Source: Blastocatellia bacterium (GTDB taxonomy: Bacteria; Acidobacteriota; Blastocatellia; HR10; J050). Taken from it: 50,099 nucleotides of DNA. The translations under genes were made by a program, and so were the position numbers. Position 1 is the first letter of the stretch. Each line of letters starts with the position of its first letter. This document shows positions 1 through 50,099 of the stretch, one piece after another. A model generated the notes under the pieces. The model had not been told where the DNA came from and made no database searches. It was given only the letters and a program-made list of their open reading frames with translations. The DNA lies in the NCBI GenBank assembly GCA_026985075.1, contig JALSQX010000040.1, forward strand, positions 1 through 50,099, in the 5' to 3' direction.

Positions 1-2
1 AT

Positions 3-110
3 CTGGTGCCGTTGGGGGGGAAGCGGTTGGCGTTCCATCCCCGGGTCATCCGGGTGATGCAGGCGCGCGTGGCGACGGCAGCCTGTCTGCCCCGAGAGCA
101 TTCAGAGTGA
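3..110 (+). CDS. Possible C-terminal tail of a truncated upstream gene
   Basis: Reading frame 3 is open from the window edge to a TGA at 108-110, giving 35 residues rich in Leu, Val, Arg and Ala. The other two forward frames are also partly open, so the call is weak. No family is recognisable from this fragment. It is immediately followed by a palindromic repeat, as expected downstream of a gene end. Confidence 0.25.
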   Translation: MVPLGGKRLAFHPRVIRVMQARVATAACLPREHSE

Positions 111-130
111 GTATGCGGTGAGGAGGGGTC

Positions 131-180
131 ATGGGTAGGGAGCGTAACGATCCCCGGAGGCCAGCTCCGGGGCCTGAGCG
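131..180. repeat. Dispersed palindromic repeat, type A
   Basis: A 21-base palindrome at 152-172 has arms CCCCGGAG and CTCCGGGG. Together with about 20 bases on its left it closely matches 33743-33793, including the shared block GTAACGATCCCCGGAGGCC. Related hairpins occur at 1513, 1582 and 33836. It lies in non-coding DNA; REP-like behaviour is inferred. Confidence 0.7.
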
Positions 181-188
181 GGGAATGA

Positions 189-317
189 CCCACAGATTGA
201 CACGGCGAAAAGCGGGATGGGCACAGATTGTTCTTCTGGGTTGATCGGTGCAGATGCCATCGTCTCTGTGTCAATCTATGGGCCACTCATCGCCCACAGA
301 TCGACACGGCGAAAAGC
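189..317. repeat. Inverted-repeat-bounded segment followed by a direct copy
   Basis: A 15-base arm CCCACAGATTGACAC at 189-203 is mirrored at 268-282 with one mismatch, enclosing a roughly 95-bp segment. The left arm plus the following CGGCGAAAAGC recurs as a direct copy at about 293-316. The arrangement resembles a small non-autonomous element or nested repeats. No ORF inside looks genuine. The rest up to 472 shows nothing recognisable. Confidence 0.5.
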
Positions 318-472
318 CTGCTCACTCGATCACCGTAAAACTATCACCCATTTCTCCAGCCAGGAATTTGATGTAAAACTCCCGCTTCACCGTCAATGGC
401 CGATCGGGGAATCAGCGACTCTACACAGTCGCTGGATCGGCGACTCACAGATGCCGATTAGCGATTCAGCGG

Positions 473-889
473 CTATGGAATGATGGAGAAGGGTGTCTTC
501 CCATGAAGGCGAAATGCGGAAAATCCCCGCCGATCCAGGGTGAAAATCCGATTGGTCCCCAGTTCTTCGCCCAGGGCCACCAGCGTAGCATCGGCAAAAT
601 CCATCGGCACGTCCTGATATTTCTCCATGAGGATGGCAATGCGTTGCAGAGCATTCAGCGACAGAGGAATCAGTGTGAAAGCGCCGCGGAAGAAGAACTC
701 CAGACAAATGCGCTGCCCGCTCCACGCCGGACCCACCAGGTATAGCGTTTCGGTCAGCACCGCTTCGGTAGTCACGATGGGGCCCTTCCAGGCTTCCAGA
801 GCAGCCACACAATCGGCATGGCGAGCTTCACTGCGATCCACCAGAGCGACGAAGGCTCCGGTGTCCAGCAATAAGGGTTCAGCCTTCAT
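473..889 (-). CDS. vapC: PIN-domain ribonuclease toxin, VapC family
   Basis: This 138-residue protein has the size and acidic pattern of a VapC toxin, a metal-dependent ribonuclease that usually cleaves tRNA or rRNA when its antitoxin is lost. Visible are Asp9 in the N-terminal LLLDTGAF strand, Glu42/Glu47 in the TTEAVLTE segment, Asp97 and Asp100 in the MDFADA motif, and Asp119 near the C-terminus. The catalytic acids all seem present, so the toxin looks intact. Its start overlaps the end of the upstream antitoxin gene by 11 bases, the typical translational coupling of vapBC pairs. Function is by family; the RNA target cannot be deduced. Confidence 0.88.
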   Translation of the reverse strand: MKAEPLLLDTGAFVALVDRSEARHADCVAALEAWKGPIVTTEAVLTETLYLVGPAWSGQRICLEFFFRGAFTLIPLSLNALQRIAILMEKYQDVPMDFADATLVALGEELGTNRIFTLDRRGFSAFRLHGKTPFSIIP

Positions 890-1127
890 GGCGCAAACGC
901 CTCAGCAAGTACTCCCGATGTCGCTGGCCCAGGTCGGGCACACCGCTTTCGATCTGGCCCAGCAAGTCCCGCACCCGCTCAATCGGACGCTCCTCGAGTT
1001 CCACGGCCAGAAACTGTTCCAGGGCCAGGCGTACAACTTCCGAGCGCTTCCGTCGTAAGCGCTGTGCAGCCCGCTCCAGGCGCTCGGCCAGATCGGCGGG
1101 AAGGCGTACGGTCAGTTGACATTGCAT
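879..1127 (-). CDS. vapB: Ribbon-helix-helix antitoxin, VapB-like
   Basis: An 82-residue protein. Its N-terminal half (about residues 3-44) reads as a ribbon-helix-helix DNA-binding domain: a short strand LTVRLPADL followed by two Arg/Leu-rich helices. The C-terminal half would wrap the toxin. It is the first gene of the pair, overlapping vapC by 11 bases. A ribosome-binding site AAGGAG lies 8 bases before ATG 1127, fixing the start. A well-spaced promoter is 40-70 bases upstream. Antitoxins of this type normally repress their own operon together with the toxin. Confidence 0.85.
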   Translation of the reverse strand: MQCQLTVRLPADLAERLERAAQRLRRKRSEVVRLALEQFLAVELEERPIERVRDLLGQIESGVPDLGQRHREYLLRRLRHEG

Positions 1128-1166
1128 ACTTCAGTCTCCTTGGTGAGGTTTGCTCTTTCGCATTGA

Positions 1167-1195
1167 ATTGTAGTGCAATGTCATGCAAGTATCAA
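1167..1195 (-). promoter_or_regulatory. Sigma70-type promoter of vapBC
   Basis: On the minus strand there is a -35 TTGATA (1190-1195), a 17-base spacer and a -10 TACAAT (1167-1172), each 5 of 6 to consensus. The spacer holds the imperfect palindrome TGCATGACATTGCA, a reasonable operator for VapB autoregulation (inference). Confidence 0.7.
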
Positions 1196-1388
1196 GTTCA
1201 CCACTATCTCTCCTCCGGCCGGTCCAGTGACATTCTGAGTTCTCCTGAAGGTACGTGCTATCGGATCACCTCAGGAGAGGTCGGGAACTCACGCGTGACG
1301 CCTCTTCCTCAGAGTTGAGATTTTTCTCCTCCGGTGTGATCAATGGCGACCCCACCGTTTCTGTGCTGATCCGTGTGCCATTTGGACG

Positions 1389-1602
1389 CCCCACGGCTGG
1401 TCCGTGGGGAGGGGTCAGGGGTCAGCTAGTTCCGGGAGGCTCACTCTTCCCTCTGGGGGAGCCCCGCGGCTCGGTCGGCGGGGAGGGGTCAGGTTTCGAG
1501 CTATCAAACGGACCCCGGAGGTGAGCTGCGGGGCCTTCGGGAGAGGGAAGTGTGGTGGTGAAGTAGCTGACCAGTCAGGGACCCCGGAGGCGAGCTGCGG
1601 GG
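1389..1602. repeat. Cluster of four palindromic repeats (two type B, two type A)
   Basis: Hairpins occur at 1389-1409 (CCCCACGG/CCGTGGGG), 1462-1483 (CCCCGC/GCGGGG), 1513-1533 and 1582-1602 (CCCCG/CGGGG cores). The two type B copies are 73 bases apart and each is followed by GAGGGGTCAG. Stems differ in sequence but keep pairing. The same families recur at 33.7-34.1 kb and 44.0 kb. The rest of 1196-1660 contains nothing coding. Confidence 0.75.
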
Positions 1603-1659
1603 CCTGGACGAAGGTGCTTCTCCTGCTGAGGGGGTGATCGGTGAGGATCTCGCTGGTTC

Positions 1660-2177
1660 GGTGTCGAGCTCTTTGAATGGCCCACAGACATTCCCCTCCG
1701 GTGGAATCACCCCTTCCTTGCGGCGCCAAGGCTGAAGGTCGTTTTTTTGAGCACCTGGCGCACGGTCTCATGGGAAATGCTGTCCCAAGGTACTTCCTCT
1801 AAGACCACCAAGTGGCTGGCCAACAGACGGAGTGTCCAGCGCTTATGGCCTTTGGGAGAGGCTCCGCTTACCCAAGTCATCAGGCGGGCTTCCACTTCAC
1901 CATTCACTTTACGGGGATCCTCCCGCTCGGGGACTTTGTCGTACAGGGCGCGCTCTAACCCGCCCTCCACATATCGGCGGCGAATGCGGGCCACCGTCGC
2001 CTGCCCGACCGGCAGGGCCTCAGCAATCTGGTAATCCGTCCAGCCATCGTCGGCCTTCAAGAGCACTTGGGCGCGCTTGATAACGCGTACCTTGTTCCTC
2101 CCTCCCGTCAAAAGTTCCAGAAGGTAGCTCCGTTCTTCCTTGCTCAACTGCACCTGGTACCCTTCGCTTCGTTCCAT
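1660..2177 (-). pseudogene. Truncated IS630-type transposase
   Basis: The 156-residue open frame (1707-2177) carries an N-terminal helix-turn-helix region (residues about 10-75, with the DYQIAEALPVGQATVARIRR segment) and the start of the region leading into the DDE domain (HETVRQVLKK), as in the IS630/Tc1-mariner family. The frame breaks after KKTTFSLG; in the next frame (start about 1710) the residues VIPPEGN resemble what normally follows in these transposases, so a frameshift is likely. The whole catalytic DDE domain is missing, and palindromic repeats follow. No flanking inverted repeats were found. An inactive remnant. Confidence 0.75.
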
Positions 2178-2626
2178 TTGGCCTCTCCTTTCGTCTCATA
2201 GAGCCCTCACCTTATCATCCCATGCACCTTATATCAATCTACGCTTGACAGAGTACTAGTCCACCGGGCGGCATACTGTGTCTCAGTCTGATACCTTTTG
2301 GTCCGCCGGGCAGTGGCCTGATCATGGCTTCATCCCCAATGAATTCTTCGCGCCCGAGTGATGAGTTCAGTCGGGCACACCTGGGATTACAGCATCCCTT
2401 GGACCCCTCGCGTCCAGACTGTCGCACCGATGGCCTCGGGTGCGATGAGTTCTTCATCGTCCGTTGGCCACTGACGGACGACCCCTTGGGGTTTTCCTTT
2501 CGTCTGGGCGCGTATGGAGAGAGAGGCTGAGGCCTATTGCCCTCCTCACCTCCTCATGGCGTTCTTCGCGCTCTCTGCGGTGCATGATCTTTCCGGAAGC
2601 GAAGGAAAAATTTTCGTTGGTTAGAA
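2178..2626. other. Non-coding gap
   Basis: About 450 bases separate the transposase remnant from the kinase promoter. Short open frames on both strands lack ribosome-binding sites and protein-like composition. I see no gene, RNA or clear repeat here. Confidence 0.5.
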
Positions 2627-2655
2627 TTATTTTTGTGCGAAATTACGTCTATAAT
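2627..2655 (+). promoter_or_regulatory. Probable promoter of the histidine kinase gene
   Basis: A perfect -10 hexamer TATAAT lies at 2650-2655, with a poor -35 (TTATTT, 2627-2632) at 17 bases. Transcription would begin near 2662, which rules out the ATG codons at or before 2657 and supports translation from 2687/2690. The weak -35 is compatible with activator dependence. Confidence 0.5.
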
Positions 2656-2686
2656 AATGAGGGCGTTGGTCGAAGGGTGGCGTCAG

Positions 2687-5600
2687 ATGATGAGCGAAAC
2701 AGCCTGGAGATGGCCGGTCATCATATGGATCACGGGACTTTCTCTGATTGTAGCTGCTGGACCGGAGAAATCCATCGTCTGGGCCCAGCAACTTCCCATT
2801 CGCTCCTATGATATCAGCGATGGGCTGGCCAACAGCACGGTGACGTCCATCTACCAGGACACGAAGGGCTATCTCTGGTTTGGCACCTGGGGTGGACTGA
2901 GCCGATTCGATGGCTACCGTTTCACCAACTATGATACGCGAGACGGCCTGGGGCATATCATCATCAACGATGTAGTCGAAGATCGGCGCGGGCGTCTCTG
3001 GGTCGCCACCAATGGCGGAGGCGTGGCTCGCTTGATCGATGAGCCCGAGGAAGCGCACTCACCGAGAGATGGTGAACCGGTGCCGATGGGGCGGCGAAAG
3101 TTCGTGAGCTATCGGATCGGCGATTCAGGCGAATCGAATCAGGTGAATGCGCTGCTCTTTGATGCCGACAACACCCTCTGGTGCCTCACCGACGCCGGTT
3201 TGTTTCGGGCGGTGGACTCAACCGGCGACCCGACGTTCGACCTCATCCTGAGTCGTACGTCGGCGGAGTTTATGCTCCAGGCGGCTTTGGCTGACTGTCG
3301 CGGGCGTCTCTGGTTTGGGATTGCTAACGGGTTGATGCAGGTGAACCAGGATCACATGATCACGTACGGCCGGGAGAATCAGGTGGGCCGCCACCCCATC
3401 GTGAGCATCATTGAGGATCGTCAGGGACGGGTGCTGGTGGCCAATCGCCGCGGCGCGTTCGAGTTCCGAGACTCGGCCGGTGGGAGCAGCCGTGGACGCT
3501 GGAAGCGGGTTCCAATTGTACTCAGATCGGGCCAAGAGATTCATTCGATGATCGCCGATTCCACCGGAGCGCTCTGGATTGGTACCAACAGGGGCCTGAT
3601 CAAATACAAGGGGGGTCGCCAGACACTGTATACGGCGGCCAATGGGTTGCCGGGTGACTCCATCGGAACTCTTCATGAAGATCGAGAGGGCAACCTGTGG
3701 ATGGCTGCTGCCGGGGTATGCAAACTCTCCAATGAGACGATCGTCAGCTTCACCAAGGCAGAGGGACTCCCCGATCAAAGTGTCTGGAAGATCATCCAGG
3801 ATCGCGAAGGACGTATTTATGCGAGCACCCACTCTGGCGGCGTGGTGGAGATTGTAGACGGAAAAGCCATCCCCGTCCCGGGCTCGCAGGCCCCGCCATT
3901 TGACACCATCCGCGGTCGAATTGTGCAAGACCGTCAAGGCAACTGGTGGATCGGAACGGACAAGAAGGGCCTGTTTCACTTCCCGGGACCGAAACTGCAG
4001 TTTCGACACGGCAAAAGGTTCACTGCGGCCGAGGGCCTCTCCGGGACGTATGTCGTCTGGATATATGAAGATCTGGCCGGAAAGGTGTGGGTCAGCATGA
4101 GCCAGTTTGAGCCACATCTTTCCAACAACATTTATCGGTTTGATCCCGGTCGAGACGCACACCTGGTCTTCAAGCACATCCCCATCCAAGCCTGTTCGCC
4201 CGCCCAGGTCATCCGGATGCTGAACGACCGCTCTGGGGCGCTGTGGCTCGGTTGGCATTTTTGTCTCGCCAGATGGGCAAAGGGAACGCTCCTCGTCTTC
4301 GAGCCAACCGATGGGCTGCCCGAGGCGCGCCCGCGCGCCTTCCTTCAAGACAGTCGGCGTTGGCTCTGGATTGGCTTGCGCTACCGGGGCGTCTCGGTGA
4401 CGAAGGACCCGACTGCCGCCCGTCCGACGTTTGTGAACTACTCGATCGAGGAGGGTCTCTCGAGCAACACCATATGGTCCATCGCCGAGGGCGAGTTCGG
4501 TCGGATCTATCTGGGCACCGAGAGAGGACTCGACCGGCTCGATCCGATGACCGAGCAGATTCGCCATATCACAACCCGAGACGGCCTGGCTGGCGATCTG
4601 ATTCGTCACTGTATGAAAGATCGGAGCGGCAACATTTGGGTTGCCACGGCGACGGGGATATCGAAACTCAGGCCGCGCGCCGAGCAACGACCCGCCGCCC
4701 CGCCGCCCGTCTATTTGAGTCGGATTCAGATCGCCGGAGAAGACCTGTCGCTGCCGGAGATGGGCACGCAGCAGCCGCCGTCGTTAACACTGTCCGCCGG
4801 TCAAAATAATCTCCGCATCGAGTACGTGGGATTGAGCTTTCAGGGCGAAAAGACGCTCGCCTACCAATACAAGCTCGAAGGCGCGGACGAAGACTGGAGC
4901 CCACCGACCGACGAGCGCTCGGTCCATTACGCGCAACTCGCGCCGGGCTCATATCGGTTTCTGGTGCGCGCGATCAATCGAGAGGGGACGGCCAGTTCTC
5001 AACCGGCCGTGGTCTCGTTCCGCATCTTGCCACCGATCTGGCAGCGGTGGTGGTTTCTGGCTCTCGGCATGGCCATGCTCACCGGTCTCGCCTACGCGCT
5101 GCATCGGCTGCGTCTTCGGCAGGTCATCGCCATGGAGCGCATTCGACAACAGATTGCCACCGATCTCCATGACGACATCGGATCGGGGCTGTCACAGGTG
5201 GCGATTTTGAGCGAAGTGGCCAAACACGAGGCGTCTTCTGCGGGAGCCACTCTGCTCGATGAAGTGGCGAATCTGGCGCGCGCGATGCGCGAGTCCATGA
5301 GTGATATTGTATGGGCCGTGGATCCGCGGAAGGATCGGCTGGCAGATCTCATCCAGCGAATGAGACAGGTCACGTTCAACTTGCTTGAAGCCGAGGAGCG
5401 GTGCGTGGCGTTTCAGGCCCCTGAGGAACGAGAGATCGAGCGCATCGGCCTCGGGCCGGATCGGCGGCGGCATCTGTTGCTCATCTTCAAAGAAGCGATC
5501 ACCAACATCGCACGGCACGCGCAAGCCGAGCATGTGCGCGTGGAGATGGAGTTGGAAGCGCGCACGTTGCGCCTCACGATCCGAGACGATGGTCGCGGGT

Positions 5601-5737
5601 TCGATCCACACGCTCACTATGAAGGTCATGGACTCGCGAGTCTCCGACGGCGCGCCGCGGCGCTGCATGCGGCGTTGAGGATTGACTCGGCCCCTGGCAA
5701 CGGCACGACGATTCAGGTCGTGGTCCCGCTGAAATAA
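2687..5737 (+). CDS. Membrane sensor histidine kinase with Reg_prop propeller sensor
   Basis: About 1016 residues. An N-terminal hydrophobic segment (about 8-25) serves as signal or anchor. It is followed by about eleven propeller repeats of the type G-x-L-W-[IFV]-G-T-x-x-G-L (two-component regulator propeller), a Y_Y_Y-type Ig-like domain, a single transmembrane helix near residue 790 (WWFLALGMAMLTGLAYAL), a HisKA_3 dimerisation domain with phospho-acceptor His about 828 in TDLHDDIGSGLSQ, and an HATPase domain (N-box KEAITNIARHA, G-box DDGRGFD). It should autophosphorylate in response to an extracytoplasmic ligand, unknown here. Start chosen from GAAGGG 9 bases before ATG 2687. The natural partner is the NarL-type regulator at 6412, now separated by a decayed module. 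Confidence 0.9.
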   Translation: MMSETAWRWPVIIWITGLSLIVAAGPEKSIVWAQQLPIRSYDISDGLANSTVTSIYQDTKGYLWFGTWGGLSRFDGYRFTNYDTRDGLGHIIINDVVEDRRGRLWVATNGGGVARLIDEPEEAHSPRDGEPVPMGRRKFVSYRIGDSGESNQVNALLFDADNTLWCLTDAGLFRAVDSTGDPTFDLILSRTSAEFMLQAALADCRGRLWFGIANGLMQVNQDHMITYGRENQVGRHPIVSIIEDRQGRVLVANRRGAFEFRDSAGGSSRGRWKRVPIVLRSGQEIHSMIADSTGALWIGTNRGLIKYKGGRQTLYTAANGLPGDSIGTLHEDREGNLWMAAAGVCKLSNETIVSFTKAEGLPDQSVWKIIQDREGRIYASTHSGGVVEIVDGKAIPVPGSQAPPFDTIRGRIVQDRQGNWWIGTDKKGLFHFPGPKLQFRHGKRFTAAEGLSGTYVVWIYEDLAGKVWVSMSQFEPHLSNNIYRFDPGRDAHLVFKHIPIQACSPAQVIRMLNDRSGALWLGWHFCLARWAKGTLLVFEPTDGLPEARPRAFLQDSRRWLWIGLRYRGVSVTKDPTAARPTFVNYSIEEGLSSNTIWSIAEGEFGRIYLGTERGLDRLDPMTEQIRHITTRDGLAGDLIRHCMKDRSGNIWVATATGISKLRPRAEQRPAAPPPVYLSRIQIAGEDLSLPEMGTQQPPSLTLSAGQNNLRIEYVGLSFQGEKTLAYQYKLEGADEDWSPPTDERSVHYAQLAPGSYRFLVRAINREGTASSQPAVVSFRILPPIWQRWWFLALGMAMLTGLAYALHRLRLRQVIAMERIRQQIATDLHDDIGSGLSQVAILSEVAKHEASSAGATLLDEVANLARAMRESMSDIVWAVDPRKDRLADLIQRMRQVTFNLLEAEERCVAFQAPEEREIERIGLGPDRRRHLLLIFKEAITNIARHAQAEHVRVEMELEARTLRLTIRDDGRGFDPHAHYEGHGLASLRRRAAALHAALRIDSAPGNGTTIQVVVPLK

Positions 5738-5835
5738 GTGGACGGCAGCATGGAGGCTCACCCCGGCTTACTCACTCGCCCATACCTGGTCGTGTGACTA
5801 TGGCCAGTGACCGACACTGTTCGTAAAATGATGGT

Positions 5836-6015
5836 GTGATACCAGAGTGCAATAAGGAAGGCGACTTGCTGCCTGGAGTTCATATGGTCACACTGGATGA
5901 AATGGAACAGCAGCTTGGCAGTTTCAAGACGTCTGAGCGGCACAGGGAACTTTTTCAAATGCTCAAACGCCTCTATGCGGAGGTGCAGGCACCCCAGATC
6001 GTTAATGACGATTGA
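5836..6015 (+). pseudogene. Truncated DUF6932-like toxin fragment
   Basis: From GTG 5836, 59 residues can be read. The N-terminus (KEGDLLPGVH, then TLDEMEQQLG and SERHRELFQML) resembles the start of DUF6932 family proteins, which typically begin with LPPGxH and continue into a nucleotidyltransferase-like domain. Here the frame stops right after that N-terminal segment, so the catalytic part is lost. It overlaps the next small frame by 11 bases, the usual arrangement of such toxin-antitoxin pairs. Family recall is from memory; a profile search would settle it. Confidence 0.5.
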
Positions 6016-6218
6016 AAACGAGAAACAGCTTGAAGAGACTCAAAACTGGTTGGCCGTGATGGAGAAATCTTTAGCGGAATTGCGCCAGACGGTTTTGCCT
6101 GAGAACCTGGCTTTGATATGAAGCCATGTCTAAGCAATTTATCTACGAGATTGAAAAAGCGCGCCGTGAAATCGATCAATACCTGGACCTGTGTAAGCCG
6201 GAAGAAGTCGTCCGCTAA
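6005..6218 (+). pseudogene. Frameshifted antitoxin-like coiled-coil protein
   Basis: ATG 6005 opens a 38-residue charged helical protein (MTIENEKQLEETQNWL...) ending at TGA 6119-6121. A +1 shift at 6114-6120 joins it to a second segment containing SKQFIYEIEKARREIDQYL, ending at 6218. Joined, they give a roughly 70-residue protein like the N-terminal coiled coil found in small antitoxins paired with DUF6932-type toxins. The apparent one-base indel and the truncated toxin partner indicate a decayed module. To 6350 nothing else is recognisable. Confidence 0.5.
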
Positions 6219-6352
6219 GAGTCTCAGCGAACAAAACCAGGATCGCCTGGCAGTTTGGACGGCGGTTGCTGGAGTGTCTCGTGGTAGCCAGCGAGGAAGA
6301 GAAAACTTATTCATCATTCATCGTTCATCGATACCAAGCGCCTCCCTGCATA

Positions 6353-6390
6353 TTCATGTAGTTGTTTTTTGAGACGGAAAGAGATACATT
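6353..6390 (+). promoter_or_regulatory. Candidate promoter and regulator site of the response regulator gene
   Basis: The 13-mer TTCATGTAGTTGT (6353-6365) recurs exactly at 7930-7942. Its TTGTTT (6362-6367) could act as a weak -35 with a -10 TACATT (6385-6390) at 17 bases. The same geometry is seen upstream of the gene at 8011, suggesting a shared activator site overlapping -35. Inference only. Confidence 0.35.
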
Positions 6391-6411
6391 ACTATTCTCA
6401 CGGACAAGCAG

Positions 6412-7056
6412 ATGTTGAAAGAAATCACTGTCGCGATCATCGAGGATCAGAAGCAGACGCGCGAAGGGCTCGCAATGTTGATTGATGGCACGGCGGGCTA
6501 TCGCACTGTCGGGAAATTCGCCTCGATGGAGGAGGCGCTGGCGAAACTGGAATGGTATCCACCCGATGTGGTGCTGGTAGATATTGGGTTGCCAGGGATG
6601 TCTGGCATCGAAGGGGTGCGGCAAATCAAGGCGCGGTGGCCGAGCTTACACATTCTCATGCTGACGGTCTATGCCGATGACGACCATATCTTCGAGGCCA
6701 TCTGCGCCGGCGCGTGTGGCTATCTCCTGAAAGACACGCCACCACCGAAGCTGCTCGAAGCCATCGGCGAGGCGTGCGGGGGCGGCGCCCCGATGTCGCC
6801 CGATGTCGCGCGCAAGGTGGTGGCGATGTTCCAAGAAATCGTCACGCCCAGGAAGGAAGAGCATCGCCTGACGCCCCGCGAACTCGAGGTGTTAAAATTG
6901 CTGGCCGATGGCCATAGCTACAAAACGGCGGCCAATGCCCTCTCGTTGAGTCTGGATACGATTCGTTTCCATATTCGCAACATTTACGAGAAGCTCTATG
7001 TGCACTCCAAATCCGAAGCCGTCCTCAAAGCCCTGCGCAGCGGCCTTCTTCGGTAG
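6412..7056 (+). CDS. NarL/FixJ-family response regulator
   Basis: This 214-residue regulator has an N-terminal receiver domain (residues about 5-122) with the acidic pair Glu11/Asp12, phospho-acceptor Asp57 in LVDIGLPG, the conserved Thr in MLTVYAD and Lys in YLLKDTP. The C-terminal LuxR-type helix-turn-helix (about 148-210) includes LTPRELEVLKLLADG and the recognition segment SLDTIRFHIRNIYEKL. It is the expected partner for the HisKA_3 kinase ending at 5737, although about 675 bases with a decayed toxin-antitoxin module now lie between them. It probably controls adjacent genes; a 13-base sequence is shared between its own upstream region and that of the exported-protein block at 8011. Confidence 0.92.
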   Translation: MLKEITVAIIEDQKQTREGLAMLIDGTAGYRTVGKFASMEEALAKLEWYPPDVVLVDIGLPGMSGIEGVRQIKARWPSLHILMLTVYADDDHIFEAICAGACGYLLKDTPPPKLLEAIGEACGGGAPMSPDVARKVVAMFQEIVTPRKEEHRLTPRELEVLKLLADGHSYKTAANALSLSLDTIRFHIRNIYEKLYVHSKSEAVLKALRSGLLR

Positions 7057-7101
7057 GCATCCGCGAGTCGCGTGAATCTACACGAATGTGACCGACTTCT
7101 C

Positions 7102-7455
7102 TCACGGAAACACCTCTATTGTGCCTTGCGTCACTGAGACCAACTCTGATGCGGTTGAGAGAACAGTTTCAATTTCCTGCCACGCAGAGTCAAGAATCTC
7201 CAGCAGCTGAGCGTTGCTGCAGTTACCGACTGCGATGTGAAGCACTTGCGGCGGAGCGCCAAGGACCATAGCACGATCATAGAAGTCAATGTCTTTACGG
7301 AGGATAATTGCCTGTGGATCTCTTCCTCGTTCCCACACTTTTGAATCGGTTGCTGTGAGAAGACTTAACTCAGACACATGTTCAGCCTCGTGACCACGGT
7401 CTCGCAGCCAACGGCAAAGCTGTGGTGATGGATTGACGTCGATAAGAAATTTCAC
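7102..7455 (-). CDS. DUF5615 PIN-like toxin candidate
   Basis: A 117-residue protein beginning MKFLIDVNPSPQLCRWLRDRGHEAEHV, the characteristic N-terminus of DUF5615 (Mut7-C/PIN-like) proteins, with Asp6 in the first strand and an Arg-Lys-Asp-Ile-Asp-Phe stretch near residue 70 that supplies further acidic residues. Such proteins are predicted ribonuclease toxins. The gene overlaps the end of the upstream DUF433 gene by 4 bases (ATGA), forming a standard DUF433-DUF5615 pair on the minus strand. Toxicity has not been shown for most of this family. Confidence 0.82.
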   Translation of the reverse strand: MKFLIDVNPSPQLCRWLRDRGHEAEHVSELSLLTATDSKVWERGRDPQAIILRKDIDFYDRAMVLGAPPQVLHIAVGNCSNAQLLEILDSAWQEIETVLSTASELVSVTQGTIEVFP

Positions 7456-7670
7456 TTGATGAGTCGCACCTCGCGACGCGCTGCGAAACGTGCGGCGTAC
7501 TGCAAACAGGCGTCGACATCAACCTTCTCTAAGTAAGGAAAATCTTCTAATATCTGCTCAGGCGTCATACCATCAGCGAGCATCTCCAGAACTTGGCTTA
7601 CCGTGATTCGCATCCCCCGTATTGTCGGCTGCCCGCCGCACACATCTGGGGTAATGGTAATACGTTCCAT
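7452..7670 (-). CDS. DUF433 antitoxin candidate
   Basis: The open frame extends to 7796, but the DUF433 homology begins at the internal ATG 7670, giving 72 residues (MERITITPDVCGGQPTIRG, then RITVSQVLEMLADGMTPEQIL and a DFPYL motif). The domain forms a winged helix-turn-helix and normally binds DNA and the DUF5615 partner. The upstream extension reads as low-complexity Arg/Pro-rich sequence and is unlikely to be translated. Stop and downstream start overlap as ATGA. No strong promoter could be assigned. Confidence 0.82.
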   Translation of the reverse strand: MERITITPDVCGGQPTIRGMRITVSQVLEMLADGMTPEQILEDFPYLEKVDVDACLQYAARFAARREVRLIK

Positions 7671-7929
7671 GAGCTTAACTATGAGTCCCTGGTGGGAACT
7701 GGGCAAGTGCATAAGGGTTGCGACCAATGATGGCCGACGGAAGCGGATTTGCGGTCGGGATATCCAGGCCCGCATCTGCGAGGCCACACTCCCCAACTGT
7801 TGTCACTCCTCAACCAATCCACTGACCATTGATCACTGACCCCCGATCACTGTCTACCGACCGCAGACTCTACATCTTTATGCAGGGGCGCTGGCTTCAC
7901 CCCGCCGATTTTTTGCTGTATCCCACATG

Positions 7930-7966
7930 TTCATGTAGTTGTGCGCTCGATCTGGCGGAGTATCAT
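7930..7966 (+). promoter_or_regulatory. Candidate promoter and regulator site of the exported-protein block
   Basis: An exact copy of the 13-mer TTCATGTAGTTGT (7930-7942) overlaps a poor -35 TTGTGC (7939-7944), followed after 16 bases by a good -10 TATCAT (7961-7966). A good -10 with a poor -35 covered by a shared motif suggests an activated promoter, perhaps by the regulator encoded at 6412. The rest of 7671-7929 holds nothing recognisable. Confidence 0.38.
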
Positions 7967-8010
7967 ATCAGTATATGAAACTCACAAGACTCAAGGCGAG
8001 GGGAGATCTC

Positions 8011-10629
8011 ATGAAGATGATCCAAGCCCAAGTAAAAGTTTCGTCTTGTCTGAAATTCGTGACAAGGCTCCTATTATCCATATTGTTCTTGATCAGCATA
8101 TCCACTGGCGACATTGCAGCCGAGGGGTCGCCAATGCTAAGTGTTAGCCCGACCAGCGGCCCACCGGGCAGTACTGTTCGCCTCACTGGGAGCGGCTACA
8201 CTGGCGGGTTAGAGGGTGCTATCTTATGGGATAGTCTGGACGTGGATATACTCGATATACCTAGCAGTGGCATGTTTACTGTTGATTTCTCCATTCCACC
8301 GGGCGCCTCCCTTGGTATGCATACCATCACCGTCTGTACCGGGAACCCTTGCTTCACCGGTGAGTTTGAAGAGCGAGCCTCTGCCACCTTTGAAGTCACC
8401 CCAGGCGAACCCTCGGCAGGAACATTCGATGTGCAAATTCAGGCAATAGAGGTGACGCAAGGTATCCGTGGGGATATCCCGAGTCGCACCCCCCCGCGCG
8501 GCAGTATCATTCTCCCCCTCGACAGGGCCGTTCATGTCGCCAACCGGCGCACTATTGTACGTGCCTATCCTTGGGTGCAAGCTGCTCCAGGAACAACAGT
8601 ACCTCCTCTCACTGCACAGTTGTTTGCTTTTCGGGATGGAAGATTATTACCGGGGTCACCTATCTCCCCCGTTAATCCCCGCCTTGAGGGTGTTTCACCA
8701 GACGACACGCTGGAAGAGATGCGGAGCGATGCAACAAAATCCTGGAATTTCGTGTTGCCGCCCGGGTGGGTATCGCTCTCCGAGGATGAAGAATCTTTTT
8801 CTATACTCTTTGTGGCGGAAGCCAATCCACTGAACCTCGAGCCAGAGTGTGAGGGATGTGATGATAACAACCTCGTCTTGCTCGGACAAGACTTTATGCA
8901 CGTAAGACGCGAACCCTACTTCCCTCTTCCAACGAGTAGACGACCTACTCGATCTCCATTGGTTATAGTGCCCTATTTCATCACGCAAATATGCACTGAC
9001 GCCACAGGCGGGCGAAGGATGATTCCTGACCCCACATTGCCCCCATCAAGCCCCCAGTCTACAATGATCCAATTCTTGATTTCATTAAGTGAAATGAGAA
9101 AGCTCCTTCCTATTGCCGAGGGCTCGGCAGGCATGGTCGTTATGCCGCCGATTCCTGAAACCTGGGAGACGGGTCGTTGTGACCGTAGTCCTACCTCAGA
9201 GGACAGCAGGGATTTTGATGTCACTATGATTCGGCGTCATTTTCCAGGCGGCGCAAGGGAGGGAGACCCACTCGGCGTATACCGCATGTTCATCTTTAAT
9301 GACAATAACACTTGGATAAATGGTGGTTACGGCTTTTGCGGCACTTCTCATTTAGTCGCGGATACAGGAAAATTTACCATATTACATGAACTCACTCATT
9401 GCATCGGTCTGGACCACGCAGGGACTGGTCATTGTGAGCGCTTGAACAGCAGTTGCATTGGCGGATATCCGGACGATCACGGCCAGATAGAACCCAATGC
9501 ATTCGGATTTGACACGTTTCTCATGAGCGCTATCTCGCCTCAGCTTCAGCGCCGTCCTGAAGGCTTAGAGGGTGATCCATGCCAGCCACTGGAGATGGAA
9601 AGACCACATGATTACATGTCCGGCGGGCCGGGTCTTAATAAGTGGACATCTCTTTACACCTGGGAAACCATTGCTTCTCTGCTTGGCCAACCTGACGTGG
9701 ATGCCGCTGGTAGCAGCATGCGTACAGCCTTCACATCAGCAATACCCAAGGGTGAGCATCTCCTCATTTCGGGGAGCATAGATTCCAATGAGATCATAAG
9801 GTTGCAACCATTATTCTTTTCGGCTCCAGCCTTAAGCGAATCGCCCCCGAACGATGATCGTCTTGGTGAGTACTGGATCGAGTTCCGAGATATCCAAGGG
9901 GTGCTGTTAGATACTCACAAACTTACGCTAATACAAGCTTCAGATTTAAAGCAACCGATTGGACTTTTTTCTGAATCGGTGCTTCCACCCACCGACTGGC
10001 GGACGTTAGCAATTGTGAAAAATCAGACGGCGTTGGCTACCTTTTCGCGTTCAGCCAGTGCACCGGAAGTGAGCTTAATTACGCCAACTGATGGGACTCA
10101 GTGGCCGGCAACTGGAGAGGTCACTGTTTCTTGGGAAGCTCGCGATGCCGATAAGGAGGCCCTCACTTTCAGAGTGGAGGGCAGTCCTGACGGGCAAGCT
10201 TGGGTAACCTTGGCCAGCGACATCACAGGAACGAGCGTAACCGTCGACTTGGCGGCCATTCCCAGCGGCGGCTGGCAAAAAGGGCAAATACGAGTTCAAG
10301 CCAGCGATGGGCTAAATGTGACTGTATCCAAACCCCGTTTGGTGAATCTCGCCCCCAAGCCTCCTCAGCCTTACATCTTGAATCCGCTCATGGGCGATCG
10401 TTTTGTAAAAGGTCAGAAAGTAACGCTGTTGGGGGTTGCCGGAGACTGGCAAGATGGGCAAATTGAGTCAGGAAACCTGGAGTGGTTGCTGAATGGCAAG
10501 GTAATAGGCAAGGGAGAGAGAATGGAACTCTCTCTGCCGCCTGGCACGTACAGCTTGGTTTTGCGAGCAACGAACAGCATGGGCCTCACGAGGAAGATGG
10601 AAGTCCAACTTGTCGTGAATCAAAAATGA
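8011..10629 (+). CDS. Secreted zinc metallopeptidase with IPT/TIG-like and C-terminal Ig-like domains
   Basis: About 872 residues from ATG 8011, preceded by the purine-rich GAGGGGAGA. A signal peptide spans about residues 10-38. An IPT/TIG-like domain follows (VSPTSGPPGSTVRLTGSGY). In the middle is a metzincin-like zinc site HELTHCIGLDH with His459, Glu460, His463 and His469, and downstream a Met-turn-like HDYMSGG followed by a WTSLYTW segment. The C-terminal 200 residues look like two Ig-like or fibronectin-like repeats (VSLITPTDGTQWPATGEVTV onwards). It is likely an exported or surface protease. Ninety-seven bases separate it from the lgt-like gene, so it may head the block. Substrate unknown. 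Confidence 0.82.
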   Translation: MKMIQAQVKVSSCLKFVTRLLLSILFLISISTGDIAAEGSPMLSVSPTSGPPGSTVRLTGSGYTGGLEGAILWDSLDVDILDIPSSGMFTVDFSIPPGASLGMHTITVCTGNPCFTGEFEERASATFEVTPGEPSAGTFDVQIQAIEVTQGIRGDIPSRTPPRGSIILPLDRAVHVANRRTIVRAYPWVQAAPGTTVPPLTAQLFAFRDGRLLPGSPISPVNPRLEGVSPDDTLEEMRSDATKSWNFVLPPGWVSLSEDEESFSILFVAEANPLNLEPECEGCDDNNLVLLGQDFMHVRREPYFPLPTSRRPTRSPLVIVPYFITQICTDATGGRRMIPDPTLPPSSPQSTMIQFLISLSEMRKLLPIAEGSAGMVVMPPIPETWETGRCDRSPTSEDSRDFDVTMIRRHFPGGAREGDPLGVYRMFIFNDNNTWINGGYGFCGTSHLVADTGKFTILHELTHCIGLDHAGTGHCERLNSSCIGGYPDDHGQIEPNAFGFDTFLMSAISPQLQRRPEGLEGDPCQPLEMERPHDYMSGGPGLNKWTSLYTWETIASLLGQPDVDAAGSSMRTAFTSAIPKGEHLLISGSIDSNEIIRLQPLFFSAPALSESPPNDDRLGEYWIEFRDIQGVLLDTHKLTLIQASDLKQPIGLFSESVLPPTDWRTLAIVKNQTALATFSRSASAPEVSLITPTDGTQWPATGEVTVSWEARDADKEALTFRVEGSPDGQAWVTLASDITGTSVTVDLAAIPSGGWQKGQIRVQASDGLNVTVSKPRLVNLAPKPPQPYILNPLMGDRFVKGQKVTLLGVAGDWQDGQIESGNLEWLLNGKVIGKGERMELSLPPGTYSLVLRATNSMGLTRKMEVQLVVNQK

Positions 10630-10726
10630 GCCCGTGTTTTACGACAGGGGGAAGTCTATTCACGTTGTGTTGTTTGGTTCAGGATGCTGGTCCTCCTCAC
10701 AGCTTCCAACGGATTCCAGAAGTCGT

Positions 10727-11521
10727 ATGATGTTGCCACATGTCATCGAGTACCATGGAGTAGTCATCCCCACATACGGAGTGCTGCGGCTGCTGGCTTT
10801 TGCGGTGGCACTCTGGCTTGGCGTCTACCTGACTGGGCGCGAGGGCATCAGGAGAGGCATCCTCACGCGTTTCGGTCTTCTCACGTTGCTGGTGGGAGTC
10901 ACTTCACCAAAGCTCTATCTGCTTCTCCGGGGAGAGAGTCTTTCACATTTCCTTCGCGCCGGCGGTGGAATCTACTGTGGACTCATCCCCGGGATTCTAT
11001 TTGCCCTGTGGTACTTGAAGCGGCACGGCTTGCCGGTGATGAAGGTGCTCGATGGCTTCAGCCCATCGGTAGCGTTGGGTCTGGCCATCGCTCGGATCGG
11101 CTGTTTTGCCGCTGGTTGCTGCTATGGTCAGCCAACCGATGGGCCCGTCGGCGCGGTATATGAGAACTCATCTTTGACGACCGGCGTTCCCTTGGACGTC
11201 CAGATTCATCCCACCCAGCTTTATGAAGCCGCACTGAGTCTCATCGTGGTTGCTGTGCTGCTCGGCTGGAGAACGCGTCAGAGATTCGACAGTCAGACCT
11301 TCAGCGTGATGCTGATCCTATGCGGGGCGTCGAGATTTCTAGTGGAGATCGTTCGAGGCGACCCGGGGCGAGGCTTCATCGTTGAGGGGTGGCTCTCCGT
11401 GCCGCAGCTTATCAGCCTGTTGCTGATCCTGGCGGCGTCAGGATGGATGCTTCGTCTGGCGCATTCGGGTCATCGCTCTCGAAAAAAGACGAGAAACTCA
11501 AATCGGAGGTGGGTGTCATGA
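10727..11521 (+). CDS. Divergent prolipoprotein diacylglyceryl transferase (Lgt-like)
   Basis: About 264 residues with six or seven hydrophobic segments, matching the Lgt fold, which moves diacylglycerol from phosphatidylglycerol to the lipobox Cys of prolipoproteins at the inner membrane. Recognisable are the VIPTYGVL N-terminus, the Arg in ARIGCFAAGCCYG (place of the E. coli R143 motif), HPTQLYEA, and a late Arg in RFLVEIVRGDPGRG. The motif holding E. coli His103 seems replaced by GGGIYCGL, and GCCYG replaces the usual Asn/Glu-containing segment, so this belongs to a variant class. Start: ATG 10727 or 10730. Its stop overlaps the start of the next gene (ATGA), and two lipobox proteins follow, suggesting a dedicated enzyme. 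Confidence 0.78.
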   Translation: MMLPHVIEYHGVVIPTYGVLRLLAFAVALWLGVYLTGREGIRRGILTRFGLLTLLVGVTSPKLYLLLRGESLSHFLRAGGGIYCGLIPGILFALWYLKRHGLPVMKVLDGFSPSVALGLAIARIGCFAAGCCYGQPTDGPVGAVYENSSLTTGVPLDVQIHPTQLYEAALSLIVVAVLLGWRTRQRFDSQTFSVMLILCGASRFLVEIVRGDPGRGFIVEGWLSVPQLISLLLILAASGWMLRLAHSGHRSRKKTRNSNRRWVS

Positions 11522-13263
11522 AGACCAACCTCAAGTCGCAGAGTATAAAGCTGATCCCAGTGGGAAGCCGAAGCCCAATCTGGGGAGGCTGGAGGTTCAA
11601 GGCGTTCCTGCTCATACTGGCGCTCGTGCTGCTCTCTCTGCCGCCACCCTCGGCGAGCATCATACATGCTATCAGCTCGCCGGGCAGCCTGGACCCGAGT
11701 GGGTGGCTACCAGATCCTGAGGTGACGCCGACGGCCGCTGCTGCTGTGGCTGTTGGGTCGTTCGACTTTCCCCAATCGTTCATTGTTCGAGGTACAGGCA
11801 CATTCTCAGTTGCGGGCGTGGATATTCGCGGCCGTTTTGAGACAGCTTACTTTGTAGGCACTGATGGCCGAGTGACGATCAGGCAACTCCGAGCCGAGGT
11901 GGATCCGGCTGGGGTTTTGATCTTCAGGGTACCCATCCTTCGTGACAGAAGAGTCCCGCTTTTCTGCGCCAGCGCCGTCAATGTGGGTCCCATTAACGGC
12001 GTCGTCGACCCCACCGGCAAACTGACGATTCCCAGCGGTGCGGCGACGGTCCTGGGGAGCACGTTCAGCGAGCCGGGGCCATTCCCTCGCGGCTGTCCGG
12101 GTCGCGGTGCCGTGAGCTTTTTCTCAGCCACAAACAATGACTCACTCACGGGGCGCCACGATCCGGCCAGAGATGAGTTCCGGCTCGAAGGCGAGTTTCC
12201 CTTCGGCGACTTCAATATCACGATTCGGATGATGGGGAACTATGTGAATCGCCCTCCGCGCGCCATCATCGGTGTTGCGGGACCGGGATTATCACCGACC
12301 CTCGTGCAAGGAGGCTGTCCGCCGCTGAGCGGTATTAACCCGCCCACGACTGAAGCGAATGACCCGGAGGGCCTGAGGGTGATACTCGCCTCGGCTTCCT
12401 TTGATCCCGACGGCGCATGGGGTCGAGCCGATATCTTCCTTGAGCAGTGGTCTCACGCCCGCGCGGGTGGGCCCTTCGAGCTCTTGGGTCAAGGTCCTCG
12501 GATTGGCCCGGTCCTGTTTGAGTTTGGGACGCAGCACCGCCTCCTCTTATCTGTGACAGACCGTGCTGGCGCCATTTCACGAGATAGCTGTGGATTCATC
12601 GTGGTGGACACCACCCCGCCGCTCGTGTTGCCGCCATCTCGTATTACGCTCCTCTGCACTGAGCGAGGTGGAGCCAGCGCGCGCACCTCTCGGGCGCTGC
12701 GCGAGTTCCTCATCGGCGCCCGCACGAGCGACAATTCCGATCCCGCTCCCATGCCCTTACCACCGCAAGTAGATGGCATGGATGTCACTGAAAAAACATT
12801 GTTCCCGCTGGATCGCGGCCAACATCCCCAGCCGTGTTTCACGCCCGTGGTCTTTCGGTTCCAGGATCGGCACGGCAACATCGGTGCGGCTATCTCGGGC
12901 GTCCGGGTGGTGGATCGCCGGCCGCCGGACTTGAGTGTGGATCTCTTCCCGAATCTGCTTCAGCCCACGTTCGAGTTTGTCACGATTCGGGCCGACATCC
13001 TCACGGCGGACGTGTGCGGAGGGGTGAGTGTGATTCTGGACGCCATCGTGGCCGACCCACCCCCACCGCCGCAGAGCGATCTGGTGCTCATCAGGGGCGC
13101 CGAGTTTGGCACCGATGACCGCGAGTTCCAGTTACGTGCGGCGCCAGCGATTGGTCCGAACCAACAACCGGTGGATCGGATATATAAGGTCACATACCTT
13201 TCGCTGGACGACCTGGGCAATGAAACCCGCGCCACGGCTCGGGTCATCGTCAAAGCCATGTGA
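11518..13263 (+). CDS. Large secreted protein A1 with C-terminal HYR/Ig-like region
   Basis: 581 residues from ATG 11518, with GGAGGTG 6-12 bases upstream and an ATGA overlap with the lgt-like gene. A long basic N-region precedes a hydrophobic segment (about 27-45) that looks like a signal peptide. The middle holds a beta-rich region with the VRGTGTFSV and YVNRPPRAIIGV blocks. The C-terminal 220 residues begin with VVDTTPPLVLPP and end DDLGNETRATARVIV, resembling HYR/Ig-like adhesion modules. Residues 366-554 are encoded by a 566-bp segment nearly identical to one in A2. No known function; probably a surface or matrix component. Confidence 0.75.
   Translation: MKTNLKSQSIKLIPVGSRSPIWGGWRFKAFLLILALVLLSLPPPSASIIHAISSPGSLDPSGWLPDPEVTPTAAAAVAVGSFDFPQSFIVRGTGTFSVAGVDIRGRFETAYFVGTDGRVTIRQLRAEVDPAGVLIFRVPILRDRRVPLFCASAVNVGPINGVVDPTGKLTIPSGAATVLGSTFSEPGPFPRGCPGRGAVSFFSATNNDSLTGRHDPARDEFRLEGEFPFGDFNITIRMMGNYVNRPPRAIIGVAGPGLSPTLVQGGCPPLSGINPPTTEANDPEGLRVILASASFDPDGAWGRADIFLEQWSHARAGGPFELLGQGPRIGPVLFEFGTQHRLLLSVTDRAGAISRDSCGFIVVDTTPPLVLPPSRITLLCTERGGASARTSRALREFLIGARTSDNSDPAPMPLPPQVDGMDVTEKTLFPLDRGQHPQPCFTPVVFRFQDRHGNIGAAISGVRVVDRRPPDLSVDLFPNLLQPTFEFVTIRADILTADVCGGVSVILDAIVADPPPPPQSDLVLIRGAEFGTDDREFQLRAAPAIGPNQQPVDRIYKVTYLSLDDLGNETRATARVIVKAM
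12613..13178 (+). repeat. 566-bp near-identical duplication, copy 1
   Basis: This stretch matches 15671-16236 with one visible mismatch (T at 13137, C at 16195), while DNA on both sides diverges strongly. The boundaries lie inside the two A genes and keep frame. Such a sharp island of identity between older paralogues indicates recent gene conversion or a recent internal replacement. Confidence 0.9.
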
Positions 13264-13278
13264 AAGAGGAGTTACATC

Positions 13279-14568
13279 ATGAACCGACAAGGGAGATTGA
13301 GGAGAAGGTCATCACGCTCCTGGTTGCAGTCGCTTGCTCAACTCTGCTGGATGTGGGGGGTCGTGGCCCTGCTGGTCGCGACTGAACTTTACACGACCGG
13401 GTGCGGACTCATACTTGATTTTGCTCCAAAAGAGGAAGCGGTGCGGGGATACAGATATCGTTGCGAAATGACGGTGAGGAATTCGGAAGTAGGACCGGAT
13501 GGAAGACTTTTTGAAAAGCATATTACGAGCGATGATCTGGAGTTTCGGGATCGACCTTTCTTCACTTGTATTAGTGATGACGCCGCGCTCTGCCCTCCTG
13601 GATGTGCCAGGACCGAGGAAGACGTGATCAGGAACTGGAGAAATTGGGTCGCTCGGCGTATTGAGGATTTCATCACTGGCCGTGCCACCCTTGGGGAATT
13701 CACATCGGACTTTGAATTGTACCGAGAACCTTGGTGCGAGGTCGAGGGGACGGCCAGATGTGAGCTACTGGAGCCATTGCCGCCCACGCCCGAGCCTCTT
13801 TGTCCGTCTCTTGTAGACCCCTTGCCCGACGAAACGTTGGAATCGTGTCCTGCCTCCCCCATCCCCTGCCTTGAACTTGATCCCCTCGATATCGATTTTG
13901 GCAGCGTGCCGGTTGGGCGAGCGAGTGGTCCAGTTCCGGTCACGGTCAGAAACTGTGACACAAGCCAGGTGCGTATTCGAGTTGCTAAGGACACCGTCCG
14001 TGGTAATCCCGATGATTTCGTCATCACGGCGAATGGATGCGCTCCGAGAGACACGAGAGAGAGGACGGAGGATCGGCCATTAGATCCCATGGAAGAGTGC
14101 ACTCTCGACGTGCAATTCAACCCAATGAGACCGCGCACACGTATTGGGTTCATCCGCATTGAGAGTGAGGGCCATTTCACTCGGGGGACATTCGGAGTGG
14201 TGCTGAGAGGTGAGGGAGTGCCTGGGGAACTTGGTGTTGACCCGAATCCTGCATGCTTTCGCCGCGCCAGTCGAGTCGGTGGGTGCTGGGTCCATGATGT
14301 CATCATTACTAATAGCGGTCCCGGAGACGTGAGAGTCAATGTCCCTATGATCACGCCTCCTTATGAGATTGAGAGCGTTGACCCAGCAGGTGCTTTCCCT
14401 CGTACGCTGAATCCGGTCGGCACACCGCCCCCCAGCAGCACCGGACTCAGAGTCCGTCTGAGGCTGTGCAGTGATACGAGGGAAGATGGGGAGCTCTTGA
14501 TCAACAGTGATGCAGCAGAATCTCCAGTGAGCGTGCGCCTCGTGAGTCCATCTCATCCGTGTCCGTGA
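13279..14568 (+). CDS. Putative lipoprotein B1 with choice-of-anchor/ASH-like domain
   Basis: 429 residues. A basic N-terminus and hydrophobic stretch (about 20-37) lead to Thr-Thr-Gly-Cys at about residue 42, an acceptable though not ideal lipobox. A Cys-rich segment with DDAALCPPGCARTEED and NWRNWVARRIEDF follows, corresponding to the dockerin-like region of B2 but without its calcium loop. The C-terminal half has two ASPM/SPD-2/Hydin-like (choice-of-anchor D) beta-sandwich repeats, recognised by DIDFGSVPVGR and VRNCD. It starts 15 bases after A1 with a GAGGAG-type site. Paralogous to B2 (16342). Likely an outer-surface lipoprotein; function unknown. Confidence 0.72.
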   Translation: MNRQGRLRRRSSRSWLQSLAQLCWMWGVVALLVATELYTTGCGLILDFAPKEEAVRGYRYRCEMTVRNSEVGPDGRLFEKHITSDDLEFRDRPFFTCISDDAALCPPGCARTEEDVIRNWRNWVARRIEDFITGRATLGEFTSDFELYREPWCEVEGTARCELLEPLPPTPEPLCPSLVDPLPDETLESCPASPIPCLELDPLDIDFGSVPVGRASGPVPVTVRNCDTSQVRIRVAKDTVRGNPDDFVITANGCAPRDTRERTEDRPLDPMEECTLDVQFNPMRPRTRIGFIRIESEGHFTRGTFGVVLRGEGVPGELGVDPNPACFRRASRVGGCWVHDVIITNSGPGDVRVNVPMITPPYEIESVDPAGAFPRTLNPVGTPPPSSTGLRVRLRLCSDTREDGELLINSDAAESPVSVRLVSPSHPCP

Positions 14569-14611
14569 CGAAAACAAAAGGCGCGACATTAGAAATGGAA
14601 GGTGGAACGAT

Positions 14612-16327
14612 ATGAAGAGCAACTTCAAATCATGGTGCCCGGGACTGATCGGAGCGGGAGCCCGAGGCCTCGTTTGGCGAGGCTGGAGCGTTCGGGCGTT
14701 TCTGCTCGTGCTGGCGCTTGTTCTGCTCTCTTGGCCACTACCAACGGTGATGACGGTTGTGGCTGAGCCGCCCGCAGAGCTGGCGTCGGTCGCCGCCGGG
14801 TTTTTCAACGTTCCCCAAGCTTTCATCGTCCGAGGGCGGGGGATCATTTCGGTTGATGGCATCCAGGACGACTTCCCGGGCGGTTTTGAGATGAGCTATC
14901 TGGTGTATCCCGATGGCCGTGTGACGATCTCCCGACTGGTGGCCACGATTGGCGATGGGAACTACCTGGTTCGAGACCGTCGCGTTCTGCGGGACATCCG
15001 CATCGAGCTTCACTGTAGCCGCGGCGCCAATCGCAACCCGATCACGGCCATGTTAGACCCTACCGGCAAACTGGTGATTCCACCGGGAGCGGCCATGATT
15101 TCGGGGGTCTCTTACCCAGAGAGAGCAGAGGACGGCTCTTGTCCCGGTCGCGGCGACGTGCTCACGTTCGAGGCCACCAATAATGCTCCGCTCCAAGGGC
15201 GACACGACCCGATGAGAGACGAGTTCACGTTGGAAGGCCGATTCCGGGCCATGGCGGCGGAGCGGGAGACCGACGTCACCATCACCATGACGGGGCATTA
15301 TGTCAATCGCCCGCCGGTCGCCATCATCGGCGTCAGGGGACGTGGATTGCCCGCTATCCTCGGCCAGGGGGGCTGCCCACCTACAAGGGGAGTGAATCCA
15401 CCGACGACAGAGGCCAACGACCCGCGGGGGCTGTTAGTGACCCTCATTTCCGCCTCGGATGATCCTGACGGTTCTTTCCGCCGATCCGATATACGGAGCG
15501 AGCAGTGGTATCACGCCCCCGGTCCGGTGCCACTGGAGTTCTTGGGCTTTGGGCGCGAGATCGGTCCCGTCCTGTTCGAGTTTGGGCCGGAGCACCGCCT
15601 GGGCCTCCTGGTGACGGATCTGGCTGGCGCCATCTCAAGCGATGGGTGCTTCTTCAAGGTCGTTGATACGACCCCGCCGCTCGTGTTGCCGCCATCTCGT
15701 ATTACGCTCCTCTGCACTGAGCGAGGTGGAGCCAGCGCGCGCACCTCTCGGGCGCTGCGCGAGTTCCTCATCGGCGCCCGCACGAGCGACAATTCCGATC
15801 CCGCTCCCATGCCCTTACCACCGCAAGTAGATGGCATGGATGTCACTGAAAAAACATTGTTCCCGCTGGATCGCGGCCAACATCCCCAGCCGTGTTTCAC
15901 GCCCGTGGTCTTTCGGTTCCAGGATCGGCACGGCAACATCGGTGCGGCTATCTCGGGCGTCCGGGTGGTGGATCGCCGGCCGCCGGACTTGAGTGTGGAT
16001 CTCTTCCCGAATCTGCTTCAGCCCACGTTCGAGTTTGTCACGATTCGGGCCGACATCCTCACGGCGGACGTGTGCGGAGGGGTGAGTGTGATTCTGGACG
16101 CCATCGTGGCCGACCCACCCCCACCGCCGCAGAGCGATCTGGTGCTCATCAGGGGCGCCGAGTTTGGCACCGATGACCGCGAGTTCCAGTTACGCGCGGC
16201 GCCAGCGATTGGTCCGAACCAACAACCGGTGGATCGCATTTACACGGTCACTTATGTCGCCGTTGACGAATTCGGGAACAAGACGCAGGCCTCAGCCGAG
16301 GTCATCGTCAAAGCGATGGGACAATAA
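14612..16327 (+). CDS. Large secreted protein A2, paralogue of A1
   Basis: 571 residues. The architecture is the same as A1: basic N-region with GWSVRAFLLVLALVLLSWP as signal-peptide core, a middle beta-rich region (VRGRGIISV, YVNRPPVAIIGV, GGCPPTRGVNPPTTEANDP) and the HYR/Ig-like C-terminal region beginning VVDTTPPLVLPP. Residues 354-541 come from the 566-bp segment shared with A1; the last 30 residues diverge again (VDEFGNKTQASAEVIV). It begins 43 bases after B1, and B2 follows after 14 bases, so the cassette A-B is duplicated in tandem. Role unknown; secretion is inferred from the signal peptide. Confidence 0.75.
   Translation: MKSNFKSWCPGLIGAGARGLVWRGWSVRAFLLVLALVLLSWPLPTVMTVVAEPPAELASVAAGFFNVPQAFIVRGRGIISVDGIQDDFPGGFEMSYLVYPDGRVTISRLVATIGDGNYLVRDRRVLRDIRIELHCSRGANRNPITAMLDPTGKLVIPPGAAMISGVSYPERAEDGSCPGRGDVLTFEATNNAPLQGRHDPMRDEFTLEGRFRAMAAERETDVTITMTGHYVNRPPVAIIGVRGRGLPAILGQGGCPPTRGVNPPTTEANDPRGLLVTLISASDDPDGSFRRSDIRSEQWYHAPGPVPLEFLGFGREIGPVLFEFGPEHRLGLLVTDLAGAISSDGCFFKVVDTTPPLVLPPSRITLLCTERGGASARTSRALREFLIGARTSDNSDPAPMPLPPQVDGMDVTEKTLFPLDRGQHPQPCFTPVVFRFQDRHGNIGAAISGVRVVDRRPPDLSVDLFPNLLQPTFEFVTIRADILTADVCGGVSVILDAIVADPPPPPQSDLVLIRGAEFGTDDREFQLRAAPAIGPNQQPVDRIYTVTYVAVDEFGNKTQASAEVIVKAMGQ
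15671..16236 (+). repeat. 566-bp near-identical duplication, copy 2
   Basis: Partner of 12613-13178 at an offset of 3058 bases, lying wholly within gene A2. One visible difference only. Outside the segment A1 and A2 share motifs but not DNA identity. Confidence 0.9.
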
Positions 16328-16341
16328 GGGGACGTTAAACC

Positions 16342-17706
16342 ATGAACCGACAGGTGAAATCAATCCGATGGGATGATTTCAGATCGAGGCTGCGGCCACT
16401 TGGTCAGCTCTGCTCGATGTTAGGTCTGGTGGCTCTGCTCGCCGTCATCGAAATTTACAGCACAGGGTGTCGTCTTGCTCGATCGGGACTGGGGGCCCCG
16501 CGGGTTTTTTATGAATGCACGTTGACGTTGGTGAATGATGAAACCGGAGAGGAGATACTCATTTCAAATAACGATGCCTTCCATGAGGATTTCCTTCACC
16601 CTGATTTCGTCGGATGTAGAGGCGCTGGTCCTGAGCCCATTTCCGACGACTGCCCTGTGGTGTGCGATGTCAACGGAGATGGTGTGTGGGATATCAGCGA
16701 CGTCCAGGAACAATGGCGACGTTTCGTCCTTCCCCGAGTCGCTATGATTGCTGGCGACTCGAGCCATCCGCTCTACCCGCTCTTCAGTCGGGGCAGGTGG
16801 TGCGTGAGAGAGATCCGGTGTCGTGTAACGGACGCGGGCACAAATGAGGCATGTCCACTGCCTGAGCCGCCACTCCCCCCGGGAACAGATCCATGTGCTG
16901 GTGAGCCTCCGCCTCCACCTCCCCCTCCCCCAGGAATAGACCCTTGCCTTGATCTCGGTGGCGATGTCATGCGAATTGACGATCATACCTACGTAATCGA
17001 TTTCGGTCGAGTGCCGGTCGGAGAAACTGTGATACGGGCTGTAGAAGTCATAAATTGTGGAAATGTCTCAGTGACGTCCACCATCGATGAGAGACTCGAT
17101 CCGACGAGTCCGGATCCGGGGGATTTCGCTGTCACAGGGAATGAATGTGGCCCGAGAACCGCCGCTGAGGTCAGCATGGGTCGAACTTTCCTGCCCATGG
17201 AGGTCGATCCGGTTGAGTCCTCTTGCACGTTCAGGGTGGAGTTCACCCCCCAGGAAGCTGGCCTCCGCGAGGCGCAGAAGACGATTGTGGCCGACGTCGA
17301 GGTGTCCCCTCTGGTCCTTGAGAGGGAGTTCCAATTGCGGGGCGAAGGAATACCCGGAAGGCTTCGCGTCGACCCCGCCCCGGTGTGCTTCAACCGGGCT
17401 ACTCCAGACCCGAGTCGGTGCCTCGTTCATGACGTGACCATTCTCAACGAGGGACCAGGATGGGTGACGATAGACCGGCCGCCCGAGATCGAGCCTCTCG
17501 GATCGCCTTATGAGCTCGTGAGCGTTGATCCGCCGGGCGCTTTTCCACGCCCTCTGAGTCCTGGCAGCCGCATCAGCGTGCGCCTCCGACTCTGCGATCT
17601 CCGCATCACAACGGATGCCGCGCTCGTGATCGAGAGTAACGCTGAAGAGACCGTTGTCCGCGTCGATCTTTTAAACCCACGCTCTATCGACGCCCGGTGT
17701 CGGTAA
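16342..17706 (+). CDS. Putative lipoprotein B2 with dockerin-like calcium loop and ASH-like domain
   Basis: 454 residues, paralogous to B1. The N-terminus is basic then hydrophobic, ending in Ser-Thr-Gly-Cys near residue 42, a plausible lipobox. Residues 109-122 read DVNGDGVWDISDVQ, the spacing of an EF-hand/dockerin-type calcium loop, followed by a helix (EQWRRFVLPRV). A proline run near residue 190 links to two choice-of-anchor D (ASPM/SPD-2/Hydin-like) repeats starting at VIDFGRVPVGE. Spacing to A2 is 14 bases and to the LVIVD gene 14 bases, so all are probably in one transcript. A single dockerin loop could mean calcium-stabilised docking, but no cohesin is visible here. Confidence 0.72.
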   Translation: MNRQVKSIRWDDFRSRLRPLGQLCSMLGLVALLAVIEIYSTGCRLARSGLGAPRVFYECTLTLVNDETGEEILISNNDAFHEDFLHPDFVGCRGAGPEPISDDCPVVCDVNGDGVWDISDVQEQWRRFVLPRVAMIAGDSSHPLYPLFSRGRWCVREIRCRVTDAGTNEACPLPEPPLPPGTDPCAGEPPPPPPPPPGIDPCLDLGGDVMRIDDHTYVIDFGRVPVGETVIRAVEVINCGNVSVTSTIDERLDPTSPDPGDFAVTGNECGPRTAAEVSMGRTFLPMEVDPVESSCTFRVEFTPQEAGLREAQKTIVADVEVSPLVLEREFQLRGEGIPGRLRVDPAPVCFNRATPDPSRCLVHDVTILNEGPGWVTIDRPPEIEPLGSPYELVSVDPPGAFPRPLSPGSRISVRLRLCDLRITTDAALVIESNAEETVVRVDLLNPRSIDARCR

Positions 17707-17720
17707 GGAAGGAGGAGACG

Positions 17721-19562
17721 ATGAAAAACTTACTCTCACATGCCAGCTTGCTGATACTTTTATTGGTGACATTCGCCGGTCACTTCCGTTGGCTGGCCGC
17801 GGCCAGTGGCCAGGGAGCCGCACCCGAACTTCTCGGTCGCGCCTTGCTCGGACAGGCCAATGATGTGGTCGTGAGCGGCATGATTGCCCACCTGGCGACC
17901 AGTAGCGGGCTTTCCATCGCGGAGGTGAGCGATCCGACGAACCCGGTCGAACGCGGGCGGCTTCTTCTGCCCGGCGAAGCCTTGACCGTCGCTGTGAGCC
18001 AAGATCACGTCTACCTGGCCAGCGGGCGCGAAGGCTTTTTCATTGTGAATGTCTCTGACCCAGCACGGCCACAGGTTGTGGCGCACATGAACAGCCAGTA
18101 TGCTGCCGATGTGGCTGTCGTGGGGACGCTCGGGTACTTTGCCGATGCTGAGAGCCTCGTGATCTTCGATCTCACAGAGCCGGATTTTCCCATTGCGCTG
18201 AACGCGCTCAATCTTTCGGGATTCGCTCGCGCGATAGTCATCAATGATGACCTCGGGTATGTGGCCGTGGGCGAGGCGGGCGTCGATCTGATTGACGTGA
18301 GCGACCCGATGGAGCCTCAGCTTCTGGCCACAGTTGACACTCCTGGCGAGGCGCTGGGCGTCGCTGTGAGCGACCAACTTGCTTTTATCGCTGATGGGAC
18401 CAGCCTCATTGTCCTTGATGTTTCAGCGCCCACTCAGCCGAGGCAGTTACAGCAGTTTATTATCGACGGCCTCGTCAGCGATGTGAGTGTTGAGGGGGAG
18501 ACGCTCTACGCCACCGGAACCTTTGAGGCCGGCGTATCTCAACTGTCAATCATCAGCACCTTGATCCCATCCCGGCTGCGCATTACGGGGACAGTCAACT
18601 TCGCCGGTGAGGCGGTGAGGCTGACGGTGAGCGAGAATCGAGCCTATATTGCCGCGCGGTGCGAGGGCCTGATCATCCTGGATGTATTTCGACGCGATAA
18701 CCCACGGTTGATGGGGACGTATGCCGAGCCATCGTGTTTCAACGATGTGGCCGCCTTTGAAACGACTGTCTACCTGACGCGCCGCATGAAAGACGCAGCC
18801 ATCGTGGATGCCTCTGATCCGGCGAATCCGCGCCCCGTCGGCTCGATCAGCGGTCCGGTTCAGCGTGTCGTCCGGTCAGGGAAGATTCTTGCCGGGGCCG
18901 ATGGGGAAGGGGTGACTTTCTATTCTCTGGAAAATCCGGCTTCCCCTTCGCGGTTAAGCCAATTGAAGTTGCCAGAGACGACTATTCACGCCCTCGCAGC
19001 GTCCGAGACGCTGGTCGGGATCAGCACAGACGAGGCTATTATTTTAGTGGATATATCCAATCCTCGCCGTCCCCGAAGGCGCAGTGAAATCCCCGGACGC
19101 GCCTTCCAGCTTGCTTTTGATGGGGACCGGCTGTTTGCGGCGCGGGGAACCGAGGGGCTGAGTGTGTTTGATGTTTCGAATCCGAATCGACCGCGCATTG
19201 TGGCGGACGTCGCCGCCAAGGATCCGTTGTTCGGGACGACGTCGGTTATGGCTGGCGGAGGCCGGGTTTTCCTCGGCGAGCCTTTCACTGGCGTCCGAAT
19301 CTTTTCGCTCTCACCGATGACGCATCTGGATGAGATCGGTCGCTATGAGGCTCCGAGCCCGCTCGAGCTGATTGTGAAGGACATGACGCTCTACATCGCC
19401 GATCCGTTTCGCGGCCTGGAGATTGTGAATGTGGCCGATCCGGCTCGTCCCACTCTCATCGGTTCGTTCAATCCGGGCGGCATGGTCACAAGCCTCGCGC
19501 TCGAAGGGGATCGCGTCTACCTGTTGGATTCTCGATCAGGGGTGTGGATTCTTCAGCCCTGA
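17721..19562 (+). CDS. Secreted LVIVD-repeat beta-propeller protein
   Basis: 613 residues from ATG 17721, with AAGGAAGGAGG 8 or more bases upstream; the frame opens slightly earlier but lacks such a site. A signal peptide covers about residues 1-30 (LLSHASLLILLLVTFAGHF...AAAS). The rest consists of about thirteen 42-residue LVIVD repeats, each with a pattern like GLxIxDVSDPxxPxxxGxxxxPGxAxxVxV and YVAxGExGVDLIDVSDP. These fold as beta-propellers on cell surfaces. It is the last gene before a likely terminator and probably part of the lgt-A-B operon. Binding partner unknown. Confidence 0.83.
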   Translation: MKNLLSHASLLILLLVTFAGHFRWLAAASGQGAAPELLGRALLGQANDVVVSGMIAHLATSSGLSIAEVSDPTNPVERGRLLLPGEALTVAVSQDHVYLASGREGFFIVNVSDPARPQVVAHMNSQYAADVAVVGTLGYFADAESLVIFDLTEPDFPIALNALNLSGFARAIVINDDLGYVAVGEAGVDLIDVSDPMEPQLLATVDTPGEALGVAVSDQLAFIADGTSLIVLDVSAPTQPRQLQQFIIDGLVSDVSVEGETLYATGTFEAGVSQLSIISTLIPSRLRITGTVNFAGEAVRLTVSENRAYIAARCEGLIILDVFRRDNPRLMGTYAEPSCFNDVAAFETTVYLTRRMKDAAIVDASDPANPRPVGSISGPVQRVVRSGKILAGADGEGVTFYSLENPASPSRLSQLKLPETTIHALAASETLVGISTDEAIILVDISNPRRPRRRSEIPGRAFQLAFDGDRLFAARGTEGLSVFDVSNPNRPRIVADVAAKDPLFGTTSVMAGGGRVFLGEPFTGVRIFSLSPMTHLDEIGRYEAPSPLELIVKDMTLYIADPFRGLEIVNVADPARPTLIGSFNPGGMVTSLALEGDRVYLLDSRSGVWILQP

Positions 19563-19609
19563 CAGCAGAAGCCGTGATTTGAGGAAAGGGTGTAGCGGTT
19601 AATGAAAAC

Positions 19610-19672
19610 CAGGCACAGATGAACTGATGAACAGATTGGATCAGTTGCTCTGTTAACCTGTGCCTGCTTTTA
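19610..19672 (+). terminator. Probable intrinsic terminator after the LVIVD gene
   Basis: Perfect 9-base arms CAGGCACAG (19610-19618) and CTGTGCCTG (19658-19666) enclose a second stem AACTGAT/ATCAGTT, and the right arm is followed by CTTTTA. The long hairpin with a short U-run could end the operon. It also resembles a common type of dispersed inverted repeat, so the role is uncertain. Confidence 0.45.
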
Positions 19673-19681
19673 TTCTTCGGT

Positions 19682-19873
19682 GGAATCGCTCATGTGCATG
19701 AGCACGCCACGAACGATGAAAATGAAACAATCCGCAATCCGCATTTTCAAAGGAGTTATTCATGCCGCGTGCGGCGCCCAGAAACGATGAAAACAGGCCG
19801 CAAGCTGTCAGCTTGCGCTACATTTTCGAAGGAATCGCCCATGTGCTATCGCACGTCACGAATGATGAAAATA
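19682..19873 (+). repeat. Three hairpin repeats upstream of the BNR-repeat gene
   Basis: Three units begin near 19682, 19752 and 19831. Each has GGARTYRYYCAT, then a 4-bp stem with 4-base loop (GTGC-ATGA-GCAC, GCCG-CGTG-CGGC, GTGC-TATC-GCAC), then a G/C-rich link and ACGAWYGATGAAAA. Stem sequences change but pairing is kept. Between units 2 and 3 lies a perfect 9-bp palindrome CGCAAGCTG/CAGCTTGCG (19799-19817). The arrangement suggests structured RNA or a mobile palindromic element in the gene leader. Confidence 0.6.
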
Positions 19874-19880
19874 CCTTGGG

Positions 19881-19935
19881 CCACGAAGGTACCAAGGCAC
19901 CAAGGAAAAAACTTGGTGTCTTAGTGTCTTGGTGG
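19881..19935. repeat. Inverted repeat of the CTTGGTGTCTTAGTGTCTTGGTGG type
   Basis: Left arm 19881-19904 and right arm 19912-19935 pair over 24 bases with five mismatches around a 7-base A-rich loop. The right arm ends 8 bases before the ribosome-binding site of the next gene. Similar sequences are, to my recollection, dispersed in many environmental genomes as mobile palindromes. Confidence 0.65.
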
Positions 19936-19956
19936 CTATTTTTGGAGGAGGATGTT

Positions 19957-21813
19957 ATGTCATCACCAATTCGATTCACTCAAGCTCTCTTTGTCGGTGC
20001 AGTAATGTTGCTCGTGACCATACCTATCCCCGCGGCGAGCGTTTCGCAAGGGGAGATCGTCTGGGAACAAACCAACGGACCGATTGGTGGGAATGTCCGG
20101 GCACTGGCGGCAAGCACCGCCGGATATCTGTTTGCCGGAACATCTGGCGGCGTCTTCCGCTCCACCGATGGCGGCGACGCCTGGACACAGATCAGCGGTT
20201 TCAGGTCTGTCACCGCTATCCTCGTCAATGTCAGGGGAGTCGTCTTCGTTGGAACATACGGTGACGGCGTGTTCCGCTCCCGTGATAACGGCGATGCCTG
20301 GACACAGATCAACAATGGCTTGATGAATCTGAACGTCCGGGCGCTGGCGGTGAATGCCGCCGGGGACCTGTTTGCCGGAACCGACGGTGGCGGCGTCTTC
20401 CGCTCCACCGATGGCGGCGACGCCTGGACCAATACTGGCTTGGCGACTCTGAACGTCCGGGCGCTGGCGGTGAATGCCGCCGGGGACCTGTTTGCCGGGA
20501 CCGATGGCGGTGGCGTCTTCCGCTCCACCGACAATGGCAACTCCTGGATGGCTATCAATACTGGCCTGACCAGTCTCAATGTCCGTGAGTTGATGGTGAC
20601 GGCCAGAGGAACTTTGTTTGTGGGGACGCGTACGACTGGGGTGACCCCGCTGTTCCGCTCCACCGATAACGGTAATACGTGGGTGATGACTCCCCTGACC
20701 AATACTTTTATTCTCTCATTGGCCTCGAATACTGCCGGTCACGCGTTTGTCGGAACGTCTAGCGGCGTGTTCCGATCCACCGATGATGGAGACAGTTTTC
20801 AGCCCGCGAGCAACGGCTTGACGAATCCAGGTGTGCGATCTCTCGTGGTGAACATGGCCGGGGATGTGTTTGCCGGAACGAATGGCAGCGGCGTCTTCCG
20901 CTCCCGCAACAACGGCGATGCCTGGACAGCGACAAACGACGGCCTGACCAGTTCTGAGGTTTTAGCTCTCTTGGAGCATCCGGCGGGAGAGCTACTGGCC
21001 GGAACAACAGGTGGAGTGTTCCGTTCCCGCAATCGCGGCGACACCTGGACTGAACTCAATATTGGCTTGACGAATGTTCGAATCGTCGTTCTGGCGGTGA
21101 ATGCCGCCGGGGACCTGTTTACCGGAACCGACGGTGGCGGCGTCTTCCGCTCCACCGATAATGGCAATACCTGGACAGCGGTCAATAGTGGTTTACCGAC
21201 TTTCAATCGTCAGATCCGAGGTCTCGTGGTGAATGCTGCTGGGCACCTGTTTGTGGGGATGTTATTCTCGGGTGTGTATCGCTCCACCGATCACGGCAAC
21301 GCCTGGACGGCCACCGGATTGAGGGATCGTTCCGTCATTTCTCTAACGATAAATCGCTCCGGCCATCTGTTTGCCGGGACGAGTCGCGGTGAAGTGTTCC
21401 GCTCCACTAATGATGGCGACGCCTGGACACAGATCAACACCAGCTTGCCACCCACCAGCGGTATTACCGGGCTATTTGTGAATTCGAGAGGTGATCTGTT
21501 TGCCGGAACGTTTGACGGCGATTTGTTCCGCTCCACCAATAACGGCGACGCCTGGACCCAAATCACGACCGGCTTGCCCCGCTTGGGCGTCTGGGCTCTG
21601 GAGGAGAACGCAGCGGGAGAACTGTTTGTCGGATTGGATGGCGGAACAGATGGCGGCGTGTTCCGCTCCACCGATAACGGCGACTCCTGGACTCCGGTTA
21701 ACACTGGTTTAACGAATCCCCGAATCAATGCCCTGCTCGATGTCTCAGGCGATCTCTTCGCCGGGACCATTGGCAGCGGCGTCTTCCGCAGTGCCGAGTC
21801 AATCACGCCGTAG
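19957..21813 (+). CDS. Secreted BNR/VPS10-like repeat propeller protein
   Basis: 618 residues from ATG 19957, chosen because GGAGGAGG (19944-19951) precedes it; the frame is open earlier but runs through the leader repeats. A signal peptide spans about residues 1-32 (ALFVGAVMLLVTIPIPAAS). The mature part is fourteen repeats of about 42 residues with the motif GVFRSTDxGDxWTxxNxGL and VRALAVNAAGDLFAGT, typical of BNR/sortilin or ycf48-like propellers. Two adjacent repeats (from about 20332 and 20452) are near-identical in DNA, showing recent internal duplication. It probably has its own transcript because a likely terminator and a 390-base leader precede it. Ligand unknown. Confidence 0.83.
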   Translation: MSSPIRFTQALFVGAVMLLVTIPIPAASVSQGEIVWEQTNGPIGGNVRALAASTAGYLFAGTSGGVFRSTDGGDAWTQISGFRSVTAILVNVRGVVFVGTYGDGVFRSRDNGDAWTQINNGLMNLNVRALAVNAAGDLFAGTDGGGVFRSTDGGDAWTNTGLATLNVRALAVNAAGDLFAGTDGGGVFRSTDNGNSWMAINTGLTSLNVRELMVTARGTLFVGTRTTGVTPLFRSTDNGNTWVMTPLTNTFILSLASNTAGHAFVGTSSGVFRSTDDGDSFQPASNGLTNPGVRSLVVNMAGDVFAGTNGSGVFRSRNNGDAWTATNDGLTSSEVLALLEHPAGELLAGTTGGVFRSRNRGDTWTELNIGLTNVRIVVLAVNAAGDLFTGTDGGGVFRSTDNGNTWTAVNSGLPTFNRQIRGLVVNAAGHLFVGMLFSGVYRSTDHGNAWTATGLRDRSVISLTINRSGHLFAGTSRGEVFRSTNDGDAWTQINTSLPPTSGITGLFVNSRGDLFAGTFDGDLFRSTNNGDAWTQITTGLPRLGVWALEENAAGELFVGLDGGTDGGVFRSTDNGDSWTPVNTGLTNPRINALLDVSGDLFAGTIGSGVFRSAESITP

Positions 21814-21929
21814 AAGAATTGGTGGGCAGTGTGGAGTCTTACACGGGGGAGCCCTCCGTGGGCCCCCGCCCTGCGGCGTGAGAAGCAACGAGCGCCTCGA
21901 ATAAGGCCCTCGCCTCACATACGCCCACC

Positions 21930-22221
21930 TCACTGTTTCTCCCACTCGATCCGTTCGGCCACGGCGTCGATGGCCATCTCGATGGCCCACAGCTCGATGG
22001 GACCGGCCCCCCCGCATAATCGCTCATCGCCTTCTTCTCCGCATGCCAAGCGATAGACCCAGAATCAACGGGTTGGCAATGAAAGGGCTCGGATAGAAAC
22101 CCGGGGTGAACGGATTGAATTGGTAGAGCAGCCAGGCCAGCAGGACCTCCTCCTGGTGGCTTAGGATCATGACGTTCTGGTTTAGCGCCTGCCCGGGAGG
22201 CTCAGATGGAGCGTGACTCAA
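21930..22221 (-). pseudogene. Two coupled small frames, second interrupted at a G7 run
   Basis: On the minus strand a frame from TTG 22221 or ATG 22170 ends at 22024 (about 48-65 residues; SHQEEVLLAWLLYQFNPFTP is protein-like). Its stop overlaps ATG 22027 (ATGA). The second frame begins MSDYAGG, then passes a run of seven G; shifted by one it reads PIELWAIEMAIDAVAERI and stops at 21930, far more protein-like than the unshifted frame. This suggests a frameshift mutation, phase-variable tract or sequencing error. No family recognised. The flanks (21814-21929 and 22222-22297) hold nothing clear. Confidence 0.4.
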
Positions 22222-22297
22222 ATGCTCCGGTCAGGTCCTGTGTGATCGGCGATCGATGTGTTAAAATCATAGCCCATATTGTGTTGCACGTGGGACC

Positions 22298-23683
22298 ATG
22301 ATGACCAAGCTCTGGGGAGGACGATTCGCCGATGAGGCCGATGAACGGTTCGCTCGATTCAATGCCTCATTTCGCTTCGATCGTCGATTGTTCGAAGTCG
22401 ATATCCGAGCGAGCCTGGCCTATGCCGAGGCACTCCGCGAAGCCGGCGTTCTCAGCCGTGACGAGGCCATGGCGATCGAACGAGGCTTGCAAACCATCCT
22501 CGACCGCGGGCGCCGAGAACCGGCATACCTCGAACAGGGCGTCCAGCGGGGCATCGAAGATGTTCACAGCTTCGTGGAAGCCGAACTGGTGAACCTCATC
22601 GGCGACGCCGGTCGCAAGCTCCACACCGGGCGGAGCCGCAATGATCAGGTGGCCACCGACCTGCGACTCTATCTGCGCGAGAGCATCGACGAGATTCAGG
22701 AGCTCATCAAAGCCCTGCAGCGAGCGCTGCTCGATCTGGCCGAGGCGCATCAGGATGTAGCCATGCCCGGTTATACGCATCTCCAACGAGCGCAACCAGT
22801 GCTCTGGCCACACTACCTGCTCGCCTACTTCGAAATGTTCGCCCGCGACCGGGCACGGCTTCGGGAGATTCGCGCTCGCGTCAACGTCCTCCCGTTAGGA
22901 TCGGGTGCTTTGGCGGGAACCAATTATCCTATCGATCGGCAGCGATTGGCCGAGCGGTTGGGATTCGAGACCATCTCTGGAAACAGTCTGGACGCCGTGA
23001 GCGACCGGGATTTCGTCATCGAATTCATCGGCGCCGCCGCCCTCATCATGGTCCATCTCAGTCGATTGGCCGAGGATTTCATCATCTTCTCGACCTCCGA
23101 ATTCGGCTTCATCGAACTCAGCGATCGGGTGGCCACCGGCTCTTCGCTCATGCCTCAGAAGAAGAATCCCGACGCGCTGGAACTCGTTCGCGGCAAGGCG
23201 GGACGCGTGTTCGGCCATCACCTGGCCATGTTGACGGTGATGAAGGGGTTGCCGCTCAGTTATAACAAGGACTTGCAGGAGGATAAAGAATCGCTCTTCG
23301 ATACACGTGACACGCTCGTGGACTGCCTCTCGGTCATGACGGTCGTCCTCAAGAACACCCGCGTTCGCTCCGAGCGATTGATCGAGGCCGCCGCTCGCGG
23401 TGACCTCAATGCTACCGAACTGGCCGATTATCTGGTGGGCAAAGGGATGCCATTCCGCCAGGCACACGAGCTGGTCGGACGCCTCGTCCGTTATGGATTG
23501 GAGCGGGGCAAGAGGCTGGAGGAGTTCTCCCTGGAAGAATACCGTCAGTTCTCTCCCTTGTTCGAGTCCGACGTCTATGAGGCGCTCTCTCTGGACGCCG
23601 CTCTGGCCAGGAAAGCCGTGCCCGGGGGGACGGCGCCCGCACGGGTGGCCGAGGCGCTCGCGGCGGCCAGGCAGCGATTGTGA
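22298..23683 (+). CDS. argH: Argininosuccinate lyase
   Basis: 461 residues, full length for ArgH, which splits argininosuccinate into arginine and fumarate in the last step of arginine synthesis. The N-terminus KLWGGRFADEADERFARFNAS is standard, and the fumarase/aspartase-superfamily signature GSSLMPQKKNPD is intact with its catalytic Ser. The His of GYTHLQRAQP is also visible. Start ATG 22298, with another ATG at 22301. The gene stands alone on the plus strand and converges with argB, 49 bases apart, so it needs a separate promoter; a TAAAAT -10-like box at 22262-22267 has no convincing -35. Confidence 0.97.
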   Translation: MMTKLWGGRFADEADERFARFNASFRFDRRLFEVDIRASLAYAEALREAGVLSRDEAMAIERGLQTILDRGRREPAYLEQGVQRGIEDVHSFVEAELVNLIGDAGRKLHTGRSRNDQVATDLRLYLRESIDEIQELIKALQRALLDLAEAHQDVAMPGYTHLQRAQPVLWPHYLLAYFEMFARDRARLREIRARVNVLPLGSGALAGTNYPIDRQRLAERLGFETISGNSLDAVSDRDFVIEFIGAAALIMVHLSRLAEDFIIFSTSEFGFIELSDRVATGSSLMPQKKNPDALELVRGKAGRVFGHHLAMLTVMKGLPLSYNKDLQEDKESLFDTRDTLVDCLSVMTVVLKNTRVRSERLIEAAARGDLNATELADYLVGKGMPFRQAHELVGRLVRYGLERGKRLEEFSLEEYRQFSPLFESDVYEALSLDAALARKAVPGGTAPARVAEALAAARQRL

Positions 23684-23732
23684 CCGGCGGCATCGCCGAT
23701 CTCCGCTTCGTTCCACGGCGAAGAATCCTGGA

Positions 23733-24623
23733 TCATTCTCGGGTGATCATCGTCCCCGCGCCTCCCGCGGTGAAGATCTCTTGCAACAAGGCATTGCGCC
23801 GGGAACCGTTGATGATGTGGGCGCTGTGGACGCCGCGCTTCAATAACGAGACGATGGCCGTCAGTTTCGGAATCATGCCCGCGGCCACATGGTGCGACTG
23901 CATCAATTGTTCGGCCTCGCTCAGAGTGAGCGAAGAGATTTTGGTATCCGGATCGTTCACGTCTTGATAGAGACCATCCACGTTGGTCAACAGAATGAGT
24001 TTCTCCGCTCGGAGATGGACGGCGATCTCGGCGGCAATGGTGTCGGCGTTGATGTTGTACACGTTCCCCTCATCATCGGCGCCCAGCGAGGAGATGACCG
24101 GCACATATTCGTGCTGGAGCAGGAGCTGAAGGAGACGCGTGTCGATTTCGACGATATCCCCGACATGACCGAAGTCGATGACTTCTTCTCGTCCCGTCTC
24201 TCGATTGATGATCCTTTGGATCTCTCGGCGCCGCGCCCGCACGATGTTCCCATCCAATCCCGATAATCCCACCGTCGGAACGCCCAGTCGTCGGAGCACC
24301 GAGAGGATGTCGGTGTTGATCTTCCCGGCGAAGACCATCTTGGCGATCTCCAGCGTGTCGCTGTCGGTGATGCGACGGCCATTGACGATCTTCTGCTGAA
24401 CGCCGAGCTTCTCGGCCAATTCGGTGAGTTGCTTGCCGCCGCCGTGCACGATGACCAGACGAAACCCGACCTGATGGCACAGGGCGATCTCTTCGGCCAG
24501 CGAGAGCATCGTCGATGAACTCTCGGTCACCTGACCGCTCAATTTGACGACGAACGTTTTTCCCTTGAAGCGCCGAATGTACGGGAGCGCTTCGCGGAGG
24601 AGATCCAGGTGTTCAGCATCCAT
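23733..24623 (-). CDS. argB: Acetylglutamate kinase
   Basis: 296 residues, the usual ArgB size. It phosphorylates N-acetyl-L-glutamate. The amino-acid-kinase fold is clear: FVVKLSG with Lys near residue 27, the HGGGKQL glycine loop, GRRITDSDTLEIAKMVFAGK (acetylglutamate site), INADTIAAEIA and a C-terminal GMIPKLTA. It is the last gene of the minus-strand operon, 152 bases after argF', a gap in which I see no separate promoter. An N-terminal helix (residues 1-15) is of the kind linked to arginine feedback inhibition in hexameric ArgB; whether that applies here is inference. Confidence 0.96.
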   Translation of the reverse strand: MDAEHLDLLREALPYIRRFKGKTFVVKLSGQVTESSSTMLSLAEEIALCHQVGFRLVIVHGGGKQLTELAEKLGVQQKIVNGRRITDSDTLEIAKMVFAGKINTDILSVLRRLGVPTVGLSGLDGNIVRARRREIQRIINRETGREEVIDFGHVGDIVEIDTRLLQLLLQHEYVPVISSLGADDEGNVYNINADTIAAEIAVHLRAEKLILLTNVDGLYQDVNDPDTKISSLTLSEAEQLMQSHHVAAGMIPKLTAIVSLLKRGVHSAHIINGSRRNALLQEIFTAGGAGTMITRE

Positions 24624-24775
24624 CGGCGTAATATCTCAACCTCGACCTTGCGTTCCAGTTACGTCCGGGCGCAACCGTTCAGCCTCCCTCATGCGTAACG
24701 TCTCGACCCCCGGGCGCAGCGGGGAGCGGCATGAGAGTCTCTCTCCTTTCGCCCGCGGCGCCCTCGCTCGCCCTG

Positions 24776-25831
24776 TTACAGCAAGAGCGACAATAACGTC
24801 TTTTGAATGTGAAGACGATTGGCCGCCTGATCGATGACGATGGAGCGCGGGCCATCCAGGACCTCGTCGGTGACGACCACATTGCGTCGCACCGGCAGGC
24901 AGTGCATGAAATAGCCGTTGTGCGTCTTGGCCATCAATTGTTCGGTGATCATCCAGTGCCGGTATTGTTGGCGCAATTGGCGCTCTTCGTCCAATCGGCC
25001 ATAGTACTTCAGGCTCCCCCAACTCTTGGCATAGACGATTTCGGCGCCACGGCATCCCTCTGCGAGATCGTGAACCAGGCGAACGTTTCCCTGATTTTGT
25101 TCGGCGTGGCGCTCCACTTCGGCCATCAGTTGGGGATCGAGTTCGTATTCCGGTGGGCAGGCGATGGTCAGATTCATCCCATACTGCGCCGCCGCCAGAG
25201 CGAACGAATTGGGCACCGACATGGGCAGTGATCGCGGGTGATATGTCCAGGCGAGCACCACCTTTCGCTGATCGACGGTCCCGAATTTCTCCCGGATGGT
25301 CATAATATCGGCCAACGCCTGCAGGGGGTGATGGGTCGCCGATTCCAGATTGATGATCGGCACGCTGCTGTGGCGCTCGAAAGCGCGCAGAATGACTTCG
25401 GCCCGATCTTCTTCATAATCGTTCATGCGCGGAAAACAGCGCACGCCGATGGCATGCACGTAGCCCGAGAGGACCCGCGCCGCTTCTTTGATGTGTTCGG
25501 CTTTGTCACCATCCATCACCACGCCATCGCGATATTCCAATGCCCACGTTCCCTGACCGACGTCCAGCACGACGGGCACGCCGCCTAGTTGCTGTACGGC
25601 GACGACCATGGACGTGCGCGTGCGCAGCGAAGGATTGAAGAAGATGAGCGCCACGCTCTTGCCGGCGAGCGGCAATCCCGGATCGATGAGCCCATGCTTA
25701 TGTTGCATGGCCAGATCGAGGAGAGCCGAGAGTTCCGGCCGACTGAAATCCCCGGTGCTCAGAAAGGATCGCCCCTTCAAATTGGCCAGCAGTGGACTGG
25801 CCGCCTGTGAGAAATCGGTCATGCGTCTCAT
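24776..25831 (-). CDS. argF': N-acetylornithine carbamoyltransferase (ArgF'-type)
   Basis: 351 residues, longer than common ornithine carbamoyltransferases. The phosphate-binding SLRTRTS motif (68-74) and HCLPVRRN near residue 322 define the carbamoyltransferase family. GTWALEY with Glu99 before the VVMDGDKAEHIKEAARV block, LAWTYHPRSLPMSVPNS, YAKSWGSL and NRLHIQK match the N-acetylornithine-specific group known from Xanthomonas. Glu99 seems to correspond to the residue that distinguishes acetyl- from succinyl-ornithine enzymes (Glu versus Pro). The product would be N-acetylcitrulline, requiring a later deacetylase that is not in this window. It overlaps argD by 4 bases. Confidence 0.88.
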   Translation of the reverse strand: MRRMTDFSQAASPLLANLKGRSFLSTGDFSRPELSALLDLAMQHKHGLIDPGLPLAGKSVALIFFNPSLRTRTSMVVAVQQLGGVPVVLDVGQGTWALEYRDGVVMDGDKAEHIKEAARVLSGYVHAIGVRCFPRMNDYEEDRAEVILRAFERHSSVPIINLESATHHPLQALADIMTIREKFGTVDQRKVVLAWTYHPRSLPMSVPNSFALAAAQYGMNLTIACPPEYELDPQLMAEVERHAEQNQGNVRLVHDLAEGCRGAEIVYAKSWGSLKYYGRLDEERQLRQQYRHWMITEQLMAKTHNGYFMHCLPVRRNVVVTDEVLDGPRSIVIDQAANRLHIQKTLLSLLL

Positions 25832-26994
25832 GGATTCTCCCGCTCTATGGTCTCCAACGCGTCGAGGAAATAATCGATCTCGGCGCGTTGGAGCGTCAAT
25901 GGAGGTAAGAGGCGCAGCACGTGAGGATCGCTGGAGAGTCCGGTCAGAATCTTGTGTTCCAGCAATCGCCGCTGATAGGTGATCGCCGGTCGAGTGAACT
26001 CGATGCCCAGGAGGAAACCGAGCCCGCGCACCGCCCTGACTCCCGCCATGGCGCTCAGTCGGCGGCGCAAGTACGCGCTCTGCCGGCGCACGTTCTCCAG
26101 CAATCCCTCTTGTTCGATGACCTCAATGGTCGCTCGCAGCGCGGCGGCGGCCAGGGGACCACCACCAAACGTGCTGCCCAAATCGCCATATCCGATGCGT
26201 TCGGCCACCGCTTCGCTGAGGAGCACGGCGCCCATGGGGACGCCGCTGGCCATCCCTTTGGCCAGTGTGATCATGTCCGGGATGACCTCGTATCGCGGAG
26301 CGAAGAAGAAGTCTCCCGTGCGGCCGAAGCCGGTCTGCACCTCGTCGTAGATGAGCACGGCGTGGACCTCGTCGCAGAGTTGGCGCAAGCCCCGGTAGAA
26401 TTCCGGCGGTGCCAGACGCACGCCGGCCATGCTTTGAATGGGTTCCAGGAGAACGCCGGCGATCGACCGATTCATGAGCTCGGCCACGGCCTCCAGATCC
26501 CCGAACGGAGCGAAATAGTGATGAGGCACCAGGGGACCGGCCGTCTCTCGATATCGACCGAGACCCGTCGCGCTGAGCGCGCCGATGGTGCGACCGTGAA
26601 AGCTCCCCTGGAACGAGATGATGCCCGGTCGCCCGGTGATGCGGCGCGCGATTTTGATGGCATTCTCGTTGGCCTCCGCTCCCGAGTTGACGAAGAAGAC
26701 GCGCCTGAGGCCGGGAGGCGCCTTGGCGATGAGGCGCTCGGCGGCGGCGGCCCGCGCGCCATTATAAACGATGTTGGAATAAAAAATGAGCAGCTCAGCC
26801 TGTGCCTTCAGAGCAGCGACGACGCGAGGATGACAATGCCCGGTGATCGTCACCGCATGGCCACCGTAAAGATCGAGATACCGCTCGCCGTCAGACGTGT
26901 AGACCCAGACGTCCTGGCCCCACTCGATGGTGAGCGGCATCTTTTTGTACGTCTTCACCTGATAAGCGTCTTCCCGATCGGTGACATCCATCAT
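25828..26994 (-). CDS. argD: Acetylornithine aminotransferase
   Basis: 388 residues, a class-III PLP aminotransferase that converts N-acetylglutamate semialdehyde to N-acetylornithine. Seen are the YLDLYGGHAVTITGHCHP entry, NSGAEANENAIKIAR, the FHGRTIGALSATG block, LIYDEVQTGFGRTG with the PLP-contacting Asp, and the Schiff-base Lys in ITLAKGMASGVPMGA. The start overlaps the argC stop (ATGA) and the stop overlaps the argF' start, so translation is coupled in the operon. Use of this enzyme for succinyl-diaminopimelate as well is possible, as in enteric bacteria. Confidence 0.95.
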   Translation of the reverse strand: MMDVTDREDAYQVKTYKKMPLTIEWGQDVWVYTSDGERYLDLYGGHAVTITGHCHPRVVAALKAQAELLIFYSNIVYNGARAAAAERLIAKAPPGLRRVFFVNSGAEANENAIKIARRITGRPGIISFQGSFHGRTIGALSATGLGRYRETAGPLVPHHYFAPFGDLEAVAELMNRSIAGVLLEPIQSMAGVRLAPPEFYRGLRQLCDEVHAVLIYDEVQTGFGRTGDFFFAPRYEVIPDMITLAKGMASGVPMGAVLLSEAVAERIGYGDLGSTFGGGPLAAAALRATIEVIEQEGLLENVRRQSAYLRRRLSAMAGVRAVRGLGFLLGIEFTRPAITYQRRLLEHKILTGLSSDPHVLRLLPPLTLQRAEIDYFLDALETIERENP

Positions 26995-28022
26995 GGGTGA
27001 CTCCCCGGAAACACCAATCCCGTCTGTTCTTCGAGGCCGAACATGAGATTCAGGTTCTGAACGGCCTGACCGGCCGCTCCCTTCATCAGATTGTCAATGG
27101 CCACAAAGACGATCACATCCCGTCCATCCACCGCCCAGCCGATGTCGGCGAAATTGGTCTGCTTCACCCAATTGACATCGGGGGACCCTTCCACCAGCCG
27201 AACGAAGAAACAATCGGCGTAGAACTGCTCGAAGAGGTCTCTGAGCTCCTCCCAGACGAGCCGTCGGCCGAGCCGGCCATAGATGGTGGCGAAAATCCCT
27301 CGGACCATGGGCGCCGAGTGGGTTTGCAAAATGAGTCGTCCCGACCATTCCGGATTCACGGCGCGCAACGTTTGAACGATTTCGGGCCGGTGCTGATGGG
27401 CGAACGCCTTGTAAGCGAAGAAGCTGTTGGCCCGGCGAGGGTGATGAGTGTTCGCGGCCGGTTTGGCTCCCGAGCCCGATGACCCCGTCTTGGCATCGAC
27501 GATGACCGGACCCTCGATAAGCCCGCGGGCGATGAGCGGCGCCGTGCCGAGCAGTGCCGCGGTGGCGAAACATCCCGGATTGGCGACGCGCCGCGCCCGG
27601 CGAATGCGCTCTCTGTTGATTTCAGTGAGTCCATAGACGAACTGCGATTGAAGATGAAACGAGGCGTGCCGCCGCCCATAGTATCGGGCGAACGTCTCGG
27701 CGTCCTGAAGGCGATAATCGCCCGCCAGATCGATGAGTTTCACGCCATCGGGGAGCTCGGGGACGAGCGCCATGCTCTCGCCATGAGGCAGCGCCAGGAA
27801 CAGGCAGTCCAACTGGCCGAACTCCTCCGAGATCGTCGTCTCGGCGAATCGGAGATCGGTGAGATGGCGCAGATTGGGATGCACCTCATCGACGCGCCGT
27901 CCCGCCTGTTCGTGAGCCGTGACCAGCCGGAGATCGACCTGAGGATGAAATAACAAGATGCGCAGCAGTTCGCCGCCGCTGTATCCGGAACCGCCGATGA
28001 TACCTACTTTGAGTTTTGCCAT
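26991..28022 (-). CDS. argC: N-acetyl-gamma-glutamyl-phosphate reductase
   Basis: 343 residues, typical for ArgC, which reduces N-acetylglutamyl phosphate with NADPH. The Rossmann loop [14 protein letters not shown] is at residues 7-20 and the catalytic Cys is Cys151 in VANPGCFATAAL. The KTGSSGSGAKP stretch and the His of HQHRPEI are also conserved. Its first 19 bases overlap the end of the DUF1611 gene and its stop overlaps argD, so it sits inside a tightly coupled operon. Confidence 0.96.
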   Translation of the reverse strand: MAKLKVGIIGGSGYSGGELLRILLFHPQVDLRLVTAHEQAGRRVDEVHPNLRHLTDLRFAETTISEEFGQLDCLFLALPHGESMALVPELPDGVKLIDLAGDYRLQDAETFARYYGRRHASFHLQSQFVYGLTEINRERIRRARRVANPGCFATAALLGTAPLIARGLIEGPVIVDAKTGSSGSGAKPAANTHHPRRANSFFAYKAFAHQHRPEIVQTLRAVNPEWSGRLILQTHSAPMVRGIFATIYGRLGRRLVWEELRDLFEQFYADCFFVRLVEGSPDVNWVKQTNFADIGWAVDGRDVIVFVAIDNLMKGAAGQAVQNLNLMFGLEEQTGLVFPGSHP

Positions 28023-29095
28023 GCCGCGATCTTCTCTCGAACGAGTTGAAACAATCGCTCGCCGCCATTCAACGCGTTGGCCGCCGGAATGCCGAACTGG
28101 CGTTCAATGTACTCGATGCCCATCTGACTGTCGGTCGCCGATCCAGACATCACATCGATACCGATACCCATCTGCCGAAGGAGCTGAATCCCTCCCCAGG
28201 CGCCCACGAAATCGTTGGCGCAAAACACCAGTGCCGCGCAAGCGTTCATGATCTCTCGGTCGCGGAAGACCGAATCCACGTGATATCCGCCGAGAATGCC
28301 GTCGCCTAATTCCAGCACGATGAGATCAGGAGACACCTCGTTGAGCGAGGCGACAATCGTCTTGGCAATCGGCGTGATGTCTTCGATGCCCACCGTCGAG
28401 GGATAGCCGCAATCGAGAAAACTCAGCGTCTTGACGGCTCCGTGATCCTCCATATTGAGCGTGTCTCGGAGGCAGGCGATGCCGGAGAGTTTCCCGGCCG
28501 CGACGCGATACCCGTGACGGGTGAAGTGCTTGATGAGCTCGGTCGCCGCCTGCGTCTTGCCCGAATTCATGCACGTGCCGGCGACGAGCACCAGCGGAGC
28601 GCTCCCTTCCAAACGCGTCTTGCGGGGGATGGCTCCCTGAGCGACGTTGAGCGTCGTCCCGTCGCGGACGACCAGGCCGAGGAGTTCAACCTCGATCGGC
28701 CAGCCGAGCTCATGATGATGACCGGTGCATCGTCCAATGACGCCGCCCAGATTGAGGATGTGCAGGCGATCGCCCAGCCCTAACCTGGCGGGGACGTCGC
28801 CGACGAATCCCTTCAGCGCCCGCCGCCGCCCGAGCACGCCGACGACGATATCGTGAGGATTGAGGCGCGCCAGTCGGCCACTGGTGAGTTCCAGTTGATT
28901 ATAGGTGGCGCTGTCGGTGAGCGTGCGCACGACGACGACATCGCCGATCTTCGGCTCGGCGGGCTCGGCGATGGTGACTTCTTCGCTGAGATTCAATCGC
29001 GCCGTCGCCGACGCAATCTTGTCGACGCGGATCAGTCGGGACGGCGTGAGAGGCGCTGTTGTGGAAGCGTCGCGAGTCAGGGCGTCAACTTTCAT
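28004..29095 (-). CDS. DUF1611 (DgcN-like) P-loop protein in the arginine operon
   Basis: 363 residues from ATG 29095; the longer frame upstream is only the shadow of argG. Residues 15-165 form a beta-rich N-terminal region, including [22 protein letters not shown] and a [11 protein letters not shown] histidine cluster. Residues 170-345 form a P-loop domain of the dethiobiotin-synthetase type with GTCMNSGKT at 173-181, [11 protein letters not shown] and [13 protein letters not shown]1611 includes DgcN, reported as a D-glutamate N-acetyltransferase. The gene overlaps argG by 11 bases and argC by 19, and no argA or argJ is present in the window. A role in N-acetylglutamate formation is therefore a tempting inference, unproven; a GTP/ATP-dependent accessory role is the alternative. 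Confidence 0.75.
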
Positions 29096-30341
29096 GCTGC
29101 ACCACCTCCCACCGGTTGACCAATTCGCCGAGGAGCGGATGCCCCGCCATGGCCTGTAATCGCAGTCGGAGCGCGTTGAGTTTGATGAAGCCCTCGGCGT
29201 CGCGCTGATTGTACACCGCGTCGGCTTCGAAGGTCGCATATTCGGAGGAGTATAGCGAACGGGGCGCTCGACGTCCGACAACACGACAATTTCCCTTGTA
29301 GAGCTTGAGCCGCACCGTGCCCGTCACGTTCTTCTGCGTCTCTTCGATCATCGATCTGAGCACGGCGAATTCCGGCGAATGCCAGAACCCATAGTAGATG
29401 AGTTCGGAGATCTTCGTTCCCAGCGAGTCCCTCAGGTGCATGACCTCGCGGTCCAGAGTGATGGACTCCAGGGCCCGATGAGCCGCGTGCAGGATGGTGA
29501 CGCCGGGCGTCTCATAGACGCCTCGTGATTTCATACCCACGAATCGATTCTCCACGAGGTCAACGCGACCGATGCCATGCTCGCCGCCGATGATGTTCAA
29601 CGTCTGCAGGAGAGCCGCCGGTTCGAACGGCTGACCATCGATGCTCACCGGCACGCCGCGGTCGAACGCGATCTCCAAATAGGCCGGTTGATCGGGCGCT
29701 CTCTCCGGCGCCCTGGTGAGCGTGAAGATCTCCTCTGGTGGTTCCATCCAGGGATCTTCCAGAATCCCCCCTTCATAGCTGGCGTGCATGAGATTCCGGT
29801 CGATGGAGTAGGGTTTGTCCTTGCTCGCCGGGACGGGGATGCCGTGCGCCGCCGCATACTCGATGAGATCGGTGCGCGAGCGAAACGACCACTCGCGCCA
29901 GGGCGCAATGACGGTGATCGACGGTTCGAGCGCATAGTAGGTCAGTTCGAAACGCACCTGATCGTTCCCCTTTCCCGTAGCGCCGTGAGCCACAGCATCC
30001 GCTCCTTCGCGCCGGGCAATCTCGATCTGCTTCTTGGCGATGAGCGGTCGGGCCAACGAGGTGCCCATCAAATAACAACCTTCGTAGACGGCATTGGCCT
30101 TCACTGCCGTGAACACGTAATCGCGGACGAATTCCTCCTTGAGGTCTTCGATGTAAATCTTGGAAGCGCCCGTGCGCAGCGCCTTCTCTTCCAATCCTCT
30201 CAATTCATCGCCCTGTCCGATATCCGCCGTGAAGGCGATGATCTCGCAGCCGTACTCTTCCTTGAGCCATTTCAACATGACCGATGTGTCCAGTCCGCCA
30301 GAATAGGCGAGAACGATTTTCTTCGGATGTGGTTTCATCAT
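29085..30341 (-). CDS. argG: Argininosuccinate synthase
   Basis: 418 residues, typical for ArgG, which joins citrulline and aspartate using ATP. The ATP pyrophosphatase motif is at the N-terminus ([15 protein letters not shown]), with FTADIGQG and the [17 protein letters not shown] citrulline/aspartate region. The start is 3 bases after the argR stop, so the two are co-translated from the operon promoter. In the acetylated route the enzyme acts after deacetylation of N-acetylcitrulline. Confidence 0.97.
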
Positions 30342-30344
30342 CTC

Positions 30345-30779
30345 TCAACCCCTCGTGCTGATATTGAACAAAGCGAAGATCTGTTTCATCGCTCGGCCTT
30401 GCTCGGCGCGCCCTTTGACGGCGACAAACACCGTGTTGTCGCCGGCAATCGTGCCCACGATCTCGGGAATCTTGGCCTGGTCGATGCGTTCGGCGACCAT
30501 CGAGGCCTGGCCCGATCCCGTCTTGACGACGATGAGATGATCGCCCGCCGTATCCAGATCGAGCACGTCAACCAGTGGCGATTCTCCCCGCCTCAACTGG
30601 GGGAGACGATAGACGCCTTTGATCTTCACCACGCCCAGTTCGGCCAAATCGCGCGACACGCTCGACTGAGTCGCCGTCAGTCCCAGCCGACGGAGTTCGT
30701 CCAGGAGCTGCTGCTGATTGGCCACCGGCTTGGCGCGGATGATGTCGATGATCCTGGATTGCCGCGTTTTCTTGGTCAT
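30345..30779 (-). CDS. argR: Arginine repressor ArgR
   Basis: 144 residues from ATG 30779; an in-frame ATG three codons upstream (30788) lies in the palindromic operator and is also possible. The N-terminal winged helix-turn-helix spans about residues 5-70 (SRDLAELGVVKIKG), and the C-terminal oligomerisation and arginine-binding domain contains TIAGDNTVFVA with the conserved Asp pair region GDNT. ArgR hexamers bind ARG boxes when arginine is high. Here it is the first gene of the operon it should repress, giving autoregulation. The mRNA has no obvious Shine-Dalgarno sequence; a leader of about 43 bases is predicted. Confidence 0.94.
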   Translation of the reverse strand: MTKKTRQSRIIDIIRAKPVANQQQLLDELRRLGLTATQSSVSRDLAELGVVKIKGVYRLPQLRRGESPLVDVLDLDTAGDHLIVVKTGSGQASMVAERIDQAKIPEIVGTIAGDNTVFVAVKGRAEQGRAMKQIFALFNISTRG

Positions 30780-30783
30780 CGAA

Positions 30784-30817
30784 TGCATAATATGCAAAAA
30801 TTCTGCATAAAATTGAA
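30784..30817 (-). promoter_or_regulatory. Candidate ArgR operator (two ARG-box-like palindromes)
   Basis: A perfect 13-base palindrome TGCATAATATGCA (30784-30796) and a second half-conserved site TGCATAAAATTGAA (30804-30817) are about 20 bases apart, near the two-turn spacing of tandem ARG boxes. Both resemble the TGAATWWWWATTCA consensus. They lie between the -10 element and the argR start, where bound repressor would block transcription. Confidence 0.65.
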
Positions 30818-30828
30818 AAAGGCGCATT

Positions 30829-30857
30829 TTTATACAACAAATGATTGGGTTTGTCAA
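30829..30857 (-). promoter_or_regulatory. Sigma70 promoter of the arginine operon
   Basis: On the minus strand a consensus -35 TTGACA (30852-30857), a 17-base spacer and a -10 TATAAA (30829-30834). Predicted start near 30822, directly before the ARG-box-like repeats. It is among the best promoters in the window and would drive argR-argG-DUF1611-argC-argD-argF'-argB. Confidence 0.82.
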
Positions 30858-30952
30858 CCCCGGTTCTGGCAGTGGATGCGCCGGACCTGGTGGCCGCTCT
30901 GGAAGTCTGGAAGACCGCGCGCTCCCGAGAGCGGCTGTCGCTCCGTCAACTC

Positions 30953-30982
30953 TTGACGGGCATTCACTTCGCGTGGTAGCGT
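30953..30982 (+). promoter_or_regulatory. Weak candidate promoter for thiC
   Basis: TTGACG (30953-30958) and TAGCGT (30977-30982) are 18 bases apart; the -10 is poor. A start near 30989 would place the riboswitch entirely in the transcript. No better alternative was found upstream of the aptamer. Confidence 0.3.
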
Positions 30983-31013
30983 TGTGTGTTGTTTGACAAG
31001 GTGAAAGTGAGCC

Positions 31014-32948
<1,935 letters not shown>

Positions 32949-33340
32949 CCGGCGCGATGATGGCGGCCGGTAGTCGCCGACCCCAAGGGTTGCGCGAAGG
33001 CGGCGGAACGAGCAGCGTTGTGGCGCGAGATTGGGCTCTGACGTTACGTCCATTTTGCCGAGTCTTCTTCGGGCGCATGGAGCCATCCTCGCCATCCGAA
33101 AGAAGCAACGTCCCCGAGAGTGGGAAGACTGTCCGACATGCGTGCATAGACAGGCCTCCTCCACCCTTTAGAAGAAGTGACATCGTAGGATTCACTCCGT
33201 GAGGCCGAACTCCCCGGTGCGTCTCTTGACGTCTGACCGAAGGGAGGCGGCGCCACCATGAAGAAGCGTGTGGGCTGTCGGCTTGCGCTATATTCCCGGG
33301 GGAGATGGGCGATGTGGGCTATTGAGTCCTTTGAAATCTG
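32949..33340. other. Non-coding stretch between thiC and tRNA-Cys
   Basis: About 390 bases without a convincing gene. At 33275-33320 the sequence GGCTGTCGGCTTGCGCTATATT resembles in part the palindrome-containing leader at 19799-19830 (GCTGTCAGCTTGCGCTACATT), evidence of another dispersed repeat. No terminator with a clear U-run was found after thiC. Confidence 0.4.
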
Positions 33341-33415
33341 TGGAGGCGGCGCCCGGATTCGAACCGGGGTATCGAGGTTTTGCAGACCTCCGCCTTACCA
33401 CTTGGCTACGCCGCC
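33341..33415 (-). tRNA. tRNA-Cys (GCA)
   Basis: The minus strand folds as a cloverleaf: acceptor GGCGGCG/CGCCGCC, anticodon stem GAGGT with loop CTGCAAA giving anticodon GCA, T-loop GGTTCGAATCC, discriminator T and an encoded CCA end. Length 75 bases including CCA. Confidence 0.95.
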
Positions 33416-33550
33416 TCGTTCACCTTTCTCGTCTCACATTGAAAATTATAATCGGCGAGGACCCAGATTTTCAACCACCCTTGATAGGTGGTCGGTCGGG
33501 ACCCGAGTTCCGACTGTCTGTCCTCGCCGACTTCTTATGAGTGCGTGCTC

Positions 33551-33625
<75 letters not shown>

Positions 33626-33742
33626 TCGCTTCACAATTCTAATTTAAATCCCTCCTCTGGATTTGTCAAGCAGGGCATCCGCTTATTGAGAGCGGTGGGC
33701 GTCACCTCATCGAGCCCATGCCCCAAGAGATCAGTGGCTGCT

Positions 33743-34110
33743 CATGGCGAGGGACGTAACGATCCCCGGAGGCCGGCTCCGGGGCTTTCACGGATGAGGC
33801 GAGTTCCAGTGGACGAGCTGATGAGCGTCAAGGGACCCCGGAGGCGAGCACCGGGGCCTGGGAAGCCCCGCGGCTGGTGGGCGGGGAGGCATCAGCTGAC
33901 AGCTCGTCTGGACGCCTCATTGCACCTCCTCTGGGAGGCCCCACAGCTTGTCTGTGGGGAGGCGTCAGTTAGCAGCTAGTTCAGGCACTTCATTCCAAAC
34001 ACCATGAGGAAGCCCCGCGGCTGGTGGGCGGGGAGGAGTCAGGTGAGGAGCTCGTCTAGCCCGGAGGTCCATTCTTAACCTCAGGGGAGCCCCGCCGCTC
34101 GGTTGGCAAG
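33743..34110. repeat. Tandem array of hairpin repeats, about 73-base period
   Basis: Six palindromes in sequence: type A at 33764-33784 and 33836-33856; type B at 33866-33886, 33939-33959, 34013-34033 and a decayed copy near 34088. Type B units have CCCCGC...GCGGGG or CCCCACAG...CTGTGGGG stems, a CTNGT loop and a following GAGGNRTCAG, then AGCTNGT about 8 bases on. Centres of type B lie 73-75 bases apart. Stem changes are compensatory. No coding potential. Confidence 0.8.
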
Positions 34111-34230
34111 GAGCAGTCAGTTGTGAGCTGGTTTCGCTTGACTCAGGGCGCCCGACTCCCGCCTGGTGGGTCCGTCTCGCGGCCTTGATTGCCATCCTTT
34201 CCGGCCGGCGAGTATGATTACCTTTCGGCC

Positions 34231-35211
34231 ATGAATTCGTCGGACATCCTCATCACAGTGGGAAGAGAACATGCTGGACAGCGATTGGATCAGTTCATCG
34301 CCGCCCGAGTCGACCAACTGAGCCGCTCTCGCGTCAAGCAACTGATTTCCGACGGATGCATCCGTGTGAACGCCACGCGCGTCAAGCCGAGCTATAAGCT
34401 CAGGCCGGGCGATCGCATCGAAGGTTATCTTCCAACATCGCCATCCGCTCCTCCATTCTCGCCCGAGCCCATACCACTGGACATTCTCTTCGAGGACGAG
34501 GATCTCATCGTCATCAACAAACCGGCGGGGCTGATCGTTCATCCCGGAGCCGGGGCGCGCTCGGGGACGTTGGCCAACGCGCTGGCCTATCATTTTCAAC
34601 GCCTCTCCGGGTTGTCGGGACCCACCCGCCCGGGCATCGTCCATCGATTGGATAAAGATACCTCCGGATTGATGATCGTGGCCAAACACGATCGCGCCCA
34701 CCAGAAACTCGCTGTTCAGTGGCAACGGCGCACCGTCGAGAAGACCTACATCGGATTGGTCTACGGTCATCCCGCCCCCGAGCAGGGGAAGATCGAAGCC
34801 CCTATTGGGCGCCATCCCTTTCATCGAACCAAAATGGCCGTCCGACCAGAGGAGAAGGGACGTCCCGCCCTCACTCTCTACCGCGTGATCGAGCGGTTCC
34901 CCGACGCTGCCTTGCTCGAACTTCGCCTCAAGACGGGGCGCACGCACCAGATTCGCGTTCACCTGAGGTCCATTCATCATCCCATCGTCGGCGACCGCGT
35001 CTACGGAGCGGGGTATAAGACGAAGATGAGAGATCCCGTCGTGCGTCAGGCAATTGACCGACTCCATCGCCACTTCCTCCACGCCGCGGGCATTCGATTC
35101 CACCATCCGCGGACGGGGGATATTCTGGAGTTTCACGCTCCTCTTCCCGCTGAATTGGAGGAATTCTTGGCCCTTCTGCGCCGACGAGTGGGGAGCGAAA
35201 CGTCACGTTGA
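34231..35211 (+). CDS. rluD: RluA/RluD-family 23S rRNA pseudouridine synthase
   Basis: 326 residues from ATG 34231. Residues about 12-75 are an S4 RNA-binding domain ([22 protein letters not shown]), followed by the RluA catalytic domain with the signature [18 protein letters not shown], whose Asp is the nucleophile, and the [12 protein letters not shown] and [12 protein letters not shown] motifs. Domain order and length match RluD, which modifies helix 69 of 23S rRNA; RluC-like specificity cannot be excluded. The stop is 9 bases inside the convergent ymdB gene. Confidence 0.9.
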
Positions 35212-35979
35212 ATGCACCATCAGGCGTTGGATGGACGTAGCCGAGAATGTCTGTTCGTCGATCTCCACCAGAGCACCGCAGAGTCGCACATCTCCGGAAG
35301 AGGGCTCGAAGCGTTTGGGCAGGCCGCGGAGGAAGCGATCCAGGACGAGATCGCGTTTGACGCCGATGACGCCATCATAGGGTCCGGTCATTCCCAGATC
35401 GGTGATGTAGGCCGTTCCTTTGGGCAGAATCATCTCATCGGCCGTGGGCACGTGGGTGTGAGAGCCGAAGACGACGCTCACCCGACCGTCGAGATACCAC
35501 CCCATGGCGATTTTCTCTGAAGTCGCTTCAGCGTGCATATCCACAATGATGATTTGCTCTTCTAGCTGATCGAGCAAATGATCGACCGTCCGGAAGGGAC
35601 AGTCGTTGGGCGCCATGAAGATTCGTCCTTGCAGATTGATGACCGCCACTCGCTGTCCACCTCGCGTCGATCCCGACCAGAGGCCCCGTCCGGGGACGCC
35701 GGGAGCGTAATTGGCCGGTCTGAGCAGGCGCGGCTCGGAATCGATGATCTGGAAGATTTCCTTCTTGTCGAAAATGTGATTACCGGATGTGAGCACGTCG
35801 ATGCCCGCCCCGAATAACTCTTCGGCCGTCTTGGGCGTCAGCCCGGCACCGGCGGCTGCGTTCTCACAATTACCCACGGTGAAGTCGATCTCCAATTCGG
35901 CTCTCAGACGGGGGACCATTTCCCGCACGATGCGGCGACCCGGTCTGCCTACAATGTCGCCAATCAGCAATATGCGCAT
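35203..35979 (-). CDS. ymdB: YmdB-family metallophosphoesterase
   Basis: 258 residues, the usual size of the TIGR00282/YmdB family, whose members hydrolyse 2',3'-cyclic nucleotides. Metal ligands are visible in [12 protein letters not shown] (Asp8), GNCENAAAG (Asn/Glu), [10 protein letters not shown] (Asn, His), [10 protein letters not shown] and [14 protein letters not shown] 35979 is preferred over the GTG one codon upstream. It begins 19 bases after the 3' end of the 6S RNA with no clear ribosome-binding site or promoter between, so it may be transcribed through 6S RNA as ygfA is in enteric bacteria. It converges with and overlaps the rluD-like gene. Confidence 0.92.
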
Positions 35980-35997
35980 CACGATGTGTACTAAAAT

Positions 35998-36195
35998 GGG
36001 GCCTCCGCGCGAGCCGTGTGGCAGGCTTTGTTGAACCTGGACTCTTCCAGGTGGGTGGCCTAGCCCCTATCTTTTGGTGTCCCAGCGACCTTGCCGGGCA
36101 TACCGCAATAGGTGTCTCCTGCATCGGCCTCCCTTTTCGTTGGCGTTGGCTCAAACATTGCCTCGCCATCACGGGCCCAGCAGAAGCCCCACGCT
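35998..36195 (-). ncRNA. ssrS: 6S RNA
   Basis: About 198 bases. The 5' end GGGGCTTCTG (36190-36181) pairs with the 3' end CGGAGGCCCC (36007-35998) over 10 bp including G-U pairs, closing a long mostly double-stranded rod with internal bulges, as in 6S RNA, which mimics open promoter DNA and sequesters sigma70 polymerase. It sits immediately downstream of zapA in the same orientation, the synteny known for ssrS in Proteobacteria. A very good promoter places the start at about 36195. A covariance-model match was not run. Confidence 0.82.
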
Positions 36196-36201
36196 CTCTA
36201 T

Positions 36202-36230
36202 ATATTAGTACAGAGCTGGAGTTGGGTCAA
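36202..36230 (-). promoter_or_regulatory. Sigma70 promoter of 6S RNA
   Basis: Minus strand: -35 TTGACC (36225-36230), 17-base spacer, -10 TAATAT (36202-36207). The predicted start is the A or G at 36195/36194, at the base of the closing stem. Confidence 0.75.
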
Positions 36231-36495
36231 TGAGGTCGGCGAGTTTTCTCGATCCGTCATGGGGTGGGAGCGAAGGTTCCTCACCGTTCTGACGAGCCGT
36301 GGTCTCTGTCTTTGATGATAGGGTTGATCGGCGTCGGGATTTCGATGAGCGAGTGCCTTCTGGCGACTTACCGAACCGTTCGATTATTGTTCACGAGCAT
36401 GAGTATGGGGCATCTCCGCCAAGCTCGGAGTCGGAGAGAGAGGGACATAACAAACGAGGAGTGACGTTCGACGATGAGTGGAATGTGCGTCCTGC

Positions 36496-36894
36496 TCAGG
36501 ACGATGTCGGCTCATCCGATGTGGGAGCTTCGGGGGCCTCCGCTTCCTCCACCTTGTCGAGATGGAGGATCTGATCGATCATCTGGCTATACTCGGTCGC
36601 TTTTTGGGCCAGTTGGGCGTCCATTTGTTCGTAGCGTTTTTTCAACTGATGCAACTCGTCGGCAATATGGAGAGCGGCCAGGATCGCCACTTTCAACGAA
36701 TCCACGGTGAGCGTCGCGGCGGCCACGTCTCGCATGCGACGATCGACAAACTCGGCCAGTTGGATAATATACTCGCTATCGCCATTACCCCGGATATTGT
36801 ATGACTGGTTGTAGATCTCAACCTTGACGCTCTGTGGCGATCGCGCCTCCGATGGCGTCGACTCTGTTCGTTTCACTTCATCCACGTCGGCCAC
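36496..36894 (-). CDS. zapA: Cell division protein ZapA
   Basis: 132 residues from GTG 36894. Residues about 20-100 match ZapA: VKVEIYNQSYNIRG at the N-terminus, YIIQLAEFVDRRMRDVA, then VAILAALHIADELHQLKKRYEQM leading into a coiled coil. ZapA stabilises FtsZ bundles at the division ring. The protein has a charged N-terminal extension and an acidic C-terminal tail (EEAEAPEAPTSDEP). It lies 4 bases after the coiled-coil gene at 36899, so the two are coupled, and is followed by 6S RNA, a conserved arrangement. Confidence 0.9.
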   Translation of the reverse strand: MADVDEVKRTESTPSEARSPQSVKVEIYNQSYNIRGNGDSEYIIQLAEFVDRRMRDVAAATLTVDSLKVAILAALHIADELHQLKKRYEQMDAQLAQKATEYSQMIDQILHLDKVEEAEAPEAPTSDEPTSS

Positions 36895-36898
36895 TCGG

Positions 36899-37180
36899 TC
36901 ACCTCCTCACCGGCTGAGTCGTCTCTTGTTCGATCAGCGAGAGGGCGTCGAGCATCGCCTCGATCTTCAGTTTGATCGCGTCGCGTTCGCCCAGCAGGCG
37001 TTCGATCTGCACGGCCAGGCGATCCTTCTCGGCATAGGCTGCCCCTAACTCGCGTTTGAGCGAAGCCAGTTCTTTTTCCAGTTGCTCCTTCTCCTGCTTC
37101 AAGACCTTGAACTGCTCGATCGCCCGATAGATTTTGTCTTCCAGGTGTGAGAATTTCTCCAGTCCTGTCATTGCGACCAC
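36899..37180 (-). CDS. ZapB-like coiled-coil protein
   Basis: 93 residues from GTG 37180, which has GGGAGG 7 bases upstream; ATG 37171 is the alternative. Almost the whole protein is a predicted coiled coil with heptads of Leu and charged residues (LEDKIYRAIEQFKVLKQEKE, then KRELGAAYAEKDRL). Size and position directly before zapA suggest a ZapB-type cell division partner that links ZapA to other components, but coiled coils are weak evidence for homology. Confidence 0.7.
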   Translation of the reverse strand: MVAMTGLEKFSHLEDKIYRAIEQFKVLKQEKEQLEKELASLKRELGAAYAEKDRLAVQIERLLGERDAIKLKIEAMLDALSLIEQETTQPVRR

Positions 37181-37253
37181 AGCCTTACCTCCCACTCGTG
37201 AAGTTGTTCTTATTGTACACCCAACGACGTGTTGAGACAATAATCAATTTTTC

Positions 37254-39305
37254 TCAGCGGCGAATTTCGGCACCGAATTGCTGTTCCAGAAGATCCATCA
37301 CCCGCTCGACAATATGGTTGATCTCTTCATCGGTCAGGGTGCGATCCGGCGCTCGCAACCGCAGGCTGATCGACAGCGATCGCTTGTCCGGCGGCAGCGG
37401 TTTCCCCGCATAGACATCGAACAACTGAATAGCGGCGATCTCCGCGATACCCAAATCTTCAATCGCCGCCTCCACCTCTCCGTAACGGACGTGCTCGGGA
37501 ACGATGAATGAGATGTCGCGGACCACTGTCGGATATTTGGAGAGCGGTTGATAACGTACTGGCTCTCCCTGCAGGGCCAACAACCGTTCCAGATTCAATT
37601 CGCCGATGAAGACCGGTTGCTTCAATTTGAGCTCAGCGGCGATGCGGGGATGAAGTTGGCCGAGAAGACCCAATGCATCGCCATTGACGAGCACTCTGGC
37701 GGCCTGGCCCGGATGGAGATAGGAGACGTCCGTCGCCACAAACTGAGATCCTCGGATGCGAAACTTCTCCAGCAGGCATTCCACTGCCGCCTTCAAGTGG
37801 AAGAACGAGAAGGGTTCCCGATAGTGTTTCCAGTCCCGCTCATTGACCAGGCCGGTGGCGACGAATCCCAGATGCTCCCGCTCCAGGGGGAGCTGATTCT
37901 CGCCTCGTTTGAAGAAACATTTCCCCACTTCGAACAATCGCACGCTGCGCACGCCGCGATTGAGATTGTGCGCGAGCGACTCCAACAGTCCGGGAAGGAG
38001 CGTCGTCCTCAGCACCGGACGGGTCTCATCAATGGGATTCATGAGAACTTCAGCCTGAGCGCCATCGGTGGCGAACAGCGACTGCACGCTATCGTTCACG
38101 AAACTGAACGTGATGGCTTCGTCGAAACCGAGCGCCATCATCACGTGCCGAACGTCGCGTCGGGATGATTCGCCGGGGAGATACTCTCCGGCGCCCGCCC
38201 AGGGCGGCAGCTCCACGGTGATCTTTTCGTATCCTACGTGCCGGGCCACTTCTTCGACCAGATCATCTTCGCCTTCGATATCAATTCGCCAAGACGGAGC
38301 GATGGCCGTGAGTTCATCCCGACCGGTCCTGTTCACCTCGAATCCCAACCCGCGCAAGATCCGTTCGGCCTCGTCCATGGGGACGTCCAGGCCGATGATC
38401 CGAACCAGCCGCTCGTGTCGCAGTCGGATCGGCTGATGGTCGAGGGGACGCGGATAGACGTCGATGGCTCCCTTCAACACGCGGCCGCCGGCGATCTCGG
38501 CGATGAGTCGAGCGATGCGATCGGCGGCCACGGGCGGCATGGCGTAATCCATACCCCGGCCGAAGTGATAGGAGGCATCGGTCTCCATCCCCAGGGCGCG
38601 AGCCGTGCGCCGCACCGTCTGAGGCTGGAAGTAGGCGCTCTCCAGGAGCACGTGTTTGGTGTCCGAGGAGATGCCCGTCTCTTCGCCGCCCATGATTCCG
38701 GCCAGCGCCACCGGTCGAGCCGCGTCGGCGATGACCAGCATGTCATCAGCGAGCGTCCTTTTTACGCCGTCGAGGGTCACTAGTCGCTCGCCGGCGCGCG
38801 CCCGCCGGACGACGATGCGGCGGCCAATGAGTTTCTCGTAATCGAAGGCGTGCGTCGGATGTCCCAGTTCGCGCAGCACGTAGTTGGTGATGTCGGTGAT
38901 ATTATTGATGCTTCGCTGTCCCAACGCTTCCAGGCGCTCGACGAGCCACGGCGGCGATGGTCCCACATGAACGTCCATGATCACGCGCGCCACATAACGC
39001 GGGCAGAGATCCGGCTCGTGAATCTCCACCGAGGTCACTCGGCTCGTCGGTTCATCATCTTCGGGCACCGCCGTCTCAGGATATTTTATCGGTCGTCCGG
39101 TGATGACGCTGATTTCGCGGGCGATCCCCAGATGGGAGAGAGCATCCGGTCGATTGGACGTCAAGTCGAACTCGAACAGATAATCATCGCCCGCCGGCTC
39201 GACGGTATCCACGGCCAGACCGATCATGGTGAGTTTCTCGGCCAACTCGCGGGGCGCGAGGTCGACATCGACCAACTCCCGAAGCCAGTTATAGCTGATG
39301 CTCAT
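37254..39305 (-). CDS. pheT: Phenylalanyl-tRNA synthetase beta subunit, short form
   Basis: 683 residues, about 110 fewer than E. coli PheT. The N-terminus ([20 protein letters not shown]) goes directly to [23 protein letters not shown], so the EMAP-like OB-fold tRNA-binding domain normally at about residues 40-150 is absent. B3/B4 (editing, with the FDYEKL and GRGMDY motifs), B5 (about 300-375) and the core synthetase-like region follow, and the C-terminus is an FDX-ACB domain ([18 protein letters not shown]). Start overlaps the pheS stop by 4 bases. Aminoacylation requires the alpha2-beta2 complex with PheS. Confidence 0.95.
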
Positions 39306-40342
39306 AAGCCGAATTGTTCCAGAAATCGGGTATCGTTCTCGTAGAGCAACCGGATATCATCGATGCCATAAATGAGCGCGGCCATGCGATCGATGCCCAG
39401 CCCGAAGGCGAATCCGGTGAACTCTTCCGGATCAATGCCGACGCCACGCAACACTTTGGGATGGACCATCCCGCACCCCCCGAGCTCGATCCAACCCGCT
39501 CCCTTACAGACGCGGCATCCCCGACCGAAGCAAAGGAAACAACTGTAGTCGACCTCCGCTCCCGGCTCCACGAACGGGAAGTAGCTCGGCCGAAATCGCG
39601 TCTTCACCTCTGGGCCGAACATGCGCCGGACGAATTCCTGTAACGTCCCCTTCAGATGACCCATGTGAATGTTCCGGTCGACGGTCAATCCCTCGACTTG
39701 ATAGAACATCGGATTATGCGTCGGATCGGGAGTGTCGCGACGAAAGACTTTGCCCGGCGCGATGATGCGGAGTGGCGGGCGACGGCGCTCCATGGTCCGG
39801 ATTTGCACGGTGGAGGTTTGCGTCCGAAGAGCGATGTCAGAACTCAAGTAGAGCGTGTCTTGCGCTTCGCGCGCCGGGTGTCCCGGGGGAATATTCAGGG
39901 CATCGAAGTTATAAAAGCTCGTCTCCACTTCCGGGCCGTCCTCCACGGTATACCCCATGGCCACGAAAATATCCTCAATCCGTTGACGCATGCGGGTGAT
40001 CGGATGCGGGTGGCCAAATCGCGGTCGCAACCCCGGCAGGGTGATGTCCACTCGTTCTCGCTCGAGCTGTTCAGCTTGGACGCGGGCCTCCAGATCGGCG
40101 CGCAGCCGCTCCAACGATGATTCCACATAGGTTTTCAGCTCATTGACCGCCTGGCCAAAGGCCCGCCGCTCTTCCCGGGGGACGCGTCCGATCTGTTTGA
40201 TGAGCGCGTGGACGAGTCCACTCTTGCGCCCCATGTACTTATCGCGCAGAGCGGAAAGGGCGGCGAGGTCTTTCACTCCAGCCAGGTCCGTCTGGAATTG
40301 TTTCTTCAGCGTCTCTACCTGTTCGGGCACAATGGTCTCCAT
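39302..40342 (-). CDS. pheS: Phenylalanyl-tRNA synthetase alpha subunit
   Basis: 346 residues, typical for PheS. An N-terminal coiled-coil arm (1-90) is followed by the class-II catalytic domain: motif 2 around [23 protein letters not shown] and motif 3 near [15 protein letters not shown] four-Cys cluster ([19 protein letters not shown]) is present, as in many non-proteobacterial PheS. It begins 15 bases after rplT and overlaps pheT, in the common rpmI-rplT-pheST order. Confidence 0.97.
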
Positions 40343-40357
40343 AACGGATGATGACCC

Positions 40358-40729
40358 TCAGGCCGCCTGGTGCATCTTCAAGGCTTCCTTGGCCATATTG
40401 GCCAGTTCGGCGAAGGCCGCCTCATCGTTGACCGCCAGGTCGGCCAGCATCTTTCGATTCAGCCGCACATCGGCCAGCTTCAATCCGTGCATGAACTGAC
40501 TGTAATTCAACCCGTTCAATCGCGCCGCCGCGTTGATACGAATGATCCACAGTCGCCGGAAATCGCGTTTCTTGCGTTTGCGCCCGATGTATGAGAAAGT
40601 CAGGGCGCGCTCCACCGCTTCTTTGGCGTACCGGTGGAGTCGGCCTTTAGCGCCCCAATAGCCTTTGGCCATGCGCAGGTATTTCTTACGGCGTCGCAGG
40701 CGACGATTACCGCGTTTAACTCGTGCCAT
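40358..40729 (-). CDS. rplT: Large ribosomal subunit protein bL20
   Basis: 123 residues with the typical very basic N-terminal tail ([18 protein letters not shown]) and globular C-terminal domain ([26 protein letters not shown]). AAGGAGGAAGGG precedes the start. L20 is an assembly protein of the 50S subunit and often represses its own operon. The 123-base spacer between rpmI and rplT (40730-40852) is unusually long and could hold a structured regulatory site; none was recognised with confidence. Confidence 0.98.
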
Positions 40730-40852
40730 GTCCCTTCCTCCTTCGTCTCAAAATCCGGAATGCGAGCATCGAGATTCCCGCGCGTTCGCCTCGCCCCTCC
40801 ATCGCCGATCCATGGGCGATGAGGCGGTTCAAAGACGAACGGCGTCCTTCGT

Positions 40853-41056
40853 TCACTTCCTCCCATAGGGAAGCATCATCCGGACGCGATGCTCGTCGGT
40901 GGGATGCACGTAGACATCCTTATCCAGCGCGCGCTTCCGCTTGGGCGTTTTCTTGGTCAGGATATGGCGCGCGTGAGAGTGACCACGTTTGATTTTTCCC
41001 GTGGCCGTGAAACGAAATCGCTTATACGCGCCGCGATGTGTCTTTAATTTTGGCAT
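40853..41056 (-). CDS. rpmI: Large ribosomal subunit protein bL35
   Basis: 67 residues: [20 protein letters not shown] and a basic helix with [12 protein letters not shown], ending in a PYGRK tail, fully matching bL35. It begins 10 bases after the infC stop and is co-transcribed with thrS, infC and rplT. Confidence 0.98.
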
Positions 41057-41066
41057 CGTACTTCTC

Positions 41067-41627
41067 CTATCCGGTTTTCTTGGGAGCCAGGATGGCGACC
41101 AGATTGTATCCTTCCAGTTTGGGGCGATGTTCCACCACGCCCACTTCGGAGAGATCGGCGATCAATCGATCCAGTAATTGCCGACCCAGTTCCTTGTGGA
41201 CGATCTCCCGTCCCCGGAAGCGGATGACCGCTTTCACCTTGTCGCCCTCCCTCAAGATGCGCTCGGCATTCTTCTTTTTGAACTCATAATCGTGCTCATC
41301 GGTGCGTGGCCGGAGTTTGATCTCCTTGACGGAGATCACGGTCTGTTTTTTGCGCGCCTCTTGAGCCTTTTTCTTCTGCTCGTAGAGGAACTTCCCGTAG
41401 TCGATGATGCGACAGACCGGTGGATTGGCCTGAGGGGCCACTTCCACCAGATCGAGGCCTTTGCGCTCGGCGTGGCGGAGCGCCTCTTTCAAAGGGACAA
41501 TGCCAACCTGTTGTCCTTGTTCGTCGATGAGACGAACCTGATCGGCTCGGATCCGCTCATTGACCCGATACCGGTGGACCGGTTGGCGATCTCTCCGGCC
41601 TCTGCCTCGGAATGATCGTCTAGCGAT
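41067..41627 (-). CDS. infC: Translation initiation factor IF-3, AUC start codon
   Basis: 186 residues if read from ATC 41627. IF-3 prevents premature 30S-50S joining and checks initiator tRNA. Conserved N-domain residues [19 protein letters not shown] lie upstream of the first conventional start in the frame (TTG 41492), so that start would remove the first 45 residues and break the domain. Between the thrS stop (41631) and 41492 there is no ATG, GTG or TTG in frame. ATC 41627 follows GAAGGAGAGG with 8-9 bases spacing. Rare AUU/AUC starts are the known basis of infC autoregulation. The C-domain ([20 protein letters not shown] onward) is intact. Confidence 0.93.
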
Positions 41628-41630
41628 ACG

Positions 41631-43622
41631 TCACCTCTCCTTCGGGCCATCGGCCTGGCCCTGGTCTTGGAATTGAAGATCGAGCGCCCTCCGGCGAATG
41701 AGGGCGAGAGCCTGCTCGATGAATGCGTCCACCGGCATGGCGCCGATATCGCCTCGTTGACGTTGGCGCACCGAAACTTCCCCTCGTTCGACTTCTCGCG
41801 CGCCCACGATCAACATGAAGGGAATCTTCCGCAATTGAGCCTGACGGATCTTGGCGCCGATCTTGTCACTGCGCACGTCCGCTTCGGTCCGCAACCCCGC
41901 CCGTCGCAACTCGTCGGTGACCCGGAGCGCATAGTCTCTTTGTTTGTCGGTAATGGTCATGACGATGGCTTGCACCGGAGCCAACCAGAGGGGGAAAGCG
42001 CCGGCATAGTGTTCGATGAGAATGCCGAAAAATCGCTCCAGCGAACCCAACAAAGCGCGATGAATCATGATCGGGCGATGCGGTCGATTGTCGGCGCCGA
42101 TGTACTCGAGCTCGAATCGCTCCGGCAACGTGAAATCGAGTTGAATGGTGCCTAACTGCCAGGGACGACCGATGGCGTCGACGACCTTGATGTCGATCTT
42201 GGGTCCATAAAATGCCGCCTCTCCCTCAATTCGTTCGTAGGACATGCCAAGCTCGTCGAGCGCCTCGGCCAGCGTCTTCTCCGCTCGTTCCCACAACGCG
42301 GGATCGCCCATGTACTTGGACGTCTCCCGAGGGTCGCGGACCGAGAGCTCGACTTCATATTCGTCGAAGCCAAATGTTCGATAGACCGTTTGGGCGAAGT
42401 CGACGCAACCGGTGATCTCCTGGCCGAGCGTCTCCGGTGTGCAAAAGATATGAGCATCATCTTGGGTGAAGCCGCGAACGCGCAACAACCCGTGCAGCAC
42501 GCCGCTCCGCTCATAGCGATAGACGGTTCCGAATTCTGCCAGGCGAACGGGGAGATCGCGGTAACTTCGCGTCTTGGAGGCGTAAATGCCGATGTGGAAA
42601 GGGCAATTCATCGGTTTGAGTTGGTATTCCTCGTGCTCGTCCAGCTTCATCGTGGGATACATCGATTCCCGATAGTATCCGGCGTGGCCCGAGCGTTCCC
42701 ACAAGCTGAATCGGGCGATGTGTGGCGTCACCACCAACCCATACCCCCGCTTGAGCAATTCCTCTTTGAGGAAGTCCTCCATCTCCTTCCGGATGATCCC
42801 CCCATTGGGATGCCAGAAGACGAGCCCCGGTCCATATTCCTCGCGAATACTGAACAGATCCAGCTCGGGACCCAATCGGCGATGATCGCGCTTTTCCGCC
42901 TCCTCGCGACGCTTGAGGAACTCGTTCAATTCCTCCTCGCTGAAGAAGGAGGTGCCGTAGATGCGTTGCATCTGGGGCCGGCCCTCCGTGCTCCGCCAGT
43001 AGGCGCCGGCGACGTTCAACAGCTTGAGCGCCTTGATACGCCCGGTGGAGGGAATATGAGGGCCGAGACAGAAATCGATCATATGATCGCCCAGCTTATA
43101 GCAACTGACCGTCTCCCCGCCTTTATCGCAGATGAGCTCCACCTTCAAATCATCGCCCATCTCCTTGAACAATTTGACGGCCTCATCGCGCGGCATTTCT
43201 ATTCGCTGGTAGGGGAGATCTTTCTCGACCAGCTCGCGCATCTTCGCCTCGATGCGTTCCAGGTCTTCGGGGGTGAATCGCCCTCCATCTTTGCGCAGGA
43301 AATCGTAGAAGAATCCCTCCTCGGTGGGAGGACCGATACCTAACAGCGTATCGGGATAGAGTTCCAGTACCGCCGCCGCCAGCAGGTGAGCCGAGGAGTG
43401 ACGGTACACTTCCAGAGCCTCTGGAGTGCCCGGCAGGACGGGCTCCACGGTCGCGCCATCGGGGACGCGAGCCGCCAGATCAACCAGTTTCCCGTTGATC
43501 TTGGCCACCAACGCCTGTCGGGCAATCTTCTCATCGACTCGAGCGATGGCCTGTTGAGCCGTCAGGGCACCATTGGACACCTCGACGGCCCCTCTACCTG
43601 GCAGTCGAACAATGATGCTCAT
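41631..43622 (-). CDS. thrS: Threonyl-tRNA synthetase
   Basis: 663 residues, typical for ThrS: TGS domain (1-65), editing domain (about 66-245, with [18 protein letters not shown]), class-II core with the zinc-binding Cys in [10 protein letters not shown], and a C-terminal anticodon-binding domain ([13 protein letters not shown]). The last residues ([10 protein letters not shown]) form a short acidic/basic tail. Stop and infC start are 3 bases apart. The 188-base region up to tRNA-Val holds no clear T-box or operator; a TAGAAT -10-like box was seen without a matching -35. Confidence 0.98.
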
Positions 43623-43810
43623 GTTGTGATGTCCAGTCTTCTGTTCACTCAGGTAAGATTCTACGCAAGCGCCCGACCTCGCGTCTCAGGTCTCTCCAGC
43701 GGCCTCCAATGTCGATGATGGATCATGATGACCGATTGTCCCTCTCGACCCGCTCAAACCAACGGTCGGGTCTTATCCAGCTTGCGTAAAATGTCATGGT
43801 GTGAAGTAGA

Positions 43811-43885
43811 TGGTAGGCGCGAGCGGATTTGAACCGCTGACCCCTTCCGCGTCAAGGAAGTGCTCTCCCCCTGAGCTACGCGCCT
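43811..43885 (-). tRNA. tRNA-Val (GAC)
   Basis: Minus-strand cloverleaf: acceptor AGGCGCG/CGCGCCT, anticodon stem CTTCC/GGAAG with loop TTGACGC giving GAC, T-arm AGCGGTTCAAATCCGCT, discriminator A and encoded CCA. 75 bases in total. Confidence 0.95.
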
Positions 43886-44367
43886 CCATCTTCTCCTTCA
43901 AAGGCATGAATGTACCAAAGAAAATCATCCCGTGTCAAGATGATTTACGGGGAGCGCCGGAGGGGCATCGCGGGCATAGCGCATCAGAGATCCCGGAGGC
44001 GAGTTTCGGAGTCTGGGCGGCCCCGCCGCTCGGTCGGCGGGGAGGACCCAGGTGCCAGCCAGTTCGAGCCGCTCTCCCTCTATCCCCGAGGACACCCCGC
44101 AGGCCCATAGAGAGCCGTCAGGCGCGCCCTCGGCTCCTCTCCGACCTTCATGGCGCCCATTGGGGTGAGGTCTAGGATTGCCGCTGCGCCTCACCCTTGA
44201 CGCTCCCGCGGTGCTCCCCACTTCGGGTTAGCGTACCCATGTGCAAGACCAGGTATCGCCGCTCTCGGCGCTCGCGGAAACACGAAGCAGACGCCCGCAC
44301 GCTCTTGGTCTCGCATGCCGCCGTTGTTTCCAGTTGTCCATTGTCGAAATGGCAAGACGAATGGGAG
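43886..44367. repeat. Gene-free region with a type B palindromic repeat
   Basis: A type B hairpin lies at 44021-44042 (CCCCGCCG/CGGCGGGG, compensatory to other copies), followed by GAGGACCCAG and AGCCAGTTCGAG as in the 34-kb array. A decayed type A unit (CCCGGAGGCGAG) is at 43992. From 44080 to 44367 nothing recognisable. Confidence 0.6.
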
Positions 44368-46116
44368 TTAAAATGACACATGCGTCACGATATAGCGAGC
44401 GATATGCTCGGCCACGGCCGCGATGGTCCAGGAGGGGTTCACAATCGTTGCGCAGGGGATGATGCTCCCATCGGCAATGAAGAGGTTGTCAAATGCGCCG
44501 GTGGTACTGAAGACCCGCCCGTTGCCATCTACAACTCCCCCGTCGTCTGAGGGATCGCGCCCCGGCCAGCGAGCCATTCGACAGGTGCCCAGAGGATGAA
44601 CCGAGGCGAAGACACTGTGAGGATCGGCCGTCTCGGGCGCAAGCAGGCGCGTGCCTTCAGGGAGGTGAGCGGCGATCATTTTAATAGCCCGGTCATAGTC
44701 TTGAGCATGCGTTTGCGTAGGCGGGCTGATGCGAACGCGCTCGCCGTCAATCCACACGCGACCATCGCAGCCATCTTCTCCAACGAAAGCCACGGCCAGC
44801 GCGCGCACGGGATACTCATCGAGCAATCGTTTCTGGCGGATGCCATAAAGGCTCGGGTTCTTCCAGCGCGTGACTACGTAGAGAGGATTCGGCCCACCGA
44901 CGTCCTCAAGGTGACCTTCTTCGGCCCACGCAGGATCGTGGAGTCGGACGAGGATCTTACCACCGATGCTCACCGGCGGCGCCCACAAATCTTCCATCAC
45001 CCACCCTTCGGTTTCGGCCATCTCGCGCGTGATCCCGGAAATGACGCGCCCCTTGTACCCGTCCACGCTCGTGAGACCATCAAGGGTCCAGGTGCCGATT
45101 GGCGGGAGCAGCACACCAGCAACGGCATCTCCATTGCCGGAGAGGTGATACCCGACGTGGGGGCTCAGGCCGGGAAGGTCGCTTTGCAACAAGATGCGGG
45201 GCGTACCAATCGTCCCGGCAGCCACTACGACGACGCGCGCGGTGACCGAGGATTCAGGCCCGACGCTCCGAACACCTTCGATGAATACTCCCGTCTCACT
45301 CTCCCGATAGACAACCGTCCAGCGGCGCGCCATGGGATCATAAGCGAGGCGCGTCACCTGCTTATTGGGCCAGATCTCGGCTCCGGCCATCTGGGCCCGC
45401 AGCAGATAGTTCATGGTGAGATTTTGTTGAGCGCCGAAGACGCACCCGAAGTTGCAAAAACCACAGTTGCGACACGCGCCGATCACATCTTCGTCGATGA
45501 CCCGGCCGTTATATACATCGCCCACACTATTGCGCACGGCCACGCGCGCCAACGAGAAGACACCCGGACCATACACTCGTTCTAATGCATATTTCAAGAT
45601 CCGGTGACGCGGAATTTCGATCGTCGGGATGTGCGTGTAGATTTGATAGGGGTGGCCGTTGGCCCCTTCTACGATGTCATAGAGCGATGAGAGGTATTCG
45701 TGATTCCACGGGCGCTCCCGACCCTGAGCGTCTGTATACGTGGGCCAGCGACCATTGCGAAAGATGCGCCGGGGCGCGCGTTCAGAGACATTCGAGTAGA
45801 CCACCGATGCTCCGCCCACAGCCGCCACATCACCAATGAAGGCGCGCTCACTCACGAAGTCCTCAAAAAGCGAATAGATGTAGCGGGGATCGAAGGCCTG
45901 CTCGAAGAATTTCTTCCCATGGAATCGCTTCGTCGAACCATCGGCGTGCCGGTACGCCATCGGGTCACCGAGTCGCTCCAATCCTCGATAATTACTTGGA
46001 TGCCACCAATCGCCGCGTTCCAGAACGAGCACCGATTTATGAGCGAACGCCAGGCGTTGCGCCGTTACGGCACCGCCAAATCCCGAGCCGATGATGACCG
46101 CATCATAGTCTGCCAT
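44368..46116 (-). CDS. GMC-family FAD oxidoreductase
   Basis: 582 residues with an N-terminal FAD-binding loop VIIGSGFGGAVTA, a Cys-rich GACRNCGFCNFGC segment near residue 215 and C-terminal GMC signatures HPLGTCRMA and NPSWTIAAVAEHIA, whose His and Asn are the usual catalytic pair; FIADGSIIP binds flavin. Candidate substrates are alcohols, sugars or sterols. It has no signal peptide; the gene 9 bases upstream encodes a Tat-type small subunit, so the enzyme may be exported as a complex in the manner of gluconate 2-dehydrogenase. ATAGGAGGAGACT precedes ATG 46116. Substrate unknown. Confidence 0.85.
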   Translation of the reverse strand: MADYDAVIIGSGFGGAVTAQRLAFAHKSVLVLERGDWWHPSNYRGLERLGDPMAYRHADGSTKRFHGKKFFEQAFDPRYIYSLFEDFVSERAFIGDVAAVGGASVVYSNVSERAPRRIFRNGRWPTYTDAQGRERPWNHEYLSSLYDIVEGANGHPYQIYTHIPTIEIPRHRILKYALERVYGPGVFSLARVAVRNSVGDVYNGRVIDEDVIGACRNCGFCNFGCVFGAQQNLTMNYLLRAQMAGAEIWPNKQVTRLAYDPMARRWTVVYRESETGVFIEGVRSVGPESSVTARVVVVAAGTIGTPRILLQSDLPGLSPHVGYHLSGNGDAVAGVLLPPIGTWTLDGLTSVDGYKGRVISGITREMAETEGWVMEDLWAPPVSIGGKILVRLHDPAWAEEGHLEDVGGPNPLYVVTRWKNPSLYGIRQKRLLDEYPVRALAVAFVGEDGCDGRVWIDGERVRISPPTQTHAQDYDRAIKMIAAHLPEGTRLLAPETADPHSVFASVHPLGTCRMARWPGRDPSDDGGVVDGNGRVFSTTGAFDNLFIADGSIIPCATIVNPSWTIAAVAEHIARYIVTHVSF

Positions 46117-46125
46117 AGTCTCCTC

Positions 46126-46854
46126 CTATGGTGCCGCTTCGGGCGCCGTCCCCGGAACGAATTCCGGCGGGAGTGTGCCGGGCGCGATAGATGGGATGAG
46201 CCCGCCGAAAAGATCCAGATCCTCGTCTCGCAGATGCGGATTCTCCATTTCGGCCCAATTCCGAGTCGGATGGAATCCCCAGTTCGGTCCAGGATATCCG
46301 CGACGCCGGAGCCACATAAGGCCCGGCCGAGAGCTGTACAGCAGGAAACCGGCAAAGAGTCGCAGAAAGACGATCTCCGGCGCGGCCCCTTCGGCCCCTC
46401 CGAGCCGCAGACACTGCTCTTGTATGGGCGTGAGGTGTGGAGCTTCTCCCTCATCCTCACGGCGACTCACCAGCGCAACCATCCCAAGCTGTTTCTCATG
46501 ACGGAGCGCCCAGAATCCTGGAGCGAAAGGAGCAAGGCATCGAGCGGCGATATCGAGCAGGTGTGCCGCCTTATTCAATTCGCCCTGGTTGGTGACCACG
46601 CTGAAATAGGGATCGGTCAGATGTTCATAAAATGTCTGGCCGTAAAGCTGCACATCGAGCGCTCCAGGCTCGTCGGGTTCCGTTCCCTGTGCACCTCGTC
46701 CCGGCAGCAGAACATTCGCCAGCGCCTCGAGCGTGCGTTGCGCATCCGATTGAGTCGATGGGAGAACCCATGTCACATCAAGCGGAGTGAGCACACTCAA
46801 TCCGCCGAAACCGCTCAGCCATAGAAACGTCCGACGTGTCAGGCGACTGCTCAT
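46126..46854 (-). CDS. Gluconate 2-dehydrogenase subunit 3-like protein with Tat signal
   Basis: 242 residues from ATG 46854, giving a classical N-terminus MSSRLTRRTFLWLSGFGG with a twin-arginine-like motif; the frame extends to a TTG at 46920, where it overlaps the stop of the small ORF upstream. The body contains LEALANVLLPG, FYEHLTDPYFS and a GLMWLRRRGYPGP segment typical of the subunit-3 family, which pairs with GMC flavoproteins and guides them through the Tat system. Co-transcribed with the GMC gene, 9 bases apart. No haem motif in this protein and no cytochrome c gene next to it. Confidence 0.72.
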   Translation of the reverse strand: MSSRLTRRTFLWLSGFGGLSVLTPLDVTWVLPSTQSDAQRTLEALANVLLPGRGAQGTEPDEPGALDVQLYGQTFYEHLTDPYFSVVTNQGELNKAAHLLDIAARCLAPFAPGFWALRHEKQLGMVALVSRREDEGEAPHLTPIQEQCLRLGGAEGAAPEIVFLRLFAGFLLYSSRPGLMWLRRRGYPGPNWGFHPTRNWAEMENPHLRDEDLDLFGGLIPSIAPGTLPPEFVPGTAPEAAP

Positions 46855-46916
46855 GTCTTCGTGAAGTGTGGCCCCTCGAGTCGGGCCCTCATCTCTCCAT
46901 GAGTTGTGCTCTCCGC

Positions 46917-47057
46917 TCAAATGCGCTCATCGTAGAGCTTCTCATTCACCCGCGATGCGACGGGATTCGGCAAATCGCGCGCGACGAACTCTGGTAGTTT
47001 TCGCTCTTGGGGCACATATCGCCAAGCTTTGGTTATACACCGCAGCTCTCGTGACAT
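46917..47057 (-). CDS. Small 46-residue protein of unknown function
   Basis: ATG 47057 is preceded by AAAGGAG with 8 bases spacing, one of the best ribosome-binding sites in this region, and the stop TGA overlaps the TTG at 46920 of the next frame. The peptide is soluble and charged (SRELRCITKAWRYVPQERK, then FVARDLPNPVASRVNEKL). Its KAWRYV segment and DNA (47013-47032) match a piece of resB (48307-48326) in 19 of 20 bases. It could be a small accessory subunit, a coupling leader or a duplicated fragment. No family recognised. Confidence 0.5.
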   Translation of the reverse strand: MSRELRCITKAWRYVPQERKLPEFVARDLPNPVASRVNEKLYDERI

Positions 47058-47133
47058 CCAGGGGGCTCCTTTCTTCAGCGCGTGCAATCCTCCTGACTCG
47101 GGATGGTCGCACCTTGAGGCCCGGTCGCCTCGT

Positions 47134-48660
47134 TCATGTTCGCGAGGTGATCTCCTCGCCTGGGGGAGCCAGGGCTTCGACGAACGAGGTGAACTTCTTC
47201 TCAAAGCCAATGGGATTGCGGTTCGTGTGACCAGCGAGATGGAGAGCCGTTTGGCCATCCTCGTGCTTCTCGATGACCGCCCATACGCGCTCGTGCGAAA
47301 ATACGAACACGGCGATCAAAGAGACACAGAGCAAGACGAATCCGAAATACACGGCATCCACTCCGGGATCGTACTGGACTTGGAGAACGTGATACAGGGG
47401 GGCGCGCGTGAACTCCTTCAGTGTGAAGCTGTATCCTCCGACCTGAAGCTTTTCGGCCATGTTCGTCTCGGTGCGAATGAACGTCATGATCTCCGGCGAG
47501 AAAGCGAATGTTCGTTGCCGTCGCCCATCGGGTCGGACGATCTCCAACTCGGCCGCTGGTCGTTTATAGTCGGTGCCCACCGACCGGGGCTGGCCATCGG
47601 CGAAACCGAAGTCGGAGTAGAACTTGACGAAGGTGATTCGTCCCAGACCGTCAACCTGGACCGGCTTGTTGCGAACCAGCGTGAGTTCGCGTTGACCTCC
47701 TTGAGGCAGGCCGACTTCGACGACAATGTCGCTCGCTTCGCCCGCCTGCGGGGAGAAACTGGCTTGGAAGAATCGATATCCCTCATAATCGACCGGGTGA
47801 TTCAGGTAGACGGTGGCCTCCACCGCGTCATCGCCTTTGACGAATTTGACGTCAGTGTACCAGTTGTCGAAATTGCCCTGAGCCAGTGGTCCATCGGGAT
47901 CGCGCAGATCGACGCGAATGTTGGTGCATACGACCGTGAAAGGGAGTGGTTGCATGCGGTCGGGAATGCCCAGTACCGGAGCGCCAGAGATGCGGATGGC
48001 ATTGGCCGTCTCGCCGGGAGCCAGAGGCATGATGCCTTCATACCCCCAACGGCTACCGACGAACGCGCCGGCCAGAATGACCAGTACGGCGATGTGCACG
48101 ATGAAGACGACGAAGCGATTCCACACGCCTCTCTCAGCAAAGACCGTGGTGTACGGGCCGTTGATAGTGACCGTGGGGCGCCAGCGAAACGCGCGCATGA
48201 CCTCCGTCAGCCGATCGACAAGACCGTCGTCATGAGGCAAGCGGAATGAGCGGTGAACGGGTTGTGTTCGCAGGAATCCGGGCGTCGCTCTCAATTTCGG
48301 CTGAGCCACATATCGCCAGGCTTTGGGGAACAGGTCGATGGAAACGAGGATTAGATTCAAACTGAACAGGATCAACAGGGCGTTGAACCACCACGTGTGG
48401 AAGAGGTCGAACAGGCCCAACATGTGGTAAAGTTGACGCTGGGCCGGCGTCAATGAGGCGTAGTATTTCTCGAAGCCATCGACGTTATACTGAATGATGA
48501 TCGTGCCCAGAATGGAAAAGAAAATGAGAAGGAGCATCAACGTGATGCCCAGTTTCACCGAACTGAGGAAACTCAAGGCGCGATCGATGAAGCCGATGGA
48601 GGACTGAGAGCGCTCGACCTGTTCAGCATTAGCCGTGACGCGGGCTTCACTTTCTGCCAT
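47134..48660 (-). CDS. resB: Cytochrome c biogenesis protein ResB (Ccs1)
   Basis: 508 residues with the ResB layout: three N-terminal transmembrane helices (VKLGITLMLLLIFFSILGTI near 35-55, WWFNALLILFSLNLILVSID near 90-110, FVVFIVHIAVLVILAGAFVG near 185-205), a large periplasmic domain, and a last helix (YFGFVLLCVSLIAVFVFSHE near 435-455). ResB with ResC/CcsA delivers haem to apocytochrome c in system II. No resC follows in this window, though the GMC pair downstream would fit a periplasmic electron-transfer chain. A strong promoter precedes it. Confidence 0.9.
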   Translation of the reverse strand: MAESEARVTANAEQVERSQSSIGFIDRALSFLSSVKLGITLMLLLIFFSILGTIIIQYNVDGFEKYYASLTPAQRQLYHMLGLFDLFHTWWFNALLILFSLNLILVSIDLFPKAWRYVAQPKLRATPGFLRTQPVHRSFRLPHDDGLVDRLTEVMRAFRWRPTVTINGPYTTVFAERGVWNRFVVFIVHIAVLVILAGAFVGSRWGYEGIMPLAPGETANAIRISGAPVLGIPDRMQPLPFTVVCTNIRVDLRDPDGPLAQGNFDNWYTDVKFVKGDDAVEATVYLNHPVDYEGYRFFQASFSPQAGEASDIVVEVGLPQGGQRELTLVRNKPVQVDGLGRITFVKFYSDFGFADGQPRSVGTDYKRPAAELEIVRPDGRRQRTFAFSPEIMTFIRTETNMAEKLQVGGYSFTLKEFTRAPLYHVLQVQYDPGVDAVYFGFVLLCVSLIAVFVFSHERVWAVIEKHEDGQTALHLAGHTNRNPIGFEKKFTSFVEALAPPGEEITSRT

Positions 48661-48690
48661 AGTGGTCTATTCCCCCAATCTGAATGTGTA

Positions 48691-48720
48691 ATCATAGGCC
48701 CTGGATGAAGACGCTGTCAA
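48691..48720 (-). promoter_or_regulatory. Sigma70 promoter of resB
   Basis: Minus strand: consensus -35 TTGACA (48715-48720), 18-base spacer, -10 TATGAT (48691-48696). Predicted start about 25 bases before the resB ATG (48660). The remaining 48721-49030 shows nothing recognisable. Confidence 0.78.
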
Positions 48721-49043
48721 TTAACGAGCAACGATCACCGAAGGGCCCAAGATCCGATCTCGCTCATCTGTTCACCCTCGCCGGTGAGTCGCCTCCATCG
48801 GCGACCTATCCGGAATGAAAAGGATATGCAATGAGCATGCCAGAGCGCGCTCAACCCACCCGGCCCCTGGCCACTCGTTGCACGGGAAGCAGTTATGCGG
48901 CGCGTCGAGGATGAACGACGACCCTGGAAGGCGGCTCCTCGTCGAGGGAGTGTGGGATTTGACGCACCAGTGGGGGAAAATGCGCTCAGACTCGGCTTCC
49001 CCTTCGGCAGTTCTTCCCGTCCGGACTCGACAAATGAGGAGGA

Positions 49044-50099
49044 ATGTGGTTTCCTACAGATCGCATGACGAAAGGGTTGGCCAGGTGGTTGGATCTGTTC
49101 GTCTTCTCCACGTTCACCCATCGGAAGCTGAAGATGTCGCGCCGGAAGCCTGATCGCCGGAAACTCCAGCCGTATCTTCATCCCCGCTTGCTGAGCGATC
49201 CGGAGTCGTTTTATACCAAGCCAGAGGCCATCCCACCCATCTCGGAATCGCTGTCTCCGGTGAAACGGCGGCGGCGCTATGAGGTCTTCGATTTTCACTT
49301 CCCCAGCGCCATCGCGTCGTCTCACCCGGAATTGAATACCGTATATGGGCGATACTTCAAAACGAGGATGGGGGAGCCGGCGCCCACAGTCATCGTTCTT
49401 CATGGATGGCTGGCGTTCAATTACGTCTGGTACACGAGCATTTGCCAGAAGCTGGCCCGGATGGGCACGAGTAGCCTCATCATTCAACTCCCTTATCATA
49501 TGCAGCGGCGACTTCGGACCGCCCGATATAGCGGGGAGTGGGCCATCAGCGGCGACATGGCGCAAAGTATCGAGATGATCCGACAGTCGGTCGCCGATAC
49601 CCGGAGCGTGATCAATTGGCTGACGGCGCAATCGACGGCCCCCATTGGACTCTGGGGGGTGAGCCTGGGAGGATGGATTGGCGCTCTCCTGGTGGCCGTA
49701 GAATCGCGACTCGATTTCGCCGTCTTGATGACGCCGGCGGTGCGACCGGATGACGTCATGTGGTTCTCCAGGCTCTGTCCGCCGTTGCGAGAGGTCATCG
49801 CCTCGGCGGGTTTCACCTATGACGAGGTCGCGGCGATCTTGCGGGTGGTGACGCCCAAATATTTCTCGCCTCGATTATCGCCAGAACGACTCCTCCTCAT
49901 TCAGGCAGAAGTAGACCAGGCCGTTCGACCCCACACCATCGAGGAACTCTGGCGAGCGTGGAATCATCCGCGTCTCCGCCGCTACCCTCACGGTCATATC
50001 AGCGTCATCATTTCGCTTCGCGCCCTGAGGGATACGTTCGCCTTCATCAAGGAGATGGCGACAGTGACTTCGGGCGTCCTGGCCCCTTCCCGTCAGTGG
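49044..50099 (+). CDS. Alpha/beta hydrolase, 3' end beyond the window
   Basis: Open to the window end, 352 codons seen. An oxyanion-type TVIVLHGWLAF near residue 125 and the nucleophile elbow GVSLGGW (Ser about 207) identify an alpha/beta hydrolase; SVADTRSVINWL before the elbow and a late His in YPHGHISVI complete a likely triad. The N-terminal 100 residues are basic and without a signal peptide. ABHD18-like or serine-esterase families are possible. Start uncertain: ATG 49044 follows GAGGAGG very closely, ATG 49065 lacks a site. Substrate unknown. Confidence 0.72.
   Translation, partial: MWFPTDRMTKGLARWLDLFVFSTFTHRKLKMSRRKPDRRKLQPYLHPRLLSDPESFYTKPEAIPPISESLSPVKRRRRYEVFDFHFPSAIASSHPELNTVYGRYFKTRMGEPAPTVIVLHGWLAFNYVWYTSICQKLARMGTSSLIIQLPYHMQRRLRTARYSGEWAISGDMAQSIEMIRQSVADTRSVINWLTAQSTAPIGLWGVSLGGWIGALLVAVESRLDFAVLMTPAVRPDDVMWFSRLCPPLREVIASAGFTYDEVAAILRVVTPKYFSPRLSPERLLLIQAEVDQAVRPHTIEELWRAWNHPRLRRYPHGHISVIISLRALRDTFAFIKEMATVTSGVLAPSRQW

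Follow-up and report, generated by a model that had tools for sequence, protein, structure and literature searches.

A second, divergent gene of the prolipoprotein diacylglyceryl transferase family within a secreted-protein operon of an Acidobacteriota genome

The window, a stretch of 50,099 nucleotides that constitutes contig 40 of a 5.2 Mb Acidobacteriota genome, carries a second, divergent gene of the prolipoprotein diacylglyceryl transferase (Lgt) family, here called Lgt2, in an operon otherwise encoding secreted proteins. We put at about even chances that Lgt2 is an accessory, regulated Lgt, probably still a diacylglyceryl transferase, which serves the surface-protein operon whose expression it shares. 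Its product would then most likely still move diacylglycerol from phosphatidylglycerol to the signal-peptide cysteine; the operon would probably be switched on by the adjacent pair of a propeller-type histidine kinase and a NarL-type regulator; and lipidation capacity would be added during operon expression, with the proteins B1 and B2 as the likeliest local clients. The purpose of second lgt copies is rarely known, though such copies are common; here, a gene overlap and a promoter element with only three occurrences in the genome tie Lgt2 to a two-component system and to a surface-protein operon, and the locus thereby offers a concrete hypothesis on the conditions and the purpose for which an accessory Lgt is employed.

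Organization of the locus

Between positions 7939 and 19562 the plus-strand genes are tightly packed, with intergenic gaps of 14-97 bp plus one ATGA overlap, in the order Ig/M66-like protein, Lgt2, A1, B1, A2, B2 and LVIVD-repeat protein. The features of the region are:

2633..5737, plus strand: sensor histidine kinase with Reg_prop propeller, Y_Y_Y and HisKA_3/HATPase domains (Pfam)
6353..6365, plus strand: 13-bp element TTCATGTAGTTGT, 5' of the response-regulator gene, followed by N17 and TACATT
6412..7056, plus strand: NarL/LuxR-type response regulator with Response_reg and GerE domains (Pfam)
7930..7942, plus strand: 13-bp element TTCATGTAGTTGT at the operon head, followed by N16 and TATCAT
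7939..10629, plus strand: operon gene 1, secreted protein with a bacterial Ig (Big_7) domain and a weak M66-like metallopeptidase region (HELTH); the true start is probably 8011 rather than 7939
10727..11521, plus strand: Lgt2, second, divergent gene of the prolipoprotein diacylglyceryl transferase family (by PF01790, residues and predicted fold)
11518..13263, plus strand: A1, secreted orphan protein, its start overlapping the Lgt2 stop
13279..14568, plus strand: B1, weak choice-of-anchor-D match below the cut-off, N terminus ...ELYTTGC, possible atypical lipoprotein
14612..16327, plus strand: A2, paralogue of A1 with 71% protein identity, partly gene-converted
16342..17706, plus strand: B2, choice-of-anchor-D protein (49 bits, cut-off 45), ...EIYSTGC, possible atypical lipoprotein
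17697..19562, plus strand: LVIVD-repeat propeller protein, choice_anch_B-like below the cut-off; probably the last operon gene, with a likely start at 17721

A preliminary description of this DNA had pointed to an overlap of the Lgt-like gene with A1, and stop and start do share ATGA at 11518-11521; the two genes are very probably co-transcribed. The signal peptide of the LVIVD-repeat protein has no Cys after it, and the other operon products beside B1 and B2 likewise carry Cys-less signal peptides. In a same-genus and a same-family genome, homologous kinase-regulator pairs also have secreted or beta-propeller proteins downstream, with differing cargo between. The succession of propeller histidine kinase and NarL-type regulator, variable secreted proteins and BNR-propeller protein (2633-7056 with 19957-21813 in the window; also L219 and L220) is a layout recurring in this bacterial family.

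Family, fold and active-site residues of Lgt2

In a profile search, Lgt2 matches PF01790 with 140.2 bits (cut-off 24.9) over profile positions 3-237 of 240, while it falls under the NCBIfam equivalog cut-offs (TIGR00544, 72.5 vs 118.9 bits; NF000778, 126.6 vs 334 bits). The AlphaFold (AF2) model, with a mean pLDDT of 84.7, has the seven-helix Lgt fold, and its sole significant PDB match is E. coli Lgt (5azb; E 1.4e-07, TM 0.72). Y26, R143, G154, E202, R239, E243 and R246 are retained, and the Arg of ARIG and the HPTQLYEA motif, described earlier as kept, are both present in the ORF 10727-11521.

The search for a canonical lgt elsewhere in the genome, proposed in the same description, led to contig 103, where a housekeeping lgt lies straight after a gene that we take from its translation to be lspA and before one that we likewise take to be ruvB. 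It is 94% identical to the lgt of Acidobacteria bacterium isolate J050, and its next relatives include Blastocatellia. Thus Lgt2 is a true second copy, and the possibility that it is the only lgt of the genome is ruled out. The housekeeping protein reads RLGCFSAGCCWG and GGVYYGG; that is, it has no His103, and Cys occupies positions 146 and 151. Among 56 Acidobacteriota Lgts, gathered by profile or protein searches that were not motif-directed (part with Lgt2 as query, part with the Pfam profile), Cys146 is found in 51, Cys151 in 50 and Tyr103 in 41, and the same replacements at 103, 146 and 151 have already been published (PMC13251419). What had been read as loss of the motif around His103 is therefore a Tyr at this site, the commonest residue in the phylum and also that of the housekeeping Lgt; the GCCYG segment reported to replace the usual Asn/Glu one is indeed there, but it is nothing special in a phylum with C146 and C151 at these frequencies. 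As the supposed signs of a variant enzyme occur across the 56 proteins, in the housekeeping copy and in the literature, they are phylum-normal and were dismissed as evidence of a special Lgt; in Acidobacteriota, neither GCC[YW]G nor the lack of His103 flags a specialised enzyme.

Private to Lgt2, when compared with the 56 relatives, are G142A, Y235C and G104C; G142 and Y235 are invariant in 56/56, and position 104 is Gly in 54/56. Y26, H103, G142, N146, G154 and Y235 count among the residues essential in E. coli Lgt (G142 and Y235 according to PMC4728403, as cited in PMC13251419), where a G104A variant still functions. Within this essential set, H103Y and N146C are phylum-normal and G142A and Y235C are Lgt2-private; since the latter two fall on residues reported essential in E. 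coli, the activity of Lgt2 may be weak or altered. Judged from its residues, Lgt2 is probably a divergent yet still active enzyme, with real doubt attached.

A promoter element common to the regulator gene, the operon and an Lgt2 remnant

The element TTCATGTAGTTGT has 3 exact matches in the genome, compared to about 0.15 expected (2 x 5.2 Mb / 4^13); two precede the response-regulator gene (6412) and the Lgt2 operon, and the third lies before a truncated copy of Lgt2 on contig 62:

L149:10478-10490 (C62): third TTCATGTAGTTGT site, 5' of the Lgt2 remnant
L149:10022-10366 (G000:C62:27075-27365): truncated Lgt2 copy with promoter

The element was spotted by eye as text common to the first two sites, so these two were not counted blind; genome searches supplied the third site and the absence of further ones. 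At all three sites it overlaps the -35 position, with a -10-like TACATT, TATCAT or TATAGT 16-17 nt on, a setting absent from the two one-mismatch sites elsewhere in the genome.

The remnant on contig 62 has about 66% protein identity with Lgt2 over 96 residues. Its DNA is 71% identical to the operon promoter region over 182 bp and 78% identical to the 5' part of Lgt2, the peptidase gene being absent between the promoter and the Lgt2 part; Lgt2 thus stays joined to its promoter even where the rest differs. That the element is common to the regulator gene and to a decayed Lgt2 copy argues that the place of Lgt2 within a regulated unit would not be accidental. The adjacent kinase/NarL-type regulator pair may control the operon. 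The remnant adjoins what appears, by eye, to be an AbrB/PIN-type toxin-antitoxin pair, together with a transposase fragment.

Origin and constraint

Two related genomes, one of the same genus and one of the same family, have a single lgt each and no Lgt2. A direct query with Lgt2 against named genomes returned no relative. The arginine genes downstream of the operon are syntenic with both the same-genus and the same-family genome; the operon stretch itself was found in neither. The branch of Lgt2 in the tree is long (1.67 changes per site), and its nearest relatives are other Acidobacteriota Lgts with about 40% identity. A recent duplication of the housekeeping gene within the genome was considered and set aside; against it stand the 37% identity of the two proteins and the free tree, in which Lgt2 falls outside the housekeeping clade of its family, although a tree with Lgt2 forced inside is not rejected (p-AU 0.082). 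A plasmid origin was likewise dismissed, as plasmid matches are all under 60% identity, those listed being at about 29-33%. Duplication and transfer would both fit the sequence comparisons.

Over 97 codons of Lgt2 and the remnant, dN/dS is 0.35 (NG86), 0.39 (ML) or 0.84 (YN00), and the aligned frame holds no stop. The two lower values and the lack of stops indicate that selection acted for much of the divergence of the pair; constraint on Lgt2 is thus likely but soft, the YN00 value weakening the estimate.

B1 and B2 as candidate lipoproteins

In B1 and B2, a hydrophobic segment precedes a Cys (...VVALLVATELYTTGC and ...LVALLAVIEIYSTGC). The lipobox-like TGC sites ascribed to them in the preliminary description do exist near the N terminus, as ELYTTGC and EIYSTGC, but the consensus is broken: with T or S at -3, TTGC of B1 and STGC of B2 lie outside [LVI][ASTVI][GAS]C (PMC4728403), and both proteins have Glu at -6 and Tyr at -4, leaving no uncharged stretch right before the lipobox. 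In a sample of about 400 kb of the genome, convincing lipoproteins have LSTGC, LTGC, LVLGC and similar sites, none of them charged anywhere from -7 to -2; a Thr or Ser at -3 would therefore seem tolerable here, while Glu at -6 looks odd for this genome. The pattern Y[ST]TGC had 7 matches genome-wide compared to 14 in a reversed control, that is, no signal.

Overall, B1 and B2 are 40% identical. The A/B repeats, however, contain an 80% identical DNA block which extends from mid-A over the initial 42 codons of B and breaks off at the TGC codon; as the signal regions lie within this duplicated block, the two TGC sites count as one observation, not two. Within the block, about 540 bp (12622-13160 of A1 and the matching part of A2) are practically identical and the rest about 65% so, a sign of recent gene conversion. 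That B1 and B2 are lipidated has, as a judgement and not a computed value, a chance near one half, and the housekeeping Lgt could lipidate them as well.

No relative of A turned up in the order (9 other genomes searched), and in the class (161 other genomes) B had one weak match only. With A and B almost without relatives, comparative evidence linking them to Lgt is lacking, and a conserved Lgt-A-B association was discarded. Among the neighbors of 20 lgt loci, lipobox proteins gave 3 regex matches, too few to be informative; the test is weak, the length-based ORF picker having missed lgt itself in 7/20.

Alternative explanations

It is unlikely that Lgt2 is a decaying or inactive passenger with an Lgt fold, duplicated or acquired, like its truncated twin on contig 62. 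The existence of that twin, the long branch, the three changes at invariant or nearly invariant positions, and the absence of the gene from same-genus and same-family genomes with one lgt each would all fit such a course; but decay has to be reconciled with a full-length intact frame in which the catalytic Arg and Glu residues are all kept, with a confidently predicted Lgt fold, with the lower dN/dS obtained by two of the three methods, and with a promoter element that has been retained. Somewhat less probable is that the gene order is accidental, Lgt2 being a general spare Lgt and B1 and B2 being secreted by way of signal peptidase I or anchored in the membrane. Spare copies are indeed frequent, with two or more Lgt-family matches in about 71/199 Acidobacteriota genomes by our count, and neither the Cys-less signal peptides of the other operon products nor the weak test of lgt neighborhoods, where lipoprotein enrichment was not clear, speaks for a special bond; the tight overlap of Lgt2 with A1 and the confinement of the promoter element to the regulator gene, the Lgt2 operon and the other Lgt2 copy count, in turn, against chance.

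A closer tie, with Lgt2 dedicated to B1 and B2 and their atypical lipobox E-[LI]-Y-[TS]-T-G-C handled poorly by the housekeeping Lgt, is improbable. It would account for the shared operon, for the E-x-Y-x-TGC segment common to both proteins and for private changes in the active-site region; however, the segment lies within the duplicated block, where its conservation is not independent, the lipobox itself is putative, and the pair was seen in no second genome (order searched for A, class for B). Hardly more than a speculation, and a shade fainter still, is that Lgt2 is matched to the B proteins and that both are under two-component control, the pocket altered by G142A, Y235C and G104C lipidating E-[LI]-Y-[TS]-T-G-C; if true, one group of surface proteins would be lipidated by an inducible route.

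Comparison with known systems

Second lgt copies are common; the regulated surface-protein setting of Lgt2 is unusual. Two copies occur in about 1,300 genomes, in part on plasmids that also bear lipoprotein genes (PMC13251419), and lgt accompanies lit2 in a copper-resistance element (PMC8689077). With the second Lgts of M. smegmatis (MSMEG_5408), S. coelicolor and B. cereus-group plasmids, Lgt2 shares being an extra divergent copy beside the main one, and with MSMEG_5408 also N146C (PMC13251419); by contrast, its contig is chromosome-like and bears arginine biosynthesis genes, and its operon encodes secreted propeller/Ig-type proteins and adjoins a two-component pair. The lgt2-lit2 copper-resistance element is similar in that an accessory lgt stands among functionally grouped genes (PMC8689077), but it belongs to a different phylum, and neither lit nor copper genes were seen at the Lgt2 locus. 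The housekeeping Lgt on contig 103 has in common with Lgt2 the PF01790 domain, RxGCFxAGCC[WY]G, Tyr at the His103 site, HPTQLYE and R143/R239/E243/R246; in contrast to Lgt2, it keeps G142, Y235 and G104 and is encoded beside lspA and ruvB. E. coli Lgt (5azb/5azc) resembles the Lgt2 model in the predicted seven-helix fold with its Arg143/Arg239 centre, whereas identity in the structural alignment is 23%, and N146C, E151C, H103Y, G142A and Y235C separate the two.

Other Lgt genes and repeats

In another Acidobacteriota genome (G022:C5; L178:16-2980), an lgt that has no lspA near it lies 9 bp before the gene of a 715-aa protein whose lipobox, VLLSSC, is clear. Several genomes of the phylum (L005, L007, L008, L010, L015) encode a proteobacterial-type Lgt with R[LI]GNFxNGELxG plus a further Lgt-family match; the N-type copies form a separate starred clade. 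Short interspersed repeats of 45-230 bp recur in the window (about 130-310, 1380-1610, 33740-34130 and 43986-44059), and those at about 130-310 and 1380-1610 are also present at dozens of sites in the same-genus genome.
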